From: Candidatus Ornithoclostridium excrementipullorum
GTDB taxonomy: Bacteria; Bacillota; Clostridia; Christensenellales; UBA3700
NCBI GenBank assembly: GCA_018716085.1
Contig: DVKK01000014.1
Location: 1-63,780 of the forward strand
DNA length: 63,780 nucleotides
Direction of reading: 5' to 3'
Positions 1-63,780 of the stretch are shown here, one piece after another (within the stretch, counting starts at the first letter, position 1; every line of letters begins with the position of its first letter). The notes below the pieces were generated by a model. The model was not told the origin of the DNA and did not search any database. It saw only the letters and a list, made by a program, of their open reading frames with translations. The position numbers and the translations under genes are program-made.

Positions 1-1745
1 CCGACGCGGCTCGCGTCCTGCAACGTGATCGTTGCGCTTTCGATCGTGTATTCCTCTGTGTTGGAATGTTCGCCGTCTTCGAGTCCGCCATACGTTATGT
101 TGTAGACGATCGGGGTATAGACCGCCTCGACGGTGATGTCGTCGGCGACGATATCATAGTCTTCCCACTTGCCGGTATAACCGACCTTGGCAGGCACCAC
201 GGGTTCGGTCAACGAATCGTCTTCGACGGTGAATTCGACCTCTTCCACCGTCCCGTCGTCGGCAACAAAGGTGGCGGTGTAAGTATTGATCTCCCATTGA
301 GCCCAAAGCACGACGTCCTCGCAAGCGGAAGTATCGATCTCGGTCACGGCTTCTTCGCCTGCCTCGTCCGCCGTCCAACCGATGAACTTATAGCCCGTCC
401 TGGAGGGCTCGCCAAGAACGACGTCGTCGTCCTCGATCGTGTAACGGCTCGGATTGGAAGCCGCGTTGACCGCGCCGTCCATATTCTTATATTCGATATT
501 ATATGCGTTGACGCTCCATGCGGCGGTCAATACGACGTCCTCCGCGATGCCCCATTCGCCCGTTCCGACGCCTCTGCCGTCGGTCACGGCAACGCCGTCC
601 GCTGTCTTCCATCCGACGAACGTATAACCGACGCGGGTCGGGACCTCGAGAGAGAACTCTTCGCCGAACGTCACCTGCGCCTCGTCAACGGCGCTTCCTC
701 CGGCGACGTCAAACGTAACCCGATAGCTGTTTGCGCTCCAGCCGGCAGTCAGGGTCACGTCGCCCGTCACCCTGTCCGATTCGAAATCCCACGCTTCGCC
801 GTCCGAGCTCCAGCCCGTGAAAGTATAACCGTCACGGCTCGCGTCTTTGAAAGGCGCCAATGCGTCTTCCTCGACCTGCTCGGTCACGTCGGCGATCCCG
901 CCGCCGAAGCTGTACGTCACCGTATAGACCTCGCGCCGTCTTACCACGGCTTTGTACTGGTCGCGGTTGGAACCCGTACCGGATACCGTCTGAATGTAAA
1001 AGACGTTGTCCCCCACTTCGAGTTCGACCGTCGCCGACGGGATCACGTCCTTTCCCGCAATGTCGGTCGAAACTTCGTATTGCGCATAGGGACTGACCGT
1101 CAACTGCTCCCCGAACGCGAACGTAGTCTGCGCGTTGGGCAGCTCGATCGTCAAAGTCTTGCCGTCCATGGTCATCTCGCCGCTGTCGATGATCGCACAA
1201 CTCGCGGCGTCGCTCGACGGCACCCATTTGGCATACAGCGTGACGTCTTCGGTCACGGTGTCCGCCCTGAAATTCCATACCGTCGTAAGGTCCGCCTCCC
1301 GATACCAGCCCACAAGCGCATAGCCCGGGCGCTCGGGCGCGACAGGCTTGACCGCAAGCGTACCGTACGGCACGCTCTGCGTTTCCACCTCGCCGTATCC
1401 CATCGTGTCAAAGACCACCTTGTAATCGCGCTTGGTCACGTCTTCGTTGATCCACTTGGCATAAACGGTCATGTTGCCTGTCAGCTTGACCGTCAGCAGC
1501 GACTCGGCGGTAAACGGACGCGACCATATGTCTTTGTCCCAATACCAACCGTCAAAGACGTATCCGTCCTTGGTCGGATCGTCCGGCAGCGTTACGGCTT
1601 CCTCGCCGCCCGTGTCTATGGTGTGATAGATCTCACCGTCAACGACAAAGTCAAGCTTGAACTGCGCCTGACACGCGGCAAAGCCGACCAACAGCGTCGC
1701 CGCCGTGACGATAAGAACGATCGCAGACAGAAATTTTTTATTCAT
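1..1745 (-). CDS. InlB B-repeat surface lipoprotein, C-terminus cut by window edge
   Basis: The reading frame is open from ATG at 1745 down to base 1 with no stop, so 581 codons are visible and the C-terminus lies outside. The start has a good ribosome binding site (AGAGGAGG, 7 bases upstream). The N-terminus MNKKFLSAIVLIV...GFAAC is a lipoprotein signal, so the protein is probably lipid-anchored outside the membrane. About six complete InlB/Listeria-Bacteroides B-repeats follow, each about 70 residues and ending in a motif such as VYAKW, LYAKW, LTAGW, LTAAW or LWAQW; a seventh starts at the edge. Between repeats 2 and 3 is a cadherin-like beta-sandwich segment (GDNVFYIQTVSG...YKAVVRR). Such repeats usually form a stalk or bind sugars; the ligand is unknown. 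It has its own promoter with a palindrome in the 5' leader. Confidence 0.85.
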   Translation of the reverse strand, partial: MNKKFLSAIVLIVTAATLLVGFAACQAQFKLDFVVDGEIYHTIDTGGEEAVTLPDDPTKDGYVFDGWYWDKDIWSRPFTAESLLTVKLTGNMTVYAKWINEDVTKRDYKVVFDTMGYGEVETQSVPYGTLAVKPVAPERPGYALVGWYREADLTTVWNFRADTVTEDVTLYAKWVPSSDAASCAIIDSGEMTMDGKTLTIELPNAQTTFAFGEQLTVSPYAQYEVSTDIAGKDVIPSATVELEVGDNVFYIQTVSGTGSNRDQYKAVVRRREVYTVTYSFGGGIADVTEQVEEDALAPFKDASRDGYTFTGWSSDGEAWDFESDRVTGDVTLTAGWSANSYRVTFDVAGGSAVDEAQVTFGEEFSLEVPTRVGYTFVGWKTADGVAVTDGRGVGTGEWGIAEDVVLTAAWSVNAYNIEYKNMDGAVNAASNPSRYTIEDDDVVLGEPSRTGYKFIGWTADEAGEEAVTEIDTSACEDVVLWAQWEINTYTATFVADDGTVEEVEFTVEDDSLTEPVVPAKVGYTGKWEDYDIVADDITVEAVYTPIVYNITYGGLEDGEHSNTEEYTIESATITLQDASRV

Positions 1746-1774
1746 TTTGCGCCTCCTCTTAACGGCAAAATTTT

Positions 1775-1795
1775 CATCGAATAGTATATTCGATG
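1775..1795. promoter_or_regulatory. Palindromic operator-like site 1
   Basis: Perfect 9-base arms CATCGAATA and TATTCGATG flank the centre GTA. The site lies in the 5' leader of the lipoprotein gene at 1745. A near-identical copy (20 of 21 bases in opposite orientation) is at 1933-1953, which argues for a protein-binding operator rather than a chance hairpin. Confidence 0.55.
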
Positions 1796-1811
1796 CGATA
1801 TTCTATAATCT

Positions 1812-1840
1812 ATGATATTATCTTTAAGGCGATTTGTCAA
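1812..1840 (-). promoter_or_regulatory. Promoter of the InlB-repeat lipoprotein gene
   Basis: On the minus strand TTGACA (1835-1840) and TATCAT (1812-1817) are 17 bases apart. Transcription would start near 1805, giving a leader of about 60 bases that contains the palindrome at 1775-1795. Confidence 0.8.
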
Positions 1841-1932
1841 TAAAACACGCGCAGATTTTGCCGTAAATATGCATTTTTGAGCAAAATATTCGATTTCGGA
1901 GCGATTTCGGGCTTTCTTTCGACAGGATTTAT

Positions 1933-1953
1933 CATGGAATATACTATTCGATG
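1933..1953. promoter_or_regulatory. Palindromic operator-like site 2 inside a possible second promoter
   Basis: Arms CATGGAATA and TATTCGATG around TAC, one mismatch to site 1. On the minus strand it fills the spacer between a TTGACA (1952-1957) and a weak TGATAA (1929-1934), spaced 17 bases. A bound protein here would block that promoter. Centres of the two sites are 158 bases apart. Confidence 0.5.
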
Positions 1954-2182
1954 TCAAAAAATTATCCCAAAACGCCCGAAAAATCTGAATCGACCGCCGA
2001 ATTTATATTTATACAAATTGATATAAGTAAACATGCTTTCGTCGTCCCATCGAAACATACAAAAGACTGCCCGCGTCATGCCGTGAAATACCGTACCGAC
2101 CGTCTGCGGCGCGAACGCAGACCGCGCTGCGCGGTCGCAGACTGCCGCATTGGCTGTTTGCGCCTCTCTTACGAATTACCGA

Positions 2183-3238
2183 TCAGACAGTGCCGTCCGT
2201 ACACAGCACCGAGAAAAGGGAGTATCTGTTCCACCCCTCCTCTTTTGCCACCGACGCCCACTGCGCCGAGCTGCCTCCGTAGACCGCGGAGGTCACGTTG
2301 CCGCATTTGTAAAACGCGTAGCCGCCGATAGAAGTCAACCCGTAGGGCAGCGCGATCTCCTCGAGCGCGGAGCAATTATAAAACGCGCCGTTGCCGATCT
2401 CTTTGACGCCTTCGAGCAAAGTCGCCGAGGTCAGTCCCGAACATCCCGAAAACGCAAATCCCGACACGATCTCCGCCGTCGACGGAACGACTATCTCTTC
2501 AAGCGCCGTACAGCCCGAGAAAGAATACGCCCCCAATGTCGTCAGTCCTTCCGGCAAAGTTATCTCCGCGAGCGCCGTACAGCCCTCGAACGCATATGCG
2601 CTTATCTTTTCCAGCCCGCAGGTCAGGTCGACTTCGCTCAACGACGTGCAGCCCGCAAAAGCGTAAGGACCTATGTTCCGCACGCTGTCGGGCACGACGA
2701 TCCTGCGCAGAGAGGTCATTCCTGCGAACGCCTCCGCGCCGATACCCGTCACGGGACTGCCGAGGTGCGACGACGGGAGCTCTATCTCCCGCGCGTTTTC
2801 GTTCTCCACTTTCGTTATTACGTATCCGTCGCCGTAATCCGCATAGACGAACCCGCTCGTCACGACTTCGCCGTCGTCCGTATCGCCGTCCGTATCGCCG
2901 TCCGCATCGCCGTCGGACGGATCTTCCCCGATATAAGTCCATTTCGCATAGACGGAGATATCTTGCCGTTCCTCGTTGCGAACGTAGTCCGCCATGACGA
3001 ACACCTCCGCGTACTCCTCGTCGAGGAACCAGCCGTCGAAACGGTAATTATCCCTCTCGGGGACGGGAGCTTCCCATTGCGCGGCGACGGTACCCGTCAC
3101 GTTCTGATATCTGTACACTTCGCCGTCGGAGTAATAGGTCACCGTGGTCGAAACGCGTCCGCCGCCGCACGCGGTAAGCAGACACAGCGCCGCGACAAAC
3201 ACGACCGTTATTGCCGATAGAACAAATTTCTTTTTCAT
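2183..3238 (-). CDS. Lipoprotein with InlB repeat and BspA-type leucine-rich repeats
   Basis: 351 residues. The signal peptide ends in the lipobox LLTAC (Cys at about residue 24), so the protein is exported and lipid-anchored. Residues about 28-102 form one InlB-type repeat ending in SVYAKW. A short acidic Asp/Gly linker (about 105-125) follows. The rest is a run of BspA-like LRR_5 repeats of about 23 residues with the typical pattern AFAGCTSL, AFEGCTAL, SFSGCTAL, AFSGCSGL, AFYNCSAL. LRR_5 proteins in gut bacteria and protists are surface proteins that often bind host or bacterial partners; the target is unknown here. The last repeat is degenerate (SSAQWASVAKEEGW). It lies 78 bases downstream of the lipoprotein gene at 3964 and probably shares its promoter; no clear promoter was found in the gap. 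Confidence 0.9.
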   Translation of the reverse strand: MKKKFVLSAITVVFVAALCLLTACGGGRVSTTVTYYSDGEVYRYQNVTGTVAAQWEAPVPERDNYRFDGWFLDEEYAEVFVMADYVRNEERQDISVYAKWTYIGEDPSDGDADGDTDGDTDDGEVVTSGFVYADYGDGYVITKVENENAREIELPSSHLGSPVTGIGAEAFAGMTSLRRIVVPDSVRNIGPYAFAGCTSLSEVDLTCGLEKISAYAFEGCTALAEITLPEGLTTLGAYSFSGCTALEEIVVPSTAEIVSGFAFSGCSGLTSATLLEGVKEIGNGAFYNCSALEEIALPYGLTSIGGYAFYKCGNVTSAVYGGSSAQWASVAKEEGWNRYSLFSVLCTDGTV

Positions 3239-3316
3239 AAAGCACCCCTTTCGATCACTCTTCCCCGAGGCGCCGCGCCCTCGGCACGGTTCGGGATCGT
3301 TTTTCGCGGTTTTGCG

Positions 3317-3964
3317 CTATTTTGCGCTATAAGTAAATTCGATATCCGGAAAGGTAAGCCGTACGCTCGTTATCGCGCCGTCGGTCACGGTATAGCTCAT
3401 GTCGTCGAAATACGACGCGCAGAACATGTCGACGAACACGTCCGTTTCCTCGGGTATATCCTGTTGCTCTACACAGAAATCGAACAGCCTGCGTATCGCA
3501 GACGGCATGCCGGCGCGCAGTCCCGAGTAGGACGCGCCCTTATCGAGTATCACCGCGTAGGATCCGTCCCTCTGCTCCGCAGTAGTCGCGTACCCGCAAT
3601 CGTACAGCCACGGCACCATGTAGTAGATCATGACCGCCACGCACAGATCCTCGCCTGACAACAGCATATAATACGGCTGCGTTTCCTCTATCGTTTCGCC
3701 GTTCTCAGTGACCGAAAGTTCAAGACCGTCGTCTGTCTCCGCGATACCGCGTATCTGTCCGTCCTCCCGTTCCGCAGACCACTTCTTTGCTCCGCCGGGT
3801 CCCTCGCACGACATCCCGAACGTACCGTTCCTGCTCTCAGCGACGACGCCGTTATCGAAAAATTCCCGCCAATCGTCGGAAAATCCCCCCGAACACCCCG
3901 TGAACGACAGAGCCGCCGCTACACAGACGAATACCGCCGCCGCAAATAATTTGAAAAAACGCAT
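3317..3964 (-). CDS. Small lipoprotein of unknown function
   Basis: 215 residues. The N-terminus MRFFKLFAAAVFVC...SFTGCSGG is a lipoprotein signal with Cys at about residue 24. The mature part has no family I recognise; it contains NG-rich turns and strand-like segments (GTFGMSCEGPGG, ETQPYYMLLSGED, AVILDKGASYSGLRAGMP). It has its own promoter (TTGACA, 17 bases, TAAAAT at 3988-4016) and is followed by the LRR lipoprotein gene, so both may be co-expressed. A tandem TTTGCGCTAT repeat overlaps its stop codon at 3311-3330. Confidence 0.8.
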   Translation of the reverse strand: MRFFKLFAAAVFVCVAAALSFTGCSGGFSDDWREFFDNGVVAESRNGTFGMSCEGPGGAKKWSAEREDGQIRGIAETDDGLELSVTENGETIEETQPYYMLLSGEDLCVAVMIYYMVPWLYDCGYATTAEQRDGSYAVILDKGASYSGLRAGMPSAIRRLFDFCVEQQDIPEETDVFVDMFCASYFDDMSYTVTDGAITSVRLTFPDIEFTYSAK

Positions 3965-3987
3965 AAGACCTCTCTTTCTTTTTTCTT

Positions 3988-4016
3988 ATTTTACGACGTT
4001 TCCGCGCTTTTGTCAA
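3988..4016 (-). promoter_or_regulatory. Promoter of the lipoprotein gene at 3964
   Basis: Minus-strand TTGACA (4011-4016) and TAAAAT (3988-3993) with a 17-base spacer. Confidence 0.75.
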
Positions 4017-4132
4017 TACATATACACCGATAGGTGATATCGTTATCGTTTTGTTCGTATCCCTCCTCGCGGCGGACGTTTGAACAAAAGGTTTATCGTC
4101 AATAATCCCGTCATACTCAAGGAGGTAATCTC

Positions 4133-4726
4133 ATGCAACTCAAAGACAGTCAGACTTACAAGAATCTCGCCCGCGCCTATGCAGGCGAATGTATGGCGAA
4201 AGCGCGCTATATGTTTATCGAATACGGCGCGCGCAAAGAGGGCTTCAAATGCCTCGCGGAACTCGTGGACAAGGTCGTCTACAACGAATTCAATCACGCG
4301 CGTATGTTCTATTCCTTCATTCAGACGGCGGACAAGAAGCCGATCGAAGAGATAGAGATAAAAGCGGACTACCCGTTCAAGGAAAAATGGGATCTTCTGG
4401 ACAATCTCCGTTTCGCCGCCGAAGACGAAGCCAGAGAGGCGGAAGAGATATATCCCGAATTTGCGAGAACGGCGCGCAAAGAGGGCTTCGACGACATCGC
4501 GGGATTGTTCGAAAACGTAGTACAGGTCGAGAATTGTCACAAAATGCTCTTCACCGACCTCTACACTCAGATGAAGGACGGGACCATGTACAAAAAGCCC
4601 GCTCCCGTCAAGTGGAAGTGCGCCGACTGCGGCTACGAAGCCACATCCGCGGAAGCGTGGCAGGTATGTCCCCTGTGTCAGGCGAAACAGGGCGCCGTCA
4701 TGCTCAAACTCTCGGACGGGCAGTAA
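4133..4726 (+). CDS. rbr: Rubrerythrin
   Basis: 197 residues, the usual length for a two-domain rubrerythrin. The N-terminal ferritin-like four-helix domain (about 1-150) carries diiron ligand motifs (AGECMAKARY, EFNHARMF, AAEDEAREAEEIYPEFARTA, ENCHKM). The C-terminal rubredoxin-like domain (about 160-190) has CADCGYE and CPLC cysteine pairs that bind one iron. The family reduces hydrogen peroxide in the cytoplasm of anaerobes with electrons from NAD(P)H-rubredoxin routes. The start follows AAGGAGG with an 8-base gap. The gene stands alone between divergently transcribed lipoproteins and a plus-strand lipoprotein; I could not define its promoter with confidence in 4017-4132, nor a PerR box. 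Confidence 0.97.
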   Translation: MQLKDSQTYKNLARAYAGECMAKARYMFIEYGARKEGFKCLAELVDKVVYNEFNHARMFYSFIQTADKKPIEEIEIKADYPFKEKWDLLDNLRFAAEDEAREAEEIYPEFARTARKEGFDDIAGLFENVVQVENCHKMLFTDLYTQMKDGTMYKKPAPVKWKCADCGYEATSAEAWQVCPLCQAKQGAVMLKLSDGQ

Positions 4727-4768
4727 CTCCGCGCCCCGGTTACCGTTGACAGATGCGCCGCCGCGGTA

Positions 4769-4797
4769 TTGACTTATCGCGCGCGGCGCGTTATAAT
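4769..4797 (+). promoter_or_regulatory. Promoter placed for a leaderless transcript
   Basis: TTGACT (4769-4774), 17 bases, perfect TATAAT (4792-4797). The ATG of the next gene is at 4804, six bases after the -10 box, so transcription should start at or next to the start codon. Confidence 0.8.
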
Positions 4798-4803
4798 ATC
4801 GGT

Positions 4804-6183
4804 ATGAAAAGTCACCGCTTTTTACCTAAGATCGCGGCTGCCGCGGTTTTGTGCGCCGTACTGTGCTCGTTGTTTGCGGGATGCTCGGATATACGCGACA
4901 TCTATACCATAGACAGCACCGACTACGGTCTGTATGCCAATTACCATTACAGCGACGGCAGCAACAAGATGAATTTTTCGCTGCGCGGCGAAGGCGGAGA
5001 ATGGGTCGAAGTGTCCTGGGATACGCCCGTCACCTTCAACACCCTTCTCATCGAAGAAAGCGGTTCCCACGTTACGGAATTCGAAATATATATCGGCAAC
5101 AGCCTCGTTTACAGCCAGGACGAGATCGGCGACCTCAGGCTCGTCTATCTGGGCACGGTCAACACGACGAGCATACGCATATCCGTCAAATCCTCCGACG
5201 GCGCTTACAATCTTACCCGCCTCGGAGTGTATTACGTACCCCGCAACAGAGATTTCGCGATCACCGATATGTATTACGTCGATCCCGATTCCGACGATTA
5301 TCTCAACGACGGGAGCGACTTTTCCGCGCTCGCAATGTCCACCGACGTGATCCTTACCGGAGAGCCTTTCGCATACGGAGCCGACGGCTCTATATCCGCG
5401 GACGTATCAAAACTCGCCGCCGCCGTGGCCAAGCTCAAACGTATCAACCCCGACATCAGCGTGCACGTTCTGCTCTACGCCAAGCCCGAGACAGACGGTC
5501 TTTCCGCCGCCGAAGTGCGTGAAAACGCCATGGGCGACAACCGCGTCGCTTTCGGAAAAAGCGTCGTGGAACTGCTGTCGCTGAGCGGTGCCGACGGCGC
5601 GATATTCGACTTTGTCGAAAATCCGTCCGTGTTCTCGCACGGCGTGTTCAACGACTTCATTGAGTTTGTGCGGGGGCTCATTCCCAGCCCCAGACAACTG
5701 GGCGTATATGTAAGTCACGACAATGCGACGTTCGACGACGCGTCCAAAAGCTATATCGACGATTTCTACGTCGTGGCGTTCGGCATGGGCGACTACTCGA
5801 CGAACCCCGCTTCGTTCGCAAGCGCGTGCCAGGTACTCGAAAAGCTGTCCGACAACGGCGTGCCCAAAGCCAAAGTCCAACTGACGATCCCGCTCTTCGG
5901 CAAAGCTCTCGGCACGGAAGAAAACAGCGCCGAAAGAGAGACCGAATACCGCTACCGCGACAACGACCGTTGGCTGGAACTCGGCTATTACGACAATTCT
6001 CTGACGGAAAACGGACTCACTCTGAGTTTCAACGGATATACGATGATAAAGGACAAGACCGCGTTCGCCTACGGATACGGCATGAGCGGCGTTGTGCTCG
6101 TGGATTACGACAGCGACGTATCCTATTCGGAAGCGCTTTCGCTCCACCGCGCGGTGCACGCCGCGATCGACAACCGGAACTGA
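4804..6183 (+). CDS. Lipoprotein with discoidin-like and glycosidase-like (GH18-type) domains
   Basis: 459 residues from ATG 4804; an upstream in-frame ATG at 4753 is rejected because the promoter lies between them and the signal peptide MKSHRFLPKIAAA...LFAGC begins here (lipobox Cys 27). Residues about 30-145 look like a discoidin/F5-8C-like beta domain (WVEVSWDTPVTFNTLLIEESG, TTSIRISVKSSDG). Residues about 150-455 look like a TIM-barrel glycosidase of GH18 type: strand VHVLLYAKPE, then GADGAIFDFVENP resembling the DGxDxDxE strand, QLGVYVSHD, DDFYVVAFGMGDYS, VQLTIPLFGKAL, and MSGVVLVDYDSD. The acidic motif is not a perfect match to active GH18 enzymes, so catalysis is uncertain. No SD is present, consistent with a leaderless mRNA. 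A hairpin terminator follows. Confidence 0.8.
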   Translation: MKSHRFLPKIAAAAVLCAVLCSLFAGCSDIRDIYTIDSTDYGLYANYHYSDGSNKMNFSLRGEGGEWVEVSWDTPVTFNTLLIEESGSHVTEFEIYIGNSLVYSQDEIGDLRLVYLGTVNTTSIRISVKSSDGAYNLTRLGVYYVPRNRDFAITDMYYVDPDSDDYLNDGSDFSALAMSTDVILTGEPFAYGADGSISADVSKLAAAVAKLKRINPDISVHVLLYAKPETDGLSAAEVRENAMGDNRVAFGKSVVELLSLSGADGAIFDFVENPSVFSHGVFNDFIEFVRGLIPSPRQLGVYVSHDNATFDDASKSYIDDFYVVAFGMGDYSTNPASFASACQVLEKLSDNGVPKAKVQLTIPLFGKALGTEENSAERETEYRYRDNDRWLELGYYDNSLTENGLTLSFNGYTMIKDKTAFAYGYGMSGVVLVDYDSDVSYSEALSLHRAVHAAIDNRN

Positions 6184-6209
6184 CGGCGGGCCGCCGCCCG
6201 CAGATCCGA

Positions 6210-6238
6210 AGCCGCGTCGCAATGCGCGGCTCTTTTTA
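6210..6238 (+). terminator. Rho-independent terminator
   Basis: Arms AGCCGCG and CGCGGCT around an 8-base loop, followed by CTTTTTAT. It ends the lipoprotein transcript just before the Gx-transporter/rnf promoter. Confidence 0.8.
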
Positions 6239-6299
6239 TCGCCGGCTTTATGCCGATCGTTAAATAATTTTCGCTTTACGACAGTTTCCCGTTCCGCCG

Positions 6300-6328
6300 T
6301 TGACTTTACTTTTTTTCTCTTTTATAAT
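6300..6328 (+). promoter_or_regulatory. Promoter of the Gx transporter and rnf operon
   Basis: TTGACT (6300-6305), 17 bases, TATAAT (6323-6328). The ATG at 6337 is eight bases after the -10 box, so the expected 5' leader is 0-2 bases: a leaderless first gene for a six-gene energy operon. Confidence 0.85.
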
Positions 6329-6336
6329 GAAATCGT

Positions 6337-6930
6337 ATGAGCGCGAATAAAGTGAAAACGAGAGGTTTCTCCTCGCGTAAACTTGCCGGGACGGCCGTGC
6401 TGACCGCTTTGAGTCTGATATCTTTCCTGCTCGAAGGTCTGCTGCCGCCCATGTTCATACCGGGAGCCAAACTGGGACTCGGCAACATCTTCACCATGCT
6501 CGCGCTCATCGTATATTCGCCCGCGAGCGCATTCGCGGCAGTGGCCGTAAAATGCATAGTCGGCAATCTGATAGCGGGATCGCTCTCGTCCATGATCTAC
6601 TCACTCGCGGCGGGACTGGTCGGGATGTGCGTGTCTTCGCTGTCCGTCAGGCTGTGCCCGCGCATAAGCGTGACTGCCGTCTGCGTGGCTTCCGCGGTCA
6701 TACACAACACGGTACAGTGTCTGGTATTCTGCGCCGTTTCGGCAACATGGCAGGCGGCGGCGTATCTGCCCTATCTCGTGATGTTGGGCGCGTTGAGCGG
6801 TACGGCGGTAGGAGCGGCGGTGACGCTGCTGCTGAAAAAGGTGCCGATCTGCTATTTCGCAAAGCTGGATCCGGACATAGGATATTGCGAAAATATCCCT
6901 GCCCGTGACGATAAAACGCAACAATTATAA
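6337..6930 (+). CDS. Gx transporter family membrane protein
   Basis: 197 residues, strongly hydrophobic with five or six predicted membrane spans. The motif FIPGAKLGLGNIFTMLAL near residues 45-62 is typical of the Gx_transp family (PF07456), often annotated as heptaprenyl diphosphate synthase component I, a name that is probably misleading for an integral membrane protein resembling ECF S-components. In many Firmicutes this gene sits directly upstream of rnf genes, as here. The C-terminal tail (KLDPDIGYCENIPARDDKTQQL) is soluble. No SD is visible before ATG 6337; the promoter places the mRNA 5' end at the start codon. Function in the cell is not established. Confidence 0.88.
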   Translation: MSANKVKTRGFSSRKLAGTAVLTALSLISFLLEGLLPPMFIPGAKLGLGNIFTMLALIVYSPASAFAAVAVKCIVGNLIAGSLSSMIYSLAAGLVGMCVSSLSVRLCPRISVTAVCVASAVIHNTVQCLVFCAVSATWQAAAYLPYLVMLGALSGTAVGAAVTLLLKKVPICYFAKLDPDIGYCENIPARDDKTQQL

Positions 6931-6947
6931 CTCTTACGGAGGAGAAT

Positions 6948-8243
6948 GTGAGCAGGATAAAAACGAAATTTTTCGGGCGGGGCGTTCATCTCGACGACAA
7001 GAAAAGCCTATCCGCGAACTGCCCGATAAAGGCGCTCGAAGCGCCCTCGTCCGTCGCTCTGTCGCTGCAACAGCACATAGGGCGCCCCGCGGTGCCGATA
7101 GTGTCCGCCGGCGACAGCGTCAAGACGGGTCAGCTTATAGCGCGCGCCGACGGTCCGGTAAGCGCCAACGTCTACGCAAGCGTCAGCGGCACCGTGGCGG
7201 GCATAGAAAAGCGTCCCAATCCGCGCGGCGGATCGACCGACTGTATCGTCATAACGGGCGACGGCAAAGACGAGAGAGTATCTCTGCCCCCTCTCGAAGA
7301 GATAACGGGCGAAACGGTGCGCGCGCGAATAGCCGAAGCGGGGATCGTGGGAATGGGCGGAGCCGGCTTCCCCACCGCCGTCAAGCTGTCGCCGAAAACT
7401 CCCGTGGATACTCTGATCGTCAACGCGGCGGAATGTGAGCCTTATCTCACCTGCGATTACAGGCTGATGATCGAAAAGACCGACGAACTCGTGCGGGGAT
7501 TCGAGTTGCTGGCGCTCGCGCTCGGCGTGAAAAACATCATAGTCGCCGTCGAAAAGAACAAACCCGAAGCGATAGCAAAGTTCGATTCCTATCCTCAGCT
7601 CGGCGTGGCGGTGCTGCGCAAGCGCTACCCGATGGGCTCGGAAAAGCACTTGATATACTGCTGTACGGGGCGCAAGGTCCCGCCGGGGAAACTGCCCGCC
7701 GACGTAGGAGTCGTAGTGCAAAACGTCGCAACCGCGTACGCGGTATACGAAGCGGTCGAGAAGAATAAGCCCCTTTACGAACGCGTGATGACGGTCTCGG
7801 GCGAAGCGGTGAAAACTCCCGCGAACCTTCTCGTGAGATTCGGCACGGGTTTCGGCGCGGTGCTCGACGCCTGCGGAGGCGCGGAAGAGTCGGCGGCGGT
7901 CTACATAGACGGCGGTCCCATGATGGGCGCCACCTTGCTGTCTACCGACTACAACACCCGCAAGACCGACAGCGGTCTTCTCGTTCTAGACCGCAGGACT
8001 GCCGCCATCGCACAGCCAACGGCTTGCATACATTGCGGCAGATGCGCCGAGGCGTGCCCGATGCACCTGCTCCCTATGGACATCGATTTCTATACGCTCG
8101 CGGGCGATTACGCGATGGCGCGCGACCGAGGAGGCGTGCTCAACTGCATCGAGTGCGGTTGCTGCGCGTACGTCTGCCCCGCAAACCGCGCCCTTGTCCA
8201 GAACATACAGATGTGCAAGCAAAAGCTGCGCGAACAGGCTTGA
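6948..8243 (+). CDS. rnfC: Electron transport complex subunit RnfC
   Basis: 431 residues. Starts at GTG 6948 behind ACGGAGGAG. RnfC is the peripheral NADH/flavin and iron-sulfur subunit of the Rnf complex, which couples ferredoxin oxidation to NAD+ reduction and ion pumping across the membrane. Seen here: the N-terminal barrel-sandwich region, the glycine-rich GIVGMGGAGFPTAVKLSP nucleotide-binding stretch (about 120-137), and two 4Fe-4S motifs near the C-terminus, CIHCGRCAEACP (about 363) and CIECGCCAYVCP (about 402). Length is in the usual range. It is the second gene of the operon and is separated from rnfD by 9 bases. Confidence 0.97.
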   Translation: MSRIKTKFFGRGVHLDDKKSLSANCPIKALEAPSSVALSLQQHIGRPAVPIVSAGDSVKTGQLIARADGPVSANVYASVSGTVAGIEKRPNPRGGSTDCIVITGDGKDERVSLPPLEEITGETVRARIAEAGIVGMGGAGFPTAVKLSPKTPVDTLIVNAAECEPYLTCDYRLMIEKTDELVRGFELLALALGVKNIIVAVEKNKPEAIAKFDSYPQLGVAVLRKRYPMGSEKHLIYCCTGRKVPPGKLPADVGVVVQNVATAYAVYEAVEKNKPLYERVMTVSGEAVKTPANLLVRFGTGFGAVLDACGGAEESAAVYIDGGPMMGATLLSTDYNTRKTDSGLLVLDRRTAAIAQPTACIHCGRCAEACPMHLLPMDIDFYTLAGDYAMARDRGGVLNCIECGCCAYVCPANRALVQNIQMCKQKLREQA

Positions 8244-8252
8244 GGAGGTAAT

Positions 8253-9314
8253 ATGGAAAAAGTTCTCGTATCCGATTCCCCCCATATCAGAGGCAAACGC
8301 ACGACGCGCGGCATCATGCTGGACGTGCTCGTCGCTCTGCTTCCCGCGACGGTCATGGGCTGCGTGTATTTCGGTTCGGCGGCGATAGTCAACATAGTCG
8401 TGAGCATAGCCGCCGCCGTTATCTCGGAGCTGGCGTTCCGTCTTATCAAACGCGAAAATATCAAAAACATATTGCGCGATTTCGATTTCACGAGCGTCGT
8501 GACGGGGCTTCTGCTCTCGCTGTCGCTCCCCCCTCAGACTCCTTGGTACGTACCTCTGCTGTCGGCGATATTCGCTATCGTGGCGGTCAAGATGCTGTTC
8601 GGCGGTACGGGCAAAAATATCGTAAATCCCGCGATAACGGGCAGAGTCTTCGCATTCATCGCCTTTCAGTCGGTAATGGTATCCGGATGGCTCGCCCCGT
8701 CGATAGGAGCGATATCTCCCGTCGTTACCACAGGCGCATCGGGAACGGTATCCACCGGCGCGACCGAACTCACTTCCATGCTCGGAGGCGGAGAGCTTTC
8801 GGTCTCGCTGCTCGACCTGTTCCTCGGCACGGGCGTCGCCGGAAGTATCGGCGAGACCTGCAAGCTCGCGCTTTTGCTCGGAGGCGTCTATCTCGTCGTA
8901 CGCAAAGTGATCAAATGGGAATATCCCGTAATATATATCGCGGTCACCGGACTTATGGCTGTGTTCACGAACGGCTGCGACTTCTCTTATTTTCTGCCGT
9001 CGATACTTTCGGGCGGACTGTTCCTCGGCGCGATATTCATGGCGACCGATTACGTCACATCTCCGCATACAAGACTCGGTAATTGGATCTATATGGCGGC
9101 TCTGGGCGTAGTTACCGGCGCGTTGCGCGCCGCTACGGGCATCGAGGTCGTTTCTTTCGCCATACTGCTGATGAATCTGCTGGTGCCGCTCATCAACGCC
9201 TACGTGAGGCCGAGGATATTCGGCGCGCCGTCTTTCGCGGCACGTATAAAGACAAAAATAGACGAGGCAAAGCGCAAACGCGCCGCCAAAGCGGATAAGG
9301 AGGAAGCCAAATGA
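8253..9314 (+). CDS. rnfD: Electron transport complex subunit RnfD
   Basis: 353 residues, an integral membrane subunit with covalently bound FMN. Start ATG 8253 follows TTGAGGAGGTAAT. The N-terminus SDSPHIRGKRTTRGIMLDVLVALLPA is typical of RnfD/NqrB. Many membrane spans are visible. The flavin attachment Thr is probably in the stretch VSTGATELTSM (about 165-175), which matches the SGAT-type motif. The soluble lysine/arginine-rich C-terminal tail (ARIKTKIDEAKRKRAAKADKEEAK) is cytoplasmic. The stop codon overlaps the rnfG start (ATGA), so translation is coupled. Confidence 0.96.
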   Translation: MEKVLVSDSPHIRGKRTTRGIMLDVLVALLPATVMGCVYFGSAAIVNIVVSIAAAVISELAFRLIKRENIKNILRDFDFTSVVTGLLLSLSLPPQTPWYVPLLSAIFAIVAVKMLFGGTGKNIVNPAITGRVFAFIAFQSVMVSGWLAPSIGAISPVVTTGASGTVSTGATELTSMLGGGELSVSLLDLFLGTGVAGSIGETCKLALLLGGVYLVVRKVIKWEYPVIYIAVTGLMAVFTNGCDFSYFLPSILSGGLFLGAIFMATDYVTSPHTRLGNWIYMAALGVVTGALRAATGIEVVSFAILLMNLLVPLINAYVRPRIFGAPSFAARIKTKIDEAKRKRAAKADKEEAK

Positions 9315-9904
9315 CCGTAAAACAGTTTTTGAAGAGCCAGGCTTTCAAGTGCATAATCGTACTGCTCTGCATCGCGTTGGTCGCGGGCGGACTGCTGTCG
9401 ATCCTCAACGACCTGCTTTCCGTTTCCGCCGAAGAACGCACGATGCGCGCCATCGAAAGCGTTTACGGCGAGCAGCTGAACTACGAAACGCTGACGTTCG
9501 ACGAAAGCGAGCTTACCAACGAATACGGCTCGATAGACCAGGCTTACCTGTTGGAGAACGGCTGTTATATGCTGCGTTCCACCGGCGGCAACGGATATAA
9601 GAACGGCACCGTCACGGTGTGGGTCATTTTGTCCGAGAGCGAAAACGGATTTGCCATAGACCGCGTGGTGCTGGAAGAATATGCCAAGCAGACGCTCATG
9701 TCGCAATTCTCGAACGCGTTCTACACCGTATATACCGCCCATAACGACGAGATAAACGGCGACGTGTGGTTCACCGTCGACTCTTCGGGTATAACGAACG
9801 TATCGGCGGGCGCGACGATGTCGTCCCGCGCGATAAACAACGCCGTGAACTGCGCGCTGTATTTCATGCGCAACGTACTGTCGGCGGAAGGAGGCGAAGC
9901 ATGA
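9311..9904 (+). CDS. rnfG: Electron transport complex subunit RnfG
   Basis: 197 residues. One N-terminal membrane anchor (about 12-37) and an extracytoplasmic FMN-binding domain. The flavinylation motif is VSAGATMSSRAINNAV near residues 160-175, with FMN carried on the Thr by a phosphoester bond in this family, which needs an ApbE-type transferase encoded elsewhere. Starts inside the rnfD stop (ATGA overlap) and its own stop overlaps rnfE in the same way. Confidence 0.95.
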   Translation: MTVKQFLKSQAFKCIIVLLCIALVAGGLLSILNDLLSVSAEERTMRAIESVYGEQLNYETLTFDESELTNEYGSIDQAYLLENGCYMLRSTGGNGYKNGTVTVWVILSESENGFAIDRVVLEEYAKQTLMSQFSNAFYTVYTAHNDEINGDVWFTVDSSGITNVSAGATMSSRAINNAVNCALYFMRNVLSAEGGEA

Positions 9905-10668
9905 CGGGTCAAAGGTTCAAACAGATATCTCTGGACGGATTGCTCCGCAACAATCCGACTTTCCGCCTGGTGCTGGGCACCTGTCCCACATTGGCGCTGT
10001 CCACGGCGGCTTTCAACGGCATAGGCATGGGGCTTGCCGTCACGTTCATACTGATCTGCTCCAACGTGCTGATCTCGCTGCTGCGCAAGACCATTCCGGG
10101 AGCGGTGCGCATCCCCGCGTTCGTCATAATCATAGCGACGTTCGTCACGATCGTGAGAATGGTGCTGGACAAATTCATACCGTCGCTTTACGAATCGATG
10201 GGCGTGTATCTTCCGCTGATAGTCGTCAACTGCATAATACTCGGCAGAGCGGAATCCTTCGCCAGCAAAAACAAAGTTCTGGATTCGGCTCTCGACGGAC
10301 TGTTCACCGGACTCGGCTTTACCTGCGCGCTCACTCTGCTCGGCATCATACGCGAAGTATTGGGCAGCGGGTCGATATTCGGCTATACTCTGTGGGATTT
10401 CAGGATAGGATTCTTTTCCTCGTCCGCGGGCGCGTTCTTCGTTTACGGCATATGTATCGCGTTGTTCAATTACGTCTACGGCAAAGTCGAAAACAAGATG
10501 CGCAGCAAGAACTTCGCCGTGCGGATAATGTCCAGACCCGATATCGGCGATCCCGTCAACGAACTTGCCGAAGAGCCCGCCGCCGCTGTCGACGGCAATG
10601 CGGACAACGGTCCCGACGGCGCTCTCACCGCGGAAAAAGCTGCGGACGAAAACGGAGGTAACGCGTGA
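9901..10668 (+). CDS. rnfE: Electron transport complex subunit RnfE
   Basis: 255 residues from ATG 9901, chosen because it overlaps the rnfG stop (ATGA), sits behind GGAGGCGAAGC, and gives the family N-terminus LLRNNPTFRLVLGTCPTLALSTAAFNG; the frame extends further upstream without a plausible start. It has six membrane spans and the Cys in GTCPTLA conserved in RnfE/NqrD, which helps bind an iron-sulfur centre with RnfA. A low-complexity acidic/alanine tail of about 50 residues after MSRPDIGDPVNEL is longer than in most homologues and probably disordered. Confidence 0.95.
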   Translation: MTGQRFKQISLDGLLRNNPTFRLVLGTCPTLALSTAAFNGIGMGLAVTFILICSNVLISLLRKTIPGAVRIPAFVIIIATFVTIVRMVLDKFIPSLYESMGVYLPLIVVNCIILGRAESFASKNKVLDSALDGLFTGLGFTCALTLLGIIREVLGSGSIFGYTLWDFRIGFFSSSAGAFFVYGICIALFNYVYGKVENKMRSKNFAVRIMSRPDIGDPVNELAEEPAAAVDGNADNGPDGALTAEKAADENGGNA

Positions 10669-11273
10669 TGGGCACTTTCTTTACGATAATCATAATGGCG
10701 GTGTTCGTCAACAACTTCGTGGTCGTACAGTTCCTGGGCATATGTCCGTTCCTCGGCGTATCGAAAAAGACGAACAATGCGCTCGGCATGGGCATAGCGG
10801 TCACGTTGGTCATGACGATCACGTGTCTTATCACCTACCCCATCTACGAATACATTCTCGTCCCGCTCGAGCTGGAATATCTCGAGATAATAGTATTCAT
10901 CTTCGTCATAGCGGCGCTCGTTCAGATGATAGAAAGAGCGATCCGCAAGTTTTCTCCGCCGCTTTACAACGCCATGGGCATCTACCTGCCGCTGATAACC
11001 ACCAACTGCGCGGTGCTCGGCGTGGCGGAGCTGGTCATAGACGAGGCGCAGATGATGAGCCTGTTGGGCGTGACGAGCATGAATCTCGGATATGCCGTAC
11101 TCTACGGGCTGTTCGCGGGAGTGGGCTTTACGGTCTCGATCGTGATAATGAGCGGTCTGCGCGAAAAAATAGACCGGCTCAAACTGCCCAAAGCGCTGAA
11201 AGGCTTCCCCATCACGATGCTTGCGGCGTGCTTTATGGCGATGGGCTTTTACGTTTTCAACATGATAGGCTGA
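10668..11273 (+). CDS. rnfA: Electron transport complex subunit RnfA
   Basis: 201 residues from ATG 10668; GTG 10665 one codon earlier is an equally possible start (GGAGG lies 6 bases from GTG and 9 from ATG). Six hydrophobic helices, with the motifs NNFVVVQFLGICPFLGVSKK and PLITTNCAVLGVAEL containing the conserved cysteines that form the RnfA/RnfE membrane iron-sulfur site. It is the partner of RnfE in the membrane core. An 8-base GGAGG-containing gap of 13 bases separates it from rnfB. Confidence 0.96.
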   Translation: MGTFFTIIIMAVFVNNFVVVQFLGICPFLGVSKKTNNALGMGIAVTLVMTITCLITYPIYEYILVPLELEYLEIIVFIFVIAALVQMIERAIRKFSPPLYNAMGIYLPLITTNCAVLGVAELVIDEAQMMSLLGVTSMNLGYAVLYGLFAGVGFTVSIVIMSGLREKIDRLKLPKALKGFPITMLAACFMAMGFYVFNMIG

Positions 11274-11286
11274 GGAGGTTTCGGTG

Positions 11287-12102
11287 ATGATCGACATATT
11301 GAGCGCTTCGGTACAATGGGACAAGGTCGGGATCGTGCTGGGTATAATAGCGGCTCTCGCGGTACTGTTCGCGGTGCTGATACTCATAGTGACCAAGGTG
11401 TGCAAGATCACCGAGGACGAAAAGGTGGTCAAGATACTCGAACATCTCGCCGGCGCAAACTGCGGAGGCTGCGGGCATTCGGGTTGCGAGGGCTTTGCCC
11501 AATGTCTTGCCTGCGGCAAGGCGAGTTTGGACGACTGCAAGGTCACGTCCGACGAAGAAAAGAAGATAATAGCGAAGATAGCGGGCATAGAGTTTGCCGC
11601 TTCGGAACCGACCGTCGCAGTCGTCAAATGCGCGGGAGGCGACGGCGCCGCGGACAGATACGAGTACGTCGGCAACGACGGCTGTCTGTATCTCAACCAA
11701 TATCTCGGAGGCTCCAAGATATGCGCCACCGCGTGCCTCGGCGGAGGCTCCTGCACGGAAGTGTGCCCTGTCGACGCGATAAAGCTCGAAAACGGGGTCG
11801 CGAAAGTGGACAAGACGCTGTGCATATCCTGCGGAGCGTGTATGCGCGGATGCCCGCGCTCGGTGATAGAGCGCATCCCCGCTTCGGCAAAGGTCTACTG
11901 CGCCTGCTCCACGCGCTGCAAAGGCAAGGAAACGATGTCTTTCTGCGACAAAGGCTGTATCGGATGCGGGCTCTGCGCGCGAGTTTGCCCCGAAAAGGCG
12001 ATAACGATGAAAGACAACCTTCCCGTATTCGACTATTCGAAATGCGTCGGTTGCATGAAATGCCTCGAAAAGTGCCCGCGGCACATAATCAGACAGATGT
12101 GA
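11287..12102 (+). CDS. rnfB: Electron transport complex subunit RnfB
   Basis: 271 residues from ATG 11287 (GTG 11284 possible; GGAGG is 8 bases from the ATG). An N-terminal membrane helix (about 15-40) is followed by the Fe-S domain NCGGCGHSGCEGFAQC, then at least four ferredoxin-type cysteine groups: CLGGGSCTEVCP, CISCGACMRGCP, CIGCGLCARVCP and CVGCMKCLEKCP. RnfB takes electrons from reduced ferredoxin and is the entry point of the complex. It is the last gene of the operon and is followed by a strong terminator. Confidence 0.97.
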   Translation: MIDILSASVQWDKVGIVLGIIAALAVLFAVLILIVTKVCKITEDEKVVKILEHLAGANCGGCGHSGCEGFAQCLACGKASLDDCKVTSDEEKKIIAKIAGIEFAASEPTVAVVKCAGGDGAADRYEYVGNDGCLYLNQYLGGSKICATACLGGGSCTEVCPVDAIKLENGVAKVDKTLCISCGACMRGCPRSVIERIPASAKVYCACSTRCKGKETMSFCDKGCIGCGLCARVCPEKAITMKDNLPVFDYSKCVGCMKCLEKCPRHIIRQM

Positions 12103-12119
12103 TAAACGTCGGAAACGAG

Positions 12120-12155
12120 CGACCGTCCGTAATGAGCGGACGGTCGTTTTTCTTT
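12120..12155 (+). terminator. Terminator of the rnf operon
   Basis: Perfect 10-base arms CGACCGTCCG and CGGACGGTCG with a 7-base loop, followed by TTTTTCTTT. Confidence 0.93.
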
Positions 12156-12337
12156 CCGACTATCGTTATATCGAAGAACATATGCCGGATACCGCCGAAA
12201 GGACGGTATCCCGCGCTTTCGAAAGCCTTATTTCGGGCTTCCCTGCTTCCCGCTTAATTCAATGCCGCGGCGCTTTTCGGGCGTTCCGTCGCCTCGCGTT
12301 GCGCGCAAAACGCCCGACGCCTATGCGAAAACGCGGG

Positions 12338-12787
12338 TCAGCTTTTGGCTATCCTTATCTTGAATACGGCCTTCTTGACCTTGTCGCAGCCGTTGTACAG
12401 ACTCGGCGCATGCGGCTCGCCCGGGTAAAACAGAGCCCAGTTCCTCTCCCTCAGCGGCAGAAGAGCGACCGGCGCACGCCAGAGCGCGATATCTCTCTGT
12501 GCGTCGTAAGGCGATATCTGCTCCGCTTTCGCGACGTCGGGCACGCCCATATATTCGCAGCCTGAGAGCAGATATTGCAGATCCGCCCAATCGCGGTGGG
12601 TCTCCGCCGTCGCCTCGTCGGGCTTCTTGGGCGAATAGGTCATCACGTTCACGTATATGCCGTCCGCGATATCGTATCTGCCGTCGGGCGTATCGGAATT
12701 CAGTTCTTCCGCCTTTTTCAGACATACGGCTATGGCGCCGTCGTGCTCCGCATAGATCTTGTCGTTCGTTCCGTCGGAATATATCAT
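12338..12787 (-). CDS. YhcH/YjgK/YiaL family sugar anomerase-like protein
   Basis: 149 residues from ATG 12787, preceded by AGGTGA; the longer upstream frame has no good start. Family features (DUF386, cupin-like barrel): GIYVNVMTYSPKKPDEATAETHRDWADLQYLLSG, then ALFYPGEPHAPSL and the Lys-rich end KVKKAVFKIRIAKS. The His in THRDWAD, the Glu/His in PGEPHAP and nearby residues bind a metal in solved members. Known members (YhcH/NanQ, YiaL) equilibrate sugar anomers such as sialic acid or keto-gulonate. It begins 62 bases after the 3106-residue surface protein gene on the same strand, so it may be the last gene of that long operon. Substrate is not known. Confidence 0.88.
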   Translation of the reverse strand: MIYSDGTNDKIYAEHDGAIAVCLKKAEELNSDTPDGRYDIADGIYVNVMTYSPKKPDEATAETHRDWADLQYLLSGCEYMGVPDVAKAEQISPYDAQRDIALWRAPVALLPLRERNWALFYPGEPHAPSLYNGCDKVKKAVFKIRIAKS

Positions 12788-12849
12788 TTTTTCACCTGCA
12801 TCGGTTCGTGGACCGCGCACGTCCTTTCGGATCGTGCGCGGCCGTGCCG

Positions 12850-15800
12850 TCATTCTTTGTCCTGCCCGCCGTCGTTCCCTTCCTGTTCGGTGTCTTTATC
12901 GTCGGAGGCTTCGTCCCTGCCGCCTTTTTCGCCGTCGTCGGGATCGTCGGGACCGTCATCGTCGCCGTCTTCCGCCTTTTGCCTGCGCTTCCTGACGGTC
13001 ACGTATACCGCCGTTCCAACCGCCGCGACCGCCGCTATCACGACAGATACGATCGCAACTACGTCGGCAGCGTTGCTTCCTCCTTCGGAAGAGCAAGCGG
13101 CGGCGTACTGTTCGTAAGAGCCGCGCACCGTCTCCTTGTCGGCGTCGTTGAGAGCGTTGTACAGCGCGGTTATCTCGTCATACTGCGCTATCTCGTCTTC
13201 GGTCAGCCCGTCTTCGAGCATTGCGTCTATCCTGCTCTTCAATACTGCCGGGTCGGCTGTGGTCGCCGTCTGCACGGTGTCGTACTTCTGCCTGTATTCC
13301 TGCCAGGCTATGTCGAACGTATACTCGGTCTGCGCTCTCAGGCTCTCCACCGTGAACGACGCAGTCGCGCCGGAAACGTTCTGCCATCTGCCGCCGTTTA
13401 TCCTGTAAGAATAGAGCCCTTCTTCCGCAAGCGTGAACGTGACCGATCCGGAAGACGCCGTGACGGAAACTATCTGCGGCGCGTTTTCGGGCATAACGGT
13501 CAGATCGCCCATGACGACGGTGCAATCGTAGTTGTCGTCGGAAGAGGAGAAGGCGACGCTCGCCGTAAACCAATCGCCGAGATCGTAATAGCCTTTCTCC
13601 AACGAAAGATCGTACTGTCCGGTAGCCGTAAGCCCTGTCACGGATACGGTATCCCCCGCGGGCAAAGTCCTGTCTGCGGAAGCCGTCGCGTCGGCGATCG
13701 TGGGCGCTCTGCCCTCGTCCGTAGCCGCAGATACCGTGACCGTCACTTCGAACGGGACGACGGTATAGACGACGCGCGCGGTGCCCGTGGCGTTGTTGCC
13801 GCTGACCGTGACGACGGCGGAATAAACTCCGACCCCCGCTCTGCGGATATCGGACACGGCGCCGCCCTGTCCGTCCGTATACGACACCTGAGCGGAATAT
13901 CCGGACGGGATCCTCGACAGATCGACGCCCGCCGAGCCGTATTCGCCCTCGGAATCGCTTACCCAAGTGGCTACGATCTCGTCTATACTTCCCTCTCTCA
14001 CGGTGAGCGTCACGCTCTCGTGACCTGCCGCAAGCCTGTAATTCGTATTATCGGACAGAAGCGCGCTCACGGTATATTCTCCCACGTCTGTCGGCGCGGA
14101 AGCAAGGAGCGCGTCTCCGACGCGGTATTGAGCGGTCGCGGTGACGTACTCGTCGCGGGTATCGACGGAAACTTCTCTGGGAAGGGTGTTGAACACCGTT
14201 TCGAGAACGCCGTCCTCCGCCTGTATTCCGTCTATCGAATAGACCGCATAGACGGGCTTGGGATCTACGGTCAGCGTGACCGCGATATCTCTTGCGGTAT
14301 AGTTGGCGCTGTCCACCGTTACCGTAAGGTCGTAGACGCCCGCGGAGACCGCGGTCCAATCGGCTGCGCCGTTCAAGGATACGGTGTATCCGACCGTTTC
14401 GCCGAACGCGCCCTCAACCGTCTGAGCTGCTTCCCAAAGATCGTCTGCCGTCACGCTCATGCCGTGATCGTATACGACGCGGACGTCGGGGAACAGTCCT
14501 TCGATCATCGCGTCGGTCACGGGAGCTTCCGTAATTTCGAGATAAAGAGCCCCGTTTTCGACCACGGTGATATTGCGCCTGTACGCGTCGCCGACTTCCA
14601 CGCTGGTATCGACGAAGACTCTGCCCGCGGCGTCGAACGTACCGTTGGCGTCGACGTTGACGTACACGTCGAACATCTCGGACAGATCTATCGTTTCGTC
14701 CAGATAGAGATCGTCGATGCTGTAATCGTAACCGAAGTTGGCGGCTACGTAATCCTGCACGCTCTGCCAATCGTCGGGCAGAACGCCGTATTCGACTGCG
14801 AGCCTGTCATAATCGACCGTCACGTAAAGCGGCAGGATGATCAGATACTGTTTGTCGTCGTCGAACCTGTATTCCTTGTCCGCATAGTTGGGATCGGACG
14901 AGGTAAATTCCGCGCAGAATATATAACTGCCCGCGTCGATCGGCGAAATATCCAGACCTGCGCCGTCCGTCACGCGGTTGCCGTCGGTATCTTCGTAATA
15001 GAATACGAATGTTCCCAGCCCATCGAGGACGACTTTCTTGCCGACCGCTTCGGGTCCGTAGGTATAATTCACGCCGTCCGCGCTCGTTATGCCGACGGTG
15101 AGGTCATGTCCCGCGCCTGTGTAATGGAACGCCATGTCTTCGTCGGGGTCGACCGCGAGCGACGGCGACGCCGCGCCGATAGTGAGCGTAGCGGTCATCG
15201 TATAGACGTAAGCCTCGTGTTCGGTGCCGTCGGCGTCGGTCCACATGCCCTCGGTCACGGCGGAGCCGCCGTTGTGCGCGCCGTTGTTCCTGTCGATATA
15301 CACCGTCATCTCCACGGTGTATACGCCCGCCGCCACCGCGTCTTCCACGGGCAGGGCTCCTTCGTCGGTATATTTGTAAACGACGTCATAGACTACGGCT
15401 TCCGCGTTGCCGGCAATGCCGGAAGCCTCGATCGTATGTCCGTCGGCGTCGTAAGTTACCTCGCTGTCGGCAAATCCGACCGCGCCCACGTCGAACGTGA
15501 GCCTCTGTACGGTCAGAGAGAATACTATTTCCCTGTCTTCGTAGTTTGCCATATCCGACAGAGTCACCGTAACGCTGTAAGCTCCCGCTTCCGTTACCTC
15601 GTAAGCGGTATCGCCGCCTGCGGAGGGCACGTACGCAAAGCTCTTGCTTGCGTCGACGGTCTCGCTGTTGATGCCGAGAACGTGTACCGTATCTGCCAAA
15701 GCCGCGCTCAGATCTGCGCCCGAATACGTCAGAGTCATGCCGCTGTCGAGCGGAGGATAGGTGGACAGCTCGTCGCCCGAAGCCTTTGCTACCGACAGCG

Positions 15801-18800
15801 TGACGCCCGTCCCGAAAAGATCTCCGTCCGCGGTATAGTTGCGATGATCGCCGAGGACCGCGTTGACGGTATATTCGCCTGCGTTCCTCACGGCGGAAAG
15901 ACTGCCGCCTTCGACGTCGTAGAACACGACCGAAAGGCTGCCTTCGAGCGCCGAGAATATCTCCGACGTGCTCTCGAACAGCTGATCTACCGTGACCGAC
16001 ACGTTGGAAGCGGAATACGTCCTTTCGATCGACTGTACCGCCGTGCCCAGATCGGCGCCTGTGACGGTCTTTTTGCCTATCGTGACGGTGCATACCGCCC
16101 TGTCGGCGGAATAGTTGGTGCCGCCGTATGTGATTATCGCGTAGTAGACGCCCGCGTTTTCGATATCGCCGAACGCTATCTCCGCGCCCGTAGCGCTGCC
16201 TTCGCGCCACACCACGTTGACCGCGCCGTCCGCGCTGTCGCCGTCGAGAGTGACGATCTGCGGCGTTATCTCGGATATCTCGTCGCCGTACGTATATTCC
16301 GCGCTGTCGGCGCCTGTGAACACGGTCTTGTAGGGAGCGACCGTAACGCGCACGGTGACCGCCGCGAGCGTATAATTGGTCTCTCCCGCGCCGAGCGCGA
16401 GTTCGATCGACCAATCTCCCGCGTTGCGCACGGTGACCGCCGCACCGTCGGATCCTACGATCTCGGGGACGCTCTCTCCCACGACGCCTTCAAACGAATA
16501 TATCGGTTCCCAGTCGCCTGCCGAATAGACGAGTTCGCTGCCCTCTACGGTCTGACTGCCGTCGCTCCATCCTGTCACCGAAACGGTTATGCGTCTAGGC
16601 GTGACCGTCAAGCCTCCGTCTTTGACGGTGATATCGTAATTCGAAGTCACGTCCTCGCCGTCGGTGATGAGAGCCTCGACGGCCACGTAATCGGACAACG
16701 TGTACCCGCCCGCGTCGAGCGAAGCGATGTCCGCCGCGAGCGAGAAGTTTACGGAAAGCCGATCTCCCGAAGCGAGAGTGCCTCCCGAGAGCGAATACGC
16801 GCCGCCCGTCATACCCGTCAGATCCGCCGAACCGTATACGACCGAAATATTGCCGACCGACAGAGTTATCGGTCTTTCCGTTACGTTGAGCCTACCGCTC
16901 GTATCCGCGTTGCGGACGGTGTAATTGTCGTTGGCGGAAGCGGAAACGGCGATGTCGTACCCTCCGACGGACAGCTTTCCCGTCTGAACGGAAAGCGTCG
17001 CCGATATCGCGGACGCCGAGGCGTAATCCGCCCAAAGTTCCGTCGCGTCCGCCGAGGTATAGACCCCGAATCCGGCAAAGACGACCGCGTCGCCGTAGAC
17101 CGCCTGCACGTCGTTGGCTTTGAGCCACACTTCGCGCGGCGTGACGGTAAGATCTCCCGCGTTCACCGTAACGGTATAGTTGGCAAGATCGTCGCCGTGC
17201 ATCTGCACGACTACTCCCGAAAGAGCGCCGCCGTGCAAGCCTACGGAAGCGAATCTGTCCGCGGATGACGTTACCGTAAGGTCTACGGTCACTCCGTCGC
17301 CGATCGCTACCCCTTTGCCGAGAGAAGACGTATCGAGCGCGTCTCCGTAGATCACGTCGGCGTCTCCCGCATCGACGGTCACCGCCTTGGGCGAAACGGT
17401 CACGTAAACTACGGAATTCATAGTTACGTCTTCGTGCGAAAGCGTATAGACCACTCTGAAAGATCCCGCGCCGTTAAGGGAATCGGTCTCCGCATAAGCG
17501 CCGTCCTCGCCGAGTTTTTCCCATACGTACGACAGCTCGGTCTCTTCGACCGGCGCATCTCCGTAAGTCGCGGTAGCCGTAGCCGCAAGCGCGCTGCCGA
17601 ATTCGTACACCGTCTCGGCGCTGCCCTGCGACGCGACCAGCGGCGAGCCGCCGTAAGTCACCTCTATGATTATCTCCGCGCCGACGACGTAAACGGTCAC
17701 CGTAACGGGATCGAACGTATAGTTGCCGGAGCCTCCCTCGTAAGAGAATACCGCGTCGAATCCGGACTCCGAACCTCCGTTGTATTCGAATGCGGTTATC
17801 TCCTGCGACGTATCGCCGATCGCGTAGAATTTCACGCCCATATCGACGTCGTCGAGATATTCTCCGCCCGCTCCGCGCAACGCGGCGTTGACGGAAGCGA
17901 GATAACTGCTCACGGTAAGCACGGGCGTATCGCCGCCTATCAACGACACGTACTGCTCGGTATCACCGACGAATTGCAGCGCGAACGGGTCTATCGTGAA
18001 TTCGATCGACCCCGAGAACGCGTTATAGTTTACGCTCTCGGCGAACGACACCGTAACGGTATATGTACCCGCGTCAGAAGCTCCGCCTTCGACGGGTTCT
18101 CCGTCGCTGTTTTTCACAACGATCTCGGGCGCGCCGTAAGTCGTATCGACAGCGCCCTCGACCCCGTACGCGGGAGTCTGTACGCCGCCGTCGTAAACGT
18201 ACTCCGCGAGCTCGTCGAAGCTCACCGAGGGAGTGAGCCTGTCTACCGTCCATGTATAGACCGCCTGCGCGCCGTTGTAGTTGGTCGTCTGTCCGAACGT
18301 AAGCGTGACGGTATATTGTCCCGCGTTCACTACGGCGGGAGCGGCTTCGCCGTCCTTTTCGTACGAAGCGGTCACCTGCGACGTGAAGTCGTCGGGATCC
18401 ATGCCCGCCGCCGAAAGCGTGAACTGCGGCGCCTGAGCCGTCCCCGTGTATTCGGTGACGTAAGCGTCGCCCGAGTTGAGAGTCGGCGCTATCGTGACGT
18501 CCGCTCTGTCCACGTTCATCGTCGTTTCGAACTGCGCTTCGGCGTAAGCCGAGCCCTCGGCGACGGTTATCTGCACATCGTAAACTCCCGCGTCGGTCGG
18601 AACTGCCTGCGCGTTGTTATAAGTCACGGAAACGCTGCCGATCAGCGAATCGTCCGCCTGCGCGCCTCCTACGCCGATGAGCGTGTAGACCACGTTCTTC
18701 TCCTGTCCGTCATACACGTACGGTTCTTCGGAGAACAGTACGTCAAGCTGAGCGCGCGTTATCTCGAAATCGCCGTTTACGACGGTGAGCACGTAATTGC

Positions 18801-21800
18801 CGCCCCTGTCGCCGCCTGCCTGCGCGGAAGCGGTGTAATTTCCCGGCAGGATCGGCTCGCGGCTCTCCGCGCCGACGCTGTAAGAAAGCTGCGCCGTGAC
18901 GCTTCCCGTATCGGAGGCGATCACGCCGGTATCTCCGTCCGAAGCCTCTTCTATCGTATATCCTTTCACCTTGCTCTGTCCGTCATAGACGTAGCTGTCG
19001 GCGAGATCGAGCGTCACGTCCGCCTGTCTGCGCTCTATCGTGACGGTGACCGTACCCGCGGCGAACATCTCGTCTCCGACCGTCACGGTCCCGAGCGTAT
19101 AGTTGGGAGCGGGCGTTATCCCTACGGTGTAGGTACCCGCGTCTACGGGCGAAGTCACGACGTCGCCCTCTTCGGGAGTGTACGTCAGAGTAAACGCGCT
19201 GTCGTCGCCCTGTACGAGCACACCCTGCGCCAATGTGAGCGCAGAGTCGTACGCGCTTCCGTTATAGACGCCCTGAACAAGTTCGAGAGAACCGTTTATC
19301 GGTCTCGCCGTTACGGTGAGCTTGCCCGACGACGGAGCGAACGTGTAGTCCGTAGCCGCGGTCGAAGGCGCGTCTTCTCTGACCGAAGCGGTCAGCGTAA
19401 GAACGTAATCCCCTACGGGCGATCTGAAATTGGCGGTCGTGGACACCGCCAAAGTAAAGAACTCGGCGTCGTCCCCGAAAAATTCGTCGGCAACTATGTA
19501 CGCCGCCATTTCGGAAGTGTTTATCGCGTCGCCGTAGACCGAAGTCCTGTCGGGGATAGAGAGCGACACTTCCGCCGCCGCCACGGAAAATTGCCGAGTT
19601 CCTCCGCTTTGCAGCGAATAGTTGTTTAGCAAAGACGCGTTAGTATGATTGGCTTGCACCGTCGCGGTATAACTGCCCGCATGCAGAGGCAGTCCCGCCG
19701 GATTGAGCAATCCCTGCGCCGCCGAATACGAGACCGTACTGCTCAACGACTGAGCGTCGTTGTTGCCAAGCTGAGAACCGGTCGCCACGTTGCCCAGAGA
19801 GTAAGTCGGCTGCTGTGCGGCGCCGTTGTAGACAAGGCTGTCGGCGCCGTTCCAGTTCACGGTCAGTTCCCGCGGAGCGACCGTGATGTTGACCGTATAG
19901 TCGTCCTTGAACGACAGATAGTAATAATTGCCGTTTTTGCTTATGAACCTGTTGCCCGACGGCGCGGTGAACGACATGACGTAACTGCCCGCGTTGCCTG
20001 CGCCTTCGTACCTGTAATTGCTCTGAGAATACGTTCTCTCGCCGCTGTCCGTCACGGTAGAGGTCGATCTCAGCGTGATATTCGACGAGCCGCCGAGCGC
20101 GCTGTCGAGTTCCGTTGCGGAGAATGATTCCGTTCTGCCCGTGTACGAAGCGTTGTAACCTGCGAATGCGGGCACGTACATATAGTCGCCGTTGTACGTG
20201 TAAGTATAAACCGATCCGGAGCCCGAATACGCGTCGGAGCGCTGAGAGGTCGTCGGATCGTTGTAGGCGCGCGACATATCGTAATCGATATAAAGCCATG
20301 AACCGTATGCCGCCTCAATCGTATACGACGCTCTGGGCAACATTTTGTCCCACAAGTTGGGATAATTGGTCGGGTCGACGGCGTTTCCGTCGTCTCCGAG
20401 TCCCATTTTCCCCGCGTCCTCTTTGACCATGTAGATATTTCCGCTTTGCGCCGTGTTGTACCCCGTATACATCACCGGGACGTAGACGTTCCCGCTCTTA
20501 TCGTAAGTTCTCGCCGCGACGTTGAAAACATCGTTTCCCTGGGTCACGGAATAGACGAATCTGTCCTCGCTCTGTCCGCTGTACCTGATATAAAGCGCGC
20601 GGTCGTTGTTTGTGTTGTTCGATATGCCTGCTCCCGACGCAGTGGAAGAGATGCCGCCCGCCTTCGCGAACGTTGCGTCCGAGCCGTTGGGAACCACGCT
20701 GTATACCCATTGATATCTGTACCAGTATGCGTTGCCCTTTCCCTGTTCCATCTGATCCTGATACTGGCTGTCGACCTCGTTGAGCGCCCACGGATGGGTC
20801 TTTTTGATGATATCCGCCGTGGCTTCGGAAACGTATATGTTGTTGAGAGAAACTCCCCCTATTCCCGCGGTCTCGGCGGCTCCTATCCCGTATGACGTCC
20901 TCATCATATAGCCTTCTCCGACGGTCGAATTCGTATAATTACCGGTGTTGTCGTTCACTATGCTGTCGCAAAGGCTTTTGAATCCCATGCCTCCCCACAT
21001 ACCGTTCCAGCCGTACATTCCGGAGTCTACGCTCCAATAACTGCGTATTCCTCCCGACCACACTCCGGATTCGCTGATCATGTATCCGCTTCCCCACGGA
21101 TTGTTGTCGCCGGAATTGGTGAGATACGTAAGATTTATGTACGCGCCGTTTACGGTAACCCCGCCGTGCGCGAAACCGACCAATCCGCCTGTATATTCGT
21201 CGACCGCTCCTCCGGACGTACTGTTGCTGATCAATGCGGCGTCGCCCGCCAAATAGCCTGCGCCCTGCACCGTGACCTTGTTGAGCGTAAGTCCTCCGTC
21301 GGTCTGTCCTACCAATCCTCCCGTGGCAACAAGCATCCAATAGTCGGTGTATGCTATCTTAGAACCGCTGTTAACGACGGCTCCGTCGTAATTTACCTCG
21401 GTGTTCGCTATCATTCCGCCGTTGCTCCATCCGGCAACGCCTCCGAAAAGAGCGTTCACGTTGACGGAAGACCATGCCCGAGCGACTCCCGGAACGTCCG
21501 CTCCGTTTGAAAACGCGAATCTGTCGCGGAAAGTTACGCTGCAATTATATATGACGCCGCCGTCAAGCGACCCCGCGATCCCTCCGATATTTTTCGTCAT
21601 GGTGCCTGACGCGTTTGCGCCTTCTATACTCGGACCGAAATACGTCCAGCTTCCGGAAGCGCCGGTAATAACAACGTTTACGTCCCTTATGGTTCCGGTC
21701 AGTCTTTTGACCAGAAAGCCGTAGTCTCCGCCCGCCGACCATGGATATGTGGATCTACTGGCAACCGCTATCGTGACGGTATATCCGTTGCCGTACAGAG

Positions 21801-22170
21801 TCCCTGAAAATACGCCGTCCACCGCGGAAGTCCCCAACGCCGTCATAGCGTCCATCGTTATATCGCGCGTCAGATAGTACTGTCCGCCTCCGGACAATGC
21901 GTTGCTCAAACCGTTCGCGTCCGATACGGCGGTTCCCTGAGTGACGCGGTCCGAAACTTCACCGGGCGAACTTATGTCCGTATAGACCTGATAATCATAT
22001 CTGTTGTCGCCTATATTCATATTCGCCGCAGCAACTGCCGTCGCTCCGTCGCCGGATACGACCGTGCCGCCGCCGCTTTCCGCCTGCGGGAAAAATATCC
22101 CCGCCGCGACGAGCGCGACAAGCGCAAGCGCGATCACGATCAAACCGATACCTTTCTTTGTTCTGCTCAT
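12850..22170 (-). CDS. Giant MBG-repeat surface protein with C-terminal membrane anchor
   Basis: 3106 residues. N-terminal hydrophobic signal segment (about 7-28, no lipobox). Residues about 60-700 contain GLUG/beta-helix-like stretches (GGIAGSLDGGVIYNCSV, FGGVAGWSNGGMIANTEV, GGLVGQTDGGLTLNKV, GGLVGFAHGGVTVN). From about 760 to 2810 there is a long tandem array of MBG/YDG domains of about 70-85 residues, roughly two dozen by eye, with signatures such as YVYDGQSKVKGY, VIYGDALDTSSL, YNGAAQQPTYSL and AGTYTVTVSF. An FN3-like domain (about 2895-2960), a short helical segment and one membrane helix (about 3033-3057, ADVVAIVSVVIAAVAAVGTAVYVTV) with RKRRQK and an acidic tail end the protein. There is no LPXTG motif, so anchoring is by the helix. 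It follows the 3346-residue gene by 25 bases (SD AGGGAG). Confidence 0.93.
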   Translation of the reverse strand: MSRTKKGIGLIVIALALVALVAAGIFFPQAESGGGTVVSGDGATAVAAANMNIGDNRYDYQVYTDISSPGEVSDRVTQGTAVSDANGLSNALSGGGQYYLTRDITMDAMTALGTSAVDGVFSGTLYGNGYTVTIAVASRSTYPWSAGGDYGFLVKRLTGTIRDVNVVITGASGSWTYFGPSIEGANASGTMTKNIGGIAGSLDGGVIYNCSVTFRDRFAFSNGADVPGVARAWSSVNVNALFGGVAGWSNGGMIANTEVNYDGAVVNSGSKIAYTDYWMLVATGGLVGQTDGGLTLNKVTVQGAGYLAGDAALISNSTSGGAVDEYTGGLVGFAHGGVTVNGAYINLTYLTNSGDNNPWGSGYMISESGVWSGGIRSYWSVDSGMYGWNGMWGGMGFKSLCDSIVNDNTGNYTNSTVGEGYMMRTSYGIGAAETAGIGGVSLNNIYVSEATADIIKKTHPWALNEVDSQYQDQMEQGKGNAYWYRYQWVYSVVPNGSDATFAKAGGISSTASGAGISNNTNNDRALYIRYSGQSEDRFVYSVTQGNDVFNVAARTYDKSGNVYVPVMYTGYNTAQSGNIYMVKEDAGKMGLGDDGNAVDPTNYPNLWDKMLPRASYTIEAAYGSWLYIDYDMSRAYNDPTTSQRSDAYSGSGSVYTYTYNGDYMYVPAFAGYNASYTGRTESFSATELDSALGGSSNITLRSTSTVTDSGERTYSQSNYRYEGAGNAGSYVMSFTAPSGNRFISKNGNYYYLSFKDDYTVNITVAPRELTVNWNGADSLVYNGAAQQPTYSLGNVATGSQLGNNDAQSLSSTVSYSAAQGLLNPAGLPLHAGSYTATVQANHTNASLLNNYSLQSGGTRQFSVAAAEVSLSIPDRTSVYGDAINTSEMAAYIVADEFFGDDAEFFTLAVSTTANFRSPVGDYVLTLTASVREDAPSTAATDYTFAPSSGKLTVTARPINGSLELVQGVYNGSAYDSALTLAQGVLVQGDDSAFTLTYTPEEGDVVTSPVDAGTYTVGITPAPNYTLGTVTVGDEMFAAGTVTVTIERRQADVTLDLADSYVYDGQSKVKGYTIEEASDGDTGVIASDTGSVTAQLSYSVGAESREPILPGNYTASAQAGGDRGGNYVLTVVNGDFEITRAQLDVLFSEEPYVYDGQEKNVVYTLIGVGGAQADDSLIGSVSVTYNNAQAVPTDAGVYDVQITVAEGSAYAEAQFETTMNVDRADVTIAPTLNSGDAYVTEYTGTAQAPQFTLSAAGMDPDDFTSQVTASYEKDGEAAPAVVNAGQYTVTLTFGQTTNYNGAQAVYTWTVDRLTPSVSFDELAEYVYDGGVQTPAYGVEGAVDTTYGAPEIVVKNSDGEPVEGGASDAGTYTVTVSFAESVNYNAFSGSIEFTIDPFALQFVGDTEQYVSLIGGDTPVLTVSSYLASVNAALRGAGGEYLDDVDMGVKFYAIGDTSQEITAFEYNGGSESGFDAVFSYEGGSGNYTFDPVTVTVYVVGAEIIIEVTYGGSPLVASQGSAETVYEFGSALAATATATYGDAPVEETELSYVWEKLGEDGAYAETDSLNGAGSFRVVYTLSHEDVTMNSVVYVTVSPKAVTVDAGDADVIYGDALDTSSLGKGVAIGDGVTVDLTVTSSADRFASVGLHGGALSGVVVQMHGDDLANYTVTVNAGDLTVTPREVWLKANDVQAVYGDAVVFAGFGVYTSADATELWADYASASAISATLSVQTGKLSVGGYDIAVSASANDNYTVRNADTSGRLNVTERPITLSVGNISVVYGSADLTGMTGGAYSLSGGTLASGDRLSVNFSLAADIASLDAGGYTLSDYVAVEALITDGEDVTSNYDITVKDGGLTVTPRRITVSVTGWSDGSQTVEGSELVYSAGDWEPIYSFEGVVGESVPEIVGSDGAAVTVRNAGDWSIELALGAGETNYTLAAVTVRVTVAPYKTVFTGADSAEYTYGDEISEITPQIVTLDGDSADGAVNVVWREGSATGAEIAFGDIENAGVYYAIITYGGTNYSADRAVCTVTIGKKTVTGADLGTAVQSIERTYSASNVSVTVDQLFESTSEIFSALEGSLSVVFYDVEGGSLSAVRNAGEYTVNAVLGDHRNYTADGDLFGTGVTLSVAKASGDELSTYPPLDSGMTLTYSGADLSAALADTVHVLGINSETVDASKSFAYVPSAGGDTAYEVTEAGAYSVTVTLSDMANYEDREIVFSLTVQRLTFDVGAVGFADSEVTYDADGHTIEASGIAGNAEAVVYDVVYKYTDEGALPVEDAVAAGVYTVEMTVYIDRNNGAHNGGSAVTEGMWTDADGTEHEAYVYTMTATLTIGAASPSLAVDPDEDMAFHYTGAGHDLTVGITSADGVNYTYGPEAVGKKVVLDGLGTFVFYYEDTDGNRVTDGAGLDISPIDAGSYIFCAEFTSSDPNYADKEYRFDDDKQYLIILPLYVTVDYDRLAVEYGVLPDDWQSVQDYVAANFGYDYSIDDLYLDETIDLSEMFDVYVNVDANGTFDAAGRVFVDTSVEVGDAYRRNITVVENGALYLEITEAPVTDAMIEGLFPDVRVVYDHGMSVTADDLWEAAQTVEGAFGETVGYTVSLNGAADWTAVSAGVYDLTVTVDSANYTARDIAVTLTVDPKPVYAVYSIDGIQAEDGVLETVFNTLPREVSVDTRDEYVTATAQYRVGDALLASAPTDVGEYTVSALLSDNTNYRLAAGHESVTLTVREGSIDEIVATWVSDSEGEYGSAGVDLSRIPSGYSAQVSYTDGQGGAVSDIRRAGVGVYSAVVTVSGNNATGTARVVYTVVPFEVTVTVSAATDEGRAPTIADATASADRTLPAGDTVSVTGLTATGQYDLSLEKGYYDLGDWFTASVAFSSSDDNYDCTVVMGDLTVMPENAPQIVSVTASSGSVTFTLAEEGLYSYRINGGRWQNVSGATASFTVESLRAQTEYTFDIAWQEYRQKYDTVQTATTADPAVLKSRIDAMLEDGLTEDEIAQYDEITALYNALNDADKETVRGSYEQYAAACSSEGGSNAADVVAIVSVVIAAVAAVGTAVYVTVRKRRQKAEDGDDDGPDDPDDGEKGGRDEASDDKDTEQEGNDGGQDKE

Positions 22171-22195
22171 ATTTTTATCTCCCTGTATTGTTTCC

Positions 22196-25100
22196 TCATA
22201 TCACCTGCACGGCGAATGCCTGCAGGAAATCGTACTGCGACGGATAAGCCGCAAGTCTGCCGTGAGTATCTCTCATATCCACGTCGATGCCGATATAGAC
22301 GTATGCCCGTCCTCCGCGGGTCTCTCCCACGAATATCGGCAGTTCGGTTTCGTAACCGTTGCCGAACACCACCCACGCCGTGAGAGGCCTTTCGCCCGCT
22401 TCCAGCCACGTGCGCGCATGATCCGCGTCGAAATACATCGTTTCGACGATATTGCGCTCCACGACTACGTCGAGAGCGGTCCTCTCGTCGAAATACCCGC
22501 CGCCGGTATATCCCGTCCCGTCGAGCTTCGCGATCAACGCTCCATCGAACGAACCTCCCTTATAGCCGAAGTCTACTCCGCTGAGTTCGGGCGAGAGCGT
22601 CAGCCTTTCGGTCGTGCCGTCGGAATAGACTGCGGTGCCCGCCGTCGGGATCGGACTGTCCGCGGCATTGCCGGACACGAGATATTTATAATACGCATAC
22701 GGATCGACGCGCCATATATCGGCAGAGCTCTGACCGTCGAGCGTGAGCGAAGTCTTGTCCTTGCCCGCGATCGAGATCGTCAGCGTGACCGTCTGCACGA
22801 GCCCGCTCTCCACCGATTCCGCGCTGCCGTCCTCGGCGATGCGCTTGTCGAACGTGACTGTAACGTCTATCTCCGCCGCGGAAAGATCGGCGGGGTCTCT
22901 GTTTATCAGCGCGTCCAGAGCGCTCATGTCCCAGTCCGCCGCGTCGGTGACCTCGGACGGAATGAACGTGCCGTCGCCGTACAGCATCGTGAACATATCC
23001 AACAGCTGCTGCCGCGCCGACTCCTTGTCGGAGAAGTCGAGGTCGTACCAATCGAGCGTCACCGTCTGATCCTCTATCGCGCTGTCGCGGTAGTTTATCG
23101 TCACGGGATAACGGCTTCCGTTGGCGAATTGCAGATATGCGGTCACGCTTCCTCCGCTTACGCTCGGAGCGGAATAGCTGCCGGTGAGCCGCACCGAAGA
23201 ACCGTCGATACGGTAAGTCATCGTGCCGCCGTAAGTCTGTACCGTAACGGATCTGGGAACGGTTTCGTAGATATGCAGCGAGATCGGATCCACGCTCCTT
23301 ATAGCATACTGTCCCGTACCGCTGATCCTGTACACGTCGAACGTGATATTCTGCGTACGCCTTCCGCTGGGGAACTGCGCCGAAGCCGTGATGGTATGCG
23401 TGCCCTCCCTGTCCATCAGGGAGCGCAGTACGTCGCGGGTGAACGCGCTGCCGTTGTACGTCAGCGACACCGTCGCGCGCTCGACCGACGAGCCCTGCTG
23501 ATAGACGGCGTAATCCACTCCCGCGAAGTACCTGTTCCAGTACTCGGTCGCCGCGTTATTCTTGCCCGCGGTATCGTAAAGGTACGGGTTGAACGAAATA
23601 TCGGTCGCCATGTTGCCCCAGTCCACTATGCCGGAAGTACCGCTCGGCGAATAGGCGGGGTTGCCCACAGACTCGGACTTGTTGTATATCCATATCTCGT
23701 TGGAATAGGATATCTGCGAGTAGTTCTTGTTGTATTCGCCGTAACCGTAAGTCGCGTCTACGCCTCCGGCGGCATAATACGCATATCCCGTACGGAACAG
23801 CAATCCCCTGCCTCCGTAATTGTGCGACGGTCCGTTGTTGCCGTATTCATAGGTATAGTAATACGCTCCCTGTTGGTCCGTGGCTCCGCTGATATCGTAC
23901 AAAGACCTGACGGTCTGCCTGAGCTTCTGCCCCGTATCGTACCACTCTCCGCTCTGATCCTGCGCGTAGCGCGTGACCGCGGCGCCCGTATCCTTGCCTA
24001 TGAACGATATGTTCGTCACCGTGCCCTCGATCACGTTCACGTTGAGCTGCGCCTCGTTGAACACCGCAAAGGACGTTATGCGTTTGAATACCGAATGGAA
24101 CTTTTCCGTAGTTCCCTGCCAGTTTATTGCTCCGAGCAGCCACGAGATATTTCCGTAACCGATCTTAGGCAGCACGTCTCTGATTATTCCTTGCAGATTT
24201 GTCTGTATGCTGTCCCACGTGCTGTAAGGCGTGCCGCCGTTTGCGGCATTGCGGGTATTGCTGCCCGCTATCCTGTCCCACCACATATATTGCAGATGGT
24301 TGCGCGAGAACAGGTTCGTCCCGTTCATCTGCATCGTGGACAGATCGATCATGCTCTCGTAGCCGAATATACTGCTCATGAGATCGTCGATCAGCTTGTT
24401 GAGCACATACGGATCGAGCCCTACGTTGAGGTTGGTCAGTCCGTTGCTGTATACGTTGAGCGTGACGCCGGGACGCAGGAGTTCGTTTATATCCAGTTCC
24501 GCAAGCGCGGTATCCAGTCTGCTCGGCTGCGACGCCGGCTGTTCGGGATCTTCGGGTGTGCCCGGGTCGGACGGCGAGCCCTGCTCCCCCGACACCGCCG
24601 CGATGAGGTCGTCCGCAAGCTTCCCGAGCGGAGTAAGCAGATCCAACTCGAAAGAAGCGCTGGACAACAGGCTCGCCACGTCGATCTGGATATCCAGCAT
24701 CGCTCTTATGACCAGCCAGCCTTCGCACAGGTAAAGCGTAGCGGATCTGTTCGCATAATCGATATATACGTGCATTATCGCGCTGCGCGTCCCCGACCCG
24801 TGCGAGTTATATTCGGCGGCGCTGACGTCGTACATACTGATCAAAATGCCCGATCCGTCGGCGCTGCCCGCCGTCGAAGCGTGATTGTCCAATCTCACGA
24901 CTCCGCTGACTTTGCTTATCGTTATCCTCGTGTAGGTAGTGCCCACGGAGCTGTCCACCAGCGTACCGACGGTGCCGCTCAGAAGATCGAGCGAGAATTC
25001 GAAATCGAATCCGTTGAGGAAATCCACTACCGCCTGTTCTCCGAGAGTTCTGCCGTCGGGCGGCGTCGATACGAGATCGAGCACCGTATATCCGTCGGCG

Positions 25101-28100
25101 TTGCCGGGGATAAAGCTCGCGGGGGCGTCTCCCACCGTCATGACGAGATCGAACTGCGCCTTGTCGTCGATATTGATGCTGCCGCTCAGCGTATTGCCCG
25201 CTATCGAACCGCCTGCGTGCGCCTCGATCACGAAATCGGTATTCGCTCCGAGCATCTCGAACAGCGCGGACATGATCTCGTCGGTAAACGCTATCATCAG
25301 CTCGCTGTCCTCTATCCTTACGGCGGATATGATGTAGCGGATAAGGTCGTTCGCGTTCGCCGCCAAAGCGTCGGTCTCTCCGTCGGAAGGCGCAGACGGT
25401 TCCTCGGCAGAGGCGTTCGGCAGTTCTTCCGCCGCGTCGGACGAGAAGAAGTCCGCAATGAGTTCCGAAAAATCTATATCGTCGATGCCCGCTATCGCGT
25501 CTTCGATCGCTCCGAACAACATATCGCCCAATTCGCTGCCTTCGACTTTGAGATCCACCAATCCCACTCCCGACAGACTGATATAAAGGTCGCTGTCCTC
25601 CATATACAGACCGACGAGGGTCTTGTTCTGCGCGCTGCCTTTGAGCACGATCTCGGCGAGCAGTTCGCGCGATCCGAGATCCCACGCGACGTTGAGCGCA
25701 AGGTCGAAATCGAGATCGTCGAAGTTGAGATTGAGCGGGAATCCGAGATCGAGCCCCGTGCCCGACACCAACCCCGATATAAGGCTCATTATATCCACGG
25801 TGCCGGCGTTCGCGCCGAATTCTATATCCATATACAGCGACTTGGATCCGAAAAGATCCTTGAGCGCCTGAACAAGGCTGTCGCCGTAAGCCGAATATTT
25901 GCGCTCTATTTCGGCGAGTTTGTTTTCCAGAGCGGTCAGATCCTGACCGAACGAGAGAGCGTCGTCCGCGACCGACAGCGAGAGGAAGAAGTCTGACGGC
26001 GCGCCTCCTGTCTGCGACAGAAGTTCGCCCCCGACCGACAGACGTATACCGTCCGCCACGGTCACGTTCGCAACGAGTTCGGGCAGCGTTATACCGCCGA
26101 GATCCACCGATACTCCGAAATCGCCCAAAAGCGCGAGTACGGCGTCCAGCGCGACGGTGACGGCAAGCCCGTTTTCGGTTATGCCTATCTCTATCCCGCC
26201 GTCGGCTGCCGACGTCGGCAGCATGACCGTCTGAGCCCGAGCCGCGTCCGCTCCGAGTTCGGCGACCGTAAGCACGGCGGGTTCGTCCTGCGACGGACGC
26301 ATCTCGCGCAGTTTGTCGATAAGCGCGCCGATGAGGTCGAAATCTATTTTGAACACCGGCATGCTCAGTCCGTAAACTCCTATGCCGCTCGCGTCCACAT
26401 ACATCGCGCCGCGATACGAGTACAGCCCCAACAGAACGGTCCCGTCGGTATATACGGTATCCGCTCCGACCGAAACGTCGCCGTCGGCTTTCAGCTCTAC
26501 CGACAGCATGGAGTCCTTGTCTCCCGCGGTCGCGGTATCGTCGTAATAGGTCTTGAGATTTACATCGAGAGCGAGCGAAACGTTCGTGTCGCGGGTGAAC
26601 GTCCACAGCAGATCCGCTCCCGCGAGTTGGGTCAGCCCGAAGCCCGCGAGCAGATCGGCAACGTCGTATTCGCCCGCAGAGAAGCCCAGTTCTATGCCGG
26701 CGGTGAAAGATATGTCCGCGATGTCGTCGAGCAACGCGCGGAAAACGCCGTCCATAGTCGAAGCGTTCACGCTGTACGCGCTCAGAGTGAATTTTGCGGG
26801 GATATAAGCGGAACTCACTATCGTCTTCTGTTGCAAGGACGTGTCTACCGTAACGGTTATCGTCTTGCCGAACAGACTGCCGTCGAAAGTGATCGTGCCG
26901 TCGAATATGCCCAGATCGGCGGACAGGTCGAGCAGATCGTCCGCAAGGTCTATCTCTCCTCCCGTAGCGGCGGCAAGCACGCTTTCGAGCAATTCGACCG
27001 ACAGCGCCAACCTTATATTGGAATTTTCGAGAGTGAGCGCGCCGAGAAGCTGACCTATCCACGTCGTTTCCGCGGCGGGCAGCTCTTCTCCGCCCGTGTC
27101 GCCCGCGAGAGCCAGCGCTCCCTGAGCGTTCGCGGAGCCGCCGAGCAGTCCGCCCAATATCTCGCTCAGATCCAGTCCGCGCAGATTGCCCAGCGCGTCG
27201 CCTATCGCGGCGGTGATATCGTCTATCAGCGCGACTTCGGACAGCCTGATACGCACCAGTCCCACGCCCGTGAGATCCACGAGCAGTTCCCCTTTATAAA
27301 GATATATACCTATCAATATGTTGCCGCCGTTCATGACTTCCGCCATCAGCGATATTTCGGCGGTGGTCGGATTCATCTGCCATTGCATACGCAGACGGAG
27401 CTGTTTCGAGAAAGTCTCCGCGCTGACGTTTACGGGCACGGACAGCTGCGTGTTTTCCGTAACGGCGCGCAGTATCGAATTGACCGTTTCGGTCAGGGCG
27501 TAGCTGCCCTCTTCGAACGACGCGTCTATCGCTATGTCGAGCGATCCCGTGAACAGAGAATTGGCGAATCCTTCGAGAAGATCGGAATAAGTCTGCCCGA
27601 AGCCCTGCACTCTCGAGGAAAGTTCTTCCTTCAGCGTGCCGTGCAGCGTTTCGTCGCCTATGACCGCGTCCGCGCTGTCGAGCGCAAGCTCTATGCGCAT
27701 ATCGGACGGCTCGCCGTTCGTCTGCGACAGCAGATCGCCCTCCGCGCTCAGACCGACCCCGAAGCCGTTTTCCGTCTTGCCCGCGCTCAGTCCCACGGTC
27801 ACCCCGTCAAGCGCCGACAGAGCCTGTATGACGGACTCGGCGGAGCCGCCTTGCAGGAATTTTCCGAGAAGCGAGGATATCACGCCCATGGAAACGGAAG
27901 CTTCGAGCTGTCCTTCGGAATAAACGAGCGACACGGTATCGGACGGGGCGGTCGCAAGAGGTCTGCTCGCCCCTTGCTCCGCCGACTGCACGGCGGCGGT
28001 GCCCAGAAGTCCGTCGAGAGCGTTTTCCAAAGAATCGTAGATAAACGTACCCAGGTCGAAGTTTTCCGCTCTGAACACGGGCAAAGTCAGTCCGAGCAGT

Positions 28101-31100
28101 TTCAGTCCGCTCGCGTCTATATAAAGATCACGTTCGTAGACGTACAGTCCGAGGAGAGTTTCTCCCTGACGGAACAGCACGGTATTCTCCCCGCCCGCGA
28201 CCGAGCCGAAACCGATATCCCGAGCGGCTTTCAGTGCGAACGATATCACGCTGTCCGCGCTGTCGCCTCCCGTTATCGCGGCGGAAAGTTCGATATCGAA
28301 AGCCAGCGACGGCTCTCCGAATATCAACGCTACGGAAGCGTCCTCGGGCAGTCCCAACGACCCGAGATCGACGAATTTTCCCACAAGTTCGAGAACGTCG
28401 TATTCGCCGGCGGCGAAGTCGGCGCTCAACGTCGCCTTGACGGACAGTCCTTCGAGCAGTCCGAGCAGATATTCCTTTACGTCCTCCGCGTCGGAGAAAT
28501 AAACGAGTCCGTCGCGCGAAAGTTCGTCCGTATATTTCTGCGCGAGCGCGGACAGATCGTCGCCGCCGTCCCACGCAACGCCCAAGCCGTCGAGTTTGCC
28601 TTGCAGCCAGCTCTCGGCAGCGGGACCGTCGGCGGGCAAAGTCTCGCCGAAAGCCCCGACCAAAGCGGCAGCGAACGCCAGATCCTGCGCGTCCGCGTCC
28701 GTCTTCGCTATCGCGAGCGACACGTCCAGCACGAGTTCGTCGTCCCCGACGGAAACGGATACGTCCGCACTGCCACCGAAAATATCGACGGTCGCGTCCG
28801 CGGAGAGGAAATCGACCTCTGCCCCCAGAGCGGCGAATATGCCCGACATCAACTGCGAGTCGAGAGCCGCGCTTATCACGAGCCCGTCTATGCTGACTCC
28901 GCCGAGCAGCGCAAGCACGATATCCGTCGGATCCTGTGCCGAAGGCTGCTGCGGATCGGACGGGTCCGACGGCTGCGTATCGGGAGCCGCGCCCGAATTG
29001 CCGCCCGAGGAAGCCCCCGGCAGTATGCCGGCAAGTATCTCGGACAGATCCGTTCCCTCTATCCTGTCGACAGCCTGTTCCACCGCCTCGGCGATCGAAG
29101 TCGGGATTCCGGTATCTCTCAATATGAAATCGCCTATACCGCTCACGGTCGCCACTACGTTCTCGCCGTAGACGCGTGCCGAAACGAGCGGCGTACGGTT
29201 ATCCCCGTCGCGGGAATACAGTCCCACCGAATATCTGTCGGCAGCCTTGTCGAGAGCGACTTCGAGTTCCAGATCTATATCGTCCAGGGACAGAGTCACG
29301 TCCGTGCCGTCAGGCAGATATTCCGACAGAAGTCCTTCTATGTACGCGCCTATATCGGCGCCCTGCTGCGAGGTCAGCGCAAGCCGCGCCGAAACGGTCA
29401 TTTGACCGACGTAATCGAGCAGCAGACGCATCAGATCGGAGCTCGCGTCGGTAAGCCCCGCGGTCTTTTCGGCGACTGCCGCGCGTATCTCCGCCTGCAA
29501 GCCCGCGACGCCCGTCCGCACGTCGTCCGCCGCGATATCCAAAGTCAGCGCCGCGCCCAGAGCGTCGTATTGCCCCGAAGTCGCTATCGTCGCTCCCGCA
29601 TTTACGGAAATACCGTCCTCGCCTATCCGCACGCCGAGCTGTCCTTCAAGCCCCTCGGGCAGGGAGAGTTCCACTCCGAATGCGTTCAGCATGGCGGCGA
29701 CCGCCTGAAGCGTAAGCTGCGCCTGCAAACCTTCGGAATCGAGAATAACGGCGGCGCCCTCCGCCGAAAGCAGAGAATCCGCGCTCAGCGGAGCCGAAGA
29801 GCCGTCGGCGTTCATGAGAGCGAGCGCCGCGGCGGTATCTCCGCCCCCGAACAGTCCGTTCGCGTCGACGGTAAGATACGTGTCCACCGCGGCATAAAGC
29901 GCGGCGACGAGTTCGCTTGCCGCAAAGTCTGCCGCGGCTCCCGGCAGAGCCGCTCCGAACAGCTCTATCCCCGAAAGATCCAGCCACAGTTTGTCGGACA
30001 TCGCGTATATGCCGATCAGTTTGCCTGCGTCCGCAAGGACCGTGCCTCCGACCTCAACGGGAGAATTAAGGATCAGTTCCGCCTGCGCGGTAAAAGCGTT
30101 CGTGACCGGATCCATGGACACGTCCGCCGACAAAACGGCGTCGACGACGATATCTTCTTCGAGCGTCCACACCGTCGAAGACGTGCTTTGAAGCCCGAAA
30201 AGCGATAACAGGTCGGCAATATCGTACTCTCCCGCTTTTATCGTCAGCCCGACCGACGCGTCTGCGGAAACGCCTGAAAGAAGCGACGCGACCAGTTCTT
30301 TTACCGAATAAGTATATTTGCTCTCGTCGCCTATCTTTTCGGCGATATAATCCTCTATGTCGTCATAGCCCTCTTCCGACGGGCGCTCTCCCAATTCGAA
30401 GCCCGTGAAAGAGAGATCGGCTCTCACTCCGTGCAGATCGGCGGCAAGATCGACCGTCGTTCCCGAGTCGTCCACGGTCACGTTGAGCGCGACCGTACCG
30501 AAATCGGGAACGGAAAGCGCCGAACCGAACGAAGCGGCAAGCGCGCGTATGAATGCGTTGTCGATATTCAGCGTAAGTCTGTCGTAAGTATCGCCGTGTT
30601 CGAGGATGACCTTGTCCCCGCTGACGCCGAATACGCCGAACACGGCTTGCAGGAAATTGTGCAATCCGTCCGACACGTAGTAATCGCCGTTCTCGCTCTG
30701 CGAAAGCGCCAGCACGCCCGCCGCTTCGAACGGCGCGGCATCCGTGATCCTGAGCGCCTGAGTGCCGAGTACGCCGTCGAGCGCGCCGTGCACGAGATCT
30801 TTGACTCCCGCGACCAATCTGTCCAGAGCGATCTCCACCTTGATGCCCTTGCCTCCGTAGACGGGACCGAGCGCGGCGGCGACGTCTATCCAAAGCGCGC
30901 CGTCCTTATAATACGCCCCGATAAACGGCTGCGCCGTGCCGTCCGCGGCATAGGAGTCTATCTCCGCCATTATCAGATTGTTATCACCGCTTTCGGACTG
31001 CGCTATGTCTATCGCGGTCTTGAGCGTGAGCCTGTACCCGAGCGCGCTGTCAAGGGTCAGCAACCCCGCGGGAACGGTATTCTTACCCGTAAGAGCGTTG

Positions 31101-32236
31101 ATCAACGCGCCGAGATCCGCGCCGTCGTTGTTGACCGTAAAGTCGGCGCTCAGCGATATGTTGCCGAGGGATATCGGCACGTATCCCGTTATTTCGTCGG
31201 GAACTATGTTCTGCGCGCCGCCCGTAACGGACGCCTCCTGCGTGGTGAACGTAAATACTCTCTCGTCGGCGGTATCTCCCGTCGCCGCAAGCGACGTGAT
31301 CGTCCCGCTCGCGTCGTCTATCGTCGTTTTGAGCACTATATCGATATCGGGCAGTATCTGAAACAGCCAGTCAAGCAGCGACTGCACGCTGATATTCAGC
31401 CCCGCCTGAGCAAGCAGAGAATCGAGATTGACGAGATTGAGAATGGAAGATATCGACCTGAGTCCGACAGGATTGATATTTACGGTCCAGACTGTCTGCC
31501 CGTCCGCCGACATCTTCGTCGTCTTCGCGAACATATCGAATACCATGTCCAGCAGCGTCGTCACGGGAAGTCCCGCAACGGAAAGATCTCCCAAAGCGTT
31601 GCCGGCAAGCTCGGGTATCGCCGTTACTGCCGAAAGCAGATAGTCGAGGTCGAAGTCCGCCAACGCGACTCCGCCCAATTCCGGCGTATATATATAGAAT
31701 ACGTTGTCTTTGATATAAAGCCCGAGACTGCGGGAAGTTTCGTCGGAAAGTTCGAAAGCTATCTCGTATTTCTGTCTGTTTTCGATGTTCGCTTTAAGCG
31801 ACAGATACGTGCGCTCTCCCGCGGAATTCGTCCCCGTTCCGCCGAAAGCGAAGGAATAAGTTTCACCCGCGGCAAGCGACGAAACGATCGCCGAGACCGC
31901 GTCCAACGTGGTGGCGTTGCCCGAACGCTGCCAGTTGGGCTTCAGCGTAACGCTGCGGTTGACCTTATATATGCCCTTGTGGCTTCCCGGCCAGCCGTCG
32001 CTCCACGTATCGAACGTGTAGCCCTGGCGCAGAGGTATGTACTCCCCGAGATCGATCTCCGATCCCCTGGCGACGGTGAACGTCATCTCGGTCTTGCCGC
32101 CTATCGTGCCGCCGTCGAAGTCCAACGTTACGTCGACGTATTCGGAACACGCCGTGAACACGACTCCCGACAGCGCCGCGGCGATCATGACCGCGACCAC
32201 GGTCAGCGCAACGATCGTCCTCTTTCTCTTTCCCAT
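22196..32236 (-). CDS. Giant lipoprotein of tandem ~280-residue modules
   Basis: 3346 residues. Lipoprotein signal MGKRKRTIVALTVV...VFTAC (Cys 30), then one InlB-type repeat (about 33-103). The bulk is a tandem array: the segment L(I/L)G(L/I)Y-x5-7-(L/M)(Y/W)(V/I)D-x-SG recurs at about residues 167, 437, 739, 1000, 1357, 1640, 1932, 2205 and in degenerate form near 2462, a spacing of about 260-360. Two versions alternate: one continues GLxxPVF (739, 1357, 1932), the other D(L/F)SEIL-x-G-x-L (1000, 1640, 2205). Linkers are Ser/Pro/Asp-rich. Each module alternates amphipathic strands and helices, including GEYDVADLLAGFG-type segments. The last 700 residues are different and beta-rich, without an anchor. 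I do not recognise the module family. It heads the operon. Confidence 0.9.
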   Translation of the reverse strand: MGKRKRTIVALTVVAVMIAAALSGVVFTACSEYVDVTLDFDGGTIGGKTEMTFTVARGSEIDLGEYIPLRQGYTFDTWSDGWPGSHKGIYKVNRSVTLKPNWQRSGNATTLDAVSAIVSSLAAGETYSFAFGGTGTNSAGERTYLSLKANIENRQKYEIAFELSDETSRSLGLYIKDNVFYIYTPELGGVALADFDLDYLLSAVTAIPELAGNALGDLSVAGLPVTTLLDMVFDMFAKTTKMSADGQTVWTVNINPVGLRSISSILNLVNLDSLLAQAGLNISVQSLLDWLFQILPDIDIVLKTTIDDASGTITSLAATGDTADERVFTFTTQEASVTGGAQNIVPDEITGYVPISLGNISLSADFTVNNDGADLGALINALTGKNTVPAGLLTLDSALGYRLTLKTAIDIAQSESGDNNLIMAEIDSYAADGTAQPFIGAYYKDGALWIDVAAALGPVYGGKGIKVEIALDRLVAGVKDLVHGALDGVLGTQALRITDAAPFEAAGVLALSQSENGDYYVSDGLHNFLQAVFGVFGVSGDKVILEHGDTYDRLTLNIDNAFIRALAASFGSALSVPDFGTVALNVTVDDSGTTVDLAADLHGVRADLSFTGFELGERPSEEGYDDIEDYIAEKIGDESKYTYSVKELVASLLSGVSADASVGLTIKAGEYDIADLLSLFGLQSTSSTVWTLEEDIVVDAVLSADVSMDPVTNAFTAQAELILNSPVEVGGTVLADAGKLIGIYAMSDKLWLDLSGIELFGAALPGAAADFAASELVAALYAAVDTYLTVDANGLFGGGDTAAALALMNADGSSAPLSADSLLSAEGAAVILDSEGLQAQLTLQAVAAMLNAFGVELSLPEGLEGQLGVRIGEDGISVNAGATIATSGQYDALGAALTLDIAADDVRTGVAGLQAEIRAAVAEKTAGLTDASSDLMRLLLDYVGQMTVSARLALTSQQGADIGAYIEGLLSEYLPDGTDVTLSLDDIDLELEVALDKAADRYSVGLYSRDGDNRTPLVSARVYGENVVATVSGIGDFILRDTGIPTSIAEAVEQAVDRIEGTDLSEILAGILPGASSGGNSGAAPDTQPSDPSDPQQPSAQDPTDIVLALLGGVSIDGLVISAALDSQLMSGIFAALGAEVDFLSADATVDIFGGSADVSVSVGDDELVLDVSLAIAKTDADAQDLAFAAALVGAFGETLPADGPAAESWLQGKLDGLGVAWDGGDDLSALAQKYTDELSRDGLVYFSDAEDVKEYLLGLLEGLSVKATLSADFAAGEYDVLELVGKFVDLGSLGLPEDASVALIFGEPSLAFDIELSAAITGGDSADSVISFALKAARDIGFGSVAGGENTVLFRQGETLLGLYVYERDLYIDASGLKLLGLTLPVFRAENFDLGTFIYDSLENALDGLLGTAAVQSAEQGASRPLATAPSDTVSLVYSEGQLEASVSMGVISSLLGKFLQGGSAESVIQALSALDGVTVGLSAGKTENGFGVGLSAEGDLLSQTNGEPSDMRIELALDSADAVIGDETLHGTLKEELSSRVQGFGQTYSDLLEGFANSLFTGSLDIAIDASFEEGSYALTETVNSILRAVTENTQLSVPVNVSAETFSKQLRLRMQWQMNPTTAEISLMAEVMNGGNILIGIYLYKGELLVDLTGVGLVRIRLSEVALIDDITAAIGDALGNLRGLDLSEILGGLLGGSANAQGALALAGDTGGEELPAAETTWIGQLLGALTLENSNIRLALSVELLESVLAAATGGEIDLADDLLDLSADLGIFDGTITFDGSLFGKTITVTVDTSLQQKTIVSSAYIPAKFTLSAYSVNASTMDGVFRALLDDIADISFTAGIELGFSAGEYDVADLLAGFGLTQLAGADLLWTFTRDTNVSLALDVNLKTYYDDTATAGDKDSMLSVELKADGDVSVGADTVYTDGTVLLGLYSYRGAMYVDASGIGVYGLSMPVFKIDFDLIGALIDKLREMRPSQDEPAVLTVAELGADAARAQTVMLPTSAADGGIEIGITENGLAVTVALDAVLALLGDFGVSVDLGGITLPELVANVTVADGIRLSVGGELLSQTGGAPSDFFLSLSVADDALSFGQDLTALENKLAEIERKYSAYGDSLVQALKDLFGSKSLYMDIEFGANAGTVDIMSLISGLVSGTGLDLGFPLNLNFDDLDFDLALNVAWDLGSRELLAEIVLKGSAQNKTLVGLYMEDSDLYISLSGVGLVDLKVEGSELGDMLFGAIEDAIAGIDDIDFSELIADFFSSDAAEELPNASAEEPSAPSDGETDALAANANDLIRYIISAVRIEDSELMIAFTDEIMSALFEMLGANTDFVIEAHAGGSIAGNTLSGSINIDDKAQFDLVMTVGDAPASFIPGNADGYTVLDLVSTPPDGRTLGEQAVVDFLNGFDFEFSLDLLSGTVGTLVDSSVGTTYTRITISKVSGVVRLDNHASTAGSADGSGILISMYDVSAAEYNSHGSGTRSAIMHVYIDYANRSATLYLCEGWLVIRAMLDIQIDVASLLSSASFELDLLTPLGKLADDLIAAVSGEQGSPSDPGTPEDPEQPASQPSRLDTALAELDINELLRPGVTLNVYSNGLTNLNVGLDPYVLNKLIDDLMSSIFGYESMIDLSTMQMNGTNLFSRNHLQYMWWDRIAGSNTRNAANGGTPYSTWDSIQTNLQGIIRDVLPKIGYGNISWLLGAINWQGTTEKFHSVFKRITSFAVFNEAQLNVNVIEGTVTNISFIGKDTGAAVTRYAQDQSGEWYDTGQKLRQTVRSLYDISGATDQQGAYYYTYEYGNNGPSHNYGGRGLLFRTGYAYYAAGGVDATYGYGEYNKNYSQISYSNEIWIYNKSESVGNPAYSPSGTSGIVDWGNMATDISFNPYLYDTAGKNNAATEYWNRYFAGVDYAVYQQGSSVERATVSLTYNGSAFTRDVLRSLMDREGTHTITASAQFPSGRRTQNITFDVYRISGTGQYAIRSVDPISLHIYETVPRSVTVQTYGGTMTYRIDGSSVRLTGSYSAPSVSGGSVTAYLQFANGSRYPVTINYRDSAIEDQTVTLDWYDLDFSDKESARQQLLDMFTMLYGDGTFIPSEVTDAADWDMSALDALINRDPADLSAAEIDVTVTFDKRIAEDGSAESVESGLVQTVTLTISIAGKDKTSLTLDGQSSADIWRVDPYAYYKYLVSGNAADSPIPTAGTAVYSDGTTERLTLSPELSGVDFGYKGGSFDGALIAKLDGTGYTGGGYFDERTALDVVVERNIVETMYFDADHARTWLEAGERPLTAWVVFGNGYETELPIFVGETRGGRAYVYIGIDVDMRDTHGRLAAYPSQYDFLQAFAVQVI

Positions 32237-32288
32237 ACTTCACCGCCTTAGTACGCGCATACGCACATTAATAACACATTTTCGATTC

Positions 32289-32318
32289 ATTGTATCATTA
32301 TCCCGCCTGTCGTGTCAA
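32289..32318 (-). promoter_or_regulatory. Promoter of the giant surface-protein operon
   Basis: Minus-strand TTGACA (32313-32318) and TACAAT (32289-32294), 18-base spacer; the leader would be about 45 bases before ATG 32236. Confidence 0.75.
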
Positions 32319-32518
32319 CCGCAATTTTCCGAATTTTACGCGCGAAAACGCCAATTTACGTTGAAAATGGCGGTTTTGACAGCAAAATTTGAATCGATTA
32401 GATCCCGTTTTATGTAAAATTTATGTACCGTTTTATCCATATACAGCTCCGTTTCGTTTTACAAAAAAACGTCTTCGAAAACGCCGTTTGAACGATTTTA
32501 TTCCCGTTTCGCAGCGAT

Positions 32519-32536
32519 ATGTTAAACTTTTAACAT
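32519..32536. promoter_or_regulatory. Perfect 18-base palindrome
   Basis: ATGTTAAA, CT, TTTAACAT. No T-run follows and no gene is adjacent, so it looks like a regulator binding site, about 230 bases upstream of the small membrane protein promoter. The regulator is unknown. Confidence 0.4.
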
Positions 32537-32765
32537 CGTGATTTGTATTTTATCAAACACGGATTTTACATTGATTTTACATAACGCCGATCCGTCCGAA
32601 CGCGCCGCCGCGATACGACGCGGCAACGATAAAAAAATTTTTCTTACTGTCGCTTTCTGCGGCGTTTTGCCGTTTCTGCCCTCCCCCGTCCCATCGGATA
32701 CGTATGACGCAGGCAGTCCTCTCTGCCGCGAAGTCCGCGGACGGCGCAAAAATTCGCGGCAACCG

Positions 32766-32794
32766 TTGACGGCGCTTCTGCCGTGTATTATAAT
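32766..32794 (+). promoter_or_regulatory. Promoter of the small membrane protein gene
   Basis: TTGACG (32766-32771), 17 bases, TATAAT (32789-32794). Confidence 0.8.
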
Positions 32795-32824
32795 AATTGC
32801 ATATTTAAAATTCGGGAGGAGATC

Positions 32825-33376
32825 ATGGACAGCCGAAAGAAAAAACAGCTTACGCAAGCGGCAATGATACTGGTAGCCGCAGGTCTGAATATATGGGGCA
32901 TCCTTACCCTGTTGCAGACGCTCGGAGCCGACGTCGGGCTCTCGTATATCGACTCTATCCCCAATCTCGTGGTCAAGTACGTGGTCGTCGTCGCTACGAT
33001 GGCTTGCGGCATAATGCTGATGTCCGCCGCTGCCGGCACGTTTGCGGGAAAGGTCAAAAACGTGTTTTCGATCGTCGTATGCGCATACAGCACGATAATG
33101 ACGATACCTCTCTTTCTCGCATTCATTCTGATGATCCCCGTCGCGGCGGGAGCTTCGCTGCCCGCATTCCTCGACGAGATGGTGCGCGATATCGTCGTCG
33201 CATTCCAATCATTCCTCGGCACGGGCGGAGTGCAGTATCTTATTTACTCGCTGGGCATCGTAATGGGCGCCGTGTTCCTCGCCGTGCCCATCCTGTCCAC
33301 GTATTTTACCGTCAAAGACATAGACCTGATAGCTTTGCTGAAAGCGAAATTCGGCAAAAAACGGGAAAACGACTGA
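32825..33376 (+). CDS. Four-helix membrane protein of unknown function
   Basis: 183 residues from ATG 32825 with SD GGGAGGAG; an upstream ATG at 32783 lies in the promoter and is rejected. A basic N-terminus (MDSRKKKQ) is followed by four hydrophobic segments: about 8-32, 43-68, 75-105 and 130-160. The loop between helices 3 and 4 has LPAFLDEMVRDIVVAFQSFLGTGG. The C-terminus is cytoplasmic and Lys-rich (LLKAKFGKKREND). I recognise no family. It is a single-gene unit with its own promoter and terminator, next to but divergent from the giant surface operon. Confidence 0.85.
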   Translation: MDSRKKKQLTQAAMILVAAGLNIWGILTLLQTLGADVGLSYIDSIPNLVVKYVVVVATMACGIMLMSAAAGTFAGKVKNVFSIVVCAYSTIMTIPLFLAFILMIPVAAGASLPAFLDEMVRDIVVAFQSFLGTGGVQYLIYSLGIVMGAVFLAVPILSTYFTVKDIDLIALLKAKFGKKREND

Positions 33377-33397
33377 TCCGTCGGACAGTCTGCTTTG

Positions 33398-33423
33398 AGC
33401 CTGCCTCGCGCGGGCTTTTTTAT
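33398..33423 (+). terminator. Terminator of the small membrane protein gene
   Basis: Arms AGCCTGC and GCGGGCT (one G-T pair), loop of 5, then TTTTTTA-type run at 33416-33422. Confidence 0.8.
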
Positions 33424-33599
33424 TTGCCGATCGGTCGTCGCGGTCCGCGGCGGTAAAACGCGGACTTTGAGCGACGCGGGTCGTACGCCTGCGCCATGCG
33501 CCGCCGCAATGCGGATATAGTAATTCCGCAGTCCCCGTCGGCTCTTTCTGCCGGACTCTTATATCGTAATATCGTAAACGAATCTGAAAAATAGCAAAA

Positions 33600-33628
33600 T
33601 ATAAAAAAACACAATGCTTTCGCATTGT
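33600..33628 (-). terminator. Terminator of the 21-residue peptide gene
   Basis: On the minus strand ACAATGC, loop GAAA, GCATTGT, then GTTTTTTTAT. Very regular intrinsic terminator with a stable GAAA tetraloop, 23 bases after the peptide stop codon. Confidence 0.9.
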
Positions 33629-33651
33629 TCCTCATAACCTCCGAGCACCCC

Positions 33652-33717
33652 TTACCACAATCTGATGTAGAGACCGTAGTGCTTGACGTACTCTCTGAAA
33701 GTGTGCCAATATCTCAT
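33652..33717 (-). CDS. 21-residue micropeptide gene with its own promoter and terminator
   Basis: A 22-codon frame: ATG at 33717 (minus strand), stop TAA at 33652-33654. The peptide starts MRYWHTFREY and ends YGLYIRLW. It has two Trp, four Tyr, two His and five basic residues (three Arg... plus Lys), no signal peptide and no Cys, and could form a short amphipathic aromatic helix. The ribosome binding site AAAGGAGGTGA (about 33723-33733) is nearly a full anti-SD complement, 8 bases from the ATG. A promoter (TTGACA, 17 bases, TATCAT) lies 54 bases upstream and a terminator follows directly, so the unit serves only this peptide. The next minus-strand gene upstream is the ABC exporter, downstream genes run the other way; an attenuator leader for a neighbour is therefore unlikely. 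Function unknown. Confidence 0.7.
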   Translation of the reverse strand: MRYWHTFREYVKHYGLYIRLW

Positions 33718-33770
33718 AGCCGTCACCTCCTTTATTAAGTTTTTACGAACCTCTCCCGAAGTTCGCCCAT

Positions 33771-33799
33771 ATGATAGCACCGCGCTTGCGTTTTGTCAA
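33771..33799 (-). promoter_or_regulatory. Promoter of the 21-residue peptide gene
   Basis: Minus-strand TTGACA (33794-33799) and TATCAT (33771-33776) with a 17-base spacer; expected leader about 47 bases. Confidence 0.85.
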
Positions 33800-33965
33800 C
33801 GGTTTGAATGCGGATATTTCGTCTTTTCGGGCGAAATTTTTTGCACGCGGTCACGCGACCTCACGCCTCGGCGAGCACGCTCCGCGATCGCGTTTTATAC
33901 CCGGTCGTACCGCCGAAAAAGGGACCCCGCACCGAGGTCCCTTTCGTCCGCATACCGCGGCGGCG

Positions 33966-36107
33966 TCATTCTTCGAACTGCGAATTGTACAGCGTGGCGT
34001 AGAAACCGTTCCGAGCCAGAAGTTCGGCATGATTGCCCTGTTCCACAACGTCGCCGTCCCTGAGCACGAGTATCAGATCGGCGTTGCGTATCGTGGACAG
34101 ACGGTGCGCTATGATAAAGCTGGTCCTGCCCTGCATCAACGCCTCCATTGCCTGCTGTATGAGCACTTCCGTACGGGTATCGACCGACGACGTCGCTTCG
34201 TCGAGGATAAGGACTTTGGGATCCGCCAATACCGCGCGCGCGATCGTCAGCAGCTGTTTCTGTCCCTGCGAAATATTGTCCGCGTCGGAATTGATACGGA
34301 AATCGTACCCTCCGGGCAGAGTGCGGATAAAGTGGTCCGCGCAGGCGATCTTTGCGGCGCGTTCGACCTGTTCGTCGCTCGCTTCGAGTTTTCCGTAGCG
34401 TATATTCTCGCGTATCGTGCCGCTGAACAGCCACGTATCCTGCAACACCATACCGATGTTGTCGCGCAGGCTTTCGCGTGTGAATTCGTTGATATTCCTG
34501 CCGTCAAGACATATCTCGCCGCCGTTGAGTTCGTAGAAGCGCATCAACAGTTTGACTATCGTCGTCTTGCCCGCTCCTGTGGGACCTACGATCGCTATCC
34601 TCTGTCCGGACTTCACGTCGCAGCTGAAATCCTTGATGATGACCTTCTCGGGATCGTAACCGAAACGCACGTGGTCGAAACTCACGTCTCCGCGCACGTT
34701 TTCGGCAACGGCGTCGCCCGTTTCATTCTCTTCGGGCTGTTCGAGGAATCCGAATATCCTCTCCGCAGCGGCGACCGTGGACTGGAAGGTGTTGGCGATA
34801 CTGGACATCTGGTTTATCGGCTGGTTGAACTGCCTGAAATACTGGATGAACGACTGGATATTACCTACCGTCAGCCCGCCGAATCCGCTGATGACCATGG
34901 CGCCGCCCACAACGCAGCATATAACGTAATTGAGGTTGCCGACGAACGACATTACCGGCATCATCATACCCGAGAAGAACTGCGAGTTGCGCGCGGAGAT
35001 GTACAGTTTGTCGTTGAATTCCTTGAACTCCGCGAGAGTCTTCTCCTCTCCGTTGAACAGACTGACCACGTTGTGCCCCGCAAAAGTCTCCTCGATATGC
35101 CCGTTGACGTGCCCGAGAAACTCCTGTTGCATCAGATAGAACTTCTGCGATCTCTTGACGATGAGCATGACTATCAGCAACGATATCGGTATCATGACCA
35201 ACGCTATCAACGTGAGCACCCAGCTTATCCTGAACATCATCACGAGCACGCCTATTATGGTCGTGACCGCGGTCACGCTCTGCGACAAACTTTGGTTGAG
35301 CGCGGTCGAGATCGCGTCTACGTCGTTGGTGATAAAGCTCATCACCTCGCCGTTGGTCGTGGTGTCATAGAATTTGAGAGGCAGCTTCGCCATCTTGCGG
35401 TTTATGTCGTCGCGGAAGCGGTATGACACTCTCTGCGCGACGCCCGAAAGCAAAAATCCCTGCGCATACCCCACCAACGCGCTGGTGCCGACAAGCGCGA
35501 TGATCTTGATCAGTATGTCGATGATCGCCTGAGTGTTTATCTGCGGCGCTTCCGACATCGACGTCGTCATGACCCTGTCGCGATAACTCTCGGCTACGGA
35601 GAATCGCTCGGAAAGTCCCAGCGCGTTAAAGAACTCGCCTACCGTCTGCGCATCCCTGGCGGACAGCAGAGCGGATACCTTTACGTCCAGCATGGATTCG
35701 TCGACATCCCCGAGAGGATAACCCTTGTCTATCAGCTCTCCGAGAGTAGCGTCGGGAGATATGCCCATATTCTCGAGCTGTTCTTCGGTGATATCGGGAA
35801 AGGAATCCCTTATTTCCACCGCGGCGTTGTAATAGGTTTTCTGTATCGCTCCGCCAAGCAGTTCGTCCGTAGCGGAGCCGAGGATATCGGGCACGGTCAG
35901 CGTGAGTATGACGCTCGCTATCGCCAAAGCGAACGCGATGACGATCGTCCATACGTCGCGCCTCATGTATCTGAAAGTCTTGAGCAGCGTGCCCTTGAAG
36001 TCTTTAGCCTTTTCGCCCGGCATCATTCCGCGCGGTCCGCCGCCGGGTCCCGGATGCCCCATCTGAGGACGGTTCCTGCGGATATTTTTCACATTTTCGT
36101 TTTTCAT
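33966..36107 (-). CDS. ABC exporter subunit, permease fused to ATPase (canonical site)
   Basis: 713 residues. A soluble N-terminal stretch with GHPGPGGGPRGMMPGEKAKDFKG precedes six membrane helices with an enlarged loop (about 80-190) typical of one half of heterodimeric type IV exporters. The ATPase domain has Walker A GPTGAGKTTIVKLL, the unusual signature ISQGQKQLLTIARAVL and Walker B LILDEATSSVDTRTE with the catalytic Glu. The partner gene upstream carries the degenerate catalytic site. Together they probably export a drug or lipid-like compound. The start ATG overlaps the stop of the partner gene (ATGA), so the two are translated together. Confidence 0.95.
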   Translation of the reverse strand: MKNENVKNIRRNRPQMGHPGPGGGPRGMMPGEKAKDFKGTLLKTFRYMRRDVWTIVIAFALAIASVILTLTVPDILGSATDELLGGAIQKTYYNAAVEIRDSFPDITEEQLENMGISPDATLGELIDKGYPLGDVDESMLDVKVSALLSARDAQTVGEFFNALGLSERFSVAESYRDRVMTTSMSEAPQINTQAIIDILIKIIALVGTSALVGYAQGFLLSGVAQRVSYRFRDDINRKMAKLPLKFYDTTTNGEVMSFITNDVDAISTALNQSLSQSVTAVTTIIGVLVMMFRISWVLTLIALVMIPISLLIVMLIVKRSQKFYLMQQEFLGHVNGHIEETFAGHNVVSLFNGEEKTLAEFKEFNDKLYISARNSQFFSGMMMPVMSFVGNLNYVICCVVGGAMVISGFGGLTVGNIQSFIQYFRQFNQPINQMSSIANTFQSTVAAAERIFGFLEQPEENETGDAVAENVRGDVSFDHVRFGYDPEKVIIKDFSCDVKSGQRIAIVGPTGAGKTTIVKLLMRFYELNGGEICLDGRNINEFTRESLRDNIGMVLQDTWLFSGTIRENIRYGKLEASDEQVERAAKIACADHFIRTLPGGYDFRINSDADNISQGQKQLLTIARAVLADPKVLILDEATSSVDTRTEVLIQQAMEALMQGRTSFIIAHRLSTIRNADLILVLRDGDVVEQGNHAELLARNGFYATLYNSQFEE

Positions 36108-37834
36108 ATCCCGAGTTCCTCCTCCGACAGCTGCGATCTGGCGATGTCGAGATATACGGGACAGGTCTTGAGCAGTTCTTCGTGTCTGCCCTGTCCCACG
36201 ATCTCGCCGTCGTCGAGCACTATTATGTTGTCCGCGCCGCGTATGGTGCCGACGCGCTGCGCGACGATGACGACGGTGCGGTCGGACAGATCCTGTCTGA
36301 TCGCCTGTCTCAGCGCCGCGTCCGTCTTGAAGTCGAGCGCGCTGAAGCTGTCGTCGAATACGTATATCGGACAGTCTTTGGCTATCGCTCTCGCGATCGC
36401 TATGCGCTGTTTCTGACCGCCCGAAACGTTGTCGCCGCCCTGCGCTATCTCGCTCTTATATCCGTCCTCTTTCGACGATATGAAATCCGAAGCCTGCGCT
36501 ATCTCCGACGCTTTGACCATCCTCTCGTCGCTCATGCCGTCGTCCGAATACTTGATATTGCTCTCGATCGTCCCCGAGAACAGCACGTTCTTCTGCGGAA
36601 CGAATCCGATCCCCGCGCGGAGTTTTTTAAGGTCGAAATCGCGCACGTCAGTTCCTCCGATGGTGACCTTTCCTTCCGTGACGTCCGCCATGCGGGGAAT
36701 GAGGTTGATTATAGTCGATTTACCCGATCCGGTGGAACCTATTATCGCGGTCGTTTCTCCCTTTTTCGCGGTGAACGAGATGTGCTTGACCGCTTCCGCG
36801 CCTCCGTAGCTGTACGCGACGTCGTCGAACACTATGTCGCCGTCCACGGGAGCGTCTACGGTATGCTCGCGGTTGACCACCGATATATCCGTATCGAGAA
36901 CTTCGGCTACGCGCGAAGCGGACACGGCGGCTCGCGGCATCAATACGAATGCCATCGACAGCATCATGAACGACATTATGATCTGAGTGGCGTACTGTAT
37001 GAACGCTATCATGTTGCCTACGACGGTGATGTCCTCGGCGCTCAAAGCGGCTATCCATACGACCGCGATGCTCACTCCGAACATGACCATCGTTATCGCC
37101 GGATTGAGGATCGCCATTACGCGATAGGCGAAAAGCGACGTCTTCATGAGGTCCTTATTGGCTTTGTCGAAGCGCTCTTCCTCGTGTGCCTGCGTGTTGA
37201 ACGCCCTGATGACCATGAGTCCCGCAAGCTCGTCCTGAGCCACCTGGTTGACCCTGTCTATCTTGGTCTGCATCTGTTTGAACTTGGGCTGGACCACGGC
37301 GATGAGCACGACTATCGCGACAAGCAGCACGGCGACGGCTACGCCGACGACGATGACAAGATCGGTCATGCCCTCGCTGAACCGGACCGCCTTGACTATA
37401 CCGCCTATGCCCATGACGGGGGCGAACATCACCAATCTCAGAAACATGATCGAAAAGATCTGTATCTGGGTGATATCGTTGGTACCGCGCGTTATCAGCG
37501 ACGACATAGAAAACTTGTCGAATTCAGCGCCGGAAAAATTTCCGACCTTGGCGAATACGTCGTAACGCAGATCGCGCGCAAGCGACGCGCCCACCGTGGA
37601 TGAGAAGTAGCCGACCAGAACCGCCGAGACCGCGCATCCGAGCGCGACGAGGAGCATACGGATCCCGATCGACCAGATCTGATCCATATTGCCCACGGCG
37701 ATGCCGGACGTGATTATGTCCGACATATAAGTGGGCAGCTGCAGCTCGCACAGCGCCTGACATACCAAAAAAGCCGTAGACAGCAATATCATCAGCCAAT
37801 ATTTGGTATAGTATTTGACTATTGTCTTTTTCAT
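36104..37834 (-). CDS. ABC exporter subunit, permease fused to ATPase (degenerate site)
   Basis: 576 residues from ATG 37834; the frame continues upstream to 37942 but the shorter start gives the family N-terminus MKKTIVKYYTKYWLMILLSTAFLVCQALCELQLPTYMSDIITSGI. Six membrane helices, then Walker A GSTGSGKSTIINLIPR, signature VSGGQKQRIAIARAI and Walker B IYVFDDSFSALDFKTD, where Asp replaces the catalytic Glu. This is the pattern of the degenerate half of heterodimeric exporters such as TM287/288 or BmrCD. The SD is modest (GGCAAGG). A promoter and a perfect TAGTTAG/CTAACTA inverted repeat lie upstream, suggesting control by a MarR-type repressor that is not encoded next to it. Confidence 0.94.
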   Translation of the reverse strand: MKKTIVKYYTKYWLMILLSTAFLVCQALCELQLPTYMSDIITSGIAVGNMDQIWSIGIRMLLVALGCAVSAVLVGYFSSTVGASLARDLRYDVFAKVGNFSGAEFDKFSMSSLITRGTNDITQIQIFSIMFLRLVMFAPVMGIGGIVKAVRFSEGMTDLVIVVGVAVAVLLVAIVVLIAVVQPKFKQMQTKIDRVNQVAQDELAGLMVIRAFNTQAHEEERFDKANKDLMKTSLFAYRVMAILNPAITMVMFGVSIAVVWIAALSAEDITVVGNMIAFIQYATQIIMSFMMLSMAFVLMPRAAVSASRVAEVLDTDISVVNREHTVDAPVDGDIVFDDVAYSYGGAEAVKHISFTAKKGETTAIIGSTGSGKSTIINLIPRMADVTEGKVTIGGTDVRDFDLKKLRAGIGFVPQKNVLFSGTIESNIKYSDDGMSDERMVKASEIAQASDFISSKEDGYKSEIAQGGDNVSGGQKQRIAIARAIAKDCPIYVFDDSFSALDFKTDAALRQAIRQDLSDRTVVIVAQRVGTIRGADNIIVLDDGEIVGQGRHEELLKTCPVYLDIARSQLSEEELGI

Positions 37835-37909
37835 AGGACCTTGCCGTCCCTCCGAAAATTTATTATCACCGATCTTGCCGCGCGCAGTCGCACGTCGTAT
37901 ATATGATAC

Positions 37910-37939
37910 AAAATAACATAATATATTCCGCTCTGTCAA
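37910..37939 (-). promoter_or_regulatory. Probable promoter of the ABC exporter operon
   Basis: Minus-strand TTGACA (37934-37939), 18 bases, TATTTT (37910-37915). The -10 box is only a fair match. Confidence 0.5.
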
Positions 37940-37957
37940 CACAAGACAAAACGAAAT

Positions 37958-37976
37958 TAGTTAGTTTGCCTAACTA
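37958..37976. promoter_or_regulatory. MarR-type operator-like inverted repeat
   Basis: Perfect 7-base arms TAGTTAG and CTAACTA around TTTGC, about 20 bases upstream of the ABC operon -35 box. Symmetry and base content are like operators of MarR-family repressors that control ABC exporter pairs. It differs from the site at the marR gene in this window. Confidence 0.55.
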
Positions 37977-38122
37977 TTATATGCACGGGATATTAAAGAG
38001 ATATTAAAACGGCAGCCCTGTTGAGGATTTTGCACAACGATCCGTGCCGCTTCCCCGACAGACGCGCCGAGGTTTTGCCGATCGCGGCGCAGGCGCAGGC
38101 GCGCTCCCCGCGTCTTTCCGAT

Positions 38123-39505
38123 CTAACGGAGGTTTTTTTCGTACGATATAGGTTTCCTCCCGCTGACGAAGAATCCGCCCAGCGCGAACGCCAACCCGAC
38201 TATCCAACCGATCGAATATGCCCAGCACACGCCCGTAAAACCGAGCGACGGCACCAACAGATACGAAAGCGCCACTCTGAATACCAGATCCCCTCCCGTC
38301 GCGAGCATGAACAGCAGCATTTTGCTCTCGCCGCGGTGCATACCGTTGAAGACCAGCTCCACTCCGACGAGCAGATAAAACGGCGACGTCACCGTCAGAA
38401 ACTCTCTTCCCGCAACGACCATCGCATCGAAATCCGCGTCCTCCGAGCCTGCGAACAGCCCTATCAGGAACCTCGAACACGCGAGCGACACGACCATAAA
38501 CACCGCCGCGAGCGCCAATGCGAGAACTATGCCCCACTTCAATCCGCTCCGTACCCTGTCTTTTGCTCCGACGGCGAGATTCTGCGCGGTAAACGCGCTC
38601 ATCGCGTTGCCGAGCATTGTATTGCACGATACGCACATAGTATTGACCTTTACCGCGGCGGTATATCCTGCGACCGTAGCGGGCGAAAACGCGTTGACCA
38701 CAGACTGGACGAACAACAGCCCTATCGGTACGAAGAGTTGTTGGAGCATACTCGGCACGGCGATGTGCAGGATCGATCTGAGCTGCGAGAACGAAAAGAG
38801 CACGCTCTTGCCGCCCGACTCCGCGTCTTCGCTTCTGACCAAAGCGGCAAGTTTTGCGAACAGCCACACCATCGCGGCAATACAGGCGGCTCCCTGCGCG
38901 ATGAACGTCGCCCACGCAAGTCCCTTCACCCCCAACTCTATGCGGCATTGTTCGACGGTAAAGACCAGATCCAGTCCCACGTTGATAACGGAAGAGAACA
39001 ACAACAGGAGCAGCGGCGTGCGGCTGTCGCCCATGGCGTTGAAAGCCGCGGTAGCGGCGTTGTACAGCATCACGAACGCAACTCCGTACGTGTATATCTG
39101 CAAATAGTCGTAACTGTCTTGAAAAATTATCGCGTCCGTGTTGAGCAAACGCAGTATCTGACCGCAGGATAACGCCCCCGCCGCCGTCAGGACAACGCTG
39201 GCGGCAAACATGGATATCATGGTCGTGGAGATAGCCGAGCGCATCTCCGAATAACGCCGCGAGCCCATCAGATTGGCTATCACGACGGCGGCTCCCTGCG
39301 AAGCGCCGATGGCTATGCCCGAATATATCAGCGTGACGGGATACGAAACGGACGTTGCCGAGAGAGCGTTCACGCCCAGCACGTTGCCCGCGATTATGCT
39401 GTCGGCGAGATTGTACAGCTGCTGAAACACGTTCGCAAGTATCATCGGGATCGCAAATTTGAGCAGTACGGACGACGGTTTGCCGCTTGTAAGATCTTTG
39501 ACCAT
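38123..39505 (-). CDS. MATE family efflux transporter
   Basis: 460 residues with about 12 membrane helices. The N-terminus has the family pattern DLTSGKPSSVLLKFAIPMILANVFQQLYNLADSIIAGNVLG and, in the second half, the internal repeat LRSILHIAVPSMLQQLFVPIGLLFVQSVVNAFSP. The family exports drugs or metabolites in exchange for Na+ or H+. Single-gene unit with its own promoter; the SD is GGGAAAGAGG. It lies directly downstream on the other side of the ABC exporter promoter, so the region groups two efflux systems. Substrate unknown. Confidence 0.93.
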   Translation of the reverse strand: MVKDLTSGKPSSVLLKFAIPMILANVFQQLYNLADSIIAGNVLGVNALSATSVSYPVTLIYSGIAIGASQGAAVVIANLMGSRRYSEMRSAISTTMISMFAASVVLTAAGALSCGQILRLLNTDAIIFQDSYDYLQIYTYGVAFVMLYNAATAAFNAMGDSRTPLLLLLFSSVINVGLDLVFTVEQCRIELGVKGLAWATFIAQGAACIAAMVWLFAKLAALVRSEDAESGGKSVLFSFSQLRSILHIAVPSMLQQLFVPIGLLFVQSVVNAFSPATVAGYTAAVKVNTMCVSCNTMLGNAMSAFTAQNLAVGAKDRVRSGLKWGIVLALALAAVFMVVSLACSRFLIGLFAGSEDADFDAMVVAGREFLTVTSPFYLLVGVELVFNGMHRGESKMLLFMLATGGDLVFRVALSYLLVPSLGFTGVCWAYSIGWIVGLAFALGGFFVSGRKPISYEKNLR

Positions 39506-39533
39506 GACGACCTCTTTCCCTTACCTATTGAAA

Positions 39534-39562
39534 AGAATAGCACTGCCGTGCGTATATGTCAA
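39534..39562 (-). promoter_or_regulatory. Promoter of the MATE transporter gene at 39505
   Basis: Minus-strand TTGACA (39557-39562), 17 bases, TATTCT (39534-39539). Confidence 0.7.
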
Positions 39563-39879
39563 TCGATATCGAGCGTCAGATCATTTATTTGCAGCCGATT
39601 TTTGTCTTACGTCTGTCGTGCGTGTTCAAACTCGGAGCCCGCGACGCGGACGAAACGACTTACTATATCCGCGATCCCCCGCTCCCGCGTCCGTCGGCAG
39701 AAACGATCGGAGGCGGAATATATGAGGAAAAGCTCTCGTCGGTCTTACATATGATCGGCGTTCAAAGCCGCGTTTACGGTCTCACGAACGAGCTCCTGCC
39801 GGACACACGTAGCAAAGCGCCGCTATTGCGACGCATGATAAAGGCGGAGCGACGGCAACGCAAACGCTCTGCGGAGAAT

Positions 39880-39907
39880 ACAAAACGGGCACCGTGCGAC
39901 GGTGCCC
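39880..39907 (-). terminator. Terminator of the rplM-rpsI operon
   Basis: Minus-strand arms GGGCACCGT and ACGGTGCCC with a 3-base loop, then GTTTTGT. Confidence 0.75.
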
Positions 39908-39943
39908 GTGGTCTGCGATAAGCTTAAAGCTCTCGATGAGAGA

Positions 39944-40363
39944 TCAACGCTTACGGAACTGCGGCGCTTTACGAGCCTTCTTCAATCCGTACTTCTTTCT
40001 CTCCTTGCTTCTGGGATCTCTGGTGAGGAATCCCGCGGCTTTGAGCGCAGCCTTGTTGGCTTCGGCGTCGGCGAGCACGAGAGCGCGGGCGATACCGTGT
40101 CTGATAGCTCCTGCCTGTCCGGTGAAGCCTCCTCCGCATACGTTGACGAACACGTCGTATTTAGCGGTGGAATCGGTGAGCTCGAGGGGCTGACGTACGA
40201 TCAGTTTGAGGGTGTCGAGACCGAAATATTCGTCGATGCTTCTCTTGTTGATCGTGATGACGCCGGTGCCTCCCGGGATGAGTCTGACTCTGGCGATAGC
40301 CTTCTTTCTTCTGCCGGTACCCCAGTATTGCAACTTCTTCTTGGTCTTCTTTGCGGTAGCCAT
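39944..40363 (-). CDS. rpsI: 30S ribosomal protein S9
   Basis: 139 residues. It shows the family pattern [22 protein letters not shown] at the N-terminus, RQPLELTDS in the middle and the conserved C-terminal tail [14 protein letters not shown], whose last Arg-rich residues reach the ribosomal P-site. A short Lys-rich N-terminal extension ([12 protein letters not shown]) is present. It follows rplM by 18 bases, the universal bacterial arrangement. Confidence 0.99.
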
Positions 40364-40381
40364 ATCTCTTCCGACTCCTTA

Positions 40382-40810
40382 TTAAAATTTCAGTTCGACG
40401 GGCTTCTGCGCCTCGTGATTGTGCTCGGGACCCGCGTAAACGCGCAGTTTTTTGAGCATCTGTCTGCCGAGAGAATTCTTGGGAAGCATACCCTTGACGG
40501 CGAGCATGACCGCCTTCTCGGGGCTGCTCTCCATGAGCTTCTTGTACTGGATCTGCTTGAGTCCTCCGACGTAACCGGTGTGATAAGTATGATATTTCTT
40601 TTCAAGCTTCTTGCCGGTGAGGACGACCTTGGAGCAATTTACGACGATAACGTGATCGCCGGTGTCGACGTTGGGGGTGAACGTAGGCTTGTTCTTACCT
40701 CTCAGAACGCTCGCCACATTGCTGGCAAGGCGGCCGAGAACCATATCGGTGGCGTCTACGACGTACCACTTTCTCTCCACGTCCTGCGGCTTGGCCATAT
40801 ATGTCTTCAT
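40382..40810 (-). CDS. rplM: 50S ribosomal protein L13
   Basis: 142 residues from ATG 40810 (SD CGGAGGT). The sequence has the L13 core [17 protein letters not shown], the [17 protein letters not shown] segment, [11 protein letters not shown] and [34 protein letters not shown]. First gene of rplM-rpsI, transcribed from a strong promoter inside the end of truA. Confidence 0.99.
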
Positions 40811-40877
40811 TATGAGACCTCCGTATGATTGATCGCCTGTCTTAGGAGAGGGGCTATTCTCCTCCGATCGTGCGTGC
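40811..40877 (-). promoter_or_regulatory. Leader of rplM, possible L13 autoregulatory structure
   Basis: About 70 untranslated bases with a hairpin formed by AGGAG and CTCCT around a short loop (about 40848-40867). Firmicutes L13 leaders are known to bind L13 and reduce its own expression; I cannot test the consensus here. Confidence 0.35.
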
Positions 40878-40883
40878 CTATAT

Positions 40884-40912
40884 ATAATACCAACCGAACG
40901 CCCTTCTGTCAA
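40884..40912 (-). promoter_or_regulatory. Promoter of rplM-rpsI
   Basis: Minus-strand TTGACA (40907-40912), 17 bases, TATTAT (40884-40889). The -35 box overlaps the truA stop codon. Confidence 0.85.
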
Positions 40913-41706
40913 TCGTTTTCGGTCACTTTTTCGCGTTTTTCGTCAACAAAACCGTCGCACAGAGGCTTTCCGTAATCGACGGATATCAGCGTGAGCCCCT
41001 TCCCTTCGAGCGTCTTGCCGGCATTTGCGCGCTTTTTGCTCTCGATGATCTCGGGCAGATCGGACAGCGCGAAACGCCCTCTTCCCACGTCTATCAGCGT
41101 ACCCGTCATGGATCTGACCATGTTGTGCAAAAATCCGTTGCCCGTAAAAACGAATTCCAACTGTCTGCCGCCCTCGCTGACGTCGATGCGGGCTTCGTAC
41201 AGAGTGCGCACCGTGGTCCTGACCTTGCTTTCCGACAGCATGAACGCGCGGAAATCGTGTTCCCCGACCAAATACTTGCATGCCTCTTTCATCACGTCGA
41301 TATCCACGTCGTAAAAACAGACGTGGTTGTACTTCTCTTTGAGCGGAGCGTGGATAGCGGACAGATATACCCGATAGACGTACGTCTTCCGCCTCGCCGA
41401 AAACCTCGCGTGAAAGCTCTCGTCCACACCGTAACACGCCTTTACGGCGATGTCGCGCGGCAGCAGCGGATTGAGTCGGAAACCGAAATCGGACGTATCG
41501 ATCGCCTTTCTGCTGTCGAAATGAGCGACCTGTCCCGCAGCGTGTACTCCCGCGTCCGTTCTACCGCTCGCGGTAACGGAGATATCTTCCTGCAATTTGA
41601 GCGAGAGCGCCTCTTCAAGCGTCTGTTGTACGGTAGGCAGCTCCTTCTGCCTTTGAAACCCGTTATAGGCGGAGCCGTCGTATTCGATCACGATCGCGTA
41701 TCTCAC
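40909..41706 (-). CDS. truA: tRNA pseudouridine(38-40) synthase
   Basis: 265 residues from GTG 41706, which overlaps the ecfT stop (GTGA) and gives the family start [20 protein letters not shown]; the frame runs on upstream without a start of its own. The catalytic Asp is in the motif [18 protein letters not shown] (about residue 52). Further TruA blocks are [17 protein letters not shown] and [26 protein letters not shown]. The enzyme makes pseudouridine at positions 38-40 of many tRNAs. Confidence 0.97.
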
Positions 41707-42551
41707 GCGGCGAGCCCCCCGAAAAACGCGACTATATACGAATCGAGCCCTCCGAGCAAATATCTGTCGAGCAGGATAAGCGTCACGAACGCCGCGACCG
41801 CAAACGCCGCAACGGCGTCTTTGAACGTGAATTTGAGCAATTTCATCTTCGTGCGGTGCTTTGTGGCGTTGTAACACCTTGCGTCGAGCGCGTCGGCAAG
41901 TTCGTCCGCGCGTCTTATGGCGCTGACGAAAAGCGGGATCAGCACGGGCAGCATCGCCTTGACCTTTTTGATCAGACCGCCGGTATCTATTTCTGCGCCG
42001 CGAGCTTTCTGCGCCATCATTATTTTATCCGTTTCCTCCATAAGTCCTGGGATAAATCGCAGCGCTATGCTCATGATGAGCGCGATGTCGTGAACGGGGA
42101 CCTTGATATAACTGAGCGGCTTGAGAAGGCTCTCCAACGCGTCGGTCAGCTCCACCGGAGTGGTAGTAAAGCTGAGCAGCGACGTCCCCATGACCAGCAG
42201 GGATATGCGCAGCGCCATCTTTATCGCGAAGTCGATGCCTCCCAAAGTGATCTGTATCACTCCCCAATCGACGAGCACCCGCCCGTCGTGATAGAAGAAA
42301 ATATTGATTATCGCGGTGAATATCATTATCACCAAAATGGCTTTTACGCTGCGCAAGAGCGTTTTCAGCGGTACTTTCGCTATCAGAGTGACGGCGACGA
42401 GAAAGAGCGCGACGAGCGCGTATCCGCAATAGGAAGCGACGAAAAATATCGTTATCATGTAGACGAGCGCGAATATCAGCTTCGCCCTCGGATCGAGTCG
42501 GTGGATAACGCTGTTCGTGGGATAATACTGTCCGAAAGTGACGTCCTTCAT
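41703..42551 (-). CDS. ecfT: ECF transporter transmembrane protein EcfT
   Basis: 282 residues. The N-terminus FGQYYPTNSVIHRLDPRAKLIFALVYM is the EcfT signature. About five to six membrane helices are followed by the cytoplasmic coupling helices with the Ala-Arg motifs KARGAEIDTGG and DARCYN that dock the two ATPases. It is the shared transmembrane scaffold for vitamin uptake S-components (group II ECF), none of which is encoded adjacently. The start overlaps the ecfA2 stop by 4 bases. Confidence 0.97.
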   Translation of the reverse strand: MKDVTFGQYYPTNSVIHRLDPRAKLIFALVYMITIFFVASYCGYALVALFLVAVTLIAKVPLKTLLRSVKAILVIMIFTAIINIFFYHDGRVLVDWGVIQITLGGIDFAIKMALRISLLVMGTSLLSFTTTPVELTDALESLLKPLSYIKVPVHDIALIMSIALRFIPGLMEETDKIMMAQKARGAEIDTGGLIKKVKAMLPVLIPLFVSAIRRADELADALDARCYNATKHRTKMKLLKFTFKDAVAAFAVAAFVTLILLDRYLLGGLDSYIVAFFGGLAA

Positions 42552-43531
42552 GCCGTCGCCTCCCCCGATCCGCCGCCGTTTCCCGAACGGACGTCCGATG
42601 CCGACGCGCCGTACAGACCGTCGAAATCGAATTGCGCGGCGCTCAGTTTCGCTATATCCGTTTCGTCCATACCTGTCTTATCGAATTTTCTCACGACGGC
42701 GCGCACGAGATCGTCTGCGTTCACCACGTCGCCGAGGTCTATCCCGCGCATGCGGAGCTCGTCCGCGATACGCACCGCCTTGGGTATCTCCAGCCCCATT
42801 GCCTGCAATTCTTCGCCGTGACGGAAAAGCTCGTTCATCGGTACGTCGAACGCCACCTTCCCGTCGTTGAACACGACTATGCGACTGGCGAATCTCGTGA
42901 TCTCGTCCACGTCGTGCGATATGACTATCACGGTGGGCGAACACTCTTTTTTCAGCTTGGTTATCAACGAAAGTATCTGCTCTTTTCCGTACGGATCCAA
43001 TCCCGCCGTGGGCTCGTCCAGCACCAGCACCCGCGGCTGCATGGCGATTATGCCGGCGATCGCGACGCGGCGCTTCTGTCCTCCCGAAAGTTCGAACGGC
43101 GCGCGCGAACGCACGTCTTCGTAATCGAGTCCGACCAGTCTTATCGCCCTCTCTACGCGCCCCGCCACCTCTTCTTCTGACAATCCGAGATTTTTGGGAC
43201 CGAAAGCGACGTCCTTTTCGACCGTATCTTCGAACAGCTGATATTCGGGATACTGGAATACCATTCCGACCGTGCCGCGCAGTCTGCGCAGATCCTGCTT
43301 GTTTTTCTTGTCGGGCACGAGCTTGATCCCGAATACGTCTATACTGCCGCTCTGCAATTTTATCAGACCGTTGAGATGCAGTATGAACGTGGATTTGCCG
43401 CTGCCCGTATGTCCGAGTATGCCGACGAAATCGCCCTCGTTGACGGTGAGGTCGATGCCTGCGAGCGCCTTCTTCTCGAACGGAGTGCCCTGCGAATACG
43501 TATATTCCAGATCCTTTACTTCAATCGGCAT
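42548..43531 (-). CDS. ecfA2: ECF transporter ATPase EcfA2
   Basis: 327 residues, somewhat longer than usual because of a Gly/Ser-rich C-terminal tail (ASDVRSGNGGGSGEATA). ATPase motifs: Walker A GHTGSGKSTFILHLNGL, signature LSGGQKRRVAIAGIIA, Walker B VLVLDEPTAGLDP. The fold-specific start EYTYSQGTPFEKKALAGIDL is typical of the EcfA2 (CbiO2) subgroup. It pairs with EcfA1, and its start overlaps the ecfA1 end by 16 bases. Confidence 0.96.
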   Translation of the reverse strand: MPIEVKDLEYTYSQGTPFEKKALAGIDLTVNEGDFVGILGHTGSGKSTFILHLNGLIKLQSGSIDVFGIKLVPDKKNKQDLRRLRGTVGMVFQYPEYQLFEDTVEKDVAFGPKNLGLSEEEVAGRVERAIRLVGLDYEDVRSRAPFELSGGQKRRVAIAGIIAMQPRVLVLDEPTAGLDPYGKEQILSLITKLKKECSPTVIVISHDVDEITRFASRIVVFNDGKVAFDVPMNELFRHGEELQAMGLEIPKAVRIADELRMRGIDLGDVVNADDLVRAVVRKFDKTGMDETDIAKLSAAQFDFDGLYGASASDVRSGNGGGSGEATA

Positions 43532-44349
43532 ATCTGCTCCAAAAGCTCCTCTTCGGTCGCTATGTGCGGATCGACGTCCAATCCCGCGGAGTGCAGCGCG
43601 ACCGCTACGTTGGTCGCAAAAGGCACGCCGAGTTTTATCTTGCGCAGAAGTCCGTACTGCGCGAATACTTCTTTGGGTCTGCCGTCGGCGGCGATCGCGC
43701 CGTCGTTCATCACGATAAGCCTGTCCGCGCCGAGCGCTTCGTCCATATAATGCGTGATGTGCACGACGGTCATGCCTTCGTCGCGGTTAAGCTGACGAGT
43801 GACTGCCATGACCTCGTCCCTGCCTTTCGGATCGAGCATCGCCGTCGCCTCGTCCAGCACCATCACCCTGGGTTTGATCGCGAGAACGCCCGCTATCGCA
43901 AGCCTCTGTTTCTGTCCTCCGCTCAGCTTGAACGGAGTGCCGTTCTTGTACTCGAGCATCCCGACCTTGGAAAGCGCCCAGTCCACGCGCCGGATTATCT
44001 CCTCGCGCTCCACGCCCAGATTTTCGGGACCGAACGCTATATCGTCCGCGACGTTGGTCGCTATCATCTGGTTGTCGGGATTCTGAAACACCATTCCGAC
44101 GCGGCTGCGCACATCGAATATCCTGTCCTCGTCGCGGGTATCGACTCCGTAGACGGTCACCTGTCCGTTCGTGGGCGTCAGAAGTCCGTTGAGCAACCTC
44201 GCGAGAGTGGACTTGCCGCTGCCGTTGTGCCCGACGAGCGCGACGAACGAACCTTCCTCTATCGAAAGGGTAACGCCTTTTACCGCCTCTTCTCCCGAAC
44301 CGTCGCGGGAATAGGAAAAATGTACGTCTTTGAGTTCGATCGCGTTCAT
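43516..44349 (-). CDS. ecfA1: ECF transporter ATPase EcfA1
   Basis: 277 residues from ATG 44349 (SD GGGAGAT); the upstream frame contains the promoter and is not used. Motifs: Walker A GHNGSGKSTLARLLNG, signature LSGGQKQRLAIAGVLAI, Walker B VMVLDEATAMLDP, Q-loop FQNPDNQMIA. First gene of ecfA1-ecfA2-ecfT-truA, the conserved Firmicutes order. Confidence 0.96.
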   Translation of the reverse strand: MNAIELKDVHFSYSRDGSGEEAVKGVTLSIEEGSFVALVGHNGSGKSTLARLLNGLLTPTNGQVTVYGVDTRDEDRIFDVRSRVGMVFQNPDNQMIATNVADDIAFGPENLGVEREEIIRRVDWALSKVGMLEYKNGTPFKLSGGQKQRLAIAGVLAIKPRVMVLDEATAMLDPKGRDEVMAVTRQLNRDEGMTVVHITHYMDEALGADRLIVMNDGAIAADGRPKEVFAQYGLLRKIKLGVPFATNVAVALHSAGLDVDPHIATEEELLEQICRLK

Positions 44350-44392
44350 CTTATCTCCCGTTTTCGCGCCGCCTTTGCGGAAAACTTTATAA

Positions 44393-44421
44393 ATTATATC
44401 ATATACGCGCGCCGTATGCAA
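44393..44421 (-). promoter_or_regulatory. Promoter of the ecf operon
   Basis: Minus-strand TTGCAT (44416-44421), 17 bases, TATAAT (44393-44398). Confidence 0.8.
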
Positions 44422-44556
44422 TCGTTTTTCCGCCGCGGCGCCGCCCGTAAGGCCGTAAATACCGCGTCTGCCGTTCCGAAAAGCCGCAGTCATGCCTCCT
44501 CCCGAGTCCGACTTCGCGCGATATCGCGTTTTTCTCCCGCGTTTCGTCTAAATTTA

Positions 44557-44585
44557 TTGACTAAGGCGCGCGCAGGCGATATAAT
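44557..44585 (+). promoter_or_regulatory. Promoter of the pyruvate:ferredoxin oxidoreductase gene
   Basis: TTGACT (44557-44562), 17 bases, TATAAT (44580-44585); leader of about 55 bases to ATG 44646. Confidence 0.85.
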
Positions 44586-44645
44586 ATCCTTGTGTGAAAT
44601 ATCGGACGATCCCAAGGTCGTCCAAACTGTTATCGGAGGTTACAA

Positions 44646-47600
44646 ATGGGCAAAAAAATGACTATAGACGGCAATACCGCCGCGGCTCACGTAGCATACG
44701 CTCTGAGTGAAGTCGCAGCGATATATCCCATCACGCCGTCCTCGCCTATGGCGGAAAACGCCGACGAATGGGCAAATGCGGGCACCAAAAACATATTCGG
44801 GCAGACGCTTCGCATCGCGGAGATGCAATCCGAAGCGGGCGCCGCGGGCGCGGTGCACGGCTCTCTCAGCGCGGGCGCTCTTACCACGACGTTCACCGCG
44901 AGCCAGGGCTTGCTGCTGATGATCCCCAATATGTATAAGATCGCGGGCGAGCTCACGCCGTGTGTGTTCCACGTCAGCGCGCGTGCTCTCGCATATCATG
45001 CGCTCAATATCTTCGGCGATCACAGCGACGTCATGGCGTGCCGCCAGACCGGCTTTGCGATGCTCTGCTCCAACTCCGTCCAGGAAGTCATGGATCTCGC
45101 GCTCGTCGCGCATCTCGCCACTCTCAAATCGAGAGTGCCTTTCCTGCATTTCTTCGACGGTTTCAGGACCTCTCACGAGGTGTCCAAGGTCGAAACGATC
45201 GACTATTCCGACATCAGGAAGGTCGTGGACGACAAGTATATGCCCTACATAAAGGAATTCAAATCCCGCGCGCTCAACCCCGAGCACCCCACGCAAAAGG
45301 GTACGGCGCAGAATCCGGATATCTACTTCCAGGGCAGAGAGGCAGGCAACAAGTACTATGACGCCGTTCCCGCGATAGTCGAAGAGGCGATGGACGACGT
45401 CTACAAGATCACCGGCAGACGCTATTCGCTGTACGATTACTACGGAGCCGAAGACGCCGAAAGCATAATCGTCATCATGGGCAGCGGCGCCGAGACCGTC
45501 GAAGAGACCGTCGATTACATCAACGCGGCAGGCGGCAGGACGGGCGTGCTCAAAGTCAGACTGTACCGTCCGTTCGACGTCAGAAAGTTTGCCGACGCCA
45601 TTCCCGCGAGCGTGAAGAACATCACCGTGCTCGACCGCGTAAAGGAAAGCGGCAGCGCGGGCGAACCGCTCTATCTCGACGTGGTCGCGGCTCTTGCCGA
45701 GACCGGCAGAAGCGCCAAGGTCCTCTGCGGCAGATACGGTCTGGGCAGCAAGGAGTTCAATCCCTCGATGGCTTACGCCGTGTTCGAGAACATGAACGCC
45801 GCCGCTCCCAAGAACCACTTCGCGGTCGGCGTGACCGACGACGTTACCGGCAACTCGCTGGATATCGCGAAGAAGATCGACGCGGCTCCCGCGGGCGCTA
45901 TCAGCTGCAAGTTCTACGGACTCGGTTCGGACGGCACCGTCGGCAGCAACAAGAACTCGATCAAGATCATCGGCAACTACACCGAAAAATACGCGCAGGC
46001 TTATTTCGCTTACGACTCCAAGAAGTCGGGCGGTATCACCGTTTCCCACCTGAGGTTCGGCGACAAACCGATCAAGAGCGCCTACCTCATCGATCAGGCG
46101 GACTTCGTCGCGTGCCACAACCCGTCTTACGTCGTCAAGTACGACATGATCAGCGATCTCAAAGACGGCGGCGTATTCCTGCTCAACAGCCCCTGGACCG
46201 CCGAAGAAATGGACGAAAAGCTTCCCGCGAGCATGAAAAACGCGATCGCGAAAAAGCATATCAAGTTCTATAACGTAGACGCCATCAAGGTCGTCGAAGA
46301 GATAGGACTCGGCAACCGTATCTCCACGGCGATGCAGGCGTGCTTCTTCAAACTCGCGAACGTCATCCCCTATGCCGACGCCGAGAAGCACATGAAAGAA
46401 TTCGTCGTCAAGTCCTTCTCCAAGAAGGGCGAGAAGGTCGTCAACATGAACTTCGCCGCGATAGACAACGCGATCGACAATATCGTCGAGATAAAGTACG
46501 ACGCGGATAAGTGGGCGAAAACGACCGAAGGCGCCGTCGCGAAACCGACCACCGACGACAAATATTATTCCGAATTCATCGCTCCCATCCTCGCTCAGGA
46601 AGGCGACAAGCTGCCCGTATCCAAAGTCGAAGCGGACGGCTGCGTGCCCACCGGCACGACCAAGTACGAAAAGCGCGGCATCGCGGTGTTCGTACCCGCT
46701 TGGGACAGCTCCAAGTGCATCCAGTGCAACCAGTGCTCGTTCGTCTGCCCGCACGCTTCCATCCGTCCGACCGTACAGAAGCCGGAGGTCCTTGCCGACG
46801 CTCCCGCGACGTTCGCGACCGTGGACAGCAAAGCGGCGAAGGGCTACAAGTACCGTATGCAGGTCAGCCCGCTCGACTGCACGGGCTGCGGAAGCTGCGC
46901 CAACATATGCCCCGCGAAGGAAAAGGCTTTGACGATGATCCCGTTGGACGAAGCCGTCGCTGCCGGAGAGGCCGCGAACTGGGAATATGCGGACAAACTC
47001 CCCGCTTCCGACGCTCCGATCAAGAGAGACACCGTGCTCGGTTCTCAGCTCAACAGACCCCTGTTTGAGTTCTCGGGCGCCTGCGCGGGCTGCGGCGAAA
47101 CTCCGTATATCAAAGTCATCACGCAGATGTTCGGCGACAGAATGATCGTTGCCAACGCGACGGGATGCTCGTCCATCTACGGCGGTTCCGCTCCGACCTG
47201 CCCCTATACCAAGAACGAAAAAGGGCACGGTCCCGCTTGGGCGAACAGCCTGTTCGAGGACAACGCCGAATTCGGCTACGGTATCAACCTCGCATATGCC
47301 GCGCGCAGAAACGCGCTCAAAGACAAAGTCGCGGCGCTCGCCGAAGCATGGACAAACTATGACGAAGGCAAAAAGGCGTGCGAAAACTGGATAGCTTCCA
47401 TGGACGAAGCCGACGCAAGCGTTGCCGCTTCCGAGGCTCTGGTCGCCTGCCTCACGTCGTGCGATAAGTGCGGCTGCGAGTGCGACGCTCTGGTCAAAGA
47501 GATACTGGACGAAAAAGACTGCCTCGCCAAGAAGTCGATCTGGATGTTCGGCGGCGACGGCTGGGCTTACGATATCGGCTACGGCGGTCTCGATCACGTG

Positions 47601-48179
47601 CTTGCGATGGGACAGGACGTCAACGTCCTCGTACTCGACACCGAGGTTTACTCCAACACCGGCGGACAGGCAAGCAAGTCCTCCCCGACCGGCGCGGTAG
47701 CCAAGTTCGCCGCAGGCGGCAAGGTCACCAAGAAGAAGGATCTGGGCAAGATGGCTATGGACTACGGCTACGTCTACGTGGCGCAGGTGTCCATGGGCGC
47801 GAACATGAACCAGTTCCTCAAAGCGATCAAGGAAGCCGAAGCGTACCACGGGCCGTCGCTCATCATCGCTTACGCGCCGTGCATCAACCACGGTATCAAT
47901 ATGAGCAACAGCCAGCTCGAGATGAAAAAAGCGGTCGAGGCGGGATACTGGCAGCTGTACAGATACAACCCCGAACTCAAAGAACAGGGCAAGAATCCGT
48001 TCTCGCTCGACAGCAAAGCCCCCGTCGGCAGCTACCGCGAATTCCTCATGGGCGAAAACAGATACGCTCAGCTGTCCAAGGCTAAGCCCGCCGTTGCGGA
48101 AAAGCTGTTCGAACTCAACGAGAAACAGGCAAAGGAAAGGTACGAGACCTATCAGAAACTTGCGGAAAACAAGGAATAA
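44646..48179 (+). CDS. nifJ: Pyruvate:ferredoxin (flavodoxin) oxidoreductase
   Basis: 1177 residues, the normal length for the single-chain homodimeric enzyme. SD CGGAGG. It converts pyruvate and CoA to acetyl-CoA, CO2 and reduced ferredoxin. Domain order seen: pyrimidine-binding domain I (IDGNTAAAHVAYALSEVAAIYPITPSSPMAE), domain II with the CoA-contacting region, gamma domain, ferredoxin-like domain with two 4Fe-4S motifs (CIQCNQCSFVCP near 690 and CTGCGSCANICP near 745), the proximal cluster/TPP region CAGCGETPYIKV (about 815) and the TPP-binding GGDGWAYDIGYGGLDHVLA...LDTEVYSNTGGQ (about 967-1005). It supplies ferredoxin to the Rnf complex. The long frame antisense to it is a codon-usage shadow. 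Confidence 0.98.
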   Translation: MGKKMTIDGNTAAAHVAYALSEVAAIYPITPSSPMAENADEWANAGTKNIFGQTLRIAEMQSEAGAAGAVHGSLSAGALTTTFTASQGLLLMIPNMYKIAGELTPCVFHVSARALAYHALNIFGDHSDVMACRQTGFAMLCSNSVQEVMDLALVAHLATLKSRVPFLHFFDGFRTSHEVSKVETIDYSDIRKVVDDKYMPYIKEFKSRALNPEHPTQKGTAQNPDIYFQGREAGNKYYDAVPAIVEEAMDDVYKITGRRYSLYDYYGAEDAESIIVIMGSGAETVEETVDYINAAGGRTGVLKVRLYRPFDVRKFADAIPASVKNITVLDRVKESGSAGEPLYLDVVAALAETGRSAKVLCGRYGLGSKEFNPSMAYAVFENMNAAAPKNHFAVGVTDDVTGNSLDIAKKIDAAPAGAISCKFYGLGSDGTVGSNKNSIKIIGNYTEKYAQAYFAYDSKKSGGITVSHLRFGDKPIKSAYLIDQADFVACHNPSYVVKYDMISDLKDGGVFLLNSPWTAEEMDEKLPASMKNAIAKKHIKFYNVDAIKVVEEIGLGNRISTAMQACFFKLANVIPYADAEKHMKEFVVKSFSKKGEKVVNMNFAAIDNAIDNIVEIKYDADKWAKTTEGAVAKPTTDDKYYSEFIAPILAQEGDKLPVSKVEADGCVPTGTTKYEKRGIAVFVPAWDSSKCIQCNQCSFVCPHASIRPTVQKPEVLADAPATFATVDSKAAKGYKYRMQVSPLDCTGCGSCANICPAKEKALTMIPLDEAVAAGEAANWEYADKLPASDAPIKRDTVLGSQLNRPLFEFSGACAGCGETPYIKVITQMFGDRMIVANATGCSSIYGGSAPTCPYTKNEKGHGPAWANSLFEDNAEFGYGINLAYAARRNALKDKVAALAEAWTNYDEGKKACENWIASMDEADASVAASEALVACLTSCDKCGCECDALVKEILDEKDCLAKKSIWMFGGDGWAYDIGYGGLDHVLAMGQDVNVLVLDTEVYSNTGGQASKSSPTGAVAKFAAGGKVTKKKDLGKMAMDYGYVYVAQVSMGANMNQFLKAIKEAEAYHGPSLIIAYAPCINHGINMSNSQLEMKKAVEAGYWQLYRYNPELKEQGKNPFSLDSKAPVGSYREFLMGENRYAQLSKAKPAVAEKLFELNEKQAKERYETYQKLAENKE

Positions 48180-48197
48180 CTTATTTCCGTATCGGAA

Positions 48198-48226
48198 AAC
48201 GCACCGGACGTCCGGTGCGTTTTTTG
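48198..48226 (+). terminator. Terminator of nifJ
   Basis: Perfect 11-base arms ACGCACCGGAC and GTCCGGTGCGT with no spare loop bases, then TTTTTTG. Confidence 0.92.
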
Positions 48227-48346
48227 TTTTGCGTATTTTACTTCCCGGTTTATTTTCTTCCGGCGTTCACGGTCTTGCGGATAAAGCGCAGCGAAAAACC
48301 CCTTTCGTTTTCGCGTTTTCTTCGGGATACTTCCCCTACCTGCCGC

Positions 48347-48380
48347 CGCTGCGCCCGCGTCTTGCGGCGCGGACGCAGCG
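48347..48380. repeat. Long hairpin between nifJ and the flavin-reductase-like gene
   Basis: CGCTGCG plus CCGCG pair with CGCGG plus CGCAGCG around a 7-8 base loop. There is no T-run on either side. It lies at the 3' end of the minus-strand gene at 48390 and may protect or end its mRNA. Confidence 0.4.
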
Positions 48381-48389
48381 TAACGGCTG

Positions 48390-49304
48390 TTACTTTTTCT
48401 TTTTCTCTTCTCTGCGTTTGTCGTTAATGACCGTGAGGGCGGCTTCGTCTATCAGCGATATGCCCTCCGACTTTGCGATCTCTACCATCTGCGTAAGCGC
48501 GGCTTTCAGGAATATGCGGGGGATCTTGGTCAGCCGTGCGCAGGCTTCTTTCGTGAATTTGACGTCGGGATCTATCCTCTCCGCCGCATATACGACCGAA
48601 TTGACGTCGCCTTCCTTCGCCTGTATCTTCTCGGCTATCGGACGGCGGAACTTCGTATACCAGAAATTGGTGCTGTCACGGTAACCGTAATCGACGGGTA
48701 CGGACGGGAACGCGCCTGCGCTCACGCCGCCGACTATCGCGTCGTAATACTTCTCCTTCATCCATATCTTGTCTATTCTGAGTATGAAATGCGCGCCCCA
48801 TTTGCTGGTGATCCCGTTGAAACTGCGATACGGCGGATCATATCCTTCCAGCTTGCCCGCTTTGTCTTCGAACGCGTTTTCGAGCGAATCGTCCCATGTG
48901 CATTCGAACACCTGGAACGCTTCTCCGACGATCTTCGGGCGGTCCGGGCTTATCTTGCTCGGCAGAAGCGTGAACAGACAGTCCTTCATCTTTTCTTCCG
49001 TAGTATCTCCCGGGAATCCGAGTCTGACCGCTTCGCGGAAATATTTGCGCTTGTCGGGAATAAAGTTGAGCGACACCTTGCCCGTTCGCAGCAGATTCTG
49101 CGCGGTATTCGAACTGTTGCGGCACTCCAACAGCATCGCGTAATAATCCTTGCCCGCAATGTAATACGGAAAGCACAGCGAATACGAACCGATATTGGTC
49201 ATGCCGTTTTCCGACAGCGTACCCGCCAGTACCGTCGGCATCGGGAAAAACGCCGACGTCTGATAAAAATTGTCCACTATACGCAGATCTTTGAATCCGT
49301 CCAT
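48390..49304 (-). CDS. Flavin-reductase-like (FMN-binding split barrel) protein with C-terminal helical extension
   Basis: 304 residues from ATG 49304 with SD AAGGAGG; an ATG at 49340 lies in the -10 region. Residues about 10-190 resemble the flavin reductase-like domain: FPMPTVLAGTLSENGMTNIGSYSLCFP, then MLLECRNSSNTAQNLLRTGKVSLNFIP, and VGEAFQVFECTWDD, VNGITSKWGAHFILRIDKIW. The last 60 residues (FTKEACARLTKIPRIFLKAALTQMVEIAKSEGISLIDEAALTVIND) look like the small helical domain of the light-independent protochlorophyllide reductase type, with a Lys-rich end. Probably a cytoplasmic FMN protein with redox activity; substrate unknown. It is divergent from marR and its promoter is close to the MarR operator. 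Confidence 0.65.
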   Translation of the reverse strand: MDGFKDLRIVDNFYQTSAFFPMPTVLAGTLSENGMTNIGSYSLCFPYYIAGKDYYAMLLECRNSSNTAQNLLRTGKVSLNFIPDKRKYFREAVRLGFPGDTTEEKMKDCLFTLLPSKISPDRPKIVGEAFQVFECTWDDSLENAFEDKAGKLEGYDPPYRSFNGITSKWGAHFILRIDKIWMKEKYYDAIVGGVSAGAFPSVPVDYGYRDSTNFWYTKFRRPIAEKIQAKEGDVNSVVYAAERIDPDVKFTKEACARLTKIPRIFLKAALTQMVEIAKSEGISLIDEAALTVINDKRREEKKKK

Positions 49305-49331
49305 ATTATCCTCCTTATCCTTATTATAAAT

Positions 49332-49360
49332 ATTATACACTTGAAACGCGCATCGTTCAA
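49332..49360 (-). promoter_or_regulatory. Promoter of the flavin-reductase-like gene
   Basis: Minus-strand TTGAAC (49355-49360), 17 bases, TATAAT (49332-49337). Confidence 0.8.
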
Positions 49361-49444
49361 GTACCGTTTTCGGTCTTTCGCCTCCGCCCGCCGGACCCGA
49401 CCGTTACGTTTTCGCAAAACGTGTCCGTTATTTTGTTTTTTTCG

Positions 49445-49473
49445 TTGACTTCGGTACGAATCCGTACTATAAT
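49445..49473 (+). promoter_or_regulatory. Promoter of marR-MATE with operator in the spacer
   Basis: TTGACT (49445-49450), 17 bases, TATAAT (49468-49473). The spacer contains GTACG-AATC-CGTAC (49454-49467), an inverted repeat in the same sequence family as the operator just downstream. Confidence 0.88.
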
Positions 49474-49476
49474 GTC

Positions 49477-49500
49477 TTTCGGTACGGATTCGTACCGAAA
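49477..49500. promoter_or_regulatory. MarR operator, 24-base perfect inverted repeat
   Basis: Arms TTTCGGTACG and CGTACCGAAA around GATT, starting 3 bases after the -10 box. With the half-copy in the promoter spacer, a dimeric repressor bound here would block its own transcription. Confidence 0.8.
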
Positions 49501-49529
49501 GCGCACACGACGCGCGCGGGAGAAATAAT

Positions 49530-49973
49530 ATGGATATGCAAGGCAAGATCGACATCATCACCCGCCTGGATCTGGCGATCAACCGTCTGGACGGAGCTTA
49601 TTACGTATGGGCGCGCAGTCACCGCCTCAAAGAAAATATGCTCACTTTGCTATACGCCCTCGACGACGGCACTCCTCATACGCAAAAGCAGATATGCGAG
49701 GATTGGCTTATGCCGAAGACGACAGTCAATACTCTCGTCAAAGAGCTGACGGAAAAGGGCTACGCAGTACTCGAAAACGCTCCCGGCAAAGAAAAATACG
49801 TATCTTTGACCGAGACGGGCTCGGCATACGCCAAAGAAGCGCTTGCAAAGCTGTATTCCGCCGAAATAGACGCCGTCGATTCGGTGCTTGAAAACTTCTC
49901 TCCCGACTTCGTCGACGCGATAGAAAGATACGCGGATATTTTGTGCGGAAAACTGAAAACAAGGAACGAGTGA
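49530..49973 (+). CDS. MarR family transcriptional regulator
   Basis: 147 residues with SD CGGGAGA. Winged helix core: LKENMLTLLYALDDGTPHTQKQICEDWLMPKTTVNTLVKELTEKGYAVLENAPGKEKYVSLTETGSAYA, with the recognition helix at about KTTVNTLVKEL and the wing at GKEKYVSLT. N- and C-terminal helices form the dimer interface. It sits directly before a MATE pump gene (4-base gap) and behind a promoter overlapped by palindromes, so it very probably represses itself and the pump until a ligand binds. It may also affect the divergent flavin-reductase-like gene. Confidence 0.93.
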   Translation: MDMQGKIDIITRLDLAINRLDGAYYVWARSHRLKENMLTLLYALDDGTPHTQKQICEDWLMPKTTVNTLVKELTEKGYAVLENAPGKEKYVSLTETGSAYAKEALAKLYSAEIDAVDSVLENFSPDFVDAIERYADILCGKLKTRNE

Positions 49974-49977
49974 CCGT

Positions 49978-51381
49978 ATGAACAACAAAACCTTATTCTC
50001 GAAAACCAACCCGCTGAAACTGTTTTTCATTGCGGCGATACCGGGGGTGATAGGCATGCTTGCGTCCTCCCTCTATCAGCTCATGGACGGCATCATGGTG
50101 GGACGCATATTGGGAGATACGCCGTTCGCGGCGATCAACCTCGCCATGCCGTTCGTAATAATCAATTTCGCGATAGCGGACCTCATCGGCGTGGGCTCGT
50201 CGGTGCCTATATCACATTGCCTCGGACGCAAAGAAGACGACGAAGCCGACAATATCTTCACCTGCTCGGTGATCATGATAGTCGCCGCGGGTATAGCTCT
50301 AGGCGCGCTGTTGTTCGCTCTGGCGCCTTCGCTGCTAGCTCTCATGGGCGCGGAAGGACTGCTGCTCGAATACGGTGTGCAGTATCTGCGCGTATATGCG
50401 CTCTGCTCGCCCGTCACGACGATCATCTTCGCGATGGACAACTATCTGCGCATCTGCGGCGTGATAAAAGGTTCTCTTGTCATGAACGTAGTCATGTCCG
50501 TCCTGTGTATCGGGCTGGAATTTTTGTTCCTGTTCGTATTCAGATGGGGCGTATGGGCGGCGGCGCTCGCGACCTGCCTGAGTATGTCCGTCTGCGCTCT
50601 TGCGGCTCTGATACCGTTTTTCGCAAAGAAACTGCAGCTGAAATTCTGCCGCCCGCGTTTCACCGTCAAAATGCTGAAACGCATAGTCGCCTGTGGCGCG
50701 CCCAACTTCCTGAACAATATAGCGGCGCGTATCACCTCGATATTCATGAATATGCTGCTGCTGCGTTTCGGCGGGGAGACCGCGGTCAACGTCTACGGCG
50801 TGCTCATGTATGCCGACGGCATAATTCAACCGATAATGTACGGTTCGTGCGATTCGCTGCAACCCGCAATAGGTTTCAACTGGGGCGCCGGCGACCGCAA
50901 ACGCGTATTTTCGATCGAAAAATGCTGTTTCGTCGCGTGTACGGCGGTATCAGTCGTGTCGGCGATCGCCATGCTCTGCTTTCCGACGGTACTTGCGGAG
51001 CTGTTTCTCGAAGGGCCCGACGCAGCTACGTTGGAGATGACGACTACGGCGATGCGCCTGTTTGCGATAGGATATTTCGTGCGCTGGCTGTCGTTTGCCG
51101 CGCAAAGCTTCTTCCTCGCGATAGGCAAAGCCGTCCGGGCGACTACGCTGTCTATCTGCACCGCGCTCGTGATCCCGCTCATTCTGATTGGCGCGTTCTA
51201 TCCGCTCGAACTCACCGGACTGTGGCTCAACACGCCCGTGACCTATTTCGCGGTCGGGATACTGGCGGCGGTCCTGCTCGTACTGTTCGCGAAAAAGCTG
51301 CGCGGATCTTCTCCCTCGGAGCCGCCGCAGACGCAGACGGACGGTGAAGAAGGCGATCCTTCCGTAAGCAATCGGGGTTGA
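49978..51381 (+). CDS. MATE family efflux transporter (MarR-linked)
   Basis: 467 residues, about 12 membrane helices, with the MATE N-terminal block NPLKLFFIAAIPGVIGMLASSLYQLMDGIMVGRILG and the internal repeat FTVKMLKRIVACGAPNFLNNIAARITSIFMNMLLLRFGG. The subgroup resembles MepA-type multidrug pumps, which are also controlled by a MarR-type regulator encoded upstream. SD AAGGAA overlaps the end of marR. The soluble C-terminal tail (about 35 residues) is Ser/Pro/Glu-rich. Confidence 0.93.
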   Translation: MNNKTLFSKTNPLKLFFIAAIPGVIGMLASSLYQLMDGIMVGRILGDTPFAAINLAMPFVIINFAIADLIGVGSSVPISHCLGRKEDDEADNIFTCSVIMIVAAGIALGALLFALAPSLLALMGAEGLLLEYGVQYLRVYALCSPVTTIIFAMDNYLRICGVIKGSLVMNVVMSVLCIGLEFLFLFVFRWGVWAAALATCLSMSVCALAALIPFFAKKLQLKFCRPRFTVKMLKRIVACGAPNFLNNIAARITSIFMNMLLLRFGGETAVNVYGVLMYADGIIQPIMYGSCDSLQPAIGFNWGAGDRKRVFSIEKCCFVACTAVSVVSAIAMLCFPTVLAELFLEGPDAATLEMTTTAMRLFAIGYFVRWLSFAAQSFFLAIGKAVRATTLSICTALVIPLILIGAFYPLELTGLWLNTPVTYFAVGILAAVLLVLFAKKLRGSSPSEPPQTQTDGEEGDPSVSNRG

Positions 51382-51454
51382 TTTTCCGTGCCCGTGTCGA
51401 TAATACACCTTCACGGCAAGTCGACGCGGCGACGAGGATTTTCGCGCAAAAAGA

Positions 51455-51476
51455 AAGGACGCCGGAAGGCGTCCTT
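51455..51476 (-). terminator. Terminator of the 51494-56132 operon
   Basis: Arms AAGGACGCC and GGCGTCCTT with a 4-base loop. The minus strand continues TCTTTTT, so it mainly ends the minus-strand operon; it may also act weakly on the MATE transcript. Confidence 0.8.
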
Positions 51477-51493
51477 GTTCGATTCGGATATTC

Positions 51494-51958
51494 TTATTTC
51501 AGATATTCGCGTATTTGCATCCATTTCCCGATATCCCATGCGCCCGCGTTTGCGGGGGACGTAGACGGCAGTTTTACGAATCCTATATCGGGAAAAGCTT
51601 TTTTTGCGACCTCGTACGACTTCGTACCGTTGCAGAAAACGGCTTTTATCTTGCTTGCTGCTATCACCGAAGCGATGTCGTTGGGCACGACGTCCCTTAT
51701 ATCGGAATCCAGCGATCCCTTGCGTTCGCAAGTCTTGATCGAGTCCATAAGGGCTATATGATGCGCGAGCAGATACTTCTTTCTGTCCTCTACCGCGTCG
51801 GGCACGGGATCTCCCGTTATCGCGGCAAGAGTGCCCCAAAAACGGTTGCGCGGATGCATATAATAAAAACCCTCTTCGAGCGACTTTACGGAAGCCATGC
51901 TGCCCAGTATCAGCACGCGGCTTTCTCCGTCGTATACGGGTGCGAAACTCTCTATCAC
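51494..51958 (-). CDS. DNA glycosylase of the deoxyinosine/uracil superfamily (HDG type)
   Basis: 154 residues from GTG 51958, which overlaps the stop of the upstream kinase gene (GTGA); the frame upstream has no other plausible start and overlaps that gene. Blocks of family 6 (hypoxanthine-DNA glycosylase) enzymes are present: RVLILGSMASVKSLEEGFYYMHPRNRFWGTL near residues 12-42 with the Asn in HPRNRFW, DSIKTCERKGSLDSDI in the middle, and LPSTSPANA near the end. It would remove deaminated bases such as hypoxanthine from DNA. The first motif reads GSMASVKS where I would expect Pro in GSxPSxxS, a point to check. Last gene of a five-gene operon. Confidence 0.82.
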   Translation of the reverse strand: MIESFAPVYDGESRVLILGSMASVKSLEEGFYYMHPRNRFWGTLAAITGDPVPDAVEDRKKYLLAHHIALMDSIKTCERKGSLDSDIRDVVPNDIASVIAASKIKAVFCNGTKSYEVAKKAFPDIGFVKLPSTSPANAGAWDIGKWMQIREYLK

Positions 51959-52782
51959 GCTATAAAAATCCGCGTGCAGGGCGCTTCGCCCGACAACACG
52001 TCTTTGATGTCGTATTTCGGACTGGCGATATAGACCTTGGTGCCGTTTTCGGCGGGAGATTTGACGTATTCGAGTTTTGCCTTCGCTCCCGCGGCGCCTT
52101 CGCGCGAACTGCCTTCGCACAGCTTCTGGCACTCCGATATCGCCTCTGTCAGTTCGTATGCGTCTTTGCCCTTTATCTCGGGTATCAGCGTGGTCGGATC
52201 GCCGGGAACGCGGTATATGCCGTCCGTGGACGTATAGATCAACAAATGACGGCATTTCACGAGGCACGCGATCTGCGCCGCGGTCTCGTCGTTGTCGGCG
52301 CAATGCACGACGTGCTTTTTGCGCTGCATCAACACCTGCAATTCGGTCTTGACTATTTCCTCGTTGGACAGCGGATCGTTATAGTTCACGATCGGTATCG
52401 CCTTTTGCGCGGGACAGCGAAGCAACAGCTTTTTGAGCGACTCCGCCTTAGCGTCGTCGTTGAAGTGCTGGTGTTCGACCAATATCTGCCGCAGTCCGTA
52501 CTGAGGATCGACATAACGGCGATAACTCTCCATCAATATCGCCTGTCCCTGCGCCGCATAATCGCTCTTTACGTCCGTATACGCGCCTTTGAGTTCGCAT
52601 CCGGCGCGGCGGATATAATCTATGCGCCCGATCTCGGTCGCTCCGCTGGTGACCCATATATATCCCGGGCGCAGCTGACGGCTTATGTGCGCTATCACGT
52701 TGTAATCGACGTCTCCCCATTTCTTGTTTACGAGAGCCATCGAACCTACTTTTCCGACGAGTTCGATATCGAATGCGTTCAT
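51955..52782 (-). CDS. Amino-acid kinase family protein, glutamate 5-kinase-like
   Basis: 275 residues from ATG 52782 (SD GAGGAGAACG), overlapping the upstream stop (ATGA). Family blocks: VGKVGSMALV at the N-terminus, IWVTSGATEIGR (glutamate 5-kinase has TSGAI), AAQGQAILMESYRRYVDPQYGLRQILVE, IPIVNYNDPLSNEEI, ADNDETAAQIACLVKCRHLLIYTSTDGIYR. These match the glycine-rich, substrate and Mg-ATP regions of ProB and related UMP/aspartate kinases. It lacks a PUA domain. No proA or other proline gene is near; the partner is a shikimate-kinase-like gene, so the true substrate is open. Confidence 0.75.
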   Translation of the reverse strand: MNAFDIELVGKVGSMALVNKKWGDVDYNVIAHISRQLRPGYIWVTSGATEIGRIDYIRRAGCELKGAYTDVKSDYAAQGQAILMESYRRYVDPQYGLRQILVEHQHFNDDAKAESLKKLLLRCPAQKAIPIVNYNDPLSNEEIVKTELQVLMQRKKHVVHCADNDETAAQIACLVKCRHLLIYTSTDGIYRVPGDPTTLIPEIKGKDAYELTEAISECQKLCEGSSREGAAGAKAKLEYVKSPAENGTKVYIASPKYDIKDVLSGEAPCTRIFIA

Positions 52783-53282
52783 TGTACGTTCTCCTCTATC
52801 CAATCGATCACTCGGGACGCGAACGAATCGCATCTCGAAACGTTTTTTATCAAATGGTCCGCGTTGGCGCGGACGAGTTTCCATTTTTCCGTCGCCGCCC
52901 TTTTGGACAGCTTTACCGCGCGCGAATGTTCGGACGAAACAAGCTTGTCCGCCGCCGCCGCGAGCGGCATATCGGCGGCTATAACGTATCCGCCCGCGGA
53001 CACCGACGCCATGGATCTCTCGTCCACGTATTCGGCGGGAAGCGCTATGACTGCGGAATCCAGTTCCGCAAGCGCTTTCACGCACGCCGACGCCGTCTTT
53101 ATCACGTAATCTCTGCCTGCGCGCCGCGCCGCCGTATCGGGATCGGATCCCGCAAGCATATACTCGAGATATTTTCTTCCGGATGCGAACATCGCTCCCG
53201 AGCCGTGCGCAAGCCGTTCTCCCGTTCTCTCCGCAAGACGGAGATCGGGCGATATCACGACTATACTGCGCTTGTATTTCAT
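52779..53282 (-). CDS. Shikimate-kinase-like protein lacking the P-loop
   Basis: 167 residues. The N-terminus VVISPDLRLAERTGERLAHGSGAMFASGRKYLEYM has no GxxxxGK(S/T) Walker A motif. From about residue 55 the layout follows shikimate kinases: AGRDYVIKTASACVKALAELDSAVIALPAEYVDE, GGYVIAADMPLAAAADKLV, KLSKRAATEKWKLVRANADHLIKN and a last helix SRVIDWIEENV. The match is by eye and tentative. If correct, it is a non-catalytic or altered kinase fold, perhaps a partner of the kinase encoded next to it (ATGA overlap). Confidence 0.5.
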   Translation of the reverse strand: MKYKRSIVVISPDLRLAERTGERLAHGSGAMFASGRKYLEYMLAGSDPDTAARRAGRDYVIKTASACVKALAELDSAVIALPAEYVDERSMASVSAGGYVIAADMPLAAAADKLVSSEHSRAVKLSKRAATEKWKLVRANADHLIKNVSRCDSFASRVIDWIEENVQ

Positions 53283-54478
53283 ATATCCTTTCTTCGCGCC
53301 GAAAGCGCCGCTCCGCTCGTATCGGCCGTTCCGTCGGCGATGCCGTCGGTCCCGCCCTCGTCGGTCTCCGTATCCGAGTCGGCGCCGTCTCCGACGTACT
53401 CCTTTTCGCCCGACTCCGTGAGAATGTTCAATCCTCCGTTTTCTCCCACAAGCACGGTCACGGTGCCGACTTCCGCAGTGATGTAGATCTCGCGGAAACC
53501 GTCGTGATCCCCGTCGGGAGTCACGTCGCTGTAATCGCGCAGTCTTTGCATAAGCCCCGGATTGGGGTGAGTATAATCCTCGTGCGGATCCTCTTCCGTT
53601 CCGCTTGTCGAAATGACCGCGAATTCGGCGTCAATGGCGTCGAGGAACGCCTCTGTGGTCGAGCTGTACGAACCGTGGTGGGCGACTTTGAGAACGTCGG
53701 CGTCCACCTCGCCGAAATAGCCTTTCCCCAACAGATATTCCTCGTTCATCTCGTTGGAGTCGCCCGTCAGCACGATAGTCCGCCCCGCATATTCGAGCAG
53801 ACATATCGGCGATACGGAATTTATGCGCTCGGCATTGGTACCTTCGGGATAATCTTCGAGGTCGTAGGTGTAACAGTTCATCACCCAGTTTTCGCCGGAT
53901 ATCGCGAAAACGCCCACGTTCTCGTGATACGCCGCAGTCCTCACGGCGCCGCTTTCGTCGGTATAGGTCTCCTCCCTCGCAGCTTCGAGCAGGTTGAGCC
54001 ATGTAGCCGAATCCTGCGCCTTTTCGAGCGGCATATAGATATTTTCGACTTCGTAATTGTCGAGCAGCTTCTTTGCGTCGCGGATATGGTCGTAATCTCC
54101 GTGCGTAATGAACAGATAGTCTATGTTTTCGACCTCATCCTCTTGCAGCGCTCCGTCTATCGCGTCCCACGGCGACGTCGTCGCGAATTCCGAACCGATG
54201 TCCATGATCATGTTCTGTCCGTCGGGAAATTCTATATAGATGCAGTCGCCCTGCCCTATATCGAGGATCTGCACAGAGAGTATATCTCCCGTGACCGTGG
54301 TGTTGTCAGGTTTTTGCGGTGTTTCGGGCGGGAATATCAGCGACAGGACCGTCTGCAAAACGTCGGGGCGGACAAAATACAGTACGCCCAACGCGATCGC
54401 GATTATGAGTATGACGACGACAAGCGCCAGCCACAGCTTTTTGTTTTTCTTCCCGCTTCTGCGCGCGGCTCTCGCCAT
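53279..54478 (-). CDS. Membrane-anchored ComEC/Rec2-like metallo-beta-lactamase
   Basis: 399 residues. Basic N-terminus, one membrane helix (about 15-38), then an extracytoplasmic metallo-beta-lactamase domain (about 65-300) with the strand VQILDIGQGDCIYIEFPDGQNMIMDIGS and metal motif THGDYDHI (Asp in place of the second His, as in many ComEC-type domains), LTGDSNEMNEEYLL and LKVAHHGSYSSTTEAFL. A C-terminal region (VGTVTVLVGENGGLNI) and a Thr/Glu/Asp-rich tail follow. The ComEC C-terminal domain is linked to nucleic acid handling during DNA uptake, but this gene has no ComEC channel domain, so it is more likely a secreted phosphodiesterase-like enzyme. Overlaps the next gene by 4 bases. Confidence 0.83.
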   Translation of the reverse strand: MARAARRSGKKNKKLWLALVVVILIIAIALGVLYFVRPDVLQTVLSLIFPPETPQKPDNTTVTGDILSVQILDIGQGDCIYIEFPDGQNMIMDIGSEFATTSPWDAIDGALQEDEVENIDYLFITHGDYDHIRDAKKLLDNYEVENIYMPLEKAQDSATWLNLLEAAREETYTDESGAVRTAAYHENVGVFAISGENWVMNCYTYDLEDYPEGTNAERINSVSPICLLEYAGRTIVLTGDSNEMNEEYLLGKGYFGEVDADVLKVAHHGSYSSTTEAFLDAIDAEFAVISTSGTEEDPHEDYTHPNPGLMQRLRDYSDVTPDGDHDGFREIYITAEVGTVTVLVGENGGLNILTESGEKEYVGDGADSDTETDEGGTDGIADGTADTSGAALSARRKDI

Positions 54479-54479
54479 A

Positions 54480-56132
54480 TCAGTCCTCTTCTCCGAAATA
54501 TTCTATGACTTTCTTTTTCTTCTCGGGCTTGTTGTCGCCGTGCCTGGTGAAGAACATAGTCACGAAACAAACCGCTATACAGCATACTCCGTAGACGAAA
54601 ATGAGGTTCTCGTTTCCGGGATTGGCGTCCATGATAAGACCGGCAATAAACGGAGTGATCGCCTGCGCGGTCATCGACGCGACGTAATAGTAGCCGGTAT
54701 ATTGCCCGACGTTGCTGCCCTTGGCAAGTTCGGTGACCATGGGCAGAGTGTTGACGTTGATTATGACCAGACCGAATCCCGCGATAAGGAAGCACGCCGT
54801 AAACGCTACTTTGAGCAGGGTCTGCTCTATCGTATCGCTGAGGAATATGCACGGTATGAACGCGCAGAACGCGATCACAACGCCGATGAGTATGGTCCTT
54901 TTTCTGCCCAGTTTCGCGGCGAGCAGCGCAACGGGAAGCAGCGCGATCGCGCCGCCGGCGCCGTTAAGGATATTGATTATACCGACAAACCCGTCGTCGA
55001 ATTTGAGCACGTCTGTCGCATAGGTCGAGAGATGGCTCTTGATGGCGTTCCACCCCATGAACCACATAAACACCGTAGCGAGGATAAGCACCAATGACAG
55101 CAGTTTTTTCTTGGGAAGTTTTTCGTAAGACGCGACTTCCTCTTCGTCCACAACACCCCAGCGCTTTTCTTCGTCGAGACGCATCTGTACGAATTTCTTT
55201 TCTCTGACCGTAAACAGATATGCTATCAACATCACCGCCATGACCGCCGCCAACGTCACAAACAGCGCGATGTGCGACTGATATCTCTCCTTGGCGAGCA
55301 ACGTGTAGAGGATGATGGACGCAAGACCTCCCGCGCCGCCCATAAGCGTGATGAGCGCGTTGGCCTGCGAACGGAGCGGCTTGGGCGTGACGTCCGGCAT
55401 GAGCGCGATCGCGGGCGAACGGTACGAAGCCATCGCCACGAGCACGAGCAGCAGAGCGACGATAAAGCCGGCTATGATGCCCGGATTTGCCTTGGTGACT
55501 TCCCACGCCATGGAATACTGCGCGTTGAAGAACACGTCGAGGAAATCGCTGTACGCCTCGTACCCCGCGCCGGTGAGCCCTATCGCCGCGGCGCTGTCCA
55601 ACGAATCCGGAGCAAGCCCGGCGTCGGTGATCTGCTGCCACGCGCTCCGTATCTCCTCGGTCCACGCTTCGGGATCCAGATATCCGCCGTCGATCAAAGT
55701 CTGAGGATCGGTGATGCCTCCCGCAATGACCTTTTCGAACTGCGAATTTTCTATCAATATCATGACGACCATAAACACGACCGCGCACAGCGTGCCTATA
55801 AATATAAACGTGGTGCGTCTGCCGTATTTTGCCTTGGTATATTTGTCGGACAGATGTCCGAAGAACGGGAGAAGGAATATCGCCAGAAGGTTGTCCAACC
55901 CCATTATAAGACCGTATTGCGTGGAATCCAGACCGTAAACGCGGTTGAGGATGAGCGGCATTATGTAATCGTAAACTTCCCAGAAGCACATAATGCCCAT
56001 AAACGCGAAGCCGACGAAAAGCGTACGCTTGAAGTCGAGTTTCATACGCGAATTGTCCTGTGCGGGAGCGCCTCCCGAAGGCGGGGACGTCTGCTCCGGC
56101 TGCGCGGTCACGAGCCCGTTATTGTCTTCCAT
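54480..56132 (-). CDS. MFS transporter, SLC45/GPH-like
   Basis: 550 residues with about 12 membrane helices. MFS motif A is visible as GHLSDKYTKAKYGRRTTFIFIG, and the N-terminal block YDYIMPLILNRVYGLDSTQYGLIMGLDNLLAIFLLPFFG is like SLC45/GPH sugar transporters. An unusual extracytoplasmic loop of about 75 residues (about 130-205) lies between helices 4 and 5. The soluble N-terminus is Pro/Gln-rich. First gene of the operon that also encodes the MBL protein, two kinase-fold proteins and a DNA glycosylase; the following gene starts one base after its stop. Substrate probably a sugar or nucleoside, not proven. Confidence 0.85.
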   Translation of the reverse strand: MEDNNGLVTAQPEQTSPPSGGAPAQDNSRMKLDFKRTLFVGFAFMGIMCFWEVYDYIMPLILNRVYGLDSTQYGLIMGLDNLLAIFLLPFFGHLSDKYTKAKYGRRTTFIFIGTLCAVVFMVVMILIENSQFEKVIAGGITDPQTLIDGGYLDPEAWTEEIRSAWQQITDAGLAPDSLDSAAAIGLTGAGYEAYSDFLDVFFNAQYSMAWEVTKANPGIIAGFIVALLLVLVAMASYRSPAIALMPDVTPKPLRSQANALITLMGGAGGLASIILYTLLAKERYQSHIALFVTLAAVMAVMLIAYLFTVREKKFVQMRLDEEKRWGVVDEEEVASYEKLPKKKLLSLVLILATVFMWFMGWNAIKSHLSTYATDVLKFDDGFVGIINILNGAGGAIALLPVALLAAKLGRKRTILIGVVIAFCAFIPCIFLSDTIEQTLLKVAFTACFLIAGFGLVIINVNTLPMVTELAKGSNVGQYTGYYYVASMTAQAITPFIAGLIMDANPGNENLIFVYGVCCIAVCFVTMFFTRHGDNKPEKKKKVIEYFGEED

Positions 56133-56175
56133 AAATTTTCCTCTCTTCTGTTTTCGGAACTGAGCCGTTTATTAT

Positions 56176-56204
56176 AGTATAACAGCTGCGGCGTTCTTTT
56201 TCAA
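56176..56204 (-). promoter_or_regulatory. Promoter of the MFS-MBL-kinase-glycosylase operon
   Basis: Minus-strand TTGAAA (56199-56204), 17 bases, TATACT (56176-56181). Confidence 0.8.
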
Positions 56205-56257
56205 TTTAATTTATGCGCGTGCGCGTAAATAAAAAGTATAGATAACGTAAAGCGCCG

Positions 56258-56283
56258 AAAAAAGCGGGGCGTTGCCGCCCCGC
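56258..56283 (-). terminator. Terminator of the FN3/GLUG lipoprotein gene
   Basis: Minus-strand arms GCGGGGC and GCCCCGC, loop of 6, then TTTTTTC. It begins 7 bases after the stop codon. Confidence 0.93.
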
Positions 56284-56289
56284 GCTCTT

Positions 56290-59043
56290 TCAGTTCGTCA
56301 CCGTAAGACCCACGAACAGTACGAAGTTGCCGACCCTGAACCTGATCGCGTATTCGCCCGCCGTCTGTCTGTCGCCCTCTTCTCTGCCGAAATACAGGCA
56401 GTCGTCCGAGCTTTCGGAATAGACGTATTCGACCTTTTGTCCGTCTTCGGCTCTCCATGCGGTCAGTTCGACCGTTTCACCCACTGCGACGTCGTCCATG
56501 AGTCGGGATCCCACGGAGATATACCAGTGATTTGCCAGAACGGCGTTCTTGGCTCCGTCGGTGAACGCGAAGTTGCCCCCGAGAGCCGCCGCCATCTGTC
56601 TTCCCACTTCGGAGAAGTCGGCGCCCGCCGCGAGGGATACTCTGGTCACGCCGCTCACGGTGCTCTCGCCCGTCAGGTCTCTGTCATAGAACAGGCAGTT
56701 GCTCATAGTGCCGCTGCCGCCTCCCGCAAAGCCGTCTCTGGTGGGCGCGTTGACCGCGACGCCTCCGATCGAATAGCTGTCCGATACCGAGCCGTCGTTG
56801 ATACCCGCAAATCCGCCTGCGTGCGCCGCGGAAGCTCTCACGTTGGCATAACACGAACTCACCGTCGCTCCGACCGCATTGTATCCGACAAAACCGCCCG
56901 CGGCGATATTTTCGTACGTCGTTGACGACGCCGCAGAAACGGTATTGCGCGAAGCCGCGTTTTCGCTGTAATTGGCGCCCGAATACGAAAGGCTCACCGT
57001 CCCCGAATTGTATGCGACGAAACCGCCCGCGAGCACCGTATTGCCGGCAACGCTGTTGTTTGCCGATACGTTGCCTTCGAACGAGCAATAGACGACCGAT
57101 CCCGCGTTTTCGGCAACAAAGCCGCCCGCTCTGACCGCGCCCGCTCCGTCGGCGGTGCCGTAAAGCGTGTTTTCGGTGTCGGTATGCTCGGCAGTGATCG
57201 TGCCCATAGCCGACGAATAACTTATCACGCCGTCCGCATTGTTGACCGCGACAAGCCCGCCCGCGACCGCGGCGGTCACGTCCGCATATGCGGCGCTGCC
57301 GCTGATCGTGCCGTTGTTCTCGCCTACCAATCCGCCCGCTACGGACGCGACTGCGGACACCGTACCCGTAACGAAACAGTTACGTACCGATCCCGCGTTC
57401 TCCGCGACGAGCAGTCCGACCAGTTTTCCCTCATCGCTTTCGGCAGTCGCGCCTGCGATGACTATGTCGGAGATGCTCGCGCCCGAGGCAAGCGTACCCA
57501 CGAAGCCGAGTTTATCGGTCTCGGATGCGAATACCGCGTCCTCTATGATCCATGCGCTTGCGTTCTCCAATACGCCGGAGAATTCGTCCACGGTCATCCA
57601 CAGATAGCCGCCGAAGTCGATGTTGGAATAAAGTCTGTATCTGCCGTCGGGATCGAATCTCATATAAGAGAGTTCGCCGGCGTTGTTTACCGCATAATAG
57701 CCGTCGCTGTCGGTATCGGGTTCGATATAACTGATATAATGCCCGTCCGCGGTCGCGGTCGTGCTGTTTATGACCCCGTCCGAATCCGTGCGCGCGGCGT
57801 AGATCTGGACGTTGTAGACTCTGCCATAGTAGCTCTCGCGGAGCGTGAGTCCGCCTTCGCCGTCGAAAAAGATGGTATCCAGATCTATCCTGTATTCCGC
57901 GGATCCGTCGCCTTTTTCGGTCACGCTCCAGTCGGAAGTGCTTTCGGAAAGAACTATCTCCTTTCTGTTGTTGGCGGAAACTTCGTTGCCTTCGCCGTCG
58001 AGCATCATCACGTCCACGACGTACTTTTCGACGTTCTCCCTCTGAGCCGCCGTGACCGTAAATTTGAGTATCTGTCTTACCGTGCCGTCTTCTTCGGTCG
58101 AGATCTCGACCGCAAGGGCGGACGCTTCGTCGAAATCGGCGAGTTTGTAGACCGCAAACTCAGTGCTTGCCTCGCTCCAATCGGAATCGAGATAGACCGA
58201 CCCGTCGCCGACCGCGCGGATGTATATATCGTAAGCGCCCGCCTCGGTTATGCCGAAGCTGGTCAGCGCAACGGACGCGGTGGTCGAGGACGAAGACGAA
58301 GTCGTGCTGTAAGTGTATTCGGTACCGGTACTGCGGTTGACCAATCTCACTTCGTAGCCGCTCGCATTGGGGACCGTGGTCCAGCGTATCCTCGAACTCA
58401 CGTCGGATATCTCGGGTACGGCGAGCTGCTCGTCGTTGACGATATCGATCGCGTCGCAGTAATTGCTGTCGGAGAAGTTGCCGTCCGCGTCGGCGAGCGC
58501 CGCGACTTCGATCTCGTAGCTTCCCGTACCGCCGTATTTTTCGGGGTCGAGAGCGTAAGAGGTCGTCTCCACGGTTTCGTCCGAAAGCAGCGCGTCTTCG
58601 TCGGTGCGGGAGAGAGTGCCGTCCCATATGCGGACGCTGTAACCGATCGCTCCGTCCACCGCTCCCCAACTCAGAGTCATCGCAGCGGCGTCGAACGTCA
58701 CCTGCGGAGATTCAAGTCGCTGTTTGAGAGTGTAGACGAACACCAACGGCTCGCCGGCAATCCCGTCGGCGTCGTAAGCCGTGACGGTTATCGTGTACCT
58801 TCCCGGGTCTTCGATGCTCAAAGTATAAAGCCCCGTTTCGGAACGTCCGGAATCCGAATATCCGTCGCCCTCGACGGTGATCTCGTAGTATTCCGCCCCC
58901 TGCACCGTATCCCAGCTGAGAGTATTCCCTCTCACGGATACGTTTTCGGGCGCGGGAAGCCCCTGATCGCACGACGCCAGCACCATCACCAGCGACGCCG
59001 CGACCACGGCTATGACTATTGCGACGAAAAATCTGTTCTTCAT
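56290..59043 (-). CDS. Surface lipoprotein with fibronectin type III domains and GLUG repeats
   Basis: 917 residues. Lipoprotein signal MKNRFFVAIVIAVV...VLASC (Cys about 25). Three FN3-like domains follow (about 28-110, 112-215, 218-305), with signatures LSWDTVQGAEYYEITVEG, LSWGAVDGAIGYSVRIWD and RIRWTTVPNASGYEVRLV. A fourth beta-rich domain (about 310-440) precedes a GLUG-repeat beta-helix (about 540-790) with GGLVGENNGTISGS, GGFVAENAGSVVYCSFEG, GGFVGYNAVGATVSSC and GGFAGINDGSVSDSYS. GLUG regions occur in surface adhesins and protease-like proteins of gut bacteria. The end is a small beta domain without anchor. Single gene with own promoter and terminator. Confidence 0.9.
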   Translation of the reverse strand: MKNRFFVAIVIAVVAASLVMVLASCDQGLPAPENVSVRGNTLSWDTVQGAEYYEITVEGDGYSDSGRSETGLYTLSIEDPGRYTITVTAYDADGIAGEPLVFVYTLKQRLESPQVTFDAAAMTLSWGAVDGAIGYSVRIWDGTLSRTDEDALLSDETVETTSYALDPEKYGGTGSYEIEVAALADADGNFSDSNYCDAIDIVNDEQLAVPEISDVSSRIRWTTVPNASGYEVRLVNRSTGTEYTYSTTSSSSSTTASVALTSFGITEAGAYDIYIRAVGDGSVYLDSDWSEASTEFAVYKLADFDEASALAVEISTEEDGTVRQILKFTVTAAQRENVEKYVVDVMMLDGEGNEVSANNRKEIVLSESTSDWSVTEKGDGSAEYRIDLDTIFFDGEGGLTLRESYYGRVYNVQIYAARTDSDGVINSTTATADGHYISYIEPDTDSDGYYAVNNAGELSYMRFDPDGRYRLYSNIDFGGYLWMTVDEFSGVLENASAWIIEDAVFASETDKLGFVGTLASGASISDIVIAGATAESDEGKLVGLLVAENAGSVRNCFVTGTVSAVASVAGGLVGENNGTISGSAAYADVTAAVAGGLVAVNNADGVISYSSAMGTITAEHTDTENTLYGTADGAGAVRAGGFVAENAGSVVYCSFEGNVSANNSVAGNTVLAGGFVAYNSGTVSLSYSGANYSENAASRNTVSAASSTTYENIAAGGFVGYNAVGATVSSCYANVRASAAHAGGFAGINDGSVSDSYSIGGVAVNAPTRDGFAGGGSGTMSNCLFYDRDLTGESTVSGVTRVSLAAGADFSEVGRQMAAALGGNFAFTDGAKNAVLANHWYISVGSRLMDDVAVGETVELTAWRAEDGQKVEYVYSESSDDCLYFGREEGDRQTAGEYAIRFRVGNFVLFVGLTVTN

Positions 59044-59102
59044 AATTTTTTCCTTTCCGGCGGTTCCGCAACATATGCGCGCGCAACTGCGCGGTTATAA
59101 TT

Positions 59103-59131
59103 AATATAACAAAATGCGCGCCGAATATCAA
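59103..59131 (-). promoter_or_regulatory. Promoter of the FN3/GLUG lipoprotein gene
   Basis: Minus-strand TTGATA (59126-59131), 17 bases, TATATT (59103-59108). Confidence 0.75.
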
Positions 59132-59203
59132 CTGTTACGCCGTTATTATTTGCAAAAGCGCCTTATACAACCGTCCCGCTGCGCGCCTGCGCCGAAAAAA
59201 CCG

Positions 59204-59244
59204 CATAAAAATACCGGCGGGAGCGTAACACGCCCTGCCGCCGG
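59204..59244 (-). terminator. Terminator after the XRE regulator gene
   Basis: Minus-strand arms CCGGCGG and CCGCCGG (59214-59244) with a large, partly paired loop, followed by TATTTTTAT. Confidence 0.75.
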
Positions 59245-59293
59245 AAACGTCCGTCGTCTTTATCCCTTTGTAGGATCCCCCCGATCGGAAAAC

Positions 59294-59515
59294 TCAGTTC
59301 TTGGAACGCTTGTCGTCGTCTTCGAGTCCGAGCATATAATCCGTCGTCTTACCGAACAGATTGGCAAGGTCGATCAGCGACTGATAGCTGGGCTCTTTGA
59401 GTCCTCTCTCCCAGTTGCTTATCGAAACCTGAGACACCTGCATGTACTTTGCGACGTACACTTGGTTGTATCCGTGAGCCAGTCTCTGTTCTTTCAATCT
59501 CTCTGCAAATTTCAT
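59294..59515 (-). CDS. Small XRE family helix-turn-helix regulator
   Basis: 73 residues, start behind ACGGAGGT. The sequence MKFAERLKEQRLAHGYNQVYVAKYMQVSQVSISNWERGLKEPSYQSLIDLANLFGKTTDYMLG is a complete Cro/C1-type HTH_3 domain, with the recognition helix at VSQVSISNWERG. Beyond the domain there is only a short charged tail (LEDDDKRSKN). It is encoded 34 bases after the kinase-like gene on the same strand and probably shares its transcript. Confidence 0.93.
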   Translation of the reverse strand: MKFAERLKEQRLAHGYNQVYVAKYMQVSQVSISNWERGLKEPSYQSLIDLANLFGKTTDYMLGLEDDDKRSKN

Positions 59516-59549
59516 TATCTTTACCTCCGTGTATTGTATCTGTCCGACG

Positions 59550-60272
59550 TCAGTCGGTATTCTTCAACATTGCCAGCGTATCGCCGTCCTCGAACGCCAT
59601 CAAAGCGCCCAGTATCGCGTCCTTGTCGACCACGGTGCCGTGCTTTGCGGCATATTCGTCTATATATTCGCCCATATCGTTGACCACGCCTATCGCGTCG
59701 AGATGGAATCCGTCGAGCATCTTCCTGACGAACGGATACGCCGAATAACAGCTGCCCGCCGCGTTGCACATCGCGTATGCGATTATCTCGGCGATATCCT
59801 CGAAAGGCATCCCCTTCCTCGCGGAAGCGAAACTCACGCAGCAACACCTGTCGCGGGACAATATGAACTCGTCGAAATCGATCTTGCCCAGGACGTAACC
59901 GTTTCCGAGAGAATAGAACATCTGCAGGAATATGCACAGTCTGCCTGCGAGATTTTCCAACAAGGCGGTATCGTCGGTCATCGTCGCCCTGCGGAACAGC
60001 GTCGCGTAATCTTCGCCCTCAACGTATTCGGCAATGATATAATTGCCCTCCGCCTCCACGACTTCGGGGGCATAACCGGTGATCCCTATCGCTCTCATGA
60101 TCGCGGCCTCCTTTTCGGGGGTCTCGGGCGAGGCGTACACTTTCATGACGCATTTCCTGCCCTTGTAGTCGATCACCGACAAACTTTTTTTACCGCTGTC
60201 CGCACGATGCGGCGCGCCGTGACTCTCCATCATATGCCGATCGACGCAACTATAATCTACGTCTATAACCAT
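59550..60272 (-). CDS. Kinase-fold-like protein with degenerate active site
   Basis: 240 residues from ATG 60272; a TTG nine codons upstream is part of a TTGACA-like sequence and is not favoured. The N-terminal half follows a protein-kinase-like lobe: KSLSVIDYKGRKCVMKVY with Lys44 in the VxK position, PEKEAAIMRAIG with Glu55, and IIAEYVEGEDYATLF as hinge. The C-terminal half has LAGRLCIFLQMFYSLGNGYVLGKIDFDEFILSRDRCCCVSFASARKG, where the catalytic HxD and DFG positions appear to be replaced (IDFDEF, VSFAS). The closest idea is a RIO/BUD32/lipopolysaccharide-kinase-like pseudokinase. The domain call is by eye. Partner of the XRE gene downstream; no clear promoter. Confidence 0.5.
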   Translation of the reverse strand: MVIDVDYSCVDRHMMESHGAPHRADSGKKSLSVIDYKGRKCVMKVYASPETPEKEAAIMRAIGITGYAPEVVEAEGNYIIAEYVEGEDYATLFRRATMTDDTALLENLAGRLCIFLQMFYSLGNGYVLGKIDFDEFILSRDRCCCVSFASARKGMPFEDIAEIIAYAMCNAAGSCYSAYPFVRKMLDGFHLDAIGVVNDMGEYIDEYAAKHGTVVDKDAILGALMAFEDGDTLAMLKNTD

Positions 60273-60385
60273 TTTCTTATAATTTTCGCGATTTGTCAAA
60301 CAAAATCACGACTTTTTTGCGCTCGCGACGTCATAGCGCGACGCGATGCGCGAAAGCGGACGTTTTCAGCCCCGAAGCGACCGCG

Positions 60386-62692
60386 TTACCGCCGCTTTCC
60401 CTGCCGTCTGCGGCGCACGGCGACGACCGTTACCGCGACCGCCGCGGCGATGAGGACGACTCCTCCCGTAACGCCGAGCGCTATCGCCGTCTCGGGCTCG
60501 ACAAAGAACTTATCGTATTCGGTGACGGTGCCGTACATCGTTTCCGGGATCTCGGGAAGCTGCCACAGCGCCGCTCCGTCGTTGCCCCCGCAATATATGC
60601 GTATCACGTTTACGCTGCGTGCGGCGACCGTCGTTGCGATCCTGCCGTTTTCCGCCGAGCCCTCCCTGCTTTGCGGTACGACCGTGGTGCTGCCGGGCTC
60701 GTTGCAGGCAGCCTTTACCCCGTCTATATAAAGCATGGACCAGCCGTTGACGTCGCCGTAGCCGCTCACGTCCAGCGACACTTTCCGCTCATGAGAAGAT
60801 TCGTTGACGAGCTTGACGTATATCACCCCGTTTCCCTTATCGGCGGTAACGGAAGTCTTGACGTCGGCGTTCTCCTCCGTTTCCACGTACACCGATCCGG
60901 TGTTGTTGGAATACAGCAGCTGCACGTAATAATTAGGCGTCAGCACTATGTTCTGCGAATCGAACCATATCAGATTTATGTCCCAGCACTGCGCGTTTAT
61001 CTTCGCGAACGTCGGCGCGTAGGAAGCCCACTTGACTATATCGCCGTTTCTTTCGAGCGACGTAAGATATCCCGCTTCCTCCACGGCAGCCCAGATATTG
61101 TTTTTCGTGACGTAGCTGCCTATGCCCCAACAGGTGGCGGCATACTCTCCGACGAACACCTGCGCGCCGTCACGATCGTAGGAATCGTAACGGTCGTTGT
61201 TCTGAAACAGCTTGTTGCCGCTCGTGTAGTAATGCTCGTCCACGATCGTGTCCGGATACTTATCGTTTATTATCTCCCAGGACTCGTCGATATAGTCGCC
61301 CGAAAACTGGTAAGACGCGCTGGATATCACCGTGATCTCGGGATACGCCTCCTTGACCGCATTGTACAGGGCGTCGAAGTTGCGCCAATAGACAAGTCCC
61401 CAGTTTTCGTTGCCGAGCCCTATATATTCCAGTCCGAACGGCTCGGGATGTCCGTTCGCGGCTCTCAGCGCTCCCCACTCCGTATCGACGGAGCCGTTGC
61501 AGTATTCGATCAGATCAAGTACGTCGCCGACGTATGCGTCGAACTCCTCCGTCCCGGGGCGCAGAGCGAACTTGTCAAGATATGCGTTCCAATCCGCCTC
61601 CGATATCTTGCCGTGCAAATAGTCCGCCTCGTAGTCGCGGTAATCGGGATCGAACTCGAACTGACATATCATCCCGACGTTGAGAATGGGCAAAGGCTCC
61701 GCGCCGAGATCTTCGCACAGCTGCAGATACTCGTGGTATCCGAGAGCGAACGTGTTGTTGTAACTCTTGCCTATCGACTCGTCGCGCCAGATATTGTTTG
61801 CCTGCTCCCTCTCTTCGAGCGGACCTATCGTGTTCTTCCACGAAAACAGCCTCGACAGATCGTCGCCTTCGGCAAGGCATCCCCCGGGGAAGCGGATAAA
61901 GCCCGGATTGAGATCGGCTATCGCTTCATACAGATCTTCGCGCAGGGAAACGTATTTCCACTCGTCGCTCCCGTAACCGTACGAATCTTTCGGGACCAGC
62001 GACACGAAATCCAATTCGACGCTGCCCTTTTCTCCGAAATACAGGTACAACCCTCCGTCCCTGTCGTATTCCGATACGAGCGTGACCTCATACCTGCTCC
62101 ACCCGTCATACGCGCTGACGGTTTCGTCGTCCGCGCCGATCGGAACGGTATCGCTCAGATCGCTCCCGTCGGCTCCGCCGAGCCGCGCGCTCATCTCGCC
62201 CGCATACCCGTCCAGCCCGCGGGCGTAAAAGGACAATACATACTCTCCGCCCTCGTCGAAGCCCATGTCGGGCGTCTGCGCCAATGCCGCATTGTAGTCT
62301 TCCGTGAGATAGTCGTAATATTCGGGATATCCGATATTCCCGAGCATTCCGCCGCCCTCTCCGACCGACAGCGACAGATAGTGCGTATTATTCTCATTGA
62401 GAGGATCGTCCGTAGCTATCTCCGCTTCCGTACCGTCGAAAACCCATGCGGCGCAGTGGTCGGGCGCATATTCGAAACTTCCGTTCTGCACAAGCTCCGA
62501 CACCAATCCTCCGTCGCCGGCATACGAGATATCTTCGAGAAAAAGTCCGTACATATCGGGATTGACCGCAACGCCTTCGTTCGCGCTGTCGATCGTGAGA
62601 GTTATGACCGAATCCGAATCGCATCCTGCCGCAGTAAACGCAAGCGCGATCGCAATGACCGCCGAGATCGCGGCAACCGAAAACCTTTTCAT
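60386..62692 (-). CDS. Surface-anchored GH51 alpha-L-arabinofuranosidase
   Basis: 768 residues, start ATG 62692 with SD CGGAGG. Signal peptide with lipobox-like FTAAGC (Cys about 24). A CBM-like beta region (about 90-215) precedes the GH51 TIM barrel: FIRFPGGCLAEGDD, acid/base Glu in IGLGNENWG (about residue 428), nucleophile Glu in VFVGEYA (about residue 513). A C-terminal beta-sandwich follows. The protein ends with a membrane helix (ALGVTGGVVLIAAAVAVTVVAV) and RRRRQGKRR. GH51 enzymes remove arabinose side chains from arabinoxylan and arabinan. Most are intracellular, so export with a C-terminal anchor is notable; the enzyme would act at the cell surface. Confidence 0.93.
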   Translation of the reverse strand: MKRFSVAAISAVIAIALAFTAAGCDSDSVITLTIDSANEGVAVNPDMYGLFLEDISYAGDGGLVSELVQNGSFEYAPDHCAAWVFDGTEAEIATDDPLNENNTHYLSLSVGEGGGMLGNIGYPEYYDYLTEDYNAALAQTPDMGFDEGGEYVLSFYARGLDGYAGEMSARLGGADGSDLSDTVPIGADDETVSAYDGWSRYEVTLVSEYDRDGGLYLYFGEKGSVELDFVSLVPKDSYGYGSDEWKYVSLREDLYEAIADLNPGFIRFPGGCLAEGDDLSRLFSWKNTIGPLEEREQANNIWRDESIGKSYNNTFALGYHEYLQLCEDLGAEPLPILNVGMICQFEFDPDYRDYEADYLHGKISEADWNAYLDKFALRPGTEEFDAYVGDVLDLIEYCNGSVDTEWGALRAANGHPEPFGLEYIGLGNENWGLVYWRNFDALYNAVKEAYPEITVISSASYQFSGDYIDESWEIINDKYPDTIVDEHYYTSGNKLFQNNDRYDSYDRDGAQVFVGEYAATCWGIGSYVTKNNIWAAVEEAGYLTSLERNGDIVKWASYAPTFAKINAQCWDINLIWFDSQNIVLTPNYYVQLLYSNNTGSVYVETEENADVKTSVTADKGNGVIYVKLVNESSHERKVSLDVSGYGDVNGWSMLYIDGVKAACNEPGSTTVVPQSREGSAENGRIATTVAARSVNVIRIYCGGNDGAALWQLPEIPETMYGTVTEYDKFFVEPETAIALGVTGGVVLIAAAVAVTVVAVRRRRQGKRR

Positions 62693-62709
62693 AATTTCCT
62701 CCGTCTTCG

Positions 62710-62738
62710 ATTATACATCCTTTTTCGGTCCGTTGCAA
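62710..62738 (-). promoter_or_regulatory. Promoter of the GH51 gene
   Basis: Minus-strand TTGCAA (62733-62738), 17 bases, TATAAT (62710-62715). The predicted leader is only about 11 bases and consists mostly of the SD. Confidence 0.8.
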
Positions 62739-63036
62739 TCGCGAGACTATGTACTGAATATGGACTTTTCGGTAATATTATGGCGATACTTCCCGCTTCT
62801 TTCCGTCGCCTAAACATCCCGACAACGATGAAAGAGCCGCGTTTTCCGAATACATGTCGCAAATAACGCAAACTATGCCGAGCTTGAAGCCTCAGCCGCG
62901 ATTCGAAGGCGTTTTTTTGCGTCCGTAGTTCGCCGTCGGAAAACATCCTCATTTTACGCCGATCGCGTTTCCGGTCGCCGCAAGGACGGCATCGCCTACC
63001 GATCGCCAAAAATCCGTTATCCGTTCGCTGTTTTTG

Positions 63037-63065
63037 TTGCAATCGCCGCGCCGATGTAGTATAAT
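63037..63065 (+). promoter_or_regulatory. Promoter of tRNA-Arg
   Basis: TTGCAA (63037-63042), 17 bases, TATAAT (63060-63065); the tRNA begins at 63080. Confidence 0.85.
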
Positions 63066-63079
63066 CTTGTCACAGATTT

Positions 63080-63156
63080 GTTTCCGTAGCTCAGTAGGAT
63101 AGAGCGTTCGCCTCCTAAGCGAAAGGCCGTGGGTTCGAATCCCGCCAGGGACGCCA
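63080..63156 (+). tRNA. tRNA-Arg, anticodon CCU, with encoded CCA
   Basis: D stem GCTC/GAGC, anticodon stem TTCGC/GCGAA with loop CTCCTAA (anticodon CCT at 63114-63116), T arm GTGGG-TTCGAAT-CCCGC, CCA at 63154-63156. The acceptor stem is poor: 5' GTTTCCG against 3' CAGGGAC gives two G-U pairs and one C-A mismatch (63085 with 63147). The expected 3' partner would be CGGAAAC. The 3' end therefore seems to come from another tRNA gene brought by the integrated element. Confidence 0.9.
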
Positions 63157-63164
63157 GATTAAAC

Positions 63165-63205
63165 GCCGAAAACCATTGATTTATCAGGGTTTTCGGCTTT
63201 TCTTA
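63165..63205 (+). terminator. Terminator downstream of tRNA-Arg
   Basis: Perfect 10-base arms GCCGAAAACC and GGTTTTCGGC with a 13-base loop, then TTTTCTT. Confidence 0.85.
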
Positions 63206-63241
63206 TTTTCTCCGATTGCCTGAACATCCGAAAGATAAGGC

Positions 63242-63418
63242 CCTTGCTAACGGCCTTGCTAACGCGATTTCCGAGGATTGCAAAGAAAGGCGGCTGCTCT
63301 GTGTTCAAAGCCTTCTTTTCATGTCTGCTAATTTTGTTAGCAAGGATCGTGTAGATTTGCAAACAAATCGAGGTGCTTTGCAAACACGACCTCAAAACCT
63401 GCAAAAAAACCTGCTAAC
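63242..63418. repeat. Arm-type integrase binding repeats
   Basis: CCTTGCTAACG occurs twice in tandem with a 12-base period (63242-63252, 63254-63264), once inverted as GTTAGCAAGG (63336-63345, itself part of a TGCTAA/TTAGCA inverted repeat), and once as CCTGCTAAC (63410-63418). Spacing and variety fit arm sites of a tyrosine integrase or its excision factor. Confidence 0.55.
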
Positions 63419-63504
63419 AAAAAAAGTGATTGGTCATAATACAATCCCGTTCAAAAGAAGAAAGCCCCTCATAAAATGAGAGGCTTTCTTTGCTGGGCCT
63501 GCTC

Positions 63505-63780
63505 TTACAGAGCACTGACAATTTGCTTTAAGAGCGCAGCGGTCTCAGGGTTTTTGAGAAGTTCAAGGATTTTTGCCGTATCACTTTCGGGAGTTGTTGT
63601 GCCGGTTTCCTTTTCCTCAATCTCCTGAATAGCTGGTTCTGGAGCTTTCGCTTGAGAATAAAATGCGTCCTCAAACCGCTGTGCGTTAATGCAGCGATCC
63701 TCATCAATGATGTGGGAATAAACATCTGCCACCATCTTCATTTGTGCATGGCCAGAATCACCCTGGACTGCTTTCATATC
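63505..63780 (-). CDS. Tyrosine-type site-specific integrase, C-terminal part
   Basis: Runs off the right edge; about 92 codons are visible and end at the stop at 63505. The visible part contains VQGDSGHAQMKMVADVYSHIIDEDR, which holds the box II His of GHAQ and the catalytic Tyr of VYSH found near the end of phage and ICE integrases from gut Firmicutes. A Gln/Glu/Thr-rich tail and a last helix (ILELLKNPETAALLKQIVSAL) follow. It is oriented toward the tRNA-Arg attachment site. Base composition is lower in G+C than the neighbouring host genes, as expected for acquired DNA. The N-terminal arm-binding and core domains are not in the window. Confidence 0.9.
   Translation of the reverse strand, partial: DMKAVQGDSGHAQMKMVADVYSHIIDEDRCINAQRFEDAFYSQAKAPEPAIQEIEEKETGTTTPESDTAKILELLKNPETAALLKQIVSAL

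Follow-up and report, generated by a model that had tools for sequence, protein, structure and literature searches.

One gene in the stretch of DNA analysed here (the window, 63,780 nucleotides), from an uncultured gut bacterium of the genus Candidatus Ornithoclostridium, order Christensenellales, encodes a protein of 3346 amino acids, and raises the question of which units a protein of this size is built from and what it would do at the cell surface. A preliminary description made from the DNA letters had presented it as a giant lipoprotein of about nine modules in alternating A/B order, with no named domain and a possible resemblance to lipid- or hydrophobe-binding half-barrels. The features assigned to the locus are collected in Table 1.

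The lipoprotein and its modules

Table 1. Features of the lipoprotein locus (positions in the window; residues of the lipoprotein)
Feature	Position	Strand	Basis
Giant lipoprotein gene	22196..32236	-	Open reading frame, 3346 aa; full-length orthologues
Lipoprotein signal peptide, lipobox VVFTA-C30 at its end	32147..32236	-	Sequence; Cys conserved in relatives
N-terminal segment like the Listeria-Bacteroides repeat (Flg_new), residues 36-102	31931..32131	-	PF09479, below cut-off
Module 1, class 1, residues 114-325	31262..31897	-	HMM 72 bits; clade with paralogue module 1
Module 2, class 2, residues 357-604	30425..31168	-	HMM 108 bits; clade 100/99
Module 3, class A, residues 651-916	29489..30286	-	HMM 137 bits; A clade 100/98
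Module 4, class B, residues 940-1185	28682..29419	-	HMM 104 bits; B clade 93/90
Module 5, class A, residues 1260-1533	27638..28459	-	HMM 121 bits; A clade
Module 6, class B, residues 1560-1792	26861..27559	-	HMM 165 bits; B clade
Module 7, class A, residues 1836-2104	25925..26731	-	HMM 151 bits; model matches LolA/RseB/EPD
Module 8, class B, residues 2127-2376	25109..25858	-	HMM 151 bits; model matches LolA/EPD/LprG
Module 9, degenerate, residues 2383-2630	24347..25090	-	HMM 11 bits; hhalign
C-terminal region, residues 2631-3346	22196..24346	-	Ig-like by eye
Promoter-like site TTGACA-18-TACAAT	32289..32318	-	11 of 12 matches; 53 nt 5' of start codon
Partner gene, 3106-aa surface protein with MBG-like repeats	12850..22170	-	Starts 25 nt past the lipoprotein stop
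C-terminal transmembrane segment of the partner, then charged tail	12994..13062	-	Sequence

The protein is a lipoprotein, as had been claimed. A hydrophobic N-terminal signal peptide is followed by the lipobox Cys30, one of only two cysteines in the sequence, and this residue is conserved throughout the family: in the full-length orthologues (3356-3415 aa, 41-60% identity to the window protein), in the paralogues and in relatives of 7-12.5 thousand residues. Position -3 of the lipobox is occupied by Phe, which is unusual; the relatives have ordinary lipoboxes (LAAC, LTAC, VIGC, FAAC). Behind the signal peptide, residues 36-80 match Flg_new with an E value of 8.5e-4 and 19.8 bits, below the gathering score of 27. 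A Pfam scan of the C-terminal region gave zero domains; the residues around its start (about 2590-2692) are 39% conserved in a relative of 7109 aa.

The modular organization is evident from a self dot-plot, a check proposed in the preliminary description. The predicted off-diagonals are present, the best window scoring 93 against 42-52 in shuffled sequences, and they are strong at about 270-300 residues and at 566-626 residues, the latter being the measured length of the A-B super-repeat that had been estimated at about 550-620. When a joint HMM of the modules was iterated over the homologues, it detected exactly nine modules in the window protein and 0 in the reversed proteins used as control. 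The nine are spaced by 243-320 aa and separated by gaps of 6-74 aa, and eight of them are strong (72-165 bits). The count of nine modules is thereby borne out; the first eight are solid, while the ninth is degenerate, scoring 11 bits here and 11-34 bits in the orthologues, and aligning with modules 4 and 8 at an hhalign probability of 67-78%. Each of the nine motif positions originally listed lies in a different module. The LLGLY..LYIDxSG segment itself recurs across the modules, but it is exact in three copies only and degenerate elsewhere.

Position-specific profiles of the nine modules, derived from nine orthologues, were compared mutually and with those of four-module paralogues; reversed profiles, used as control, reached a top score of 31. 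Modules 3, 5 and 7 match one another and module 3 of the paralogues (138-252), modules 4, 6 and 8 match one another and paralogue module 4 (81-174), and the first two modules match the first two of the paralogues. In a tree of 68 modules each class forms one branch (support 99/95 for class 1, 100/99 for class 2, 100/98 for A and 93/90 for B). The alternation described at the outset is thus correct for modules 3-8, which fall into separate A and B clades, but not for modules 1 and 2, which constitute two other classes. Since these two classes are common to the four-module paralogues, the simplest account of the sequences is an ancestral 1-2-A-B array whose A-B pair was triplicated on the branch leading to the window protein. 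DNA-level tandem repeats were looked for and none is left, so the duplication of modules is old.

Sequence novelty and predicted fold of the module

Searches of Pfam, NCBIfam and the PDB sequences, with the whole protein, an A-B pair and a single module as queries, gave zero matches above cut-off for the modules, and 104 modules run against Pfam and NCBIfam likewise gave none. In Pfam, neither the whole protein nor the modules matched the AsmA, TamB or chorein families, and no sequence similarity was found to any member family of the LolA-like superfamily. When the LolA family was searched across the phylum, one genome exceeded the cut-off, without any link to the modules. Kinship with DUF6612, sought in proteins from 196 genomes of the class and from the relatives, was discarded, as hhalign gave at most 2%, which is noise level and equal to the reversed control. 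Hence, the statement that no named domain is recognizable holds at the level of sequence, where Pfam, NCBIfam and PDB are silent. No description of such an architecture was found in the literature searched.

The structure of the modules was predicted with two AlphaFold models. The first covers two modules (residues 1828-2415, 26-sequence alignment, pLDDT 64), and its pTM of 0.54 means that the relative placement of the modules is not reliable. The second, of module 8 alone, is based on the alignment of 104 modules (pLDDT 74, pTM 0.63, core blocks above 85) and runs from an N-terminal helix through a long strand, a helix, four to five strands and two to three amphipathic helices to another four to five strands. 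The strands and the helices that cover them are amphipathic, with moments up to about twice those of shuffled sequences. When the single-module model was compared by VIA-align, 47 of 50 rows belonged, by manual count, to the LolA-like superfamily (LolA, LolB, RseB/MucB, LprG/LppX, DUF1329, DUF1849, Csa1 and ependymin), the remaining three being CpeS, OmpG and TodX. The top match was EPD-BCP1 (Z 8.2, 145 residues, 5.1 Å), and Z was 7.6 for LolA (4ki3), 7.4 for LolB, 7.2 for EPDR1, 6.4 for RseB, 6.1 for LprG (LprG-PIM) and 5.7 for LppX; values of 7-8 are also typical of models without a true relative and, for an isolated hit, may be due to chance, and the pLDDT of the modules is 64-74. Foldseek placed SAOUHSC_02783 first (probability 0.99), with LprG at 0.90-0.94 and Csa1 also high; its TM-scores were at most 0.43 despite these probabilities. 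In the two-module model the neighbours were LolA, RseB and EPD for the A module, LprG and LprF for the B module. Transferrin-binding protein B and porins, which appeared in the Foldseek list of that model, superposed poorly over the whole chain (rmsd above 25 Å) and were therefore not taken as relatives.

Because two models and two types of module converge on one superfamily, the modules likely adopt, as predicted, the LolA-like half-barrel fold, an incomplete barrel of about 10-11 antiparallel strands covered by helices on its concave side; with Z values of 7-8 and silent sequence profiles, the assignment is likely rather than proven. The early guess of a half-barrel for lipids or hydrophobes thus has the structural neighbours of both AlphaFold models on its side and no support from the sequence methods. 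The suggestion of an undescribed structural family is narrowed: the family is undescribed in sequence, but its fold is probably already known.

Partner gene, cell envelope and distribution

The protein encoded downstream of the lipoprotein has many matches to MBG/Ig-like repeats, all below threshold, and a very acidic tail. At all readable loci of the same family a large ORF on the same strand, with its own signal peptide, lies 1-19 nt downstream of the lipoprotein gene; one same-family partner ORF overlaps that gene by 8 nt. This partner is absent from the DNA adjoining the inspected giants of other families. Several genomes of the same genus (loci L031, L032 and L033) have two or three separate lipoprotein-partner pairs: beside the long lipoprotein there are four-module paralogues, one or two in number, and every one of these lipoproteins retains its own partner gene. 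The partner of one paralogue (L034:889-7161, minus strand) carries a weak match to a double zinc ribbon (E 0.02) directly before its C-terminal transmembrane segment, which is odd for a surface protein.

On the upstream side of the lipoprotein gene, an ABC exporter pair was considered as functional partner and rejected, being common to the nearest species only. Between the exporter pair and the lipoprotein lies a divergent gene for a 198-aa membrane protein (32824-33417, plus strand), with 47% identity in the nearest species and not seen at other orthologous loci. No conserved gene of lipid synthesis or lipid transport was found near the lipoprotein loci. Elsewhere in the window, a 21-aa ORF (33652-33717, minus strand; MRYWHTFREYVKHYGLYIRLW) is flanked by a promoter of its own, a strong ribosome site (GGAGGTGA) and a terminator hairpin. 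A single similar match is present in each of 11 of the 13 genomes of the genus, e.g. MKFMRTFAKYVRHYGLYIKLW; several are weak (E up to about 0.04) and the gene neighbourhoods differ in some. The ORF is possibly a small-peptide gene that has not been described before. The window also encodes a BspA-type leucine-rich-repeat protein with a Listeria-Bacteroides repeat (2183-3238, minus strand; Pfam LRR_5 and Flg_new), a large 917-aa surface-type protein with a GLUG motif (56290-59043, minus strand) and the genes of an Rnf-type electron transport complex (6948-12102, plus strand; matches to RnfC, RnfD, RnfG-like and RnfB-like), ordinary for the group.

Omp85 is absent from 21 genomes, those of the window and 20 relatives, and present in 7 of 14 control genomes. 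A diderm envelope was discarded on this basis, and the host is likely a monoderm with a single membrane. Taken with the conserved lipobox, the absence of Omp85 would place the lipoprotein on the outer face of that membrane.

A plain query of two pairs hit 33 of the 59 related genomes, comprising almost every genome of the same family and none from the other families sampled. The A-B pair profile reached further, to 61 of 347 genomes of the order with four other families included, often in ORFs of 5,000-12,531 aa. The module was not found outside Christensenellales in 391 genomes of the class and 348 of the phylum, nor in the viral contigs searched. The proposed search for the module in other Clostridia therefore revealed it as widespread in Christensenellales, and in larger proteins, but not in other orders of Clostridia or Bacillota. 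Four giants of other families, fully read, have 12,531, 11,348, 9,415 and 9,199 aa and 13-15 detectable modules each, and two proteins from a different genus of the window's own family, 7,109 and 7,250 aa long, contain 14-16 modules; each of the six begins with a lipoprotein signal. The largest gene of the module family spans 37.6 kb, and its 12,531-aa product is almost without Pfam domains in the parts scanned. The lipoprotein genes of 9,199-12,531 codons (e.g. G164:C50:12609-50201) sit in genomes of about 1.5-1.9 Mb (G164, G103, G187 and G036), and the modules cover only part of the length of their products. The lipoprotein family is real, conserved, novel in sequence and unusually large, with a fold that is probably known.

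Possible roles of the module array

Proteins of the LolA-like superfamily hold hydrophobic molecules in their concave face. LprG accommodates triacylglyceride in a hydrophobic cleft and carries it from one membrane to another (PMC4709180), MucB is a U-shaped half-barrel with a large hydrophobic cavity (PMC7400510), and ependymins combine the LolA fold with a hydrophobic pocket (PMC6363788, PMC6608618). Taking this together with the amphipathic strands and helices of the modules, we propose, with a little less than even confidence, that the window protein is a surface-tethered string of nine LolA/LprG/ependymin-like half-barrel cups that bind hydrophobic molecules. In the model, the host would be a monoderm gut bacterium, and the lipid anchor would hold the protein on the outer side of its cytoplasmic membrane. 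Each module would form a half-barrel with amphipathic helices packed over its concave face, and each cup would accommodate one hydrophobic ligand (a lipid, an acylated compound, a bile acid, a carotenoid or similar). Arranged next to one another across the wall, the many cups would capture, buffer or pass on such ligands between the membrane and the surface, and the co-encoded giant MBG-type membrane protein would serve as surface partner or outer scaffold. The giant relatives, of up to 12,531 aa, may similarly form chains of cell-surface binding sites for greasy molecules.

The modules are like LolA, LolB and RseB-MucB in their predicted antiparallel half-barrel with helices on the concave face and in a match that extends over the whole module; those proteins, however, are single domains of the Gram-negative periplasm or outer membrane, whereas the window protein has nine in tandem in a monoderm lipoprotein, without detectable sequence similarity to them. 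Mycobacterial LprG and LppX share the lipid anchor and the predicted half-barrel, and LprG is a carrier that takes up and hands on triacylated lipids (PMC4709180), but they are one-domain proteins of about 200 aa encoded beside an MFS pump (Rv1410) instead of an MBG-type partner. The ependymin-related EPDR1 and EPD-BCP1, which include the best VIA-align match, are secreted animal proteins of one domain. Staphylococcal Csa1 and SAOUHSC_02783, with the top Foldseek match among them, are Gram-positive lipoproteins with genes in tandem; they are small single-domain proteins and have no sequence match to the modules.

The strongest rival to binding cups is a spacer or adhesin stalk, in which the modules, their ancestral ligand binding lost, would be rigid units that lift the C-terminal region through the wall, differences in length arising by spacer duplication. 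A stalk would agree with a module number that varies from 4 to 15 or more across the family, with duplication of the A-B pair as a unit, with a long MBG-type surface protein as co-encoded partner, and with array-end residues (about 2590-2692) that outdo many modules in conservation between genera. However, within one genus the nine modules and the length of 3346-3415 aa are fixed at only 41-60% identity, the four classes are distinct and keep their order across genera, which a pure spacer would not need, and the amphipathic helices are retained across the modules. The fixed number and order of distinct classes at such identity argue against a mere spacer, although not strongly, and we consider the stalk unlikely while giving it real weight. 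An improbable alternative is a new fold, the likeness to LolA reflecting a common combination of antiparallel sheet and helices in modules with an unrelated role, e.g. glycan binding; Z values near the background and the absence of sequence support would fit this, but the neighbours of both models converge on one superfamily with alignments spanning the whole module, and porins and lipocalin-like proteins are a minority among them.

AsmA/TamB and VPS13 are alike only in the general concept, an extended hydrophobic path assembled from repeated beta units, and differ in having another module and topology and no sequence match, no second membrane having been found in the window host. A bridge-like conduit working as they do with a different module, its half-barrels joined edge to edge into one continuous groove carrying lipids across the wall, would suit the nearly linker-free tandem array, the membrane tether at one end and the length of the largest relatives, but is improbable given that Omp85 is absent and there is no second membrane to feed, that AsmA and TamB gave no match, and that the geometry between modules in the two-module model is not reliable.

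Returning to the string of cups, it is rather doubtful, but conceivable, that these proteins represent a new class of giant monoderm lipoproteins, fixed in Christensenellales, whose LolA-like cups, 4 to 15 or more per protein and built from a module other than that of AsmA/TamB/VPS13, form a multivalent hydrophobe-binding or lipid-conducting array spanning the wall. Throughout this order of gut bacteria, genomes of only 1.4-2 Mb retain giant genes of 7-38 kb whose main module is nameless in the databases. The module profile provides a route to annotating some of the largest uncharacterized proteins of Christensenellales, and a single module, of about 250 aa, is short enough for direct expression and lipid analysis. 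Should the modules prove to bind lipids, gut bacteria with a single membrane would possess surface machinery that deals with hydrophobic molecules, among them bile compounds and lipids from the host or the diet.
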